NCBI GenBank assembly: GCA_025617745.1
Contig: CM046862.1
Location: 54,241,597 to 54,305,596, forward strand
DNA: 64,000 nt
Reading direction: 5' to 3'
From: Heliocidaris erythrogramma
Lineage: Eukaryota; Echinodermata; Echinoidea; Camarodonta; Echinometridae
The notes below the pieces were generated by a model. That model searched no databases. It was not told where the DNA came from and was given only the letters and a program-made list of their open reading frames with translations. Below, piece after piece: positions 1-64,000 of the stretch. How positions within the stretch are numbered: position 1 is the first letter of the stretch; every line of letters begins with the position of its first letter. The position numbers and the translations under genes are program-made.

Positions 1-39
1 TAACCCTCAGTATGGCCCTATAGATCCATCAATGCATGC

Positions 40-985
40 ATACAATAATATTGTTATGGGCCTGTATGGTAGGTCCATTGAATAAGCCAGTTCACGACTA
101 ATCCTTGCACATGTGCATATAAAGTTATGTAAGCCCAGCTTGTGAAATTCACCTATCGAAACCCTTAAAGAGTAATTGAACACGTTCAATACGAAGCCCC
201 ATGCAGATTATGTTCCTTGACATCAATGACACTGTTAAAAAAACTCAATTGATATGCATGCCTCCTTTTAGAAGGCATACAAATATCCATTAATTTCATG
301 TCGAAGAAGATCGCGGAATTATAATGTGAGGCTAGTTTACGTTTTACAGTGAACTAGTTTGTACATAATAAAGATACCTATTTAAAACAAGGAGGTACAT
401 AGGCTAATAAAATTTACCTTATCAACAACGTTGTAAAGACCAAGACATGATAATCATAATACTGGAATATCCCTGAATAGGATTAAAAATTACAGTGTCG
501 TTGAAAAACGGCGCCATTTTCATCCAAGTATTCTTTGTCATTGACACAAAGAAGTAAATTTTAATGTATATTACCGGTGCATAGCATATAAATATTTTGA
601 CATCCAGAAAATAGCTCATGACTTCTGAATTATGTACTTTGAAAATCTGAGCTCGTACTGTGATTCAGTTGAAGGAAAAAAAAAGGATCATGAGCATTAC
701 CATTATAATGCATTGCTATCAACCAGTTCACGATAAAGCCTTGCACACGTGCCTGCAATTATAAAGTTGTGTGGGTCGAGCTTGTGGAATTCACATGTTA
801 ATTTATAAATCACAGACTATTATAACATGCTAAACGAGGACGGAAAGGGCTTCGTGTATGTTCCCTCCCTTGTTATGAAAGACAAAACACTATACAAACG
901 TTATTATGCAATCCCCCTGTTTTCCATTCGTGCCTAAACAGATCCCGGAATTGTAATGAAAAGCTGGCTTATTTTAGAAAGTGCT
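40..985. repeat. Two adjacent copies of a dispersed repeat
   Basis: Two diverged copies lie side by side, roughly 40-345 and 475-985. Both contain an anchor around 'cagttcacgaytaa.ccttgcac' followed by an 'ataaagttrtgt' block, and both end near a 'gatc.cggaattataatg'-type block. The second copy also carries 'cggcgccattttcatcc' and 'gacacaaagaagta'. A third copy sits at 3720-4460. No coding potential or terminal inverted repeat was recognised, so the repeat class is unknown. Confidence 0.6.
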
Positions 986-1289
986 TATTTTGGAAAATCC
1001 TTTTAAAATTTTCCAAATAAATTTTTTTAAATAAAAATCACCTTTTTGAGGGTTTGAAATTGTCTCGCAGTCCAATTTCGGCAAAATCCTAGCTTGTTAA
1101 CTTTTCTATGCAAATTAGCACTGACGTCATTTGGTAGAGTCGTATGACCTCCGCGGTATACTGCTGCACAACAGAGCATGGACTGGCAACCGAGAGTGTG
1201 AGAAACTTTGCTCGACATGATTTTTATATGTAAACAATTTTGTAAGCATTTTACTCCCAGTGTTAAAGATCGTATGCTCGATCTGTAAT

Positions 1290-1365
1290 GAAAAAATGGA
1301 ACCAGCGGGATTCGAATCTACTGCTTGCCGGGCAGCGACTTAACCACCAGGCTATTCTGGTTCGT
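1290..1365 (-). repeat. tRNA-like sequence (SINE head or tRNA pseudogene)
   Basis: On the minus strand, a 7-base acceptor-like arm (GAACCAG near 1361, CTGGTTC near 1299) encloses an A-box-like stretch (TAGCCTGGTGGTTAAG) and a B-box-like stretch (GATTCGAATCC). A CTGC/GCAG anticodon-type stem with a 7-nt loop is also visible. The distance from that stem to the 3' acceptor strand is about 7 nt too short for a normal T arm, so a functional tRNA is unlikely. It is best read as the pol III promoter of a SINE or a tRNA pseudogene. Confidence 0.5.
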
Positions 1366-1369
1366 GGCC

Positions 1370-2170
1370 AAGTCACGAATACTTCAAAATTATGTTTCCA
1401 AATCCATCAGTTTTGTTAAATTATATATTATATGAAAACTAGTTTACATTTTATTCCAACAAGCAACCATTTTTAAGACAGCTCGCACAAGTTTACATGC
1501 ACGAAAACTTAAAAAAAGTTGGAGCCGACTTGCTTTCCAACTGGGCCATCAGGCATCATCAAGATTGGATATTCACATACACACACACACGCGCCGCCGA
1601 TACGAACATTTTGTACTCACAATTATTAATGGTTTATAATTATCTCAAAATTTGATGAAGAACTATATAATTAAATGTCTACAGATATTAGATGTTTTGA
1701 TACTCAAAAAAATGGGTTAAAAAGAAATAAACCTTAGCAAATCTACACAAACCGGCCGGCAAACACACATCGCAGGCACTCATACCCAGTAGTCAGACCC
1801 GTACACATGGTAGACTACATGTAGGCCTACAGCGACGCGGTGAAACCCCGTAGGGCTCCGCTTGAGAACTGGGCTAGATCTGATACACTACTGAGTACTG
1901 TGGAAGAAAAGAACAGAGCTACTCTACGAGAATCGCTCTTTTCTTCCTAATATTGGTCACAGCAGTGAAATATCTGGTGAAACACCTAATAAAGGTTGGT
2001 TTTAACTTGGCACTTGAAATTTTTGGAAAAAACGATACTATGACTTCGAACTGAGTCCACAAAATCAGCGCAAGAACGACCATGTCGGCATTGATTCAAC
2101 AATACAATTTCACAATACGGCGAAAGTTGCTCACCTTAGTTCTCAGTCTGACTTCCGACAATGGTCTCAT
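1370..2170. other. Unassigned non-coding stretch
   Basis: AT-rich sequence with a short (AC)n run near 1577-1592. No open frame, element terminus or RNA gene was recognised. Confidence 0.5.
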
Positions 2171-2175
2171 ACGGC

Positions 2176-2470
2176 TTAATTGGTGGTGTTTTTGAATATT
2201 TGATGCTCTATATTGTGGGCAAGACATCCTTCTAGCAACCTAGCCTTGTATTTCGGGCCAGCTACATCTCCAAAATCAATGTTGCAGTGACGTTCGAAGG
2301 CTGATTTTTCGAAATGGTCCCTACAAATTCGTGCATGCTTGCTGCTGCTGCTGTGAAATCTTTTCGCCGAATTTTCACAAACTTCACCCACAAATTCCGC
2401 TGCTTATTGAGCTTTGGAAAGGTGAAGAAACTGATGTTGGGGTTCTTTAACCCTAAAAGGGCCGGGATAT
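2176..2470 (-). pseudogene. THAP-type zinc finger fragment, frameshifted
   Basis: Two minus-strand frames together resemble a THAP domain, the C2CH zinc-binding DNA-binding module of THAP proteins and P-element-type transposases. The upstream frame (about 2370-2460) reads NISFFTFPKLNKQRNLW followed by KIRRKDF, matching the SFHxFP, W and RxDF positions of the family. The downstream frame (about 2176-2370) reads KHARICRDHFEKSAFE, matching the C-x2-H-F-x4-F signature. The frames switch inside a run of GCA repeats, consistent with slippage. The N-terminal Cys pair is not visible: the sequence runs into a 25-base G tract near 2489-2513. No flanking exon or promoter was found, so it could be a decayed transposase exon or a retained host gene fragment. 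The family call is an inference from motif spacing. Confidence 0.62.
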
Positions 2471-2488
2471 TTTGGATATGCCATGGCC

Positions 2489-2513
2489 GGGGGGGGGGGG
2501 GGGGGGGGGGGGG
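2489..2513 (+). repeat. 25-base poly-G tract
   Basis: An uninterrupted run of G. It sits at the truncated end of the THAP fragment and is followed by the CpG-rich stretch 2536-2582. It is one of more than 25 G or C runs in the window. Confidence 0.9.
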
Positions 2514-2652
2514 TGGAATCCCCCCTGATATCTCTGATATCTCGACCGTCGACCGCGCGATCGCGCCGAAAATCGGCACGCACAACGTTATCTACATAAT
2601 TGTATCCGGAAAATGTTCACCTTAATTAATTATGCAAATTTATGCAAGAAAT

Positions 2653-2945
2653 AAAAATTTTGCTCTAAATCATTAAATAAAGCACACCAAAAAAAAAAAT
2701 ATTTTTGGTCTAGACACTCTTTCCACTATTCTAAATATACTTGAAAAAAATTCGGTATCAAAATTGATTTCTTATATATTTTATTGTATTTAAAATTTCT
2801 TATGTATTTCTTTGTTTTTTAACCTTTTGTTTTTTATTGTTTATTGGATGAAATTTGTCGGGGACACTTTCGCGAACATAAACAGCCTAAAATAAATTAA
2901 TTTCAATCAGCAAATCTAAAAATATTCATAGATTTCTAATTTTTT
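2653..2945 (+). repeat. Dispersed repeat, copy 1 of 2
   Basis: Closely matches 11803-12085 in the same orientation, including 'ttttgctctaaatcatt', 'ggtctagacactctttcc' and 'gggacac.tt.gcgaacata'. Copy 2 lies directly beside a LINE ORF1-like remnant, so this may be untranslated sequence of the same retroelement. That link is an inference. Confidence 0.7.
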
Positions 2946-3445
2946 TTTTTTTTTTTACGACAGTATAATACATAATACACGCAGCTAGTTCTGTCCGCAG
3001 CACTTCCGGGTTTTCGATCACGATCGCGATCGCAAAGGCAGCACGATACGCGATATCGATAGTAAAAAAAAAACCCCAAAAACCTAGGGTCGGCGACATT
3101 TTTAGGGTCGGGCGGGTTACGCCAATACAACAATTTTTTTTTTTTTGGCCTGACTTCGGAACCACATGCCCGGACATCGCGAATTTGGTCTCAAAAGATG
3201 CGTGAGATTCGAAAGAAAAAAGTCATGAAACGCCGCGGCGACTGCTTTGCGCGTTGCGGATCGCGAGAAACGTCCGGGGGGGGGGGTAAAGTATTGTAAC
3301 AACAACCCCCCCCCCCCCCCAAAAAAAAAAAAAAAAAAAAAAAAAAACACACACACACAACGCAATTTCGTGGCATTTTGCCACAAAACGTAAGGATTCC
3401 CCCCAAAGAAAGTGACTCTCGTTGATGTTGTTTTTTTACACACTA
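2946..3445. other. Homopolymer-rich block with CpG-rich palindromic core
   Basis: Contains T, A, C and G homopolymers (for example C 3306-3320, then A 3321-3347 and an (AC)n run) and the self-complementary cluster 'cgatcacgatcgcgatcgc' near 3014-3032. Open frames here are homopolymer artefacts. It could be a short DNA transposon, but no target duplication was identified. Confidence 0.4.
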
Positions 3446-3719
3446 GTTCAATAGCGCGCGTTATGCACCGGATGAATTGACCTGGATGAATTGATCAACT
3501 GTACCCAGTGACGCCATAGCAGGTCAACCCCGCTTCGATGTTTATCGGTCTGTTTGAGAAATCTGGCTCAATAAGGGCAATAATCAAGGGTACATTTTAT
3601 GCAAAAGATCTATTTTAGTTTCTAAAATTAATGAAAGCTTTATTTCAATATGTTTATTATTTATTTACAAACCATATTCTTGCACTTGGGGGTCGGAAAA
3701 AATCAACATATGGGCTCTT

Positions 3720-4460
3720 TAACAGGATTTTAAACAATGTCGATGGAAACGGCGCCATTTCTATCCAGCATTCACGTTTCATTGGCACAAAGAAGTAGCT
3801 TTTAATTCATATTAACGATGTTATCTGGACATCACATCAAATGGATCATGACTACTGAATTACAGAACTTTGACTAAGTTCAATTCTGAAATGGCGCCAC
3901 TTGGTATCAAGTAATCACAAGGCTCAAAGCAATGACCCACATGGGCTAAACTAAAACAGTGGTTGTTGATGAACCTTGCATCTCAAGGATTAATACCAGC
4001 CTTATTCCTTGCAAGTCAAAACTTAGACCCTGTCTAACAAGTCACAAACTTTCTTCTTCTTTTTTTTAGTATTGTGATTCAAATGACAATAATGGCGCCA
4101 TCTTGACCTACCGCATTATTATACAATGTGGTAATGATCTTAAATGTGAGCTATATAATAAAGCATTCCACGCATTTGCATGTGAAATGTGACAAGGTGT
4201 TTTGGCGCCAAAATTTTGGTGGCCATCAACATGATGGTACATTGCTATCAACCAGACCACGATCAAGCCTTGCACACGTGTATACAATTTTAAAGTTACG
4301 TGGGTCCAGCCTGTGGACTTTTCATTCATTCAAAGTTCAAAGACTATTCTACCATGCTCGTTTCATAAATACATTTAAAAAAAAAGAAAAAGAAAGAAAA
4401 AAAATGCCAACGTGCCCGACAAGATCCCGGAATTATAATGAGAAGCTGCATAGTTTGTTC
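3720..4460 (+). repeat. Dispersed repeat, third copy, interrupted
   Basis: The part 3721-3880 matches 479-640 ('acggcgccattt.tatcc', 'gcacaaagaagta'). The part 4230-4450 matches 700-970 ('cattgctatcaaccag', 'ccttgcacacgtg', 'agatcccggaatt'). The roughly 350 bases between these blocks look inserted relative to the 0.5 kb copy. Confidence 0.6.
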
Positions 4461-5159
4461 GTATACATGTGCTTGTGGCTTACAGTACGGAAATGGTTTG
4501 ATCATGAAATGGTTTGATCATGAAAAGTGGCCTTTGTGATAAAGCATTCCTTCCTTTATTATTTTGCATGTGAAGTTTACACAGTTAAGATGTTACGTAA
4601 TTTACAAGAGGCTGTTCCATTCATGTCTTATTTGAATAGCAAGAAAATACAACATTTCAAATGGAGATGAAATAGAACAGTGCTCTGACCAATTAAAAAA
4701 CATTATGCATTCTCAAAATTGGATGCCACCTTGGTTACAAGACATTATTCTTGTGAAAAGAATACAATATCCTAGTTTCAAAACACCGCTGAGTATGAAT
4801 CGAAAATGGATGTTTTGAAATGTCTAAAATGGGGACAAACAAAAAGAGTGACTAACAAGGACACCTCGATATTAACCACATTTCCCAGTGCTGGTTTTGT
4901 CCAGCTTTCACGCAATTCACATAAAACCTTCCCTTGGACATGCTGCAAATGACATGGTTTAAGAAAAACATACACATAAGCAGCGACATGGTGTATATGC
5001 TGTTCGAAGTACATGTAGATGTAATTCCCATAACCAAATCCCATGACCAATTCCCAAGACCAAATGTCATGCATATGACATATATGACCAATTAGATACA
5101 AACAAACTCATATATCTCACTTTGTCCAACTTTTGAATTCTGCAATGTAATGTAATGGT
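4461..5159. other. Unassigned stretch
   Basis: Only a 16-base tandem duplication ('atggtttgatcatgaa') near 4493-4524 was noticed. Open frames lack recognisable motifs. Confidence 0.4.
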
Positions 5160-5905
5160 ACTTATTTTTAACCCTAAAAGTGCAATATGTATAAAATATT
5201 GATTGATTTTTTCTTACATTGTATTTAATCATTATTTAGACTGTTTGCTCAATTCCCGGCATATGTGTTGTTACAACCTATTTCATATGTATTCATAATT
5301 ATTTTTAGTGCTTGATTTAATAGGAAAATCCTACAATTCTATCAAAGTTTTTAAGTTTTGCGACCATAATTTTGGATGCCATTACTACTGGTATATTTCC
5401 CTCATATTGTTTTTAATATTAAGCATTAAAAGCAGCATCCTAAACATTTCCTTCAAAGTTTTCAATTTTCATAGCGCTTTAAAAAAACATGCCTTCTGGT
5501 GTATATTCTTCAACTTCTTTTGTTCATTTGTTCCCAATATTCCCAAGTATTCTAGCATATGACTGGAATTGATACATAGTTTTTTTGTGCTGCATGGATA
5601 TTCTTTAGAATTAATTCTACCACAGTATAATTTTATCTTCAATTACTTTATTTTATTGCTCTTTTTAATTTTTGTTATTCTTTAGTTCAGAACAAATTCT
5701 ACAATGTTTCTATTCGTTATTCTGGTATGCCTTCTGATATTTCCTTTAGGCCATAATCATTTACAATTTATTTATTTGAATTAATAATTTGTATGTTTCT
5801 AATATTTTGATGTTTTTATCGTAACTATTGTTAATATGACAGCATTAGTCTTCTGACTTTTGTCATGTGTTCTGATATCCATAAAACCGAATTGAATTGA
5901 ATTTC
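5160..5905 (+). mobile_element. Possible LINE 3' end
   Basis: AT-rich sequence ending in 'ataaaaccgaattgaattgaatt' at 5881-5904. The same short GAATT-repeat tail ends the clear LINE copy at 56361-56377. No reverse transcriptase coding was recognised, so this would be only a 3' untranslated remnant. Confidence 0.35.
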
Positions 5906-6069
5906 ATGCATACGATCACATTTCATACATATGAATTAATAATGTATCATTTGAATCCGCTATTGATCCATCCATTGCATAGAATTTTATCTTATGCAAG
6001 AGTCCTTGCATGCGTATTTCTCAAAACTTGAACTAGATAAACCAGAAACTGAGTACATATTCCATAGGT

Positions 6070-6545
6070 GTTATGGCTCAGGCGCGGATCCAGGGGGGGG
6101 GGGTTGGTGCAGCGGGCCCGGCCCCCCTCCCCCGCCCAAAAAAGAGGGAAAGAGAGAAGGAAAAGAAGGGAAAGGGGGAGAGGAGAGAAAAGGAAAAAAA
6201 AAAGGAAGACAAAATGAAAATGGGAAGAAGGATGCCGGGCGCCAAAAGGGCTTTCCACCGTTCCAACCCCCCCCCCCCCTCCTCCATAAAAAATGGGGAG
6301 AAGGGAGGAAAAGGGATAGATGAGAGAAAGGGGAAAAAGAGGGAGAAGAAAAAGGAAAAGGGGGAAGGGGGAAGGAAGCCGGAGGCCGAAAGGGCCTTGC
6401 TCCCACGTTGTCTTATCTCCCCATCTCCAAGAAAAAAAAACAGAGCAGGGTGAAAGGGAAAGAAAAAAGAGAATATAAAGGGAAGGAAAACGCGGAGGAA
6501 TAAGAAAAGAAAAAGGGATGAAATTTTCCTGGAAATGAAAACAAA
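6070..6545. repeat. Poly-G/poly-C and homopurine block
   Basis: Starts with 'caggcgcggatccaggggg' and continues into C runs and long, almost pure purine tracts (about 6136-6240, 6290-6375, 6427-6535). The 'gcggatccagg' phrase recurs at about 50385 and, inverted, near 10980. The overlapping long frames in four registers are products of base composition. Long homopurine tracts can form triplex structures; that is general knowledge, not shown here. Confidence 0.65.
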
Positions 6546-6839
6546 CAAAAAAGCTTAATATCAATAAAGTAATTTAAATGCTTATCAAAGCGCTACCATT
6601 CTGAATATCTATATGTTAAAATTTAAGAATAATAATAAAATTTCATCTCATTTGATAACAGATGGGTGAACATAATTTAGCTGTGAACATAATTTTGCTG
6701 TAAACTAGTTTTGCTATATGTGCTGTATAATTAAAATGGTTTGTTTGTTAATTCTATTATGTGCAGTAGTTTGTTGTTATTAATGTGTTCATAAAGTATT
6801 GCAAAGTCAAAAGCAATATTTAATAAAGATATTTCTATA

Positions 6840-7045
6840 AGGGGGAAAAAAATGGGCTCCCCCCCCCCCCCCACCAAAACGAGGGAGAGAGACGGGAAAA
6901 GAATCGAAAGAAAAGAGAGAGAAGGAAATAAAATAAAGAGAAGGAAAGAAAAGGGGAGAAGAATTGAAGATCGGGTTTTCCCTCGAGCAAGGTACGCTGG
7001 TGCAAATGGGTATGTGAGAGAGAGAGGACAGGGGTGCAATCGAAT
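6840..7045. repeat. Second C-run plus homopurine block
   Basis: A C run at 6859-6872 is followed by a purine-rich tract to about 6970, with the same architecture as 6070-6545. Not coding. Confidence 0.55.
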
Positions 7046-7109
7046 GTTTATCGTATCGAACATTGGTTTGGATTTGCAACTTTTTTTACATCGTTATTTT
7101 CTGTAGGAT

Positions 7110-8700
7110 GTTGTCTATTCATTGGGTGAGTTTGATAAATATTTTGTCTAAATTGTGTTTGATATGGCTGATTACAGGCGCACGCCACAACGCCTAATTC
7201 TTTGTACCTATATATCAACAAGATAAATGCGACTGCCTATTATGCCTCCGCCCTTTTTTTTAAAGATATCGCAATGTAATTTCATAATAACTTGGCCTCT
7301 GTGACCCTTCAGTTTTGACCTACTTCAAAATTTAATCACATTGTCTTCCTAGTCGTTTGATGCAGTTGAATGACCTCACATTGTTTATTTATCTGTTTTG
7401 AAATGTTGAATTTGCTTTTTTACAGGCGTGTATCAATCAGATATGATTATTTACGTCTGGGACAGACCTTTAATATCACCATCTAAAAGACGTGACTCAG
7501 ACTCGATCTAGGGTTCTCTGAGTGTGCCTCAGTTTATAACTCCCACTTTTGGCTGGATTACAAGGCCTATTGCTTTTGCTGTGTATCTTTTATCATTGTT
7601 GTCCTATGTATATTTGAATTATGCTTAATTCATCATGTATCAGCTATTAGCTGTCATCTTGAACATCGTTCAATAAAAGCGTATCAAATCAAGTGTGAAC
7701 GTCATATCTCTTATGAAATAGTATGCATACATCATACTAGCAAGTGGAACTTTCTTTTGTACTTGTGTGAAAGAAAGTGTTTGGAACTTATAGTGCACAT
7801 GATGCAATTTCAGGTGCGATTTTTCTTAGTGAAACGCATTGCCATTCTTGTGGAATACTTCCTTCTTTGGAAGGTCAAAATATTAGGAATATTAGGATAG
7901 GAGTACAACATTCTTCTTCATTTTCTCATATGTTTAGTTTAATTGAAAAATGTTTCTGGAATTACTTAATTATTATCAATTCATTTAGAATCATTAGAGA
8001 ATCCCTTTACTTGTTTATCCTATCATTGGTTATGTAAATTTGGTATGAGTTTATAACTGAAATCGTCAAAAGAATATTCTTTTTTTTTTTACAATGACTT
8101 TCTTTTCCCCTTTTTTCGAGTTTAATCAAAACCATATTGAACATGATATAAGAACTACTTTCGAAAAATAAACTCAAGGGCAATTTCAAAGGCCTATTAT
8201 ACTGCCAATATAAATCATGTTCGGATTATGTAATACACCATTGTAATGTTCGCACATTTCTAAAGGTGATAGACAGGGCTATTGAAACTGTCTTGAGTTT
8301 ATATTTCGTGAGTAGTTTTTATCGTGTTATTGTTAATGTTACAGAATCTGAGCTGTACATTTGGTATCATGTTAAAGTCTGTAAAATTTTCTCTGAAACA
8401 AACCCCCAACAAATTCATTAATTTTGGGATGTTCATAGCAATAGTGCTGAATATTGGGAAAACTCTGAAGTTAGATGCTGCAGTATGGATCGCTATTTTC
8501 AACTGAGGACCCTGACTATTGACTCTTATTTCAATCCTTTTCTTTAGCATGGCTGTTGCTTGAATGATTTAAATTTCCAATATGAAACATGCACGATAAT
8601 TAGATTAAGAATTTACCGTAGGCTTTTATATTGTTATTTTTGTTTGATTGTGCCCATTCCCTTTAAATTAGACGTTTATTCTAAATTCTTCTTTTTTCCC
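7110..8700. other. Unassigned AT-rich stretch
   Basis: No domain-bearing frame, tRNA-like sequence or terminal repeat was recognised. The short frames at 7777-8037 and 8299-8550 have no motif or splice-site support. Confidence 0.4.
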
Positions 8701-8709
8701 CTACAACTA

Positions 8710-10040
8710 AAGTGCGTCCAACAAAAATTTAACAGTTGGAAAAAGTCTTCCCAAATAAATATTTCAGAATATTTTGAATAAATTTTAGTTCTTGTAGATA
8801 GCTTAGGGTCTTTTCTAACAAATGACACCAAAATATCTCACAATATTTTACGCTTAAGTGAGCAAAACCCGCTTGTGTGAAATGGTGCAAAATCCATAGA
8901 TGACAAATGTTGTTCATGTTCTGGCTGGTATCGGCAAAGTTGAAAGTCGTGAAAAGGCTTAAAAATGTTATATTATGATCATTAAAGGCCAAGTCCACCC
9001 TAACAAAAAGTTGATTTGAATAAATAGAGAAAAATCCAACAAGCATAACACTGAAAATTTCATCAAAATAGGATGTAAAATAAGAAAGTTATGGTATTTT
9101 AAAGTTTCGCTTAATTTCGCAAAACAGTTATATGCATATCCTGCTCAGTATGGAAATGAGGGAACCAGTGACGTCACCCACTCACTATTTCTTTTGTATT
9201 TTATTATGTGAAATATAGAATATTTTAATTTCTGCAGATTTCACAATTATGAAGCTCTCATTGAATTGTGTATAGGTTGCAACAATGGCAATTACACATG
9301 TTCAGCGAGGAATCAAACCTTGTTTCACATTATAACAAGGAAAAATTAAAATATTTCGTATTTCATGTAATAAAATACAAATGAAATAGTGAGTGGGTGA
9401 CGTCACTGGTTCCCTCATTTGCATACTGAGCAGGATGTGCATACAACTGTTTTGCGAAATTAAGCGAAACTTTAAAATACCATAACTTTCTTATTTTACA
9501 TCCTATTTTGATGGAATTTTCAGTGTTATGCTTGTTGGATTTTTTCTCTATTTATTCAAATCACTTTTTGTTAGGGTTGACTTGGCCTTTAAGAGACAAC
9601 TAGTGAAGGAACAGACTTTGTTCACTGTATATCCTGATATATGACTGACCAAAAGTAAAATTTTGAAACACTCAAAAAAAGTAGTTAATTGCTCACACAA
9701 GCATAAGATTTTGATGGGATGTGTAAGGATATACAGAGAACAAAGCCTGTTATTTCATATATTGCCCTTTATTGATCAGAATATGGAATTTTCTAAGCCT
9801 TTTCATGACTCTCAGCTTGGCTGATACCAGCCAGAGTCCATATCAATTCTTGTCAAGTCTGGATTTTTGCATTCTTTCACAAAATTGGCTTTTGCTCGCT
9901 CAAGCGTAAAATATTGTGAGATATTTTGGAGTCATTTGAGAGAAGCTATCCACAGGTATGAAAATTTCCAAAGAAAATATTTTGAAACATTTATTTGGGG
10001 AGACTTTTTCCATAATTAACTTTTTTTCTGGGAGGCACTG
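8710..10040. mobile_element. Inverted-repeat DNA transposon, interrupted by a nested MITE
   Basis: The flanks of the nested MITE are inverted copies of each other: 8725-8980 against 9770-10030 (for example 'aaaatatctcacaatattt' at 8831 and its complement near 9913). The right end reads 'gggaggcactg' then TA. The left end reads 'aagtgcgtcc' after TA. This arrangement fits a TA-targeting Tc1/mariner-type non-autonomous element of about 0.72 kb before interruption. A truncated relative lies at 16797-17155. No transposase frame is present. Confidence 0.7.
8986..9588. mobile_element. TTAA-flanked palindromic MITE
   Basis: A 603-bp element with inverted arms of well over 200 bp. The left end AGGCCAAGTCCACC and right end GGTTGACTTGGCCT are flanked on both sides by TTAA (8982-8985 and 9589-9592). 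The arms share 'gggtgacgtcact' and 'aagttatggtatttt' in inverted form. TTAA duplication is typical of piggyBac-type and some Kolobok/Sola3-type elements. I associate this sequence with a common sea urchin repeat, from memory. Confidence 0.85.
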
Positions 10041-11295
10041 TATAGACAATATTATTAGAAAATTGTGATTTTTAACGCAGTTTCATGAATTTCCATGGCA
10101 AATTATGTGCTTTAACATGATTAAAGATTGAAAATAGTATACAGATAAACCCTGCATTGCATTATGGAGCACAAAAAACTACTTTTTCCTTGTACCGACG
10201 GGAATAAAAACCATAATTTAATTCACAACACAATCGATTGTTCACACATAACCAATCAGAAATGTGGGTAAAACAAAAAAAAAACCCAGCATACTTTGTT
10301 GTTTGAATGAACAGATATCTTCAAATATTTCTCGAGATATATTAAAAGGTTTCAGGGGGAAGGCACTCTGTGACCAAGTATTGATTAAAGATAGGTTAGG
10401 TCATTGGTATTAGCCTAAGACGAATCAATTAATGACTGGTTTGCACAAAAATATTAGTGCTGTTCCTTTTGAAATTTGATTTACAGTATATGCCATTTCA
10501 GTCTTTTCAGATACATAACTGTTTGATATCTTCGCCGACTGTCGCCGAGGAGTAATGATTTGCCACAGTAATGAGCCCTTAGTACGGCTCCTGGCTTCCT
10601 GCAAGAGCCGACGCATGCTAATAAGGATTCACGAAACTCAGTGTTTAGGGCGGATTTCGAGGAAGTTAGCGTACATGACCATAATGACACCATCAGAAAC
10701 AGACGTTAGTTATTACCGAACAAAAGATGAATAAGTAGCCCCTCAAATTCATAGGTGTCAAATTGTAAATATTTTCTTTCGGAATTTAGAAACTTTAGTC
10801 ATTATAATGATCTGTATGGACTTTAAAAATTTCAGAATGTTCTTCCGGCGGGAGTGAAAGCCCTTTATATGCTTTTGCCCCCCCCCCCCCGAGATCGAGC
10901 GTCAGATACGCCATTTGTCACCATTATTGTAGCAATATGTAGCTCACATGATTTAAAATTTGGCCCTTCTAAGAAATCCTGGATCCGTGCCTGTTATGGC
11001 TTAAAACAAATTTCACATTAGCGTACCCAACAATGATTTCTTTGAGTAAAAAATGATCATGCGGGTTTATACTGAATAATGAGTAGCTCTATCCCGAACT
11101 GTTCCGCTTTTTCATCATCTTAATTTCAAGCCCATTTTCAACAACAAAATAGTAATAACAATAATAAATTATGATGTTGCAAAATTCAGTTATACCGGAC
11201 CTATAAGTCATATTAGGTTCGTGTTTTTTCAACAATCTATATCTGTTGCATCTTATATCTCATGATAACATTGCAGAATTTTAAAAAGTAAAAAT
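10041..11295. other. Unassigned stretch with a poly-C element remnant
   Basis: A C run lies at about 10879-10890, and 'aatcctggatccgtgcc' (near 10976) is the complement-type end of the 'gcggatccagg' repeats. No coding signal was recognised. Confidence 0.4.
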
Positions 11296-11301
11296 GAATT
11301 C

Positions 11302-11760
11302 TCATCTATATTGTTGAAAAGTTTCACTTTCCAAATTTCCAATTACTCTAGGTTTTTTGTCATTCCTAAGCTTGTACGCTACCCGCGCTAGGATTCCACG
11401 TCTCAGCTTTAAAGCTGGAGGGAGGTCGACCCGTATCGTGATGCGGGCTGATGCTTTGGCTGCTTCGTCAGGAGTAGCCCTGGCACGCTTCCTCTGATAC
11501 ATTTCAAACTGCAAAAGAACATGATCCCTGTCTGCCATCGTGATAAACTACGCGATAATCAGAGATGGACGGGTGCTGCGTTGAGAACCTTCGACCGGCT
11601 CTTGTGGGTCCCGGCTCGGGAGGCGGTGAGCATTGGCAATCATGATCCTTCGAGACCTTCGAGACCTTCCTCAATCCCCACATGTGCAAAAACCTGCTTG
11701 AGCTGTGCAAATACATTTTCACCTTGCTTTTTCTCGATCCCATAGAATAGAAAATTTCCT
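11302..11760 (-). pseudogene. LINE ORF1-like remnant, frameshifted
   Basis: The minus strand reads, across at least two frames, a segment with IEKKQGENVFAQLKQVF near 11700-11745 and a C-terminal segment with DLPPALKLRRGILARVAY near 11360-11430. This order, a short RNA-binding-type region followed by a basic region, resembles the nucleic-acid-binding ORF1 proteins of L1-like non-LTR elements. The frame is broken between the segments by stops and shifts. No adjacent reverse transcriptase is visible. The call is an inference from memory of the family and could be wrong. Confidence 0.4.
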
Positions 11761-11802
11761 TTATGGTTATAAATTTCCATACGAACTAGCTTCATATGAA
11801 AT

Positions 11803-12085
11803 CAAAATTTTGCTCTAAATCATTAAATAAAGCTTTAAAAAAAATGCTAATTTTTGGTCTAGACACTCTTTCCAGTATTCTTAACAAATATACTTGAAAA
11901 AAACTCGGTAACATGTATTTTATTGTATTTAAAATTTCTTATTAATTTTTTTTTACCTTTTGTTTTTTATTGTTTTTTGGATGAAATTTGTCAGGGACAC
12001 CTTTGCGAACATAAACAGCATAAAATTTTAATCAGCAAATGTAAAAAATATTCATAGATTTCTAAATTTTGGCTGAAACACATTT
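11803..12085 (+). repeat. Dispersed repeat, copy 2 of 2
   Basis: Same-orientation match to 2653-2945, with small indels and homopolymer differences. Confidence 0.7.
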
Positions 12086-13390
12086 TGTATTGAAATTGTA
12101 CATGCAATCACGTTTTTGAGCACGGCTGGCTGGACTGGTTTTTAGAAGTAAGCGCCCGGCCCGGGTTGTTTGGCGTATCTGCTGACTCATGCTGCGAATA
12201 GTTCTGAATTTGGTTCAAAATGTCACATTCATTTCCTCAAAATGAGCACGAAATGTTTCCTCTTGAATCGAATTGTTTCAGGAAAACTTGATAAGAGTCA
12301 TAAGAGTCACATTAATTGATAAATAATAAACTTGTAACGAAATAAAATTGGGCGGTGGCTGGAGTGTCGCCAAAACACGTCCGCTCACTACAAAGCCACA
12401 CACACACACACACACACACCCTCACACAAATTGCTTTGTGGGGAAACTTTATGGTTTTCTCCTTTTGTATTTGTACCCCTCAAGCAAAAATTTGTACTCT
12501 ACATGCATGATGGAATAAAGGCCATCATTGTGCTCTTTTGTCTGTACGTACCCCACAACTGAATCTATGTAGCCCTCCCATCCACCCCCACACACACACA
12601 CGCACACACATGATTACAGATTGCAGGTCGAAGACAAGAGGGTATTCAACCCACTGATTTAAACATAAATTTCCACATTTATCCCCAGTTTAGAAAAAAA
12701 AGAATATAAGTAATAAATCGAATTACTCTGAAGCCTCCCACGAAGTAGTTGGGGTTGTGGGTAGTGAAGGATCCCCTGATGGCGTCTCACCTGCTGCCAT
12801 TTCTGAAAAAAAATGATAAAACGGCATTAGGAATGCGTTATCCGAAATGTTTAAACACTGTCCTCGCAAGATTACGAATAAACGCCGATTTGCATTTACG
12901 GGATCTTGTCATTATCGGCGACTCAGAGGAATCACCGATCTGCGGGATTAGTGCAAAAAGGCCCTCCCATTCATGCCATTTGTATTCAGCACCAGGTTAA
13001 TGATTTTATTTCGAGATGTATTTTCCGATATGGTGCTACGCTCTGCATATAGCAATTTTCATAGTAACAGTTCAAAATGACAATTTCTTAAAAAAATAGA
13101 GAAAATGCTAATTTCGAAAAAAAAAGGATAAACAAGAATGTATTATAAGTCTCATGTATTGCCATTTTTATAATACATGCACATTTTTCAGATACATAAT
13201 GCATGGACATATGACTCTTCTGAACGTTATATCGATATGTACAGGGTGCTCCAAGTCAAAATCCAGCGAATTGAATTACAATATTATGTGATATCGTCGT
13301 TCTCTTACAATCTTCGTAAGTGCATCGGTAAGTGCGGTATTAATTGATATTTTGGTATTTTTAGAAATTGTACCCCATTCTCCTTTCCTT
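12086..13390. other. Unassigned stretch with CA microsatellites
   Basis: (CA)n runs lie near 12401-12420 and 12590-12608. The frame at 12749-13000 has no recognisable domain. No transposon termini were identified. Confidence 0.4.
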
Positions 13391-13397
13391 CGCTTAC

Positions 13398-13548
13398 CAT
13401 CTACTCTGTAATGGAAACGAATGTCCGTTTCTGTATGCTGCTTCAAATTGATAGTTATTAAAACATGGCTCTTATCAATCCCACGTGACATCAATGTGAA
13501 TTGCACTTCATGGTGTGAACGATAAAGCAAATCTGGTTCTGCAATTAT
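13398..13548 (-). CDS. Candidate internal exon, function unknown
   Basis: This is a predicted exon, not a recognised gene. On the minus strand a pyrimidine-rich tract ending in CAG (13549-13570) precedes the exon, and a strong donor (ATG then GTAAGC, near 13392-13400) follows it. The 151 bp between are open in one frame and encode about 50 residues, including EPDLLYRSHHEVQFTLM and ETDIRFHYRVDG. The base composition is less AT-biased than the surroundings. No neighbouring exon was recognised within the window, and no protein family is suggested. The open frame continues past the donor, so a chance frame is possible. Confidence 0.38.
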
Positions 13549-13883
13549 CTGTGGAAATAAAACAAAAACACTCACTTCATATACATGTATAAATCAGCAA
13601 GTCAGGCTATTCAAAATGACGAAGATAGGTTTTTTTTTATAATTATGACGAAACTAAGCAACGTAATTTTCTTTACCATCTGCCTCGTTGCAATAATTGA
13701 ATAAATAAAATGAAAGAAAAAAATTAAATACCTGGGCTTTATACTTCGGTGAAATCTGAGAAAATCAAGGCTATGAATGAAGGTCACCTGTCATGGTAAA
13801 GCCAAAGTAATGGAGGATACACTTCTGGCAACGGACTCATGACATAATGATACCATTACCACATAATTATACTGGGTTACAAA

Positions 13884-14007
13884 CAAGGCCGTACGCAGAA
13901 ATTTTTTCCTGGGGGGGGGGGGGGGGCAAGATGATCGCTTTTTATTATTGGATCATTTAAAAGTCTAAAACCCGATTTAATAAAAAGTATGATTTTGAAA
14001 TTTCTGG
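13884..14007 (+). mobile_element. Truncated hAT-like MITE
   Basis: Begins with CAAGGCCGTACGCA and matches the reverse complement of the complete element at 49068-49237, including the G run and 'caagatgatcgcttt'. It ends abruptly at 'gaaatttctgg', where Penelope-like terminal sequence begins. No right terminus is present. Confidence 0.75.
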
Positions 14008-14161
14008 ATAAGGAACAATGCAAAGACAAGAGAACGGAATAAGTGCTGTACAATCCAGTGCAGTGGAGTGGTAGGGCAGAAAATAAAGAGGGAGTCGAGT
14101 TGTTAGACACCAAGTGCAAAATATATGGCATATAAAGTAAAATGCAAATAAAATATATGTA
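14008..14161 (-). mobile_element. Inverted terminal segment of a Penelope-like element
   Basis: The segment is the reverse complement of 16241-16395 (for example 'ggcagaaaataaagaggg' at 14076 and its complement near 16313). It lies downstream, in minus-strand sense, of the GIY-YIG fragment. Terminal repeats in opposed orientation are a known oddity of Penelope-like elements. The Tc1-type palindrome separates this piece from the rest. Confidence 0.6.
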
Positions 14162-15808
14162 CAGTTAACAACAAAATTATTCATACCCCTTGGAAAATTC
14201 TAGTTTTTTGCATTTTTCCTAAAAATGAATGGTTAAATGAAGTTACTTGCACATCACTTGAATACATTTAGTTATCATCTGCAAATGAATACCGTTTCCG
14301 GTTTCACCTCATTTGCATAACAATAGAAAAGGTGAGTTATCCAAACTGGGCGATGTTCAAAATTATTCATACCCTTGGTGATTTATTGACTTTGTCAGTC
14401 AGCATGAATCCGATCCTTGTGATTAATGCTTGTAATTCACTTTATTTTAATACACCGTCACAAGGCTTCCGGAGGGGTCTCTGCTGGGATATCAGGCCAG
14501 TACCTGTTCTCCAATGGCTCAATCTCCTTGAGGATGTGTTCACACATGCCTTCACCTGACCTTCAGGGAGTTCATTAGATTTCGTGTCCTATACAGGTGA
14601 TGCAGTTATCGACTTCATGATGACAGGACTATGATACTGAAATTTTCAGTCATTTATTCCATGCATTTTAATGAAAATTCTGTATCTACTTATGAAGCAA
14701 AGCACCATTCCTGAAGAGCCCTTCCCTTTTGCACTGCATGTGGGAGGGTTCACCTTTATTCATTGGCCCTATTCTTAATCAGAGTGCTCAGGAAGGCCAT
14801 GTTGGTGATATTAAAGTCATTGCATGACTCTAACGTCAGGTCACCATGAATAACAGTATGAAACCTTTGAGTACCATACACATCCCACATTGACTGTTAC
14901 TGTATATCAATCTTCATATGGTATATTCTTTGTATCTTTGGTATGAAAGCTACAATCCTTGATATCAAAATGAATGTAAACCAAATTTATACCATATGCC
15001 TTCCATGTTACCAGCTGCAGTGCACAAAATGCTACCACTTTGACAGTGCACTGGAACATAAAGATTAGTATTTTAAGCTTCACTAGAGTACCCACTTGCA
15101 GGTGTCCATATCAAAAATGTGTCAATCAGTGTAACTGAATAAACTGATAAAATTGGCACCATCCAACCTTTAGACAACTACCATGGCCTCCCTAAACATT
15201 CTTAATCAGGAAATACCTTCCCTTGACAGTGCAACAGTGAATGCCTCTAGGGAAGTCTCTCCAGGAAGAGTGCTTTGTTTCAACTTAGATACAGAATTGT
15301 CATTAAAATGTAAGGAATATTAAAGAAAATATCAATATCATAGTCCTATCCTCATGACGTCTAAAACTACACCACCTGCAAACACAAAATCTGCTTTAAA
15401 TCCATCGAATCCCCTGAAGACCAGGTGATGGCATGTGTGGACAACATCCTCAAGGAGATTGGGCCATTGGAGACCAGGTATTGGCCTGATATCTCAGTAG
15501 AGACCTCCAGAAGCATTGTGACAGTGTGAAGAAAGTGTTACGAGCATTAATCACAAGGACTGGATTCATACTGATTGACAAAGTCAATAGATCACCAAAG
15601 GTATGAATAATTTTGAACAGCGCCCAGTTTGGATAATTCACCTTTTCTATTGTTATGCAAATGAGGTGAAACCAGAAGCAGCATTCATTTGCAGATGATA
15701 ACTAAATGTATTCAAGTGATGTGCAATTAAATTCAGTTAACCATTCATTTTTAGGAAAAATGCAAAAAACTAGAATTTTCCAAGGGGTATGAATAATTTT
15801 GTTGTTAA

Positions 15809-15811
<3 letters not shown>
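14162..15811. mobile_element. Tc1-type element with very long inverted arms
   Basis: The ends are CAGTTAACAACAAAATT and its complement, each abutting TA (14160-14161 and 15812-15813). The arms are inverted copies over about 700 bp each, converging on a centre near 14880-15120. The two mirror-image frames at 14332-14559 (+) and 15450-15641 (-) arise from this symmetry and are not genes. TA target and CAGT termini place it with Tc1/mariner. It has no transposase and would be mobilised in trans. Confidence 0.85.
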
Positions 15812-15845
<34 letters not shown>

Positions 15846-15879
15846 GTAATAATGTAAGGAAGGGGAGTAAAATGATGTA

Positions 15880-16170
15880 TTAATCATTTCCCTCCTGGAT
15901 GCTGAGGCCATGAGGTTGGATGGTGCGAGGTCGTCTCATCCAACACTTCTCCCTGCTGGTTCGGACTGTGTCCGGACGGGTACCTAAAGATTCAATGCCC
16001 TGTAGAATCATATCGGTGATGGAATGGTTAGGAAGGTTAAAATGGTGGCCCACTGGAGTGGCAAGCTTGGCTGTGTCCATAGAAGCGTCTTTTGAGTGTG
16101 GTCTTGGTTTCCCCCTACGTACTGTAGTCCCCCAGTATCCGACGTCAAATCTCTCATGTCACATGTACTA
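15880..16170 (-). pseudogene. GIY-YIG endonuclease fragment of a Penelope-like retroelement
   Basis: On the minus strand one frame begins with the strand motif GLQYVG (near 16125-16145), equivalent to the YIG half of GIY-YIG. A shifted frame continues with PVGHHFNLPNHSITDM, then R and E residues and WMRRPRTIQPHGL, ending near 15880. The H-F-N...H-S...D-M, E-x-x-W-x-x-x-L/R-x-T-x-x-P-x-G-L pattern is characteristic of the C-terminal endonuclease of Penelope-like elements, as I recall it. At least one frameshift interrupts it. The reverse transcriptase region is absent from the window. Confidence 0.7.
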
Positions 16171-16193
16171 ACAAAATGCATTTTTTGGTTGAG

Positions 16194-16194
<1 letters not shown>

Positions 16195-16240
<46 letters not shown>
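16195..16240. repeat. (TA)n microsatellite
   Basis: Alternating AT with short interruptions. A similar run lies at 15812-15841, so the Tc1-type element probably landed in one AT tract of the Penelope-like copy. Confidence 0.85.
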
Positions 16241-16243
<3 letters not shown>

Positions 16244-16796
16244 TATATTTTATTTGCATTTTACTTTATATGCCATATATTTTGCACTTGGTGTCTAACA
16301 ACTCGACTCCCTCTTTATTTTCTGCCCTACCACTCCACTGCACTGGACTTGTACAGCACTTATTCCGTTCTCTTGTCTTTGCATTGTTCCTTATCCTGTT
16401 TGATGTTGCCTCCCCACTTATCCTTTGCTTTCACAGCTTACCCACCCTTGAGCTTGGGGCTCATTACTCATTACTCTCCTTGGATCTCCACCCCTTTGTA
16501 CTTGTTTTAATCCCCCTCCACACCCACTTGACTCATGATTTTGACTCCCCACACTCCCCTTTTGTTCCCATGGTTTTGTGTCCACAGCTCCTCGCTTACA
16601 GTTCCTGTTACATGTAATCTGTTTTGTGTCTGTAGTCTATATATGTGCTTGTCTTGCTCTTTATGTTTGTCTTTTTGCCTCTGACGAAGATTCTGCTAGG
16701 ATCGAAAGCTCAGGCCCCTTTTTGACTCCTTTTTACTCCATTGGCTCGCTATTATTGGATAAGCAGTTTTCAGCAGCTTGTTTTCGATACTCAATA
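16241..16796 (+). mobile_element. Penelope-like terminal repeat
   Basis: Its first 155 bp are inverted at 14008-14161. The remainder runs through pyrimidine-rich sequence to a hammerhead-like core at 16681-16707 and ends near 'gatactcaataaa'. It opposes the GIY-YIG fragment. Such terminal segments with embedded hammerhead motifs are described for Penelope-like elements; the assignment here is from context. Confidence 0.5.
16681..16707 (+). ncRNA. Hammerhead ribozyme-like core
   Basis: CTGACGA is followed by a short stem (GATTC / GGATC with a TGCTA loop) and then GAAA, matching the conserved order CUGANGA, stem II, GAAA. Stems I and III could not be convincingly drawn by eye, so catalytic competence is not claimed. 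The location inside a Penelope-like terminal repeat fits the known distribution of such motifs. Confidence 0.42.
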
Positions 16797-17155
16797 AAGT
16801 AGTTAATAGCTCACCCAGGTGTAAAATGTTGATTGGAAATGTACCCAAAAACAGAGAACAAAGCAAGTTCTTTCATGAATTTCTCTTGATTAGAATATGA
16901 ATATATATAAGCCTTTTCACGACTCTCAACTCTGATACCAGTCAGAACAAATATCAATTCTTGTCAAGTGTGGATTTTTGACCCTTTCACAGAAGTGGCT
17001 TTTGCTCATTCGAGAGTAAGATATTGCTAGACTCTTTGGTATCATTTGAGAGATGAGACCCTAGGCTATGCCCAGTTATTAACATTTCCTTTAAATATTT
17101 GACATCTTTAACTGGGGAAATTTTTTCCAACTGTTAACATTTTGTAGACCCACTG
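16797..17155 (+). mobile_element. Truncated copy of the 8710-10040 element
   Basis: Aligns with 9695-10040 ('agtagttaat.gctca', 'atcaattcttgtcaagt', 'ggatttttg') and ends in 'acccactg' before TA. The left half is missing. It abuts the Penelope-like terminal repeat exactly. Confidence 0.7.
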
Positions 17156-17156
17156 T

Positions 17157-17890
17157 AGAAGTAGTCCAAGCCGAAGCTTCGCATTCAGGTTACCCCACAA
17201 CGCCTTGGTAACAATGGGCCTACTACAACTGCAGGCTGATGAAAGAGAATGGCTAGAAGGTTCTCCCATTGGTGAAAATTTCATCACTGTTTTTTATCCA
17301 GTTCTTGAATCAGCTGCTCGTAGTTCCCAAGCGGATTTCTCCTTAAGATCCTCACGCTTCACTGACATGATTGCTTTATTCTCTCGATAATGCTCAAATG
17401 GCTTTCCCTGGTGGTTTCAATCTTCTTTGACTTGTTCTAGAGGGTGTATGAAAATACTTTTTAGAGGAGCCTTGTCAATGTAATACATTAACGCAAAACC
17501 GTTATAACTCAAACCAGTACTAATTTGACGTCAAAATAGTTACCTCATTACCTGTCTCCACTATGCAAGAGAATTTGCACGCGAACCCTATGTGAATGGA
17601 GAAGGCATGAACGATTCTAAGATGCGTTCTCAATCTTTAAATTCGCAGGGACGGTTTCAAAAGCAAAGGCATTGCTGCAAAATACTATACTTTTAAAGAC
17701 AAAATTATTCTCCCCGATTTTTTTTTTACCATGGCCTTTTGCTAATAAATCAGTCAAAATCCTAATTCATCTTATGCCAGCAGCTAAAAAGAACGCCTTT
17801 TAGATGTAATGACAGTCGCCGTTTGTCCAATATCCACGAGTGTATGATAACCAATACGGCTGGTGTGGCAGCAGTACCATAGTATTCTTT
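17157..17890. other. Unassigned stretch
   Basis: A 61-codon open frame at 17205-17390 lacks motif or splice support. Nothing else was recognised. Confidence 0.4.
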
Positions 17891-17904
17891 TGTTTTTGAT
17901 TCTC

Positions 17905-18290
17905 TTTGTTTCATTCTTTTCTGATGGATTTCTTTGTTTTTCTTCTCTCTGTCTTCGTTTTATTTATTTATTTATTTCTTTGTTTTTGCTTTCTCTGTCT
18001 TCCTTTTTTTAAATGTATTTCTTTGTTTTTCTTCGCTCTTCTTTTTTTTCTATTGTATTCATTCGTTTTAATTCTCCCTATCTTCCTAGTTTATTTTCTT
18101 CTCTCTGTCTTCCTTTTTTCCTTAAATGTATTTCTTTCTTTTTCTTCGCTCTTCTTTTTCTCTTATGTGTCCCTTTGTTTTTCTTCTGTCTTCCCGTTTT
18201 CATTATGCATTTCTTTCTTTTTGTTCTATATTCTTCTTTGCTTATGTATTAGTATTTTTTAATTCTCTCTGTCTTCATTTTCAATATGCA
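17905..18290 (+). repeat. Pyrimidine-rich minisatellite
   Basis: Imperfect repetition of a roughly 45-60 bp unit built from 'atttctttgtttttcttc' and 'ctctctgtcttcc' phrases, at least six times. The overlapping Phe/Leu/Ser-rich frames are artefacts of this composition. Confidence 0.75.
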
Positions 18291-18400
18291 CAACCCTCGC
18301 GTCAAATACGGGCGAACGACTAATAGAGACTAGCCTAGAAAAATCACTGGACGGTACGCCCTTCCTGTGAGGGGGCTTCCGTAACAATCAACAAATTTAT

Positions 18401-19251
18401 AGTAGAAATTCATACATTTTCTTCATAATTTACATTTATATAGCTTAAAACCCCAAGAATAGAATGATTCTATTATTGATCTTTGACACAAAAGTGATAT
18501 GGTGAAATACGCACACTGAAGATAATACTTTTGGAATGAAGCAATGGGGAAGGACCGCCGATGAAAATGGTCTGCCGAGTATGACGTAGCCGTATGGACG
18601 CACTAATCTTTACTGCAGTAGTCTTGAATGTCCTTTTAATATATTGTTTGAATAAAAACAACAATTATTCGCTATGATAGCGATATTAACGCTATATCAT
18701 GCCCGAAACTAACTGGAAAATGTTACCAACCTGCTACTCAATCACTCACTCACAAAGCTATATGTTTCCGTATGTGTACAACAGGTACAGCTTGTTCAAC
18801 ATCGCTGCATTGCGATCAAAACGCATCATTAAAATGTTAATATTTAGATAATTACGGGTGATATAGAAGATAGGAAACCCAGAAACCCGTCGTTTAGGTT
18901 TTATTTTATGCAAGCTGAATTGCAGAAGCAGCGAAAAGCGCATAAAACAGTGCAACTGCGAGGTTTACGAGCAATGATATTGTCGCAGAAGCACATTCAC
19001 GACTACGGCGTGAATGTTAATGAATATGCAGTAGAGATCAGTGCGTCCATACGGCTACGTCATACTCGACAGACCATTTTCATCGGCGGTCCTTCCCCAT
19101 CGTTTCTTTCCAAAAGTACTATCTTCACTGTGCTTATTTCACCTTACCAGTTTGGCGTCAATGCTTGATAATAGAAACATTTTATTCTTGGGGTTTTAAG
19201 CTCTCTGATGATATATAATGTATTTATGAAGAAATTGTATGAATTTCTACT
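18401..19251. mobile_element. Palindromic MITE, about 0.85 kb
   Basis: Inverted arms 18401-18610 and 19030-19251 share AGTAGAAATTCATAC termini, 'cttaaaaccccaag' and a CpG-bearing block ('ccatacggctacgtcat' at 19046 and its complement near 18577). The centre 18611-19029 is unrelated sequence. The flanks are TTAT and TTA-like. The exact target duplication is unresolved. Confidence 0.75.
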
Positions 19252-19465
19252 TTAACGCTAAACCGTTATAGCACTTTCGCGTCAATTTACTACACTGCTT
19301 GTGGACTGTCTCAAAGTTTTTGCTCGCCATTTTTTCAGGAATTTACTGTGCCTAAGGGCCCTGTACATGAATAAATATTAAGATCTTTACACTTTCAAAA
19401 CACTGGTAAAATATCATGTAGGCTATTAAAACTTGTTGATCAACAAATATAACCAACTCTTTATT

Positions 19466-19495
19466 AAACGGTTGTTGTTGTTGTTGTTGGTTTGT
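19466..19495 (+). repeat. (GTT)n microsatellite
   Basis: Short run of GTT units. Confidence 0.7.
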
Positions 19496-19659
19496 TGGCA
19501 ATATCCATCGCGATTTAGATGATTTACGTCAGGCTAGTTGTAAGAGGGCGACATTACCCTACTGTCTATTGTGCTCTCTCGTTATATGATTCTGATACCT
19601 TGTCTGGTGTGTGAGATAAAGACTTTCCTTGGTGCATTTTTTGTACTTGGTATCATTTC

Positions 19660-19682
19660 CTGAAGAAGCCTTATAGGCGAAA
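19660..19682 (+). ncRNA. Second hammerhead ribozyme-like core
   Basis: CTGAAGA, then a GCCT/AGGC stem with a TAT loop, then GAAA. The core order matches the hammerhead consensus and the stem II pairing is perfect. Flanking stems were not resolved. No Penelope-like coding is visible nearby, so this could be an orphan terminal repeat or chance. Confidence 0.35.
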
Positions 19683-19923
19683 TATTGAACATTTTGTGTC
19701 TAACGGAGTAATTTGTTCTGTGTGTGTGTCTCTCTCATGAGTATTCATGAGTATTCTAAATACATGACTGGTCAATTGGTGATCACGTGATAAAATATAA
19801 TTTAACTAGGAAAACCAAATCTCTGTCAGAGCTCCGAATATCTTTAACTACTTTTTCCTGGGCAGAACTGTGCATGCTCTATTTAGTATTTTCTTCCAAG
19901 GCGCTACTGCGCATGCTCACTTA

Positions 19924-20340
19924 AGCCCGGCGCACACTGCACGATCTGACTACGATGCGATTTTGGGAAAAGTTGTTATAACACTTGATATGGACCTTCA
20001 AACATGTAAAATATTCGTGATCAAAGTTCCAAATAGTACTATGAATACTAAAATCGAAATGCCGGGCTACTGATAGACCCTGTGTAGGAATAAAAGCGAT
20101 TTCAATTCCAAATCGTAGTGACGTCATACCAATCTTGCGATCGACTAAGATTTGAGGCCGATTTGGGCTTTACTCTAACAAGAAGAATTGCAGTTAACCA
20201 TACTTTCGATATTAGTATTCATATCATTATTCTGAACTTCAAATGAGGTAACTTCACTTTTTTAAACTTTCACATTTAATGCAAACTGCAATTTGTTTGA
20301 AAATCGGGTCGCAGTCGGATCGTATAGTGTGCGCCGGGCT
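19924..20340. mobile_element. Harbinger-like MITE
   Basis: 417 bp with 14-bp perfect inverted termini AGCCCGGCGCACAC / GTGTGCGCCGGGCT flanked by TTA on both sides (19921-19923, 20341-20343). A 3-bp TWA duplication is the hallmark of PIF/Harbinger elements. It has no coding capacity. Confidence 0.8.
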
Positions 20341-20944
20341 TTAGTCACTGTTCATTGAAAAAAAAATTGTGTCAAATTCGAACCCTCAGACGACCCGCTA
20401 AGCGAGTCCTTGACCTTGTACGGACTGCTCATAACATTGTCGCCTGCAGTATCGGCGCACTGTCACCGGTACTTTAGCCCCGCGCCTGGATCCGAATCAG
20501 CTACTACTGGCGTATCTTAAATCGGTTCGGATCGGATATGTAAGCAAACATGGCGGCCTAGCCTCCGAGGAAGTTCGCTTTGACCTCTTACAAGGGGCAA
20601 ATATCGACGATTTTATTGCTTCCACTGACAGTTCAAATACGAAGAAAGTGAAATATGAGCTATTCGTCGTGCATAGACCATGATCTAGATTATCATACTA
20701 CATGTAGCAATAATCTGTAGACTTTCACCGTTCACCCTACATGTTTTCGTCTAACTTTTAGGCCTATCGAGCATTCGAACTTGAAAAAAGAAAGTCTTCG
20801 ACCGAACAGCTAAAGACAAGTCATGTAATTTAGACTCAAGTCTATACAAGTTACATGTAGTTGTACGGTACTATGGATAAGGTTAGTCAAAATATTGTTT
20901 TATGTTTTTCTTTTTTTTAACTAGTTGTAAAGAAGTGATATAAA

Positions 20945-21097
20945 ACAAATATACCAAGCATTTAGTTCGAAATTATAGTGGAAATTATATATCTTCGGAG
21001 GGACTGGCATAACTATTTTTTTTTAAATAGTACTATGCCAGTCCCTCCTCAGATAAATAATTTCAACTACACTTTCTCACAGCTTGGTAAATTTGTA
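20945..21097. mobile_element. Small hairpin element
   Basis: Inverted arms 20945-21010 and 21034-21097 meet at a short T/A loop. The inner arms GGAGGGACTGGCATA and TATGCCAGTCCCTCC are perfect complements. Probably a MITE, because transposon hairpins dominate the region, but its RNA form would fold into a long stem. Confidence 0.7.
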
Positions 21098-21399
21098 TAA
21101 TATATGAATAGTTGTGCTTCGGACTTGCAAAGTTATAGACAAAATAGGAATGAAAAGTCCATAAACGATGACTCTTCATTTCTTTTTATTAATTATATAT
21201 ATGTGACCCTCCACCACAAAACGACCAATAAGTCGGAAAATTGGGATTTTAAAATTTCAACACCGTTTGAAACCTTAGATTCTAAGCTTTCAAATGATAT
21301 ATAACTTGTCTTGTATGGACTAAGCAAACCCTTGTAAATTAAAATGAGAATGTCAACCTGTCAGGCTAATGACCAAAATAATAGAGAAAACGGGTTCTA

Positions 21400-21655
21400 G
21401 GACTCCTACCCCCTGGACAACCACCCCCGGATAACTACCCCTAGGATAACAACCCTCTAGGACAACTACCCCCTAGGACAACTACCCCCTAGGGCAACCA
21501 CCCTCTAGGACAACTACCCCCGGACAACCACCCCCTAGGACAACTACCCCAGGACAACTACCCCCCGGACAACTAGCCCCGGACAACTACCCCCCCGGAC
21601 AACCACCCCCTAAGACAACTACCCCCAGGACAACCACCCTCTACGAAAAGTACCC
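21400..21655 (+). repeat. GGACAACTACCCC array, left side
   Basis: About 15 direct repeats of a 15-19 bp unit close to GGACAACTACCCCCTA, with variants GGATAAC and CCACC. It is mirrored by the opposite-strand array at 22655-23030. It begins right after 'gagaaaacgggttcta' (21384-21399), which recurs as a direct repeat at 23032-23047. Confidence 0.9.
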
Positions 21656-21692
21656 CAAATTGGACTTAACATCACATTGAACAAGATTGTGC

Positions 21693-22230
21693 TCGTTCGC
21701 TACGCTCGTTCGCCAAAATAGAATTAATAAGGCCTTTAGCAAAATTTCTGCCTCGACCTGCAACAATAAAGCCCAGATAATATACCAAAGTTTATTAAAA
21801 GAGAAGTGTTTGTTTTCGCTCATGCTTGCTTGCTTAATTGTTCCTCCTCCAACTTCCAACAAAAAACTTCCTTCCCACCCCCCCCCCCCCCACCCCCTTA
21901 ATTGTTGATCATGCAAAACATCTAATAGAAAGTTGATATTGCACATGGGAATACCTGCCTTCATGCATTGAAGAAAAAACACACCAACAAACAACAAACA
22001 AAAAGACAAAAACAAACAATTCTTTTTAAATGATAGTATATATGAACTAATTTTTTTTTTTTTTTTTTAATGTAATAGACTTAGTTTTATTGTTGAAAGT
22101 TGGAGGAGGAACAATTTAAGCGAGCAAGCATGAGCGAAAACAAACACTGGGCTTTATTGTTGCAGGTCGGGGCAAAAATTTTGCTAAAGGCCATATTAAT
22201 TCTATTTTGGCGAGCGAGCGTAGTTGTCCG
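21693..22230. mobile_element. Inner inverted-repeat core between the arrays
   Basis: The segment 21693-21870 is inverted at 22098-22230 ('gcaacaataaagccca' and 'gttggaggaggaacaatt' pair with their complements). The centre contains C and T runs. Together with the arrays this makes a large stem, so the arrays appear to be subterminal sequence of a palindromic element. Confidence 0.65.
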
Positions 22231-22383
22231 GGGGCTATATTTTCTTCTGTCAGGACTTGAGCAGGATTTGAGGGCAGTATTTGAGCGTCAAGAGGGGTGA
22301 CAATACGGTTTATTCCGTCAAGACTAGTCGGCATGAATATTCATGAAAAACAATAAAATGAGCGAACCAGTCACGCAGTTCCT

Positions 22384-22452
22384 TGTGTGGCGCATTCGGA
22401 TTCACGTTGTGCTCGTCATGAAGGAATCACGAGTTCGAGTCTCGACAGGCTA
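22384..22452 (+). repeat. tRNA-like sequence (SINE head)
   Basis: An A-box-like TGTGGCGCATTCGGA lies about 45 bp upstream of a strong B-box match GAGTTCGAGTCTC (22431-22443). It lacks a clean acceptor stem. It sits inside the 22230-22600 interval between two inverted segments. Confidence 0.45.
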
Positions 22453-22549
22453 AGGGGTGTTAGAATTTAGGAAAGTATCATTGACAAAATTTTCTTTTGC
22501 TGAAATAAAGTAAGGTGAAACTGAGAGAAAATACAAGTCTTAAAGTTGT

Positions 22550-22570
22550 ACTCTCTCTCTCTCTCTCTCA
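22550..22570 (+). repeat. (CT)n microsatellite
   Basis: Ten or so CT units. Confidence 0.85.
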
Positions 22571-22654
22571 AAGTCTCCAAAACAGGGCTTTTTGACGCTC
22601 AAATACTGCCCTCTCTTGTCAGTGGCGCAAATCCTGACAGAAAAAATACTCATC

Positions 22655-23030
22655 TGGGGTAATTGTCCTAGAGGATGGTTGTCTGGGGGGGGGGGGTAGT
22701 TGTCCAGGGGTGGTTGTCTGGGGGTAGTTGTCCAGGGGGTGGTTGTCCGGGGGTAGTTGTCCTGGGGGTAGTTGTCCTAGGGGTGGTTGTCTGGGGGTTA
22801 GTCGTCTGGGGGGTAGTTTTCCGGGGGGTAGTTGTCCTAGAGGGTGGTGGTCCTAGGGGGTAGTTGTCTGGGGGGTAGTTATCCGGGGGTAATTGTCCTA
22901 GGGGGGTAGTCGTCCTAGAGGGTGGTTGCCCTAGGGGGTAGTTGTCCTAGGGGGTAGTTGTCCTAGAGGGTGGTTATCCTAGGGGTGGTTATCCGGGGGG
23001 TGGTTGTCCAGGGGGTAGGTGTCCGGATAC
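22655..23030 (+). repeat. GGGTAGTTGTCC array, right side
   Basis: About 20 units of TAGGGGGTAGTTGTCC with variants, the reverse complement of the 21400-21655 array. The Gly/Val-rich open frame at 22675-22863 is a product of this repeat, not a protein gene. Confidence 0.9.
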
Positions 23031-23569
23031 GGAGAAAACGGGCTCTAAAAGTACAGTGACCATTTAAGAGCGCCTAATCTGTGTCGCACAAAAGGTTGAG
23101 TCAAAACTCCCTAGCGTACACTGTGAAGCACTAATTGGATTGGGTCGAAACTTTTCATATTTTCAGAATAGATATATTTCTATGTTCCTTTAGATTTTGA
23201 ATATCAGACAGTGCATAGTTTTTGAGCTATACCAGAAAAGCGATGTGAAGTACAATCCCAGCAAGTTGACACACAGAGTTTGAATGTCCAGGAAAACATG
23301 GTCATTTTGAATGAGAGTAAAAACATATTTTAACAAGGAATTTTAACCTGAAATTTTGTCAGATGGTAGATTAATAAATGAACTTTCAGAAAATACAAAA
23401 ATGTTAAAATCAAAATTTCCACCCCAAACCACTTTTTTCAGCTGTTTACTCTAAAACTCCCATTGCGACTTATTGGTCGTTTTGTGGTGGAGGGTCACAT
23501 ATATTTAACTACACCATGTGAATATATATATATATGCATACATACACACACACACACTTATATATATAT

Positions 23570-24640
23570 ATATTTTTTTTTTTTTACTCTTTACCCAATT
23601 GCTTCAAGATCAGTTATATAACAGGATCAATGATACCTTAACGGGCTATGTAAAACGATTGGTATCATATATATAACCCAATAATCCACGAGGGTGAAAA
23701 TTGGGTTAGACATCAATAATTCTTTTAGATTAGGATTTTTAAATTTGATCCTTTCTTTTAAGAGACGTCTATTTTTATCGTAGTTTGAACAGTATAAAAT
23801 AAAATGTTCAATCGTCTCAAATTCTTGACACGCTTCACAGAGACCAGTATCATGCTGGTTAATTTGAAAAAGGTAATAATTTAACTTGTATTTACCTACT
23901 CTTAGTTGTTGTATCAAGCATTCTTCTCTGCGAGACAAGCCATGTCTGTGTATATGTCTGCATATAGAAATCTACCGTGCTCGCCATTGTCCCATTCTCT
24001 TTGCCATAATTTGTTATAATGGATCAAACGAGAGGCTGCTAGTTCACTTCTCTTGTTTGGTATATCTATGTCTATACACTTTTTTCGGCTGCCCGATCTA
24101 CGATCTCGTTGCCGCTAATATCGCAGTGTGATGGAATCCATTCAAAGGCAACACAAACATCCTTCAACTTCAAAATATTAATTATGTATAAAATTTCATT
24201 CACAATAGCACATCTAATAAAGTATGAATCGATCATTTGTAAAGCTGACAAAGAGTCACTAAATATTACCACCGATGAGGCTTCCATAAATGTGTTAATC
24301 CACCCTAGTGCCATTAGTATGGCTACTAGTTCTGCTCTCATAATGGAGACACGGGATAATCTACAATTTTGCACCACGTCGTAATCGATTTCATTTCAAC
24401 TTGAAGCATGTCCCTTTTCTGTATTTTACCCTGGTGTGCGAGGGACACATGAGGTCGTGTTAAACGCCATTCAGGGATTTTGGGTAATAAGTTTGTTTGG
24501 CCCTCCACCACCATTTCGTCTCTGAAAGATCGCCGTTTAAGAGGTCCTTCTCCGGCCCTCCATTCTAGGCTATTTAAAACACAACCATCACCTAATACTT
24601 TCATGTAAAGGCCAAAATCATGCATATTCCCGTTTATTCA
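23570..24640 (-). pseudogene. LINE fragment with RNase H domain
   Basis: Reading leftwards: a linker region (24338-24625), then an RNase H domain (24072-24377) with AELVAILMALGW, VIFSDSLSALQ and WIPSHCDISGNEIVDRAAE. These supply the second Glu, the third Asp and the His/Asp region of the family. A region with LWQREWDNGEHGR follows (near 23970-24010). Last comes a Cys/His segment CEACQEFETIEHFILYC (23780-23840), typical of LINE C-termini after RNase H. A frameshift lies after the RNase H domain near 24070. The element ends in A-rich and AT-repeat sequence (23560-23590 on the plus strand). The reverse transcriptase is missing. RNase H suggests an I-type or related clade. Confidence 0.8.
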
Positions 24641-25565
24641 TTTGGGGTCTATGGGACGCATCGAGCCTTAATTATACCCTTTCAGAGCTTTAAATTTCAT
24701 GTAAATCACATTTTTCATAATTTCAAATAAATACTAGGGGAATTAAAATCATTTAAAAATGCCTGTGTTCATGTGTTAACCTATGGGAGCCGGAAGGCAA
24801 AAAGCATGCATATTCCCGTTTATTTATGCGGGGTGTATTAGACCCGAGTCTTAATCATACCTCTTCAGAGCTTGAAATTTAATGTAAATCACATTTCTTA
24901 TCAAATAAACACAAAGGGAATTATAACCATCATAATATTCCTTGTTTTCGCGTGTAAACCTACAAAAGTCGAGACTTTTTTAGTCAAAAGCATGCATATT
25001 CCCGTTTATTTATGCGGGGTCTTTTGGACTCCTCGAACCTTAATTATACCTTTTCAGACTTTTAAATTTCATGTAAATCACATTTTTAGTATTTGCAAAT
25101 AAAAAACTATGGGAATCATAATCATCCTAAAATTCCTTGTTTTCACGTGTAAACCTATGGCAGGGGAGACTTTATTTTGGTCAAAAGCATGCATATTCCC
25201 GTTTATTTATGCGTGGTCTATTGAACCCATCGAGCCTTAATTATCCCTTTTAAGACCTTTAAATTTCATGTAAATCACATTTTTCATAATTTCAAATAAA
25301 TATTAGGGGAATTAAAATCATTTCAAAATGCCTGTTTTCATGTGTTATCTTTTGACAGCTGGAAGGCAAAAAGCATGCATATTCCTGTTTATTTATGCGG
25401 GGTTTCTTCCACATTTTGAGCCTTCATTTAGTTTTTTCAGAGTCTCAAAATACATGTAAGCCACATGTACTAAATTCAAAGTAATACTAGGCGAACTCTA
25501 ATCATTCTTAACATCCCTGTTTTCACGTGTTAACCCTATGACAGATGACTCTGTCCAAAAACAGG
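24619..25565. repeat. 186-bp tandem repeat array
   Basis: Units begin with CATGCATATTCCCG at 24619, 24805, 24991, 25188 and 25374, spacings 186, 186, 197 and 186 bp. A decayed sixth start lies near 25564. Shared blocks include 'aaatttcatgtaaatcaca' and 'aataaacactagggg'-like sequence. Copies 1 and 4 look closer to each other than to copy 2 in the 'attaaaatcatttaaaaatg'-type block. No coding potential. Confidence 0.9.
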
Positions 25566-25707
25566 CATGATCATGGGGATTCAAATTGGCATTTATTGAC
25601 AATAAAGGCTCAAAATTGTTGTTTGAACTATCCATCCTTTCGTCCGAAAATAGAGTAAGATATGAAATATAAAGAAAAAATGAGAAATCTTATTCAGGTG
25701 TTGTACC

Positions 25708-26160
25708 CAGTGTTATAGCTACGGTGGTCGGCGGTGGACGGGCCCGACCAGCACGGGGGATTTCCGTCCACCACTCCGGGTGAAAAACACTGCTTCCGAC
25801 CGGCACTAATTTCACATAAGAAACAGCATTAAACGTAACTGTTTGTGAAGAAACGTGGTACTTACATTCATATTTCCATCTTTATTCTTGTTTTATTTGC
25901 AATCGTACAAGAATCATGCTTTCTATTTGACAATAAATGATTATTTCTTTAAGATTTGCCGAGTTTTGTTGTCTTTTGTTACGCACTATACTGTACTACT
26001 GTTCGTAATTTGCACGTACAAATAGATATCATGTTTTACGTAGCGTATACCATGTATACCGGAAGCTGCTAATTGCGAGGCTCCGTTCGCTAGAATGACT
26101 TGTTGCTTGTCGGTCGGTGAAATTTGAACCACCACTAAAAAGTTCCTAGCTATAACACTG
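25708..26160. mobile_element. hAT-like MITE
   Basis: Termini CAGTGTTATAGCTA and TAGCTATAACACTG flanked by an 8-bp near-perfect duplication, GTTGTACC at 25700-25707 and GTTGTGCC at 26161-26168. An 8-bp duplication with CAG-type ends fits hAT. The interior (453 bp in all) has a GC-rich left part and no transposase. Confidence 0.85.
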
Positions 26161-26445
26161 GTTGTGCCTATTGCGAATCTTCCCCCCCCCCCCCCCCCGA
26201 GTCTTGTTAACACAGCAATTTACACCTGTCAACATGTACTACGGAAATATGTGAGAGTAATCTGTCTTGATACTATTAAAAGTCTTTGCTTTAACTACGG
26301 CTATTTCCCCATTTCCTCACATTATTAAAACCCAAGGTAATGAACGTGATTTTGGTATCTCCAAAGTGGGAGGGAATAACTTATCTGTGGGGCTAATCAG
26401 ATTTCTGGAAGCCTGTAAATGGCATTTTTTTTGAAGGATCGTGAT

Positions 26446-27980
26446 ACTAAGTCCTTGTTTTTTACTCCGACTCATTCGATAGAAATAAAGCGTATTGTAC
26501 AAAATCTGAAAAATAAACCCAGTACTGGCCATGATGGTATTAGTTATATATATAGGGGATGAAATTATGATTCCTTTGCAACATATCTTTAATCCTTCTT
26601 TGGTGAATGGTGTTGTTACAGGAAAAATGAAAGTAGCAAAGGTTGTTCAAGTTTTTTTTTAAAAGGAGACAAGCTTGAATTAAACAATTATCGACCAATA
26701 TCTTTATTACCTTCAATATCTACAATTCTTGAAAAACTTGTCTTATATAAGAGTGGTCAAATTTTTAAACAACTGTCAGGTATTTTCAAAATTCCAATTC
26801 GGTTTTAGAGAAAAACATTCTAAAATCCATGCTATTTTGCATTTTATCCATAAGGTTTCAACTGCCATTGAAAATCGTGAACACACTATTGGACTTTTTC
26901 TGGACTTTTCAAAGGCTTTCGATATGGTTGATCATAATATGTTGCTATATAAGTTATGCCATTATGGTATAAGAGGCAAAGCACTTGACTGGTTCAGAAG
27001 TTATCTTCCTAATAGGAAGCAATTATGTGGATGTGAAACAGTAACTAAAGAACTTCAATGTGGGGTGCCTCAGGGATCTCTCCTTTCCCGTTGTTGTTTA
27101 TTTTATATATAAATGACTTTCATAGTGCTTCCAGTGTGTTATCATTCATACTATTTGCTGATGATTCGAATGTATTTCTTTCTGACAAAGATCCCAAGTT
27201 ACTTCTGGAACGAACTAATAAGGAGCTCAGTGTTGTGCATGATTGGGTATGTGCCAATAGACTATCTCTCAATTTGGAGAAAACTCGTTGTATGTTATTT
27301 AGTAATTCAATCACATCTCTGAATGGTAATGCATTACTTAAAAACACCAAAATTGAAATGGTCGAGGAGTTAAAGTTTCTTGCTTTACTTTTTGATAATA
27401 AGTTATCTTGGAAACCACAGACTGTGTATTTAAACAAATTACTCTCTAGAAAATGTTGGTATTATAAACAAATTGAAATATTTGTTTCCCTCTCATGTAT
27501 TACTCATGTTGTATTCCACCTTGGTTCTACCCTACATAAGTTATGGCATTCCTGCTTGGGGCAACTGTACTAAGTCTCAGTTGGATAGACTCAGTTATCC
27601 AAAAACGGGTGATGAGAATAATTTTGATAAAGTCTAGACTAGCTCCGTCTAAAATATTATTCTTTGAAAATAAAGCGTTAAGACTAAACGATTTGTTTTA
27701 TTACCAGTTAGGCAGTTTAATGTATCAAGCACGGATTCATGAATTGCCTCAGGTTTTACAATCAATGTTTAAAACGAATAATGGAATACATAGGCATTCT
27801 ACACGACAATCATCTTTCTTTCATTTACCACTTCTTCGTACTCAGTTTGCCAGAAAACATTAATCTACACTGGGCCCTTCTATTGGAATCATCTTGATTC
27901 ATATCTAAGGCAAGCTTCCTCTCTTAAATCTTTTAGAAGAAATCTTAAACATTATCAAACTACCTCTTACAGTGTATAAG
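26446..27980 (+). pseudogene. Degenerate LINE reverse transcriptase
   Basis: A non-LTR reverse transcriptase spread over several frames. The segments in order are KNKPSTGHDGISY (about 26505-26550), NNYRPISLLPSISTILEK (26680-26735), FGFREKHSKIHAI then FLDFSKAFDMVDHN (26800-26940), CGVPQGS-type sequence (27057-27080) and the catalytic FADD (27150-27165). A C-terminal region follows in a third frame to about 27863. At least four frameshifts and one stop break it. The FADD box and QG motif are still present. Likely Jockey/CR1-group by motif style. Confidence 0.88.
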
Positions 27981-28274
27981 TCCATAAGAACTGTACAGTA
28001 TTTGGTTTTTCTGCCTGTGTCTAAACAGAACATAAACAAAATCTATCCTTCAAGACATCTTTTTAATCATACTTAATACACATACATGTATTATGTGTAT
28101 AGATCTGTTTTTTCTACTACTATATAAACCCAATAGGCTGACATTAACTGCTAGTATACTAGTTCATAGTATGCTTATTTTATTTTGATGTTTTAGTGAT
28201 GTTGTGTGTGTATTGTTGGTGCTTTGTTCCTTTTACACACGTCTTGTCTCGTCTCTTTACTGCTATATTGTATA

Positions 28275-29873
28275 TATGAAGAGTTTTCTTGCAAAAGGCC
28301 CTAAATCCACTTTACCTACTTCTTAGTAAATTGAGATTTTTTGTTTCACACAGTTCTATGATTTCATTCAAGAAGATCTTCATGTACAGTATGTTTAAGA
28401 GACATCACCACAAGTAACAATAATCACAATTTTAAAAATCCTGCGGCCGTCAAATATTTTATATGATTTTTTATATTTATTATTTTTTTGGATTTAGGGC
28501 CTTTTGCAAGAAAAGTCTTGAATGATAATAGTAATTTACGCATTAAAAATCTTTCTAATGAACCAAAAATCCACCGCCCTTGTTCACCTAACCTCTTGTG
28601 CTGCTCCACCTGCCTATGTCCAATGGGTTATAATAAACCTTGCCTGATATAGCAACATTATAAAATCAATCAAAATTTAAACTTCGAAAGATAATTGGGG
28701 TGACTTATCGAAAATCATCATCTGACCTTAAAAATAAAGCAGACTTGCTCTAGATAACTGCATAAAATATTTGCTTTGCTCGGATAAACCTTGCCTGATA
28801 TAGCAACATTTTAAAGTCGATTCCAAAGATAATTTGTATTGTCTACTGACAGTAGCCAGTCATTATCTGCCCTTAATAAAGCAGATTTGCTCAAAATAAA
28901 AACAATATCTACTGTATCCAGAGTAGAATGCATCATCATAATCAACATCACATCACGTAACCAATACCATCATTATCACCCGTATAATTGTCATCGTCAT
29001 CACACCATTACCATCATCAGAACATTCAGCATCACACCATCATACACATGAATGAAATCAGCATCAACATCATCATAACCAACATCATCATTGTTGTTAT
29101 CATCATTATTGCCATTATCATCACCATCATAACCATCACCATCATCATCGTCATTATGGAGATCGTAAATACCTTTATCGCCATTATCATCGCCACCACT
29201 ATTATCATTATCTCTATCACCATTTCTACCATCATCACATTTATCACTGTCATCATCAACATCACCATCACTAACAGTAGCATCATCACCATTATCTTTG
29301 TCATGGCTGTATTATTCATGTCATTAGAGTTAACAGCACCTGCTGAACCTTTTTCAATATCACACAATCCTCATATCACCTACTCATGTACATCCAATAA
29401 GATTTCATTTCATTTCATTTTTCTTTCTTTTTTTCTGGGATTGTTGGTTATATCTGCAAGCTCCATTGTTGTAGTAATTTTCAAGATCTTGATAAACTAA
29501 GGAATTTTGTGTATTTAATTCCCATACAAAATGTCAAAAAGCTGGAAAGATTCTCACACAGAGTCTCTGGATAGATGGTTGTGTGTTGTGTGGAGGCGCG
29601 TGATTGGTCATTCATGCCAAAAACCTATTCTCTTAGCCAATCAGGATGCAGGATAGATGAATGGATATAGGGCTTTTTGCAAGAAAAGTGTTTTGGATTT
29701 AGGGCCTTTTGAAAGAAAACATAATTTTCATCTCATTTTTTAACAAACTTCCTGAAACTTTTGGAAGTTGAAATATAGCCAGTTTGCTGCACATGGTGAA
29801 TCTCTATTAAGGCATATAGAAAAGTGCCATATGATAAAAAACTTAGGGCCTTTTGCAAGTAAGCTCTTCATAT
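28275..29873. mobile_element. Inserted element with CTTGCAAAAGGCCCTAA ends
   Basis: Inverted ends near 28278-28307 and 29843-29870 share GAAGAG, CTTGCAAAAGGCCCTAA and outward AT-rich sequence. Additional copies of the same terminus lie at 28490-28515 and about 29665-29712, so a 240-bp and a shorter element may be nested or tandem. The interior holds the ATC-rich block. Confidence 0.6.
28930..29310 (+). repeat. Imperfect ATC/CAT trinucleotide block
   Basis: About 380 bp dominated by ATC, ATT and ACC triplets. The Ile/Thr-rich plus-strand and Met/Val-rich minus-strand frames over it are artefacts. Confidence 0.85.
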
Positions 29874-30255
29874 GTATACATAATTACATACATGTATTTC
29901 TTAATTCTCTCTGTTATTGGGGAACCTAGTTTTAACAAGCTGTGATTTTCCTTAGGTTCTCCCATGATACTGCTTTTTTCTATTGACTAATGTAAATTTT
30001 TCACTTTTGACTATATGTACATTGGAATTGTTATTGGTTATAATAGATTCAAAATTTTGAACGATGTATGCTCATCAATTGTAATGTTCATGGCAGATTT
30101 CTGCAGTATTATGAAATAAATTCATTAATTCATTCATAGTCTACGGCCGTCTGATTACACACCAAAAAGCAAAACACTTTCTGAAATCAATGACAGTGTA
30201 TTATTTTTCTTCCTTTTTGTTGTTCTAGGATACTTTCATATTTGATGTCACTTAC

Positions 30256-30378
30256 CTGCACTCCTCCTTTCATACCATCTTGAAAGCATGTGATACGGAG
30301 AGGTCCAGAGCCCCGTCTGATCACGAATTGCGAAGGCTGGAAAGCGGCCTTGTAGCCTTGCAGTTTCTTCTGTTCTTC
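30256..30378 (-). CDS. Candidate internal exon, function unknown
   Basis: On the minus strand a 41-codon open segment ends at a strong donor (GTGCAG then GTAAGT, near 30252-30260) and begins after an AG at 30379-30380. It encodes EEQKKLQGYKAAFQPSQF, then VIRRGSGPLRITCFQDGM. The composition is protein-like and it is in phase at both ends. The acceptor has a weak pyrimidine tract, so the exon may start further upstream in the open frame, which extends to 30438. The opposite strand also has a good-looking acceptor at 30229-30230 and an open frame to 30427, so the strand is not certain. I do not recognise a family. Confidence 0.42.
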
Positions 30379-30449
30379 CTGTTCATTACGAAATATCAAC
30401 ATATTGTTAACATCACGACCGAAGTTTAAAAGTTTCACAATGCAGTACG

Positions 30450-31020
30450 ACGTTTAAGCCTATTACTGTCCACCTGTGACTAGGGACCTGTCCAGAAATA
30501 GTTACATTTCACCCTTAAAATTTGACCCGTCAGGGTTACATGTACTTAAACCATATTGGTCATTGACAAAATGAGAAAAGTCAGGAAAGGAAGAAAGAAA
30601 AGGAAAGGATGAAAGAAAAATGGAGGCGAAAAAGGGGACAAAGTTTCCAAAATATTCGCTCGCTCGCTCGCAGTATATAGTAGTAGTATATCATAATCTA
30701 TTACCCGACCTACCACATATAGAACAACGACAACTTGAAAAAATGACATTATTCATTATGTAAAACGGGAGAAGTTGTTTCACCGTCTTTAAGATGGGCT
30801 ATTGTAGCATGTATGTATAGGCGTTAGAGAAAGGGTGTATACATGCAAGGAGCGTGAGAATTATATTATATCATTGCAAACTATGAACCTTATTACCAAT
30901 GGGTGTAAAAGAAATTCCATAATTAAATAGTTTCATTACCCAAACTTATGAATAAAATATTACACCTTGCATCTTCTACAACCAAATTTCAAGAAGTCGT
31001 CGACACTGATAAATCTTGAT
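30450..31020. other. Unassigned stretch
   Basis: A purine-rich tract lies near 30570-30645 beside a 'cgctcgctcgctcgc' run. No gene was recognised. Confidence 0.4.
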
Positions 31021-31270
31021 AAAGGATATCCGGGGGCGATTTTTTTCCCAAAACAGGTTTACCTATTACAGTAAAATCATGCCTCCTGATTGGTTAATAG
31101 TTATACGCATCATGCATATTCATGAGCTGAGCTACAAAGGCCTCGAACATGTATTATGCATGCGCGTGGACTAAAATTAAAGTACGGAAGCTCGATCGAG
31201 CGAGCACGTACGCGAAGCGGCTATAGACCTACACTATGAACATGGCAAATAAAGAAGCAGACAAAATATA

Positions 31271-31461
31271 CAGCTCCTCATTGTACCTTCCACACTGGTT
31301 CTGGTATACAAAAGAACATCCCTTCATTGCTATTATGTAAAAATATGTAGAACAGGTGTCACATGCATATTCACCTGTTCTGCTTATTTTACATAATAGC
31401 AATGAAGGGATGTTCTTTTGTCTACCAGAACAATTGTGGACGGTACAATGAGGAGCTGTAT
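31271..31461. mobile_element. Near-perfect 190-bp palindrome
   Basis: Arms of about 88 bp (31271-31358, 31372-31461) differ at only a few positions and are separated by about 13 nt. They share 'caaaagaacatccctt' and 'ttgctattatgta'. The outer TATA-type flanks would fit a TA-targeting MITE. Transcripts would form a long dsRNA hairpin. Confidence 0.8.
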
Positions 31462-31496
31462 ATATTTTTTTCTTAATTGCTGCAATATTATTAAAC

Positions 31497-32345
31497 TTTT
31501 GGGCACTGTGTCCCCAGCTCTGGCTAAGTTCCTGCTCAAAGGTGTCACACTGTTGTCAGATCAAGAACTAAATAATTATTCTCCCATTAAGCTTCTCCGA
31601 TTCTTTTGAGAGAGAGAGAGAGAAGAAAAACGACAAAAGAAGGAGAAGAACAAAGAAGAAGAAAGAAGAGTATGCAACTATTATTATTATTATTATCTTT
31701 ATCTTCATCATTATTGCTATTTGTTCATCTCAAACGTAAATTAACTCGCTCGTTGGCGGGGTGCACAATCACACCCCCCCCCCCCTTTTTCAAGCACCCA
31801 AAAAGTGTCTCCTGCTACCCACAAAAATGGCGCTTTTTAGTCTTGTTCACTGCCTTCTTTTTTCTTCTTTTAAGGCAGTGGCGTATATAGGTATTATGAC
31901 ACCCTGGGCAACTAGTGAATAGCGCTCCCCCCCCCCCCCCGAGTCAAATTATTTTATGCGAGGAAGCGAAGTGACCGAGCAGCATTTTTTTTATTAATTA
32001 TATTTTTACCCTTGTACAGAGTTCCTTTATTCATCATCAATATAAAGATTCTTACAAAAGTATATATATATATACATATATATTTCCCCCATGATTTGTC
32101 ATGTAAATACTTACCATAATATAACAAAATATGCAGCCGCACAGCGGTGTATTGGATAGTTTGACAAAATACACGTTGTGTACAATAATATATTACATAC
32201 AAAACAGGCAAAGAGAACGTAGACTCTCAGAAACATTTGGTGAAATGAAAACATTTTTTCCTCAAACTTCGTCTTTAAGATTTATCTTTGATATATACTT
32301 TTCCATATCATAATATGTTTTGATAGCTGTCAAAACTTTTTCAAA
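31497..32345 (+). repeat. Dispersed repeat R, copy 1
   Basis: Matches 47658-47985 in its left part ('ctcaaaggtgtcac', 'agtatgcaact') and 49540-50215 in its right part ('aactcgctcgttgg', 'atatgcagccgcacagcg', 'aaaacaggcaaagagaac'). It contains (ATT)n, a C run (31772-31785), a second C run near 31927-31940 and 'ggcagtggcgtatat'. No recognised coding. Confidence 0.75.
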
Positions 32346-32404
32346 CTTTGGTAGGCCTAATTGACTTGCATTTAGCTGTTTTATTTCTTACAGTAGGTGC
32401 GTAG

Positions 32405-32900
32405 ACGAACAGGGAATAGCCCGACAGGCAATTAGCCTTAGTGATAATTAGACAAAGTGATGTTTAGACAAATTGGCATTTAGACCAACTGACAATTAGA
32501 CTAAATGGAAAATGGACTAAATGAAAGTTAGACCAAGTGCACATTAGACCATATAAATGCCATGTAGACCAAATGGATACTAGACCAAGTGGATTTTAGA
32601 CGAAATTCCTTTAGACCAACTAGTTTAAGACTGACTGGGAATTAGACAAACTGACATTAGACGAACTGGTAGTAGACCAAGTGACAATAAAATAAAGTAG
32701 ACCAAATGGTAATTAGACCAAATGGTAATTAGACCAAATGGTAATTAAACCAAGTGATAATTAGCCCAAGTGGTCATTAGACCTTCTGGTTATTAGACCA
32801 AGTGCAAATTAGACCAAATGAAGAGTGGATCAAAAGGGTTTAGCCCGAATGAAGGTAGCCCATCTGGAAATTAGACCAAGTGGTTTTAGCCCAAGCGTGC
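32405..32900 (+). repeat. Array of about 29 TTAGACCAA units
   Basis: Direct repeats of a roughly 17-bp unit close to ATTAGACCAAGTGGTA, with variants TAGCCC and AGACGAA. All are in one orientation and followed immediately by the 32908-33012 hairpin. A short inverted piece with the same motif (GGTCTAAT) lies at about 47193-47245. It resembles the subterminal arrays of other elements here. Confidence 0.9.
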
Positions 32901-32907
32901 ATAAACC

Positions 32908-33012
32908 GTCTCTTCTCGTTGGGCTTCTCATCTAACGTCACGTTGTTGTAACATGGTGAAGGCTGAACATGCTACAAGAACACGTTAGATGAGAAGCCCA
33001 ATGAGAAGAGAC
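32908..33012. repeat. 31-bp-arm hairpin at array end
   Basis: Arms 32908-32938 and 32982-33012 are inverted copies with one mismatch (core GAGAAGCCCAA) around a 43-nt loop. Its position at the edge of the TTAGACCAA array suggests one side of a larger foldback element. Confidence 0.8.
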
Positions 33013-33019
33013 AGATAAT

Positions 33020-34020
33020 ATCGGTCTGGTCTAGTACTACTACCACTAGTACTAGTAGTAGCTAGTCTAGTGACAAAATGTACGCGCTGTGCATGTTCAG
33101 CCACAATATCATACCATATCGATGAGATTATAATATAAACACTTTCTAACCAAACTGCTGCATCATTTACAAGGTATAGTATTCAGAAAAAAAATTCGCC
33201 TACGGGATGGGGGCTATTTGTAATTTCACAATATAATGTACTTATATAAAGGTTTTGATGATTCCTGAAGAAAAAAAATCGGTATTCTCTTCTTTAGAGC
33301 GATATTGCAGAGAGTTGTAGTCGTTGCCATTGCTCATAATATAACGTTAAAGGGAAATTAACCTCAGCGTATGAATTAGCTTATTTTGAATGGTGTAGTA
33401 TATGCCTCTTATTTGATACATGCAATTTCATGTAAAAACACAGGATAAAGATATAAATCACTATTTTCCAGCCAAGTTATCGTCTGCTAGCAATAATAAG
33501 GGGGCTGCCATTACTTTATGTGTACACGAACATATTTTTCATCCCAAGTAAAATTTCCTTCATCGTTAACTTGTAATTGATTTTTAGAGGACAAATATAT
33601 ATTAGATAAAGTCACATATTCTGAAATGTAAGTTTAGTTTTATATATTTTTTAAAAGGTCTTAATTTGTTCATAAAAAATATACTTCATAAAAAATATAC
33701 GTCAAGGACGGAGACAATCGTAACAATACCAAAACAAAGCGAGGAATCTGCTTTACAGGATGGCTATTAGAACTCATGGGTCGTCAATTATCTAGGCCCA
33801 TGGCCAATAACAATCGTAATACAATCAGAACAAAGCGACGTATCTGTTGTAAAGGTAGGCTATTATCAATGCATATGGTACCTAATGATCCGTGTCATGC
33901 ACAAAATGGCAGCCTCCATGGAAAGACGTAGCAGACAATAGGTGCATCTAGAATATCACGTGGGGTTAATTGTCCTTTAACAACTTTGAACCACACATAA
34001 AAAGTCAGCTCCTAGGCCTT
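33020..34020. other. Unassigned stretch inside the composite region
   Basis: No open frame or terminal repeat was recognised. Short direct duplication of 'cataaaaaatatac' occurs near 33673-33700. Confidence 0.4.
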
Positions 34021-34455
34021 TATCAGCTTCACGTACGTGCTCGCTTGATCGAGCTTCCGTACATTAATTTTAGTCCACGCGCATGCATAATACATGTACT
34101 AGGCCTTTGTAGATCAGTTAATGAATATTCATGATGCGTATACCAAGTAACCAATCAGGAGGCAGGATTTTACCGTAATAGGTTTGGGAAATAAAATTTG
34201 CATCCGGGGAACTGTCCTCTGGCAGTATTTCAGCGTTAACAGTAGAGTACATTTATATAGAGAGTAGCGACATAGACGTCTGACTTTTCGGGAAACAAAA
34301 TGGTGTTTGAATTCTTTCTATTGAAAACACCCAGGTGCTCATCGGAATTTAATAAAAATGTTGCATAGCAGAGGAAAGAAAATGGCGTTCAAATCATGAG
34401 TTGTCGCTACTCTCTTTATGTAGGTACACTAGTCAAGAGCAGAGCCCTACAGTGC

Positions 34456-34456
34456 A

Positions 34457-34494
<38 letters not shown>
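34456..34494. repeat. (TA)n microsatellite
   Basis: About 18 TA units flanked by inverted 'tgcatgcata' / 'tatgcatgtg' sequence. Confidence 0.85.
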
Positions 34495-34496
<2 letters not shown>

Positions 34497-34530
34497 TGTG
34501 CTATGTGCAGTGCTATGGCATACAGTAGAG

Positions 34531-35175
34531 TGCATGCAGTGCGTGATCGTGTGAAGAAGATGGACTTGAAAACACTTACACTGCTGTGTGTAAGTGAGCC
34601 ATAACATTAAAAAAAAATTATATATTAATAATAATAATAATAGCTGTTTCTTTTATAGCGCCTTACCAGTTACAATGTAACCGACCAAAGCCCTTACAGC
34701 ATTATTACCCCGGTCACTGGATTCAGTTGCGATTCTGCACATTACAGTGCTTAATAACTTATTAACTTAACTATTGCAAGTATGGTACTATTTATCTCAT
34801 AATGATGTCAAATATCTAAATGTTAGATCTAATGTGGATCTAGACTCACTCACTAGACTAGTCACATTATGAATTAGAGGTGTAGATCTATAGAGACTCT
34901 GCCTCTAACTGATCTAAACGATTACACAATTGATGCAGTTTAACTACATTAGATCCCACAGTAACAGTTAGATTTTTGACATCATTTACATTATGAGATA
35001 AAGAGTAGGCCTATACTTGCAAAAGTTATATTTGTAAAAATGTTATGGCTCACTTACACACAACAATGTTTTCTCAGAATTGACACCAGATCTATCCAGA
35101 CAGTTGTTTTTTGGAGCAGAACTTCACGTTGAACTCAAGTCCATCTTCTTCACACGATTACGCACTGCATGCATT
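34531..35175. mobile_element. Nested inverted-repeat element
   Basis: Outer arms 34531-34609 and 35038-35175 are inverted (shared 'ttatggctcacttacacac' and 'gtccatcttcttcacacga'). An inner palindrome, 34773-34850 against 34945-35025, shares 'ttatctcataatg' and 'gatgtcaaa'. A SINE fragment lies between the outer left arm and the inner palindrome. The layers indicate successive insertions. Confidence 0.65.
34618..34765 (-). mobile_element. SINE fragment
   Basis: Contains an (ATA)n tail, 'tttatagcgcctta' and 'attattaccccgg', matching the 3' half of the fuller minus-strand SINE at 62558-62842. The tRNA-like head is missing. Confidence 0.6.
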
Positions 35176-35289
35176 ATAATTATGTGCATATCATGCACAT
35201 ACTTATAATGCATGCACTGTACATACACTGTGTACGTCGCACCTATATACCACAGACCTACTAGAGATGGACATATAGTAGGTACATGG

Positions 35290-35415
35290 TCGTACGGGGC
35301 CTCTTGACGCTCAAGTACTGCCCTCTCACGTTGATGGCGCAAGTCCTGACAAAAAAATTCGTCTCCGAGGCAGCTGTCCTCCGGGGGAGTTGTCCTCCGG
35401 TGAGTTGTTCTGATA
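35290..35415 (+). repeat. Copy of the 22590-22690 terminus
   Basis: Shares 'ttgacgctcaa.tactgccctct' and 'gcgcaa.tcctgaca' with 22590-22660, followed by GTTGTCC repeats. It marks another member of the element family with GTTGTCC-type ends. The inverted partner near 22225-22300 supports a terminal position. Confidence 0.65.
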
Positions 35416-35931
35416 CGATTGTTGGGCATTCTGCAATACTGTGAGGTAAGCGTGTCTTGCTTTTAATGCATCTGCGCTTCATTAGCGATTGGTTTATCCA
35501 TCGTCAACGGTGCATAAAGAGGTTCTAATTATGCGAAAATTTCTTCGCGCTTGATGTTGGAGTTGGGAATTCCGAATCCCAATCCATGCGCAATGACAAA
35601 TTGTTCGGTGTCGGACAAGGTATAATCGGATAAGTTGACAATATGCCTGCCAGTAACGGTACGTGTAGATCCAAATCTCTTCTGTTTGAGAGCTCCCGCG
35701 CTCGTGTAAACAAACAAATGTGCGTAACACGGCAGACAATGCCAATTCTGCTATCAATCGCCACTTCTTTAACAATTATAAGTGCGCTGAACAATACTGT
35801 TCAAATTGGTTCAAAGTTCTCAGCCGAGCGAGAAACTTTAGACATCTGCGCATGCTCAAAGCCACATACTGTACAATCATTCTGTGCCGATGGGCCAACG
35901 TAGACCCCCCCTCCTTGGGGGGGGGGGTTTG

Positions 35932-36160
35932 ATTGCAAGTAGAATCAGAGTCATTGGAAGTCACCGTCATGTCAAAAATGGCTGTTGCTATAGAAACAGT
36001 ATAATAAAAATTGAATATTCTGTAACTAATCAACACAAAACAAAGAACAAGTGTATGTATAGCCTAAAATGGTGTTTATCTGTCAGCTAAATCTGAGTCA
36101 TTTGAAGTCACCGTCATGTCAGAACATGGTTGTTGCTATAGAAACGTTATGGTGAATTAA
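35932..36160 (-). repeat. X-box-bearing repeat, dispersed copy
   Basis: Inverted relative to 46490-46735, sharing 'cagagtcattggaagtcac'-type and 'aaaatggtgtttatctgtc' blocks. It contains GTTGCTATAGAAAC at 35984-35997 and again at 36132-36145. A duplicated 'aagtcaccgtcatgtca' block shows two partial units. It is preceded by a C-run/G-run palindrome at 35905-35929. Confidence 0.7.
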
Positions 36161-36319
36161 TAAATATTGGTGAAAATCTTTTACTATTCAATGCACTTTA
36201 TTAAGTAAGGGTCTCCACAACCCGAAATGATGTTTTTTCCCCCCTGTACGTTAGCTAGGATCCTAAATATCATATCCTACCTGAATGCCACAGAGTTGGA
36301 TGTCGGGCGACCATTCGGG

Positions 36320-36725
36320 CTCTTACCATGGTAATAAGATAGGAAATAACATATATGTGTAATTCAACAACGTGAAAATATTTAGTAAACATTACATCTA
36401 TTTCAAGCAGCTCTTTTAAGTGCACTTTTTTGGTGTGCTTCAAGGTCACAGTCAGGTACACGATTATAATTCTTATTATCCGTTTGGTCTCAAACTGACG
36501 CCGATATGGCGGGTGTGAGCACCAGCCCCATTACTATGGAAACGCACCATCAAAATATTGGAAATTGTTTGAAAATGACATATATATTCTGTTTTAACAA
36601 TAAAAAACACAAAATATTGGTCTTGATATACATATCATAAACTGCCTGAGTTATTACAGTCATAATCCGAATCACTTAAGGCCATAGGAATGTCAAAACA
36701 GGGTTGTTGCCATGGTAGTATTATT
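36320..36725 (-). repeat. X-box-bearing repeat, degraded copy
   Basis: Holds TTACCATGGTAA at 36323-36334, 'actatggaaac' near 36533 and GTTGCCATGGTAG at 36706-36718. It also has the 'ccgaatcactta' block equivalent to 'caaatgactcagatt' of the 55-57 kb array. More diverged than the other copies. Confidence 0.5.
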
Positions 36726-36729
36726 ATGA

Positions 36730-37860
36730 AAACTAAGAAATTGAAAAAAAAAAAGGTTACAGATTTTTTGTTATTACACAGCAGCAATTATGTTGCAAAT
36801 ACATTTTTTGACTGTTCACCGTGTTCGGATAGCTCCGGGCAAGATGTGGGTGTCTATGTGGGGGACCGTTGCGGTAACAACAGCTGATCCTAACAGGTTA
36901 GCTGTACTTGAGTAATTATACTTCCACCTCTATGCCTTGGTGTTGGGATGGAGGTAATGGAGGCTTAATAGATTGATTAACCTCAGTCACAGAACCTAAT
37001 GTATTCATAAGATGATAAACTTGTCGGTCTGTAGCTAAACCTGTCTACTGGAAAAAAAAACTCTGAGGAGATTGGAATAGAATTTAGCATTTTTCCCCTA
37101 ATCCTACCCATAAGAAATCTGCATGTTCATTAAGGATTATTAGCATGACCAAGGTGGTATAGGATTTGGACTTCATCAGATACAGGGCCAAAGAATTGAG
37201 CTTTTGGGTGCCTCATCATATATCAAGTCCAGGACTAAAGTGCTGATACCTGCCTGAAGTTTTTATATTTGCTAGAAAGTATTCAAAAGAGTCACTGAGA
37301 AGGCCTGTGGTGCAATGCAGCTCAGCATTCTCATGGCTTGCATGATTGGGGTACCTGTATATTAGCTATGACTTGATGTGTTGGGGACCATAAGACCTAT
37401 ACGTTTTCATATTGGTTGCCCTTACAGGTAAGATGCAGTTCTCTTGGCTTTAGAGGAGATATAGCCAATAGTTTGTGAGATGATTCATCTAATACTATCT
37501 TGCCTTAAGCACGGTTGGCTAAAGGATGGGGGTATATTTTTAGCAGAGTTTAGTGGCTAAGTCCATAATGTTGTGAAATTAGTTAACACCAGTGGGTTTG
37601 TCTATCTATCTTTTACTGCTTGAACTGAGTATTCTCTTATTAAAACGTGGTTGACTTTCTTACAAGTCTGATATGGTGAGGCACTCTTATCTGGCATGAA
37701 TCACAGGCTGAGAAGGTCATGATGAGGAGATTATCCAACCCTCCCCCGGTTTGGTTTGGCAGAATAAAGTCAGAACTCAGGATGGAAATATAGGTGTCAT
37801 CTATACCTCCACCACTATGTTAGAAGAGAATACATTTTTTGCAATGCTTGAGTAATGTCT
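36730..37860. other. Unassigned stretch
   Basis: Moderately GC-balanced sequence with no clear open frame, terminal repeat or RNA gene recognised. Confidence 0.4.
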
Positions 37861-37861
37861 C

Positions 37862-38957
37862 TACACAGTAAATAATATTTTAAACAACTCTTCAAAATTT
37901 TTAAACAACGCTGTTTAAACAACAACTGTTGTTTAAAACTTTATACAACCCAAGTTGTTTAAACTTTAAACAGCCTGTAGTTTAAAATTTTTAACAATTT
38001 TTTTAAGCAACAGCTTTTAAACAACTAGGTTGTTAAAAATTAAGTTGTTTAAAAAACCCCAGTTGTTTAAAACTTTTTTTCACAACTATTGCTTTAAAAA
38101 ATTGTTGTTTAAAAAAGTTGTTTAAAGTAAGTTGTTTAAAACTTTTTACACATTGTTTAAAAAATGCATTCAAATTTGATGTTCAAATTAATTATTTAAA
38201 ACACTATACGGATATGATGTGTTTAAACGTACACGGTTGTTTAAGGCTGTTGTACACAAAGTAAGTTCCAAATGCCAGAGGTGATTTATACGTTCAGAGG
38301 TAAGCATTTAGACTGAATATATTGTAATCTGATCGAGTTATACTCAATACATATTTGTGCTGCCTTGAAATCTACATTATGTCTAGATCTAGACCACATC
38401 CATAAAATAAATTATGATGTAGACCTGGAACTTTGCAGCGTAGGGCACTTTAAATTAGTTGCACACATACAGTATAGGACCGGACCCACACGAGCATTAT
38501 GTGCAACATAAACTGCGCTGCGCTGCGTTAGAAGGGCGACTTGCATAGTTGCAGCTAGGTCAAAATCATAATTAATTCTGTGACTGTGGCTTAGATCTAG
38601 ACATCATACATCATATATGGCAGCACAAATATGTCTTGAGTATAAAATCGATCAGATTATATTTAGTCTAAATGCTTACCTCTACATGTATCAATTATCT
38701 CTGGCATTTGCATCTTCTGCAACATTGCAACCACAAAGGCATCCGCTATGATGAAGCCGGCTGTGTTTGGCGGAGAAGGAAACCCGTCTAGCGCGAATTT
38801 TCAACCTTTTTAAACAACGTTGTTTAAAAGATTATCATTGATGTCTTAAACAGCGGTTGTTTAAAATGCAGGGTCCGTCATTTAAACAATATTGCTTAAC
38901 ATTTAAACAACACAAATTTAAAAACAGCGAAATTTTAAACAGCGTTTTTGCTGTGTA
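37862..38957. mobile_element. Palindromic transposon with GTTTAAA subterminal clusters
   Basis: About 1.1 kb. The left end has 'tacacagtaaata' and the right end 'tgctgtgtatg', forming short inverted termini. 37880-38250 and 38795-38945 are packed with TTGTTTAAA / TTTAAACAA motifs, at least 25 in all, some as the palindrome GTTTAAAC. The middle is also inverted: 38255-38400 against 38590-38740 ('tctagatctaga', 'ggtaagcatttagactga'). No transposase. The LINE tail at 38958 starts directly at its right edge. Confidence 0.7.
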
Positions 38958-41868
38958 TGGTTAGGATTTGATTTGATTTGATTTGAATTTATTCAGACAT
39001 TATAAAAACATGTCTCGGGAAAACAAGAAAGTTTTGACCAACCCATACAAGTTTGTTTCCCGGATATAAATAACAAGTAGATTCAATATCATAAACATAC
39101 TGCACAAAGTATTATTTAAAAGATGTAAACGATAGACAACAATGATGATTGCAAGTAAAATCACTGTAGTATTGCAGAGTACACAATTACTTAGTTGAGG
39201 TATAGCATCTGTGAAATTAACTATGTGGGTTGAGATGCTTATTTAACGCTCTTTTAAACATGCTAAGAGTTTTAATATTGACTACATACTTCGGAAGTTT
39301 GTTCCAATCATTCATGGTTTTAGGATAAAATGAGTTCATATAATAATCTGTTCTTGCGAAGGGTACATGCATCTTTAAGTTATGATTGGTTTTTCCGATT
39401 CTGTTCGCAGGTGTGCACCTGTCTTTATGTCCTATATCTATTAAATCATTAACAAGCTTATAATAAAACAACAGTGGGAGGTACTTTCGTCTATTCTCTA
39501 ATGTATTCATACTTAACTTTTGTAATAAAGTATAATAACTAGTGCTCCAGTCTTTGCACATCATTCTTAAATAGCATTTTTGAATTCGTTCAACCAGTTG
39601 TTTTTTTGAATTTCTATATGGATCCCATGCTATACAACAATAATCCAAACGTGAGCGTACTAAAGATTCATAAAGATTTGTTAAAACAGATTTTGGACAG
39701 TCAACAGAGTTCCTCCGTATAATACCAACAAGTCTATTGCACTTCACATGTAATTCAGAACAATGATCATTCCAATTTAAAGTATTGTTCATCATAAGAC
39801 CCAAATATTTCTCTGACATTGTATTTTATAGCTCCTGACCAGCAATAGTACATGCGTAAGCTATATCATGAAGCTTCCGAGACATCGTCATAATCTTGCA
39901 TTTAGATAAATTAAAATCGAGCATCCATGTCTTAGACCACTGATTTAAAACTTCCAGATCATTTTGTAAAATTTTACAATCATCTAAAGTAGAAATACGA
40001 CGATATAAAATACAATCATCAGCATATAATCTAATGGTAGAGGCGATGTTATTAGATATATCATTAATAAAACATAGAAATAACGCCGGACCCAAAATTG
40101 TACCTTGAGCAACACCAGATTTAACATCAATCCATGAAGAAAATTCACCATTAATAAAAACTCTTTGCGATCTTTTTTGTAAAATTTAAATTATTTGATT
40201 TCACACCGTATACTTGTAGTTTTGTTCTTAAAAGTTCATGGGACACACTGTCGAATGCCCTGGCAAAATCAAGAAAAGCAATATGAACACTTGAACCCGT
40301 TTCCAAAATATATGACCAATCATCGATAACCTCTACTAATTGAGTTTCGCATGATCTCTTTTCACGAAAACCATGTTGGTTATCACATAAAATGTTATTA
40401 TTGTTAAAATGTTGAAATAGGCGTTTACAGACTATTTTTTCTAAAATCTTACTTGTAACAGACGTTAGCGATATTGGCCGGTAATTACTAGCGTCTTCTT
40501 TTTTTATATATAGGGCAAACATTTGCTCTGAGCCAGTCTTCTGGTAAAATGCCGGATGACAAAGACATGTTAAAAAGTTTACAAAGAGAAGGCGTTAATT
40601 GGTCTGCACCTTCCTTTAACAAACGTGGAGATATTTCATCAGGTCCCTGTGCTTTTGAAACGTCTATACTTTTCAACAATTTTAAAACCTCAGTCTCTGT
40701 ACATTGAATGTCCTTCATAATAGGTGCCTACTGCTATATTCAGGTATTGAGAGGCTTACGTGGTCTTTAAAAGCTTGATTAAATTGTAAATTGAAAGCAT
40801 CAGCCTTTTGTTGATCTTCTGTTATAAGCGTACCATTGACCTTTAAGCATTCAACCGTACTATGATCACATTTTCTAGACTTGATAAAACTCCAAAACAA
40901 TTTCGGGTTATGTTTTAAGCTTTTACACAAATCATTCTTTAAAAAAGACACATAGTTAGATTTAATTTTCTTCTTTACTTCTCTCCTTAATTGTCGATAC
41001 ATCTCCCAGTGAGATTCTGTACGTGACTTTTTAGCTATGTTAAACATTCTATTTCGTTTTTTAATCATTTTTTACATCCTTATTTATCCATTGAACATTA
41101 GATCCTTTTGTCACATTGCCATGTGGGATATTTGCATCGCAAATCTTCATCACAACATGTTTCCACGATTGCCAGTGGTGTTCTACATCATATGCATTGT
41201 TTTCATCTAGTAATGTAGCATCTTTTAAATCATTATGAAACTGTTCTAAATTGCCTTTGGAATAAAAGTATATTTTTCTCTTCTTAAATTCGTTTTTAAT
41301 TATGTAACAAACCAATGTAAATCTTATTGCCTCATGAAAAGTTGAAAATATCAAATCTAATATATTGCTTGTCGATTCAGTAATCCTAGTTGGTTGACAT
41401 ACATGTTGATAAAGAAAGTTATTATCAATTATCGAAATAAAAGAGTTTGTAAGAGTTATCCGATGTTACATGGTATCCATCGGCCCATCGTAAATTCGGT
41501 AAGTTAAAATCACCTGTTAAAACAACATTGTGCAACCTTTTGCCATTATTGGATATTAGGGACATAGATTTATTTAACTCATATAAAATATCTAACTTAC
41601 TACTTGGAGGCCTGTAAAACACGCCTAAAAATAGAGATTTATAGTTTTTACATAGCAATTCACACCAAATTATTTCACATTCGGATTCAAGGTCTGGTCT
41701 GTGGAGTACAGTTAAATCATTACGATAAGCTATAAGAACACCACCTCCATGTTTATTCCTGTCCCTCCTTATTACTTTGAAATCTTCAAGAAATATCTCT
41801 GTAGATAAAATTTCATGACATAAGTGTGTTTCAGTAATGAAAAATATGTGTGGTTTTTCACATTGTAC
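38958..41868 (-). mobile_element. Nearly complete LINE, 5'-truncated
   Basis: A minus-strand non-LTR retrotransposon of about 2.9 kb. It ends in repeated 'tcaaa' units (38960-38983 on the plus strand reads 'gatttgatttg'). Endonuclease, linker, reverse transcriptase and C-terminal region are in the expected order. The 5' end is cut inside the endonuclease, next to a small inverted-repeat segment at 41869-42027. Short-repeat 3' tails fit CR1/L2/Jockey-group elements. Confidence 0.85.
39217..41868 (-). pseudogene. LINE endonuclease-reverse transcriptase, inactivated
   Basis: Endonuclease part (41868 to about 41330): FFITETHL (catalytic Glu), HGGGVLIAYRNDL, LGVFYRPPSS, VVLTGDFNLP and, after a frameshift near 41450, QPTRITES and ILDLIFST. 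The terminal SDH motif appears lost in a deletion. Linker 40715-41330. Reverse transcriptase: GPDEISPRLLK, NYRPISLTSVTSKILEK (about 40440-40490), FLDFARAFDSVSHE (about 40245-40290), GVAQGTILGP (about 40095-40125) and the catalytic YADD (near 40010-40025). C-terminal region 39217-39819. A single in-frame TAA near 39828 interrupts the last part. Frameshifts occur near 40165, 40510, 40715 and 41065. The polymerase motifs themselves are intact, so inactivation may be fairly recent. Confidence 0.9.
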
Positions 41869-42027
41869 AATAATATAATATTGACTGGCTTGAGGGGGAT
41901 ATCAGAATATATTGTCTGCAACAGACACGTTTCTTTGCCTGTCTTCGACTCGGGGCAATATGGTTCTTTTAAGGGCAATATTTTCGATATCCACCGAAAG
42001 TAGAGCCAGTCAATATTATTATTATTA
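41869..42027. repeat. Small inverted-repeat segment
   Basis: 'aatattgactggct' near 41877-41890 is inverted at 42004-42016. The enclosed 'acacgtttctttgcctgtc' (41926-41944) recurs almost unchanged at 42074-42092. It abuts the truncated LINE end. Confidence 0.5.
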
Positions 42028-42029
42028 CC

Positions 42030-43030
42030 TAGACTCAATGATCATCGATATGCCTATTTTGTAGCAATTACAAACACGTCTCTTTGCCTGTCAGTCCTTC
42101 TGATTTCAGGTTATTCATACAGATATGTAATCTGGGCCAAGCAATTGTGACGTAAATTGTTTTCGCGCGTATCCATTGTTTAAACCTTTCCACTTTAACG
42201 CGTACACAATACTGCGCGTATGCACTTTGATTAAAAGCGCGCTGACAAGAAAGGGTGGAATATATGGCAAAAAAGTTGCCCTCTTTTTTAGTACATTGGT
42301 CTATGGGGAAAACCCGGAAGAGGGCAATATGGCAAATATTGCCCGCTCCGGTGACGGATTGGGAGTTGCGTGTAAAATACGGCTTTTTATTTTGCAGCTA
42401 AAAATGCCCTGTATAGGTAATAATAGTTCTTATTTCATCAATCTTATTTACAACACTTCTAGCATTTAAATATATGCATTTCAGTTTATGACCAAACAGT
42501 GACCAAACAGAGTGCATTGACGACATTGGAGCTGGATTCCGTGTCTACAGCTTTGTGCGCGGTGGTTGGGTTCTCCGCAGTATTCACACCCTGTCGCATA
42601 CAGTCAGTCCGCAGCCCGTGCGTTAATGAGCCAAAATGCCGATTCCTCCGAAGATTTCCTCTCCACTGGATATCGAGTCTCGCGAAACGAGATAGCGTGA
42701 GATTTGGCGAGATATTTGCAAGGGGTCAAGAAAGTATCTCTCAAACGAAAATAATGCAGAAATCGTTCGGCTATGGTAAAGGAACTTCTCCGTGACATTT
42801 CGCTCTTTATTTTGGTATATAACATGACTATATTCGATCGGATTTGGATATCTTTTACCTCGTCCAAAAATGATGAAATTTAGGACTTTTTGGGGAGCAA
42901 TTTTAGCCTCTATTTGCTTCCCCCTAACTCCTGACTGGTATAAAGTTTTAAAATCGAAGTGATGTTGGTGATCGTTGAGTTGGATTATTGGCGCTAACAA
43001 TGAATTGACAATTATTTTGCAGCAAAGTGT
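42030..43030. other. Unassigned stretch
   Basis: Fairly open on both strands, but the frames (42499-42795 plus, 42623-43051 minus) overlap each other and show no motif. Confidence 0.4.
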
Positions 43031-43034
43031 ATTT

Positions 43035-43692
43035 GTGACCCGCCGCCTCAAAACCTACAATAAGTCGCGCGGACCACAACGTAGCAAACAGCCCAAAATA
43101 GTAAATTTGCTTGGATCAGTCGATTTTCTTTTTTGATAGAAATAGGTAGTTTCATTATCATTCTATCATGTCTCAAGTTTGTGAGTCATAATTCGACTTA
43201 GAAATATGTTTTTGGGGCATTTTAAAGTGACTCCTTTTTTTCACCTGTGGAGCTAATGGATGTTTGGAGAGCTTTTGTAATACTTTCATTCAATGCCAAA
43301 TTACTACTTTACCTCTAAAGGTATTAAATTGATTTTTAGAGTGAGTAATGAATAGGTCCTCGTGGAGCAGCTTGCCAAAATTCAGCCTAATCTGATAATC
43401 CCTTCATACCGCTTGCTATGGCTATTTGAATACCCAGTTTTACTTGGGCGCACACAGAGAGCGAAGATTTAGCACTCTTTTGTTCCGAACTTAAATGGCC
43501 ATTTTCTCTGAATAGGAGTTATTGATTGCTGGTTACATACTGATTCTAAAAGTGATATTTAAAGGTGTTATCATTGAGTAAACTAAGCAAGTGATATACC
43601 ATTGGAAAGCTGAGAATCTCTACTTTCAGAAAATGTATAAAACAAAAAAAAAATTTTGGCGACTTATTGTAGGTTTTGAGGCGTCGGGTCAC
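43035..43692. mobile_element. MITE related to the 21.2 kb element
   Basis: Termini GTGACCCGCCGCCTC and GAGGCGTCGGGTCAC continue inverted through 'ctacaataagtcg'. They are flanked by ATTT on both sides (43031-43034, 43693-43696). The GTGACCC start and AATAAGTCG block are shared with 21203-23498. 658 bp, no coding. Confidence 0.82.
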
Positions 43693-43974
43693 ATTTGTCG
43701 AAGAAAATATGATTTTCTTTCAAACGTTTTCCAAACAAAATACCCCGTGAAAGCCACTGAGGGGTGAACGTCCGGTACGCTACGCCGGGTGCAACGGGGC
43801 CGGGAATGTTCCAAGCTGCTGCTGTAGTTAGTTACTCCAGTCCCGTCGAACATTCACTGTTGCAATAGCGTAAAAGGTACACCAAAATCAATGTAACTGT
43901 AAGGAGGATATAATTCATCAACAGTGATTTTAGGACTATTTTAGTTTTCTCTGTGCAAACGTTGGGTGTCCAAG

Positions 43975-45970
43975 ATGAAAATGAAGCAATTTCGGACTTT
44001 TTTCATTCAATTTGATATAAGAGTCATTCAAATTAGCGAAAAAATCTGCACCGTAAAATTCATCATTCAACTTGGTATTTCGGTCATTCAAATTCGCACT
44101 TAGATCAAACAATTTAACACTTTTCTCATTCAAAATAAAAAGTCGGTTGGGAGCACTGAAATTCGCCACCATGTCGGAAAGCGTCTCTTCCAGCATTCAA
44201 ATTCGCACGTGGGCATTCGAATTCGTAATAAGCCCATTCAATTTAGCATGTTTAAGGTATTTGGACTTTTAATTAATTTACTTTGAAATAAATTGTTTTG
44301 TAATGCGTGGTTAGGCTTCCTTTTCATTACTCAGTTCCATTCCATAGGCCTTATAGCTTGTATATTCAAGTAATACAAGTCTACATCACTCCAAATTACG
44401 CTTCCATTTGAGACACACTCGCAATTGATTGCTCTCCGCTGTCTATCTCTATCATGGAACCACGGGTTAGATATAGACGCATATGGAACGAAGATAGAGA
44501 GAGGCTTATAGATGCATTTGAAGGGGAGCACACAGACTATCTTGAACTTGCAGACAACCCTTGGCATTAAAAAGAGCACCGCAAGATCCATAGTGGCCAT
44601 AAGTTGCGCCAACCACGTTAAGCTGGACGACGATATGCGAACGCGACTGCAACACATAGTTGACGCTAACCCCCTCGCCACCCTTCAACAAATGAAGAGG
44701 GACTTGGCGGCATCAATGCCCCAGAAGCCAGCTGTCTCGGTTTCCTCGATTTCAAGGGCACTTGACGGCATGCTGATTTCCTTGAAACTGGCAAAAGACT
44801 TGCCAGACGGAAGAAATGCCCCCAAACCCTGGAATCACGGGTACAATACGCCCAGTGGTTCATGGCAGAGGGATTAGTTGGCCACTGTGTGTTCATTGAC
44901 GAATGCGGTTACAACATTTGGACTAGAAGATCTTTTGGGAGGGCACCTCGAGGAATCCCAGTTCGCCGAATAGTCAATCGTCAACGCGGCAAGAACTGTA
45001 ACATTACTTTCGCGGTTTCGGCAGGGATTGGCCTCGTTCACCACACAATTTCGAATGAGACGGTGACCAGAGCCTCTTTCGAAGACTTTTTGGCTGCAAC
45101 CGCTATCGAATGTGCCGACCTCTTTCCAGCAGATGAGCCAATTTTCTTGGTCTTTGACAACGCGAGACCGCATATTCGTGCCCAGCTACCAGTTGACGCC
45201 GACCCTCGCATCAGTCTAAAGCGCTTACCTCCCTACTCCCCCTTTCTGAATTTCACAGAAATGGCCCATGCTGCCTTCAAGGCGGCGGCCGTCAAGCGCG
45301 ACCTTGCACGTGCTGAGTGGCAGCAGAGAATGGGTGACAGGGCAGCTACAGAAGAAGAGGGGATGACGATGCGAGAATGGAGAACCCATCTTGTGCAGCA
45401 AGTGGCAAGACGCAACATCGACGCCATCACCCCACACAAGTGCATGCGCTGGTATCGTCACACCCAAACGTATATTCCGAGATGCCTGGATCGCGTGGAA
45501 ATAGACGGCTGAATGACGTGACATTAACTTTCAAAATCATGGACTAAAACTCATTACCCGAACCCTCCCCAATGAAAAACACACACACAAAAAAACCCCA
45601 TGCAATTTGAAACCAATATATCAAAATTAGTAAAGAATAACAACCAAATAAAATGTGTTCGACGTAAATTACGAATTCGAATGCTCAATGTGCGAAAAAG
45701 AATGCTCTGAAATGAATTTGAATGCTGGAATAACGGTATTGCGCAATCGCATCACCTCCCGTTCTAAATTGAATGACCGTTTTACGAACTTGATGCATTT
45801 TTTGCGAATTCGAATGAAATTAGTCTAAATTGGATTGATAAAAGTACTAATACGAATGCATGAAATATTAATTTGAATGCTTAAATGCTTGTACACGGCC
45901 AAATTCTTGCATTGAATGCACGTTGTATGAATTTGACTGATGAACTTACGAAATTGACCGCAAAAACCTG
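43975..45970 (+). mobile_element. Tc1/mariner-like transposon with motif-packed ends
   Basis: A decayed transposase (44454-45512) lies between two regions of CATTCAAATTCGC-type motifs: about 12 at 43990-44250 pointing right and a similar number of complements (GAATTCGAATG) at 45665-45960. The right terminus reads 'gaaattgaccgc' then 'aaaaacctg' before TA. The left block aligns with 57600-57640 ('cattcaaattcgcgaaa'), but its outermost 15-20 bases are not recognisable. Element length of about 2 kb is normal for the superfamily. Confidence 0.75.
44454..45512 (+). pseudogene. Tc1/mariner (IS630 superfamily) transposase, two frameshifts
   Basis: Three frames join to one transposase. Frame 1 (44454-44561) starts MEPRVRYRRIWNEDRERL. 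Frame 2 (about 44560-44785) gives a helix-turn-helix with LGIKKSTARSIVAI. Frame 3 (about 44790-45512) gives the catalytic core. The first shift is at a CCC run near 44558. The second is near 44785. The core has FIDECGYNIWT (first Asp, about 44893), FLVFDNARPH (second Asp, about 45155) and LPPYSPFLNFTE (third acid, Glu, about 45262). I count 33 residues between the second Asp and the Glu, close to the usual 34. The core frame is open to a normal stop after 217 codons with all three acids retained. Confidence 0.87.
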
Positions 45971-46239
45971 TATTAACAATGAATGATATCTTCCCCTTCC
46001 TCATGAATGACCTATAATATTAGCGCTAACACCAGGGAGGTGGAAGAGCTCCCTGTTCACACAAAATTTATCATCAATGCAGGGTACACACTAGGCCTAT
46101 TGTTTACATGTACAATCCTTATGTTACATCAAATTCAGCCCACTTCTTGTGCTTATAAATGTGTAAAAGTCATAAATGTGGCTGTACCAAGGAGTAATGT
46201 GATTACTCCTTGGCTGTACTAGATCTTGCCTACGAAATA

Positions 46240-46450
46240 CATGGTGGAAGCACTGTGGTATATTGGTGAAGGCCTTTCACTCTCATACGAGAGCTCATGG
46301 ATTCGATCTTTGATCGGTTCTTATCCCTGGGCAAGGTGTTTTGTTTTCCTTGACCCAGATGTATGAAATGTGTACAAACAAGGCAATGATAGTTGCAGGG
46401 CAGTAATATTACTGATGTGGTTATCCTGGGTAAGTAAAATCAATTTGTTA
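46240..46450 (+). mobile_element. tRNA-derived SINE
   Basis: A tRNA-like head (46250-46320) has TGTGGTATATTGGTGAA (A-box-like) and GGATTCGATC (B-box-like) and is followed by 'ctgggcaaggtgttt' and 'gacccagatgtatgaa'. That body order is typical of marine invertebrate SINEs as I recall them. The tail is not clear. Confidence 0.6.
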
Positions 46451-46489
46451 TTATCTATTATTCTAAAACTCTGATGTTTCTTGGTGCCT

Positions 46490-46735
46490 TACCATGGTAT
46501 CTGCCTTGACAGTCTCACCCACAACCAACTTTGTGGCTACTGGGAAGCTTTCGATTATGATAGCTGAGGGTCCTAGCTGACAGATAAACACCATTTTAGG
46601 CTGTACATACACTTTATCTTTGTTTTCTGTTGATTAGTTACAGAAATATTCAATTTTTATCATACTGTTTCTATAGCAACAGCAATGTTTTGACTTGACG
46701 GTGACTTCAAATGACTCTGATTCTACTTGCAAACG
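46490..46735 (+). repeat. X-box-bearing repeat, single unit
   Basis: Has ACCATGGTAT at 46491-46500 and GTTTCTATAGCAAC at 46667-46680, about 175 bp apart. It also has 'atgatagctgagggtcctagct' split by the unit and 'cttcaaatgactc'. Same order as units of the 54.9-57.3 kb array. Confidence 0.75.
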
Positions 46736-47640
46736 GGCACCCCAAAATACATATAGGTGTCCCAACGGGTCGGAATCAGGCGGAAGTCGCAATCGGTCCT
46801 TGTCTAGAAACAAGGGTTTTAATGAAAATGTCATTTTGTACCATTTTTTTTTTTTTTTTACATATTCCAAAGCTTTGATTATTCCTCTACCACGTCCCGA
46901 AATTTAAAGCCAAAATACCATGACTAAGTACCTCAAAATAATTTTTTAAATCACCTCTTCCAAATTGCATCGACGGTTTCATCTTCGCAAAAACGACAGG
47001 TCCTCAGCAGCGAGCTTTGCGCACGTCTCTTTTGTTACTAGGGCCCTGAGTGACGTGACATAATGGCAGTTCGCCGACTTCGCACCCTGTGATTGGTCGG
47101 CGCTCTAATTGCCTAATGCATATTTATTTTTCTTAAAAGCTCGTGTTGTTGCCAAACGTTATCTCGGCTCGCCGTCTTTGAGCGCTAATCTTTTGGTCTA
47201 ATTTCATATAGTCTAATGACCATTTGGTCTAATTACTATTTATTCTTCTGGCCATTTAGTAGCAAGTTGAGAAAGGAAATTTTAAAACAAATGAAAATTC
47301 AAAGAGGTCATCTACGTAAATGTGCATTAAAAGAGTTATTCACCTTGCTGTTGCTTATATCAAGATCAGTATCCCTACATTTTATATATTAATTATTTAA
47401 TTTATTAAAATCAATTATTTAGTATTATTTTTTAGTAATCAAAACATTCATAGGTCCCCTCTTCCTTTCATGACTTAAGTAGAAGAACGTGATTTTGTAT
47501 TGCACTTCGAATTATGTTTGTTGGGTTGATAATCTGTTAATATTCATGTTTCTTATTTGATATATGATCGGTGGCGTAGCTAGGATTTTTTACAAGAGGG
47601 GCAAATTCTGCTTGAAGGGAGATCCGTATTTATTTCTTCT
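46736..47640. other. Unassigned stretch with a TTAGACCAA remnant
   Basis: The 47193-47245 interval carries three inverted copies of the 32.4 kb array motif. Nothing else was recognised. Confidence 0.4.
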
Positions 47641-47657
47641 CGCCAGCCCTCCGAAAC

Positions 47658-47792
47658 TGTTTCCCCAGGTCTCGCTAAGTTCCTACTCAAAGGTGTCACG
47701 CTGTTGTCATATCAAGAACTAAATATTCTGTCATTAAGCTTCTCTGATTCTTTTGAGCTATGCAAGCTGCTATTTTCAGGGGCGGCGTTACA

Positions 47793-47829
<37 letters not shown>

Positions 47830-47985
47830 GGGCGGTTGCCCGCTATGATATTTCAAGTGACGTAAAAGAGAGATAGACAGCTCGAGAGAGAATAAAAACG
47901 AAAAAGATAAGGAGAAGAAGAAAGAAAAAGAAAGAAAAGTATGCAACTACTACTATTATTATTATTATCATTATTATTATTATTA
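47658..47985 (+). repeat. Dispersed repeat R, copy 2, interrupted by a G run
   Basis: The left part matches 31500-31610 and the right part (47870-47985) matches 31605-31710. Between them lies 'caggggcggcgttac' and a G run of about 36 (47791-47826), apparently a separate insertion. Confidence 0.7.
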
Positions 47986-47986
47986 T

Positions 47987-48140
47987 TACCCACGCCGATG
48001 AAATCGGCAGGGTTATGTAAAGGGCTCCGTATGTTTGTTACCCACGCCGATGAAATCGGCAGGGTTATGTAAAGGGCTCCGTATGTTTGTTTGTTTGTTT
48101 TTTTTTTTTGTTTGTTTGTTTGTTTGTTTGTTTGTTTGTG
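47987..48140 (+). repeat. 52-bp tandem duplication plus (TTTG)n
   Basis: 'acccacgccgatgaaatcgg' and the following 32 bases are repeated exactly once, starting near 47988 and 48040. A T run and (TTTG)n to 48139 follow. Perfect identity suggests a recent duplication or an assembly artefact. Confidence 0.88.
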
Positions 48141-49059
48141 TACAAGATAACAAGAGAACGGGTGAACGGATTTGCACCAAATTTTCAGGGAATGTTCAGA
48201 AAGTGACAGGAAAGAATCGATTAGATTTTGGTGATGATTGGTTGACCCCTGCAAATTCTGTGTGACCTTGAACTTTTGACCCTGTAGTAAAGTATAGGAA
48301 CTTCAGTTCAGAGAGTGACAGGATAGAAACTAGAATGTTTGATGACCCCAAACTTCGCCTGACGATGCAGAAATATTTTGGTCAATCAAAACACTCATTA
48401 CTTCGTCTCACCAAAAATCTATTTCAGGTTTATGAATTTTAGAAGACTTTTAGACCCATTATTTGCTATTTCACTTCAAATCCGCACGAGCCTGCAATGA
48501 ATATTCAAAGCCAACGTATCCCAGCAACAAGGGATTTTTTGCGCTTGAACTGTACTCTCGTTGCGAAATCGAAAGCGGCTAGGTATACGGTATACGTATA
48601 GCCTAGCACGTCTAATTTCTCCTATTTCTTATCTTCTGTGCATTTCTGTTTACTTTCCCCGGTTCTTTCCACTTTGTTGTGGAAGTTTTTGTGATTTATT
48701 TTATCCTGGTGGACGTGTAGTACGTGATTTTAATTGTTTTCGGTGAAAATCTGGTGCGTTTGTTCGACGTGAGTGAGTCTATCGCACTCGCGAGTGTTCG
48801 CGTGTGTTGATCTGAGTGAGTGGCTGAGTAGCTAGCTGTAGTGTACTATACACAGCACTGTCGCGAAGTGCCTGGGCCGGGCGGCTGACTGTAGTACTGA
48901 GTGAGTAAGCTCTGTGCCTCGCATGCACGTCATTTTCAAGTCGAGATCCAACTTCTTTTGTCGTCATATTTATTTTATCCAAGCCCGATGAAAAAAAAAA
49001 ACAACAACCCGAATTGCAATGTAAAGATAGAACATGAATACATTTACTAACACTGACGT
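48141..49059. other. Unassigned stretch, locally CpG-rich
   Basis: 48560-48930 is less AT-rich than its surroundings and contains 'cgcactcgcgagtgttcgcg' near 48782. No convincing exon or promoter was found. Confidence 0.4.
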
Positions 49060-49067
49060 GACTGAAC

Positions 49068-49237
49068 CAAGGCCGTACGCAGCGGGGAGGGGGGCCCCCT
49101 GCACCCCCCCCCAGAAATTTCAAAATCATACTTTTTTTTAATCGGGTTTTAGACTTCAAGTTATGGGTTCCTTTGAAAGCGATCATCTTGCCCCCCCCCC
49201 CCCCCCCCAGGAAAAAAAAAAATTGCGTACGGCCTTG
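49068..49237. mobile_element. Complete hAT-like MITE
   Basis: 170 bp with 14-bp inverted termini CAAGGCCGTACGCA / TGCGTACGGCCTTG and a perfect 8-bp duplication GACTGAAC (49060-49067, 49238-49245). The interior is largely C runs around 'caagatgatcgctt' sequence. A truncated inverted copy is at 13884-14007. Confidence 0.9.
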
Positions 49238-49539
49238 GACTGAACACTGAATACAAATTGCTAACATTTTTTTTCTCACCACGCCACGCTCTCTGACATG
49301 TCTAATCAATTACTTTTAGGGGAGGGATGTTTCAATAATAAAATATCTTTTTCAGAAGAATTTTTTCAAGGGTGGGGACACACAAAGCTATGACCTGGAT
49401 ATGGCAAAATTTATTGGGGGGGGGGGAGATGTGCCTCTTGTTATCCCCTTTGAATGGCTACTGCTTACAAAAATAATCGCAACAAAACAAAACCTATTGG
49501 GTTAAGGCGTGGGTCTGCCGCCTTTGACGGCCTTTCTAG

Positions 49540-49548
49540 TTATTATTA

Positions 49549-49580
<32 letters not shown>

Positions 49581-50215
49581 TGTTCATCTAAATCGTAAAT
49601 CAACTCGCTCGTTGGCTGGGGGCACAATGCCCCCCCCCCCCCCCCCACCTTTCCAAGTACCCAAAATTGTCTCCTGCTTCCCACAAAAATGCGCTCTTTA
49701 TACTTCTTCACTGCCTTCTTTTTCTTCTTTTAAGGCAGTGGCGTATCTAGGTATATTATGACGCCCTGGGCAAACAGTAAATTTGCGCCACCTAGTCGAG
49801 TCAAATTATGTTATGCGAGGAAGCGAAGGGACCGAGCAGTAATATATTTTCATTATTTTTTTTACCCTCCCACATGGTTCCTTTATTCATCATCAACATA
49901 ACAATTTTTACAAAAGATCGTGTATATATATATATATATATATATGTTGTTATTATTTGTACTGTAAATACTTAAAACAATAAAGTATACCATAATATAA
50001 CTAAATATGCAGCCGCACAGCGTTTGACAAAATATAGGTTGTGTACAAGAATATATTACGTACAAAACAGGCAAAGAGAACATAAACCTTCAGAATCATT
50101 GGGAGAAATTAAACCATTTTTTATCTTCTTTAAGATTTATCTTTGATATATACTTTTCCATATATCATAATATGTTTTGATAGCTGTCTAAACTTTTTCA
50201 AACCTTGGTAATTGA
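49540..50215 (+). repeat. Dispersed repeat R, copy 3
   Basis: Matches 31675-32345 along its length, including (ATT)n, the C run near 49629-49646, 'aaggcagtggcgtat', a TA run and 'atatgcagccgcacagcg'. Smaller indels distinguish the two. Confidence 0.8.
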
Positions 50216-50339
50216 CTTTTACATTTAGCTGAAAATATTTGATTGAGATACAGTTAAAAGCGTTATTATGATTTCGATTCAATCCAAACAATTTATTTTG
50301 GTGTGTGAGTTTATGTTATATATTGGTTTTAAGGGGCGA

Positions 50340-52230
50340 TTTTACCGTTTTTCCAAGGGGGGGGGGCTGTTGACCCAACCAGGGGCGGATCCAGGATTGG
50401 CAAAATTCGCTCAGTGGGGGGGGGGGGTAATGGGGGTCCAGTTTACCTCCATAATTCCCTCCATAATTCCCTGACAAGCCCAAAAAAAGTCCACAAGCCG
50501 GCGATGTGTGCGAGCCGCGTAGCGGCGAGCCGATTTTTTTTCTCGCTATTTTGAACCCCCGTAAGTGATGATTTCCTGGCATCTACGAACGCAATGGAGA
50601 CCATAAAAAGCAGTCCTGTGATATAGGAACATACTGTGTGGGTCTGGACATATCATGATGGGGTTTATCTATGGACATTAAATTTTTACTTTGCAGCCGA
50701 AGGGGGGGGGGTGTACTTTTTTTTACTTTTTTTGTACTTTTTCTGTTTCCCTTGGGTGGCCTTAATAGACAGGTTTGACTGTATTTGTTTTTATATTTCT
50801 TTCTTTCTTTACGTCTTTATTTAAAATTTTCTTTCTTCCTTTATTTCTTTCTTTTCTGCAAGGGCGAACATTTTAGTCTGGAAATAACATTACTGAGATG
50901 GAGGCGGCTTCAGTCCAGCTTTTTAAAAACTTTTGGTGTTACACATACGCCGAGCCGCCTCCGGAGGCAGCCTCAGTCCACTTTCAGGTTCTTTAATTTT
51001 CTCTCTGGAGAATGTAAAAAATTAAAATAATCCTGCGAGGCAATACGTCACAATAACCCCCTCCCCCGCCCCAAGCCCAATCGTGGCGGTGATCTATTAA
51101 CGCGTTTCAAGTTTTCAAATACAGTTTAAAGGATCATTATGGTCTATAGACAGGCCAGTAACTAGGGGAGGGGGGCTGAATCCCCCGTTTTCCAGCAAAA
51201 AAGGGGGGATAATTCAGACCTACCCCACTACCCCAGTTGATGAGTAGTGATCCGCTTGCCAAAGGAAAAAAAAGGAAGCCAGGGGGGTGGAAGGGAAATT
51301 CAAAGTGATATATATATTCAATATAATTCTTTCTGTCCATTTGTTATTCCGGCATATAACGGAGGGGGGGGGGGGTTGAAAATGGGCTGAAAGTTAAAAT
51401 TTCCTCCCCTCAGCAGATATCAACTTGAACACTGTAGGAAAATTAGAAGAAAAATTGTAAAGGGACACCAAATACCATGCACAGAATAAATAGTGATTGT
51501 TTAGTTTGGTATAATCATACCAACTGACTTTTAAAGGAACAAGGAGGTCACATGTAGGGGAGAAAGTAAGGAGATGAGAAAGTAACAGAATTTTCACTCC
51601 ATTGAGTTTGTTCCTGCAACTTCATACTATCGCACTGAAATCAGATGGCATTTTGAGCAAATCTTGTAGGCTTCTGTTATTTGTTCACAAAATCACACTT
51701 CTCACACGGAAAATAGTGCAAAGGTCCACTTTTTCGAATTTTGACCCCTGCCCCCCCCCCCCCCCCCCTCAAAAAAGTCTTATAGTAATACGGGCCTGAT
51801 AGAGACTGTATGCTGGCATCAACACCTATTAACTGAATGGTTAAATCGTCAATAACATAAACCTAGAATTTTACATCCACATGCAACACATAGCCACAAT
51901 TATTTATTTTTTTAATCATTTCTTATGTGTGAAAAGTGCATGAACAATTGCAGGGCTAGGGAAATAACGTTATCGCATGAATATTCAACGTTAACAATTT
52001 TATCCCGTCTGAGCATTTTAATGTTGAAACGACCGAACATACACAAGTACACACAATAATAATTCGATTATATTTTACATGACGAACACCTTTTATTCAA
52101 TCTGAAAATACTCGGACGAGAATTAGTTTTTACCTTTTTATGTAGAAAAATAATTTGAAATCTGTTTTAACGGATTATGCTGCACATAATTCACATTCCC
52201 TTTAATTTTTTGTTAACTAGACCTTCAGCA
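50340..52230. repeat. Cluster of poly-G-bearing repeat remnants
   Basis: G or C runs occur at about 50358-50366, 50417-50427, 50701-50710, 51363-51374 and 51750-51768. Several follow phrases such as 'caggggcggatccagg'. No coding frame was recognised. The low-complexity frames near 50636-50824 are composition artefacts. Confidence 0.5.
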
Positions 52231-52238
52231 AGTGTACA

Positions 52239-52501
52239 GGGCCGGCGGAACGTTTTTCAGATTGGGGGGGGGGGGGGGGAATTTGGCGACAATATTGGTT
52301 AATATAATATTATTTTTAACAAGCCTAAAAAAGGTAACCACGGCAACCACCATAGCAACCATTTATAATACATTCAGTTAGCAAAACTTACGCCCCCTGC
52401 AAATATTGGGGCGGCCAATTTTTTTTTTACGCAGTTTCCTATGTCCGATCCAAAAATATTGGGGGGGGGGGGTCCTGGCCCCACCGGTTCCGCCGGCCCT
52501 G
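52239..52501. mobile_element. GC-terminus MITE
   Basis: Inverted ends GGGCCGGCGGAAC and GTTCCGCCGGCCC enclose two G runs and an AT-rich middle. GTGTACA occurs on each side (52232-52238, 52502-52508). A 7-8 bp duplication suggests hAT affinity. Confidence 0.75.
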
Positions 52502-52509
52502 GTGTACAT

Positions 52510-53480
52510 TATAACTTCAAGGTCATGAGGTTGCGTTTCGGTTTTGATTGATAAAGGTAAACATTTGTAAATCTGTAATCATTTCAGGGCATAACCAGAA
52601 AAAAAAATTCCAATATGTTAACAATTATTAAGATTAATTTGGGGTTAGTTGTCATTGTCACTGATTGCTCGCTCCATATTGTCTTGTGATTTCAAGCTTA
52701 TGATGTCTCTGCGGAGATGTACTAGTGAAGTTTGTCATGCCTATGTTTCTGGATATCACTTTACAAATACAATTGGGCTGGTGAGGATCAAGCCGATGAA
52801 TAAGCCTGGATCATCAAGGATAAGCAGGAAATACGAAATAAATAAACATCAAAGCGTGCATGATCTCACAAACAATTAGAACGGCGTTTATGGGTTGAAA
52901 ATAAAATTAACTTAAGTCGGGGGGGGGGGGGGGTGGGGGTCGTCGGAATTCTTGGGGAGCTAGATAATCTTGGTTGACACCAAAACTTTTGAAAAGCCCT
53001 GGGGAAACTTATTGTAGCTGATATTTTTAGGGCTCAGTCAGTCTGGTGTACAATCGAAAGACTTATGCATGAGGCAGTGTTGGTTACAACAAAGTGAGGT
53101 AGTGACTTTACCATGCCAGTATACAGAGCATTACATAAGGTCAATTGGTCATAAAACTCATAACGCTTGTTGCTGGGTAAATCGGCCTATGGTGTAAAAT
53201 TCCCCATGAAAACTGATGATTATCTGAAACGCGGGCAAGGGAGAATTTGATTATTCAAAATCGGAAATCAGGGGCGCCGGATTTTTCAGAGAACAAAACT
53301 GTTTGCTATTCTGTATCTTTTGGGGGAATTGAGGGACTGCAATCTTCATTATTTTTAAACAATTTATAATCCGAACCTAGATGGTCGTTGTCTAAGGTTT
53401 CTTGAAGGAACGATAGAGATAACGACAGAAAGGTCGGACTAAGAGAGAGGGAGAGAGAGAGAGAGAGCGAAAGGGATGTT
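52510..53480. other. Unassigned stretch with G run and (GA)n
   Basis: A G run lies at 52919-52933 and a (GA)n run at about 53447-53466. Nothing else was recognised. Confidence 0.4.
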
Positions 53481-53504
53481 GTCTTTATAATACTACTAAT
53501 AATA

Positions 53505-53855
53505 ACAATAATGATGATAATAATATTAATGATAATTAAAAAACTTTTTAGGTCCAAATTTAAACGGGCATTTCCAAGTGCACTTTTTTCTGTGTAGAAA
53601 TTAAGACTGGCTACCAAAATCAAAAAGTCCTGCTAATATAAAAATCGTTCTTACTTAACCCCAAGTAATTCAAAATGATGATAATGACAACAACAACAAT
53701 ATAGTAATGATAATAATAAAAAAATCTTTTAGGCCCTAATTTAAACGGGCATTTCCAAGCGCACTGTTTTCTGTGTAGAAATTATGACTGGCTACCAAAA
53801 TAAAAAGGCCTGCTAATCGTTCTAACTTAACCTCAAGTATTAATTCAAAATAACC
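53505..53855 (+). repeat. Two-copy tandem repeat of about 190 bp
   Basis: 53540-53675 and 53730-53850 share 'taaacgggcatttccaag', 'ctgtgtagaaatta' and 'gactggctaccaaaat'. Each is preceded by an AT-rich ATA/ATG block. Confidence 0.8.
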
Positions 53856-54970
53856 TTACAAAGTGACGATGCAATTGGTAATACCTAGCATGTGATGAAA
53901 GAAACATGGCAGTAAAATTATTGAATCTTGCTAGTGGTTTGATGAAAGAAAAGTTATTGTGATAAAAAAAATAACTTAGAATTTCGAGACTGTCTTGGTA
54001 TTCAGTGCTCTCTTTTTTCTCCTTTTTCATAATCTATTTAAATTGTCAAAGATTCCAAATAAAATTGCCCCAAGAAATTAATAAATAAATGAATGAATTG
54101 ATAAATTGATTAATGATATAAATGAATCATTGCATGGGGTCTTGTCCTTGTTAGCATAATTTATATCTGGCAAGAGATTCCATGTATTTTGCTTTTTGAA
54201 AATATGAGGCAATGAGAAAAAAAGGTGATCTAAAATCCGGGATTGGGCGATTGTGTTTGTGGAGGTCTCAATGGAGCGGGGCTGGGCCACGTGAAAAGAA
54301 TTTCAATAATAAAATGCTTCAGGTTCAGTGTTATCTTCGTAAAAGCTAAAACGGCAGAGAAAGGGCCATCAATACCGCCGTTCAATACCCCTTACCTCCC
54401 CGTGATCCGCCTATAGCACAAAAGCATAGCTTTCAGTATTCTGATAAGCATGCCTTCACAAACGGAGACCGAATTCTAAGCGAAATTCGCGTCATGCGGG
54501 TGACAATTCACGCCCACGCTGGCTGGTGTACGCTCATTGTTACCTAACGTATTTTACATACAATTTGCATAATGACGGGTTTTTGCACGCGGCACGCGAC
54601 CTTGGCACGTGGTCGAGTTCAAGGGAGACGTTGCTAGGGAAGTGCTCAGCGGACCATAACGAGCTACGGGCAGCTTGTTTTCGTTTCGCACCGAAACTTT
54701 GAGTACCGTTTTCTCCGTTTTTTTAATTCCTTGGCGGAGCGTTTTCATGTTTTAAATCACTTTTTACAATGACTTCTGTTTTAGTAATATATTCATGTTA
54801 TACATCATTTTAAAGGTTATTAACCAGAAAATCTAGAACACATGAAAACTGACATTTGCAATGTTGCGACTTCCGCCTGAAACCGTCGCGTTTGGTCACA
54901 ATTAGTTAGATGGTTACAATTTGTTTTTGTGATATTGAATTACAGATATATAGTACATGTATATTCGAAA
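53856..54970. other. Unassigned stretch
   Basis: The 54554-54748 minus frame overlaps a more GC-rich patch (54480-54720) but has no recognised motif. No element termini were identified. Confidence 0.4.
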
Positions 54971-55219
54971 TTTCAATTCCTTGTTGTGTTACCATGGTAA
55001 CAACCCTAGAGGTCACGCCCACTACCAACTTTATGTAAAATAGGAAGAATATGAGAGCTGAAGGTCCTAGCTAACATAAAAACATGATTTAAGATTATGC
55101 AGTTGTTTTCTATTTTGTATTGATAAATCATAGATATTTTCCACAAATATCTGCATTTTGTGGGACCGTTTCCATAGCAACGGCCCTTTTTTTTACACGC
55201 CCACGACTTCAAATGACTC

Positions 55220-56153
55220 AGATTGTGGAGTTCCTCAAGGTTCCATTCTTGGTCCTCTGTTGTTTTTAATTTTTATCAATGACTTACCATATTCAACCCA
55301 ACATTTGCGTTATATATTATTTGCAGATGATACTAGTGTTTTTTGCAAAGGTCCCGATCCTAAGAATTTGTTTTATGTTGTAAATACTCAATTAAATAAA
55401 ATAAGTAACTGGATGAAAGCGAACAAGTTGATTTTAAACATAAATAAAACTAATTATATTATGTTTGGAACTAAGAGTAATATTCCTTCTAATCTAGATT
55501 TGTATTATAGAAATGAAAAAATAAGTCGTGTATCTAATGTTAAATTTCTAGGTGTATTCGTAGATGAAAAACTATCTTGGAATTACCATGTTAACTATAT
55601 ATGTAACACCTTAGCTAAAAACATAGGGGTTTTGTATAGACTGCACTTCTTGCCACAAAATATTCTAAAAATGTTGTATCATTCACTTGTTTCTTCTCAT
55701 ATAAATTATTGTAATATTGTTTGGGGTTTTACTTCCAAAAAAAATATGGAACGTATTCACAAATTACAAAAACGTGGAATTCGTATTATAACACACTCCC
55801 CTTACCTTTCACCCAGTTTACCTCTGTTTAAGAAAATGCAAATCCTTCCTATCCATGAATTATTATCTCTAGATACTGCAATTTTTATGTTCAAGTTTTC
55901 TAACAATTTTCTTCCTGAAGCTCTTAACGATTATTTTACTTTGAATTGTTCCATTCATAATTATAATACTCGGAATGCCCAAAACATCCATCTTCCTCTT
56001 AATCGCACATCAGTTACACAAAATTCAATCTTTTATAATGGTCCAATTCTGTGGAATAGTCTACCAACAATATTTAAGAATAGTAAGACAGTAAGTCAAT
56101 TCAAAAGACTGTATAAAAGACATATCATTTCAGTATTGAATCTAAATGTTTAA
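55220..56153 (+). pseudogene. LINE reverse transcriptase C-terminal half, otherwise open
   Basis: The frame opens upstream in array sequence, so the first 20 or so codons of the open frame are not LINE. From 55224 it reads DCGVPQGSILGPLLFLIF, then the catalytic FADD (near 55320-55331) and NKLILNINKTNYIMF. Next come VKFLGVFVDEKLSWNYH and a C-terminal domain with LQKRGIRII and WNSLP, ending at a natural stop at 56153. No frameshift or internal stop occurs over about 310 codons, making this the youngest-looking retrotransposon here. It lacks the endonuclease and the N-terminal half of the polymerase, so it is a dead-on-arrival copy. Motif style fits the Jockey/CR1 group. Confidence 0.92.
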
Positions 56154-56377
56154 CGATAAGATGATTGCAATGTTTCCTGTTACATGTATATTATTATATT
56201 GTATGACTCTGTTAATTGTGATTTGTTAAATATGTATTTTTTCTTAAGGGATCATTTCTAACAAGCCTTCTTGAGCTTTTCATGATCCCGCCACAATTAT
56301 TTATCACAATGAATTGACAATGATTTTTGTAATGTGTTTTTTAAAAGTGGAAATAAATTTGAATTGAATTGAATTGA
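55225..56377 (+). mobile_element. 5'-truncated LINE inserted in the X-box array
   Basis: The insertion splits the first array unit. A 9-bp sequence AGATTGTGG lies at 55220-55228 and 56377-56385. The first copy overlaps codons of the reverse transcriptase (TGT GGA), pointing to short homology at the 5' junction. The 3' end is GAATT repeats, as expected for target-primed reverse transcription. Confidence 0.88.
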
Positions 56378-57585
56378 GATTGTGGTTGGAATCAGTGGGG
56401 CAGCTTGAAATACATATATTAGAGTCCTTACCATATATTTTATACTGCTAACTGACAAATATACGGTATTTTCTAAATTCCAGTATTTCGTTATGTTTTA
56501 CCATGGTAACGGCCCTAGCGGCCACGCCCACCACCACCTTGATGTCAGACAAGCAAATTATGATAGCTGAGGGTCATAACTAAATATAAAAACATTATGA
56601 AAGACGGTGCGGACACCCTTTTCTTTCTATTTTGTAATGGTTAGTTATAGATTTTTTAACAAATAACAGCTTTTCGTTGGAACGTTTACATAGCAACGGC
56701 CTTTTTTGACACGCCTGTGACTTTAAATGGGTCAGATTGTGATTCCAATCTATCAGGTACCTTGAAATACCCAAAATGGAATACTTACCATATATTTTAT
56801 AGCTATTGAATGACAAAGATACAGTATTTTCTAAGAATCCAGTATTTCTGATGTGTTACCATATTAACGGTCCTAGAGGCCACACCCACCACCAACTGTA
56901 CATCAAATAGACAGATTACGATAGCTGAGGGTCCTAGCTAATAGAAAACACATACTTTAGGCTGGTGCATACACCTCTTTAGCTATTTCATATTTATTAG
57001 TTTAGAAAGTGGTCAAAAATATCCGCTTTTTATGATACCGTTTCCATAGTAACGGCCATTTTTTGTACATGATCTTGACTTTAAATGCTCTGATTATGGT
57101 TGCAATCGATTGGGCACCTTAAAATACATACATTTGGATGCTTACCAAGTATTTTTAGATTCGAGAATTGGAATTATACGACTAAAATTCATATTTTTCT
57201 TAATCCGTTACCATGGTGACGGCCCTGGTTGCCACACCCACCACCAACTTTATGGCAAACAAGCAGATTCTGATAGCTGAGGGTCCCAGCTAACAGAAAA
57301 ACATCATTTAAAATTGTGCCTAAGGGGGGACCTTTTCGGTTACTGGCCCATGGACTATAATATTTTAGCCCCTGTTATTGCAAAATTACAAAACTGGCAA
57401 TAAGCCTAATTTCCCGTTATTTTCAGGCAGCCAAACAAAACCCGTTATATTTCACGCGTTTTGTTGATTTAGTTTCTGGTTTCATTATTCGATTTCGGCT
57501 TTTTGTTCATTCTTGCGGTACACGCTGATAAGTGCAAGCCGAAGAGCTTTAGTATGTCTCTCTTCAACTCCATTTTCCAGTAGTA

Positions 57586-59925
57586 TAGGTTTTCTCGGCC
57601 AACTTCGTAAGCTTTTCATTCGTTTTGATACATGGGTCATTCAAATTCGCGAAATACCGATGTAGGCTTGAGAATTTCATTCAAAATGGCACTTCGTTCA
57701 TTTGAATTACTTCTTTGGTCAATGGAATTTGCACCTGTATCATTCAATTTAACAACCGGTTACAAATGCGCAGTTTGCATTCAAATTCGTCATCGCTGGC
57801 AAAGCGGACGTCCGCATCATTCAATTTCACAACTAATCATTCAACATAACAAAGTTTTCATTCGAATTCGCCTATCATTACAAACATATGGTATATGCAC
57901 ATTTTTCTCATCTAACAAAAGTGAGCTTTATTCTTTATCAATATCCGGTGATGTGTTTAAGAAATAACTCCTTGCATACCACCTAAGGGTCATGGGTATC
58001 AACAGGCGGGGGGACAGGGGGGACATGCCCCCCACTCCACGATTAGGATGGTGATTGTGATTATGATTGTGGTAGAAAGACTAGATAATAATGTACACAA
58101 ATATAAATGTCCCAAAAGAGATCATGACCGCCGAACAAATACACAAACATGAAAATAAAGCGATGTCCCACACCACACACGCTAATTCTACATGTCGGTG
58201 ATGTGACTAGGTATACAAAATTTATATATAGGTTTTCCCGCCCAATTTCATCAGAGTTGCATTCAAATTCATGAATAGGCGTTCAATGTCGAACGATTTT
58301 CGGCAACTTTCCGCTCTCGTGGTTCATTTTCATTCTTTGAACATTCAATTTCGTTTCATATCATTCCTTTTAATTTGTTTTTCATTCAATTTAGAGAGAA
58401 CTCCATTCAATTTAACGACGCGAAGTTGTCATTCAATTCCAGCTGGATAGACGTTCAATTTCGTCCCAAATACCTATTTCAATTTCATTTATAGGCACAT
58501 ACCTTCGCACTGTGAACGTTCGAATTCAATTAAGATAAACAAGTTCTGTAGTTCTATGTAATTCTTACCTCATTTTTAAAAAGTCATATGCACCCCTTTT
58601 CACTGTTTTTGATCATATAATTTCCTTCTGATTGTCAAACTTTCATTTTCAAAGTTTATTTTAGTCATATTTCATGTTTAGTGTCTGCTAGTCATGCTGG
58701 TTGTCAAATGCTTCAGCCAACCTGATTCTGTCCGTATTCGAGATATTCATGCACTCCCCTGGAGCCGCCGCCATAGTCGTGTATAAATGAATTGTATGCA
58801 GGTCCCTAGGAGCCGGGGTGCTGGGGGATGTGCAGCACCCCAAATTTTTTTGAGGGGGTGCACAGCACCCCTATAGGAGGCTGATGATGCAGTGGTGCTG
58901 TAGGGGGTGCTGTAGCCAGCAAAATACTGATGACTTTTTTTTGCCTGTCAGAGTATTTTGGAGTTAAACAGAGACCCCAAAACGCTGAGGCCTTTTTTCT
59001 TGGCTTGTGAGAAAATTTTGTGAATATCACAAAATCCTTGATCCGCCGCTGGCTGTAGCACCCCCGTTTTTATACAAGGGACACTTGCCCTTGCACTTAA
59101 ACCAACTTCATCATTTGCCCCGGGCGCCATTCATAAGCAACTGCATACAAAAAAAATAAACAATTCGCTCACAGCACCCCCAGTAACAAAATCGTTCCCT
59201 GATTGTATGTATATGAAAGTGGAGTTATATGAGATGTTGCTTCGATGACGGTTTGTCAGAGGAATGAGATAGTTCAATATAAGGCAAAATCCATTTCAAG
59301 GTACATAAAGTTTGCATAAGTTATTCAAACAGATTCAGATTACAAAGAACATAAGCAGTAACGAAAAACACTGCCCAAATGCTGAAAATGCTTGCCTATT
59401 CGTGAATTTGAATTCCTTAACGTTCATCAGGTCAGTGCTGGTGCGAATTTGAATGCATTTTACGTACATTTTTAATTTGAACGCGCTTTTTACACGTTTA
59501 TGTGAGAAAATCATGAAATCGCATGCTAATAAAATTAAATTTAATGAACTAGTTAGCTTTTTGAATGTTGATCTCGGTGATCAGTCAAATTCCCTCGAAA
59601 TTGAATGATCGCATCGTTAAATCGGATGCAATTTTGACGAAATTGGGCGGGAAAACCTATATTATCGTTCAATTGCTAAATAGTGTTGATTTAGTGGGTA
59701 TACAACACTAGTGGGAGTAAGTGATATGTTTGTTGCTCACTATACCGTATAATTTAAAATGAATATAGCACGGAACGAAGCTACGGATTTATATGAAGAT
59801 TGGGTGAGATTCACATGATTAACGTGTTTATTTTGTTTGCAGAGCGTGTGAAGTTGTATGCAAAGAAATGAATTTGAATTCACGGAAGGCGTTATTACGT
59901 AATCGCGAATGGTTAGTTATTAAAG
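57586..59925. mobile_element. Second CATTCAAATTCG-type transposon, right end lost
   Basis: The left terminus (TATAGGTTTTCTCGGCC near 57584) leads into repeated CATTCAAATTCG motifs to 57880. 57610-57650 aligns with 43997-44045 of the transposase-bearing element. 59862-59920 ('gaaatgaatttgaatt', 'gcgttatta.gtaatcgc') aligns with 45707-45755, so part of the right side survives beyond the nested element. The transposase region is gone. Confidence 0.6.
58229..59659. mobile_element. Nested third member of the same family
   Basis: Inverted termini TAGGTTTTCCCGCCCAAT and ATTGGGCGGGAAAACCTA with TA on both sides (58227-58228, 59660-59661). Similarity continues about 40 bp inward. Left (58255-58540) and right (59400-59640) subterminal zones carry the CATTCAAATT motif in opposed orientation. 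The middle (about 58800-59200) contains a GC-rich 'gcagcacccc' repeat insertion and no transposase. Confidence 0.78.
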
Positions 59926-60109
59926 GCATTGAGTAACTTTGTCGGAGATCAGAAAAAAAAAATCTGAATTAGCTCATGCTGCAATGATAATTAGAAACCT
60001 TTAGGTCAGTCGGGAATCGCATGACTTTTACAGGTCAATTGCTGATTTCATTATCAAGATATTTATGATTTAAAATCGAAATTTTATAAGCGTATGGCAT
60101 GACGCTTAT

Positions 60110-60760
60110 AACTTGTGACGGTCGGCCTACCTCCCTCTTTCGGCAAATGCGTAACGTCTATTTACATTGGCCTGCCGCTGTGGGGTGTAATGCTGACAGG
60201 GCTTGCAATACCAAGGATTGATAACTCGGCAATACTATCGCGCGCGAGAGAAAGCTTGAGCGCTGGAGCTCATCCCGTGGGCCGGCAAGGGCCTAGCCTA
60301 GCCTGTCGATCGCCTGTCCTGGCCGGCGGGCGGTCGCTGGGGTAGTCGCGACATCGTGTGTGAGGAGAATTACCAAATTTTGATTATTGCGTGGTAATCC
60401 TACATACATAAATAACAAATGTTTTTGCCCGACAAGAAAGAAAGAGAAAGAGGAAACAAATGAAAAGGCATTTAAAAGGGGGAAGGGGAGGTCGCACATT
60501 TTGAAACATGGACGAAACAACAATCCATACGATCAGCTCTATACTAGAGACGTACTAGACGTTGTGTAAGGGATCGGGAAGGAGGGGCTGGCCGGAGCTC
60601 GGAGGGAGAGAAAATGAGAGAGATCGGAGTGGAGGAAATACAGCCCTGTCGTCATTCACAATTATTGCCGTACGAGGCAGGGGCTGGTTTCAGAGCCCGC
60701 CACCGCGCGCGGAGTACGAATGCCCGCAGGTCCAATAAATTTATTTCTCGCTCTCGAGGA
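60110..60760. other. CpG-rich island-like segment
   Basis: 60110-60360 and 60570-60730 are markedly GC- and CpG-rich against an AT-rich background ('gccggcgggcggtcgc', 'cgccaccgcgcgcgg'). They could hold a promoter or first exon, or a GC-rich repeat. The open frame at 60115-60345 has no recognised domain. No TATA-initiator arrangement could be argued with confidence. Confidence 0.35.
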
Positions 60761-60769
60761 AATGGAATC

Positions 60770-62550
60770 ATTCATGTCGACAATGTTTAGCAAAATAAAG
60801 GAGGCGTCCCCCAGGAGCGAAAATATCCCCTTACGCCCATGTCACATTTTCCAAACTAATTTCGGTTACTAGTCGTCAAGATATACATTGTACTGATATG
60901 CGGTTGGATGCTTAGACAAATTTCCAATATTACAATCGGAGGATAGAGAGAAAAGTGGGGAAAAGCCTTTTTTGTATCTTCAGAACAGCAGGATCATGCG
61001 ATCGACTGAAGACTGATGAAACAATGAACACATAAGATTTTATTTTGTCTCCTATCCCCAGTTCACGGCTATGTACGGGGAATTGATTAGGAAGATGTAA
61101 TACTTGTCATAAGAGTGTGGCATCCCCTGCCCCCCCCCCCCTCCCCCTCACGTCAGTGATTTTTGTTTGGGGGTTTCTTTCTTTTTTCTTCTAATATTTG
61201 TAATATTGGGCTATAGCCTAACATTCTGGAAGCTTGATTATTGATAATATCCAAGTCATATCTGAAAAGTGAGAACATTTTCATTACGAAGAAGGTAGGC
61301 CTACCCATGCACTTATCGAGGGGAGGGGGTGTCCAAACACCCCCTTTGACAAAAGGGGCATTTTTAGGTGGTCGAACACCCCCTTTTTGTGTTATTGTAA
61401 GTCGGCACACACCTTTTTGATGTTAAAAACGCCGCCTTAGAATTCCTGTTAACTTTTTTTTAACACTTATTGGATAATTTGAGTGAAAGTAACCCCCAAA
61501 TAATGTTACTTTTTGTTCTTTTTGTTTGGCTTATCAGAGATTTTTTGGAGTAAAAAGACCCCCAAAATACTGATATATACACCCACCCCTCCCCCTTTTA
61601 ACAAATCCTGGGTACGCCACTTGGCCTACTAATATTTCAAAATTCACTTTGGGATTGTGTTCACTCTTCACTATTCTCCCCTCTCTCTCAATTTCTCCAT
61701 CACTGCATTCTCCCTCATCCTCTTCTCATGATTTGTTTCTTCATCCTTTCCTTCCTTTCTCTCAATGGCTTGTTTTTACCGTTTTTTTTTTTGCACCTCT
61801 CCATTTTCTCCTTCTCTCTTATTCCCTCTCCTTTCTGACCCTTCACAAGAAAAGGAAGTTCAAATTAAAGGAAAAAGTTCATTTTTTGCTTCAATAAGGG
61901 TATATTCAAATTACAATACAACATAAATTACAGGCTAACTGGTTCGGACCATTATGTGGCTCTATATGGTTGGTAAGGGCAGGGATTTTTCGAGAAGGAT
62001 ATTATCAGAGGCAAAGGATGTGTCAACATTTTAAATAACATATCTGGACATAATATTTCTTGGCATCAACACGTGCTGAAGAAAACACGCAAGTTGTCTT
62101 TAACACTTTTCCTAAAGATTCAGGAAAGGGGGGGGGGGGGAGGGGGCACAAGTTACACCCACTCATCCTATTACCGCCATCACACCACCAAATCGACCAG
62201 TTCTTTGCCATTCAGGGTAATTTTGTTCTGGGTCTTGTGTCGGTCTTATTAGTGTGATTGAGGTATTAGGAAGATGGACAAGGGAAAAAGCCATCAATTG
62301 ATAAATGTAAAAAAAAAAAGGGCAAATTTCATTTTCTCTACATGTACAGGAATTCATTGCTACTGAATTGCCATTCACAATAATAAAATTCCATTTCTAC
62401 TATATATGTAACCAAATTTCAAAAGAGTCACAGCAAAACTGAATTAAGTAAAAAGCACATTTCGATGGAGAACAATAAAAGTCCAGGCTGGTCCACTCTT
62501 TGATAACGTCTTCTCATCTTTTCTTCTGTCTTCCTCTTTTTCTTCCACCT
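60770..62550. other. Unassigned stretch with C runs and pyrimidine tract
   Basis: C runs lie near 61130-61142, a pyrimidine-rich tract at about 61673-61830 and a G run near 62127-62138. No coding frame with motif support was recognised. Confidence 0.4.
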
Positions 62551-62557
62551 TTCACTA

Positions 62558-62842
62558 TAATAATAATAATAATAATAATACATTGCATTTATAATGCGCT
62601 TAATACAAATGTTTCTAAGCGCCGAAGTATTATTACCCCGGCTGTAGTTAGGCTACCGAATTCGGTGCTCACAGCATTTCAAGGAATAAATTCCTACCGG
62701 GTACCCATTTTCTACACCTGGGTAGAGAGTGGCAAATGTAGATTAATGTCTTGCCAAAGGACATTAGTGCCGCGGCGGGACTCGAACCGCAAACCATGAG
62801 ATCCACAGTCCGGTGACGTATCCACTAGACCACGACACCTCT
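62558..62842 (-). mobile_element. tRNA-derived SINE, nearly full length
   Basis: Minus strand. The head (62770-62842) has GTGGTCTAGTGGATACG (A-box-like) and GCGGTTCGAGTCCC (B-box). GGTGTCG pairs with the 3' strand CGGCACT as an acceptor-like stem. The body contains 'ctacccaggtgtag'-type and 'gcgcttagaaac'-type sequence and the tail is an (ATT)n run at 62558-62581. A tail-containing fragment of the same family is at 34618-34765. Confidence 0.75.
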
Positions 62843-63165
62843 ACTATGCCTTGCAGGATGGTTTTTGCAAGACCCGAAGAACATGAAGCATGCCATATCA
62901 GTTTTGCGCTTTTTCACGGTCGTGAGGAGTTCTTTGTATGGCGCAGATGATGGTGCGGACCGTCTCGTTGGTTATGTTGTCTTTATGCAAGATGCCTAGT
63001 ATTTGAATTTGCCTCTGGAGGTCTGCTGTGAGGGTCCAGGAGTCCCAGGCAAACAGGTAGATGGATAGGACGAGTGATCTCAATCGTATCTTGGAACTGA
63101 GCAAGACCAGGAGTGGCAGGGAATCCAATCCGCACATACAACAGTTTGGTGGTGCTGTAATAATA
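62843..63165 (-). pseudogene. LINE C-terminal fragment
   Basis: Minus strand: SSKIRLRSLVLSIYLFAWDS then WTLTADLQRQIQ and KDNITNETVR (about 62935-63115). A shifted frame continues SSGLAKTILQGIV (about 62840-62880). This order matches the region after the reverse transcriptase in a group of animal LINEs, where the SLVxSxxLYGCETWTL, NExVR and SGLAKTILQG blocks recur. That is from memory. Frameshifts break it. The SINE at 62558-62842 joins directly. Confidence 0.7.
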
Positions 63166-63239
63166 GAAAAGATAGTTTTAAAAAAATGAATTAGAATTTC
63201 AATGAAATAGAAATTCTTTTTTTTTTGTGAAAAGGCCAT

Positions 63240-64000
63240 GGCCTGAATTCATGAATACTTCTGTAAGGGTAGTACAAGCAACGTACATGGCCTCATGTCC
63301 AATCATAAATGGCAATACAGGCTACGGTTATTTTAAACCATAGTTTAGACCATGGGTTTACCATTCTTTGTGAATTGTGGCCAATGTGCTTCTTAACAAG
63401 GTGTCAAGCTTTTCATTACACTTTTTTGGTCATGAACTGAAATGGAAACTGTCCTAAAGTGAAATATGCCAGTGGTGCGAACACAACATGCACTGGTCTA
63501 CATGATGGTAGAGGTACCTATTAAAAATATTCTAGTAATTTACACAGCAACACCTTGTGTAAAACTAATGTGCAAACAAATCAGACAGGAACTAACAACT
63601 GCCTACAAAAATCTCTATAGCTGCACTACAGAATCCCATAAATTATTCATCATAAGAATATAAAATGTAAAGTAAATCCATCCTTCATCCACAAATATTT
63701 CTTTCATCATTCATCAAGACAAATTTACAAAATCTATAGGAATGCAGATATAAATATCATAAATTTGTCAACCGGGGCGTCGCTAGCGGCAAATGTGCCA
63801 CCTCTGTTGGCAACAAAAGAAAGGGGGGGGGGGAAGAGTGAGGGAAGAGGAAATATAGGGTAAAAAAAGAAAGGAAGGGAAAGGAAAATAAACACTAAAA
63901 AGAAGGAAAGGAAGGGAAGAGAAAGAAGGAAAAACTGGTCAAATTTTTTACTCGCTCGCTCAAGTCACTCGCCAAAAATTGAGATGTTAATCTTTGGGCA
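63240..64000. other. Unassigned stretch with G run and homopurine tract
   Basis: A G run at 63824-63832 is followed by purine-rich sequence to 63935 and 'ctcgctcgctcaagtcactcgc'. This is the same design as 6070-6545. No coding was recognised. Confidence 0.45.

Follow-up and report, generated by a model that had tools for sequence, protein, structure and literature searches.

The seven X-box palindromes in the window (the whole 64-kb stretch of DNA analysed) stand in an array that forms the right arm of a DNA transposon, a non-autonomous element of the foldback type about 6.2 kb long, and in the family to which the array belongs the X-boxes are under constraint. We consider it likely that these palindromes serve as protein-binding sites needed in cis for the spread of the element, with a host RFX protein as the likeliest binder. 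The initial annotation had read the array as a dispersed tandem repeat with RFX-type sites and overlooked the foldback-type transposon to which it belongs as an arm; the array is dispersed because of transposition, and its sites are spaced as they are because a dimer has been duplicated.

A foldback-type transposon and its old copy in the window

The seven palindromes, all near the published Rfx X-box, lie between 54988 and 57220 in an array of A/B dimers of about 357 bp, for which TRF gives a period of 358 bp across 56427-57127. Each of the sites proposed initially is present, and the proposed spacings of 180, 187, 171, 185 and 167 bp are exact:

54988..55001, plus strand: A X-box, GTTACCATGGTAAC
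55168..55181, plus strand: B X-box, GTTTCCATAGCAAC
56497..56510, plus strand: A X-box with one change
56684..56697, plus strand: B X-box with one change
56855..56868, plus strand: A X-box, changed
57040..57053, plus strand: B X-box, GTTTCCATAGTAAC
57207..57220, plus strand: A X-box with one change

With up to three mismatches allowed, GTTACCATGGTAAC matches 13 times in the 64-kb window (shuffle mean 2.64) and GTTTCCATAGCAAC 23 times (shuffle mean 6.91). The array family is found elsewhere in the window at ~35927-36740, inverted, and at 46462-46756, and a search with the X-boxes masked recovers both stretches. Rfam and tRNA scans of the window gave no matches.

The dispersal claimed for the repeat is borne out in the window's own genome (1.064 Gb in 26 contigs), which contains 1,495 exact copies of GTTACCATGGTAACRGCC and none of the reversed control; among the places listed, minus-strand matches often precede plus-strand ones by a few kb. 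The copies fetched from such places are mostly 5.9-6.6 kb long and have two inverted arms of tandem A/B dimers. Long inverted arms made of tandem repeats are the structural hallmark of foldback elements, and the copies are dispersed, flanked by a target duplication and matched by an empty site. The element ends in TAGTCYATGGGCCA, with the outermost bases TAGTC...GACTA, and TAGTCYATGGGCCA occurs at 1,092 places, compared with 4 for the control. Two end types can be told apart, E1 (TAGTCTATGGGCCAACGTAGACC) and E2 (TAGTCCATGGGCCAGAAACCGAAAAGG), with exact matches at 269 places for the E1 21-mer and 215 for the E2 26-mer. Among 100 of the 269 E1 and 80 of the 215 E2 places, 64 of 65 inverted neighbouring end pairs no more than 30 kb apart joined one E1 to one E2 end, and 51 of these 64 were spaced 5.06-7.03 kb.

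With the element bounded as TAGTC...GACTA, an identical 3-bp target duplication flanks all 21 copies with both ends, in 12 different triplets; shuffled flank pairs showed such a duplication in 2.5 of 21 on average and in no more than 9. In 20 of the 21 copies no exact duplication exceeds 3 bp; the remaining one, which lies inside a TA run, has 5 bp. Copy L070 sits within a reverse-transcriptase repeat, its joined flanks match 40 places, and all six of the flank matches read show the empty site ATGC[TTA]TTGG; a consistent duplication did not emerge from reading frames over joined flanks. Identity to copy L066 is 95.6-97.8% for eight copies and 89.9% for one, so the element spread recently. One short, diverged copy (L074) was excluded from the consensus and the arm alignments, and copy e2 is without an E2 end.

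None of 10 copies contains an open reading frame of at least 150 amino acids inside the element. A domain scan of 10 reading frames from copies L075 and L070 returned only two matches, both below the cut-off and unrelated, and neither a transposase nor an autonomous copy was found among the fetched copies. Copies e1, e3, e4 and e6 were considered as autonomous partners and rejected, as their long reading frames look retroelement-like by eye and are probably nested; inside L075 and e5 the reading frames are short. Searches of prokaryote and viral collections returned no relative with two patterns. A further, shorter pattern matched once in each of 57 viral stretches, the best at E=0.007 over 20 bp against the array and the rest weaker.

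In the window, 35884-57357 is a single old copy of this element, extended to ~21.5 kb by nested insertions, namely two foreign blocks of ~8 kb and the 1.15-kb retroelement that interrupts the array:

35884..57357, no strand assigned: old foldback-type transposon copy with nested insertions, its pieces in order on the consensus at 90.5-93.3%
35884..35906, plus strand: decayed left end, type E1 (fuzzy E1 match; no TA before it)
35927..37863, plus strand: inner portion of the left arm, the outer one being deleted, and beginning of the middle, 92.2% to consensus 1323-3291
35984..36719, minus strand: five X-box sites in the left arm (35984, 36132, 36322, 36530, 36706)
37864..46234, no strand assigned: foreign insert interrupting the middle (gap in the consensus alignment), which carries pieces of retroelement and DDE_3 transposase (Pfam RVT_1, DDE_3)
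46235..46756, plus strand: end of the middle and first right-arm units, 90.5% to consensus 4452-4972
46488..46501, plus strand: decayed X-box, right arm
46667..46680, plus strand: B X-box, right arm
46757..54902, no strand assigned: foreign insert in the right arm (gap in the consensus alignment)
54903..55228, plus strand: right arm, first stretch of the array, 92.4% to consensus 4970-5291
55229..56376, plus strand: truncated non-LTR retroelement inserted into a B unit, with GATTGTGG flanking it on either side (RVT_1 E=2.1e-15; tail and duplication by eye)
56377..57355, plus strand: right arm, outer stretch of the array, 93.3% to consensus 5283-6267
57330..57357, minus strand: right end, type E2, reading TAGTCCATGGGCCAGTAACCGAAAAGG on the minus strand

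Just after the right end stands the triplet TAA, without a visible counterpart at the left end. Within the first foreign block, 44512-45512 contains overlapping reading frames, the second of which carries a DDE_3 transposase domain (E=9.4e-17). The block at 46757-54902 has apparent inverted ends of its own, with GGCGGAAGTCGCAA near both by eye.

Constraint on the X-boxes and the level at which it acts

The family consensus holds 15 perfect GTTNCCATRGNAAC sites, counted on either strand and all within the arms, which are stacked ~357-bp dimers, each with two 14-bp X-boxes spaced alternately ~170 and ~184 bp apart (170-175 and 184-186 bp in the arm alignments). In these alignments, trimmed by 60 columns on the outside and 40 on the inside, the X-boxes diverge by 0.29% in 22 E1 arms and by 0.34% in 21 E2 arms, compared with 2.5% and 2.1% in the other columns. 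The ratio of X-box to remaining divergence stays at 0.11-0.17 when CpG, TpG, CpA and near-gap columns are removed, and none of 5,000 window sets drawn at random for the E1 and E2 arms was as cold as the X-boxes. The cold stretch is sharply bounded at the 14-mer, the two halves of which diverge by 0.42% and 0.19%, and each other 7-bp bin from -70 to +83 by 1.2-4.2%.

As the A-box had served to find the first copies, and as picking L066-L077, e1, e2 and e6 by exact A-box matches biases them toward intact X-boxes, 10 copies found by their ends alone were counted apart; being chosen by exact ends, these copies are young. With CpG columns omitted and the arms trimmed as before, 5 of 2,015 X-box positions in them are off consensus, compared with 499 of 24,113 in other arm columns (Fisher p 2e-12). 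Changes shared with other copies number 1 in the X-boxes and 349 in the rest (Fisher p 2e-11), private changes 4 and 150 (Fisher p 0.007), and window permutation gave 0/4,000 for all changes and 5/4,000 for private changes.

A genome-wide check at the outermost E2-arm site, based on 21 exact anchor bases and the first 100 places of each 14-mer, found the X-box non-consensus in 6 of 100 (of 281 places), the 14-mer before it in 17 of 100 (of 289 places; p=0.012 vs the X-box) and the 14-mer after it, itself a cold stretch in the alignment, in 10 of 100 (of 244 places; p=0.22 vs the X-box). At this one site the contrast is weaker, which counts against constraint; a weaker contrast is also to be expected, because exact anchors pick the youngest copies, with few inherited changes. 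Beside the X-boxes, ~23-30 bp off, further cold stretches such as TGGTGGGTGTGGCC and TTAAAGTCATGGGC recur from site to site in the E1 and E2 arm alignments and are possibly a second protein site.

The X-boxes were initially said to be better conserved than the sequence between them. This is so when the units in the window are compared with each other (conservation of 0.824 for the A X-box vs 0.556 for the rest of the A unit, and of 0.837 vs 0.581 for B), further blocks of the A unit being conserved as well as its X-box. It does not hold when the window copy is set against the family consensus: with CpG columns omitted, 9 of 185 X-box positions and 170 of 3,430 others have changed (4.9% vs 5.0%), a comparison that draws on one dead copy and 9 changes. 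Equal divergence of the 14-mers and the rest of the unit, named at the outset as the result that should count against the sites, is thus found in the window copy; the family as a whole, with its strong constraint, shows the opposite. The conservation among the window units is inherited from the active element.

Since the X-boxes of the window copy have decayed at the background rate, selection has acted on the mobile element and not on the window locus. Most simply, copies that lacked good X-boxes would rarely have moved. Such selection on mobility explains the depletion of private changes only in part, as it requires many of these changes to be older than the insertion that carries them; some do predate insertion, given that 22 of several hundred copies were sampled. 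A 14-bp footprint that is present in young copies and absent from a dead one separates selection at the level of the element from selection at the level of the host.

Related repeats and the candidate binder

The palindrome recurs in other repeats of the genome. A second foldback subfamily (L075, L076, e3, e4, e5 and e7) has the outer ends TAGTAGACCAGCC, an inner boundary that resembles the E1 and E2 ends, and interiors of several kb without obvious coding; in e3, the sole copy read at both ends, AAA stands on both sides. Of 5 copies scanned, 4 have four X-box-like sites per side; e5 has three on one side and four on the other. Units of the two subfamilies are ~50% identical and their X-boxes 97.3%, a figure taken from three sites of e5 that were found by motif and so biased upward. 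The canonical GTTGCCATGGCAAC occurs at 654 places genome-wide, compared with 1 for the control, and six stretches sampled from its clusters (L118-L123) all fall in a single tandem repeat, the third, in which X-box-like sites follow each other at 187-201 or 393-398 bp, some of the middle ones decayed. The partner with which GTTGCCATGGCAAC alternates here is either GTTGTCATGACAAC, a symmetric change in both palindrome halves, ~395 bp away, or a decayed site ~190-201 bp away. The third repeat has no similarity to the first family, and to the second subfamily only over 32-38 bp around the X-box. The recurrence of a 165-201 bp spacing, despite the diverged sequence between the sites, is at least compatible with the nucleosomal phasing suggested initially.

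Three other features of the window may be recorded here. Within 21190-23511, two inverted arrays of a 15-16 bp unit, one at 21397-21656 and one at 22692-23024, share up to 86% identity, have similar outer parts and look like another foldback-type element. A tandem array of a 197-bp unit at 24613-25345 gave no X-box sites in scans, and 8982-9592 is a long near-palindrome that matches its reverse complement at 86% identity.

The proposed likeness to X-boxes is well founded, the 14-mers matching published Rfx motifs far above shuffles. Two such motifs, GTNRCCN0-3RGYAAC and GYTRYYN1-3RRHRAC, are given in PMC3414849; intact A sites match both, and intact B sites match the second on the opposite strand. 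GYTRYYN2RRHRAC occurs at 4 sites in 54903-57355, compared with a shuffle mean of 0.09, the remaining 3 sites having decayed away, and at 17 sites in the family consensus, compared with 0.24 in shuffles. The genome contains 12 matches to the RFX DNA-binding domain, four of them with internal stops. In the literature collection searched, no work linked the RFX X-box to satellite DNA, tandem repeats or repetitive elements, and the 14-mers as search words returned only papers off subject by their titles; RFX sites within pig SINEs are described (PMC10471783).

We propose that the palindromes are candidate protein-binding sites that would be required in cis for spread. Copies that lost their X-boxes would have left few daughters, which would keep the motif near invariant in young copies and let it decay in a dead one. 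The many evenly spaced sites on both arms may allow a dimerising protein to recognise, open or pair the ends. RFX is favoured as this protein because the motif with its free positions, GTTNCYATRGNAAC, agrees with the Rfx X-box and because the palindrome recurs in a diverged repeat; for the binder being a host RFX protein we see the case as evenly balanced. A fuller version, put forward tentatively, is that the foldback lineage, and probably other repeats, co-opted the host RFX X-box: RFX dimers in RFX-expressing germ cells might open or pair the arms and license transposition, and selection for mobility might keep X-boxes perfect and seed thousands of them across the genome.

The same element and the same selection could instead involve palindromes that bind the element's own transposase, their likeness to the RFX X-box being coincidental. 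This alternative, which competes with the binder step alone, is possible, if somewhat doubtful. It has a precedent in Galileo, a foldback-like element of the P superfamily in Drosophila, in which tandem repeats of the terminal inverted repeats (TIRs) carry binding sites for the THAP domain of the transposase (PMC3688188). In the available text of that paper, such binding sites are called untested for Foldback and Phantom elements, and transposition is said to be unable to amplify a non-functional TIR. The element described here appears to share this design with the X-box as its site, and differs in that the site is an Rfx-type palindrome and the target duplication is 3 bp. Conservation over a long range would also suit a coevolving transposase. 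Against it stand the fit of the whole 14-mer, free positions included, to Rfx motifs, and the abundance of the canonical palindrome genome-wide, the six stretches sampled lying in a third repeat that lacks further similarity around it; one transposase shared by all X-box repeats could still accommodate the latter.

A function for the host, in which the X-boxes would be retained at their loci to act as RFX enhancers or to titrate RFX as a sink, appears unlikely. The good motif match, the number of sites and some depletion of private changes in young copies would suit it; the X-boxes of the window copy have changed as fast as the rest, and depletion is much stronger for inherited changes than for private ones. 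The reservoir or sink suggested initially thus finds no support at the window locus, where the sites decayed at the background rate. It is quite improbable, too, that the 14-mers lack any function and are mutational cold spots or are homogenised by gene conversion. Further stretches of the arms are cold and the anchored contrast is weak, as this would have it, but the contrast survives the removal of CpG, TpG, CpA and near-gap columns, a cold spot should also appear in the dead window copy, where it is absent, and gene conversion would ignore a 14-bp boundary. An independent satellite with phased nucleosomes, for which the tandem dimers and the 167-187 bp between sites might speak, is refuted as to origin by the transposon right end, the target duplications and the alignment to the consensus of an inverted-arm element, and as a reading of the array is very improbable.

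Relation to known elements and regulatory sites

We classify the element no further than the foldback type, because its duplication and ends fit none of the superfamilies tested as a whole. Tc1/mariner elements duplicate a TA target; here the TA is part of the element, as the empty site shows, and the duplication is a triplet of 12 kinds. PIF/Harbinger elements target a TWA triplet, and TAA or TTA is the target in just 4 of 21 copies. CACTA (En/Spm) elements have a 3-bp target duplication, as found here, and end in CACTA...TAGTG, whereas this element ends in TAGTCYATGGGCCA. Near both of their ends, En/Spm elements also carry subterminal arrays of a short motif bound by TNPA, and thus resemble the present element in these arrays as well as in the duplication; they differ in their CACTA ends, as opposed to TAGTC...GACTA, and in the motif. 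The foldbacks FB of Drosophila and TU of sea urchin likewise have inverted arms of tandem sub-repeats; compared by description, their sub-repeats are much shorter and their target duplications longer than those of the present element.

Many foldbacks have been placed in the Mutator superfamily, which has target duplications of 8-10 bp (PMC4079207), compared with 3 bp here. Tetris of Drosophila virilis is similar in being a non-coding foldback with satellite-like tandem repeats of ~220 bp in its TIRs; its target duplications are 8-10 bp, and the available text of PMC4079207 makes no mention of an X-box. The X-box of ciliary promoters is a 14-bp imperfect palindrome with the same consensus, and according to PMC3414849 it is usually single and upstream of a gene, in contrast to the regularly spaced arrays within this transposon. 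If RFX does bind the arms, transposition would have a ciliary regulator among its host factors, and new regulatory wiring could draw on the X-boxes that the element supplies ready-made.
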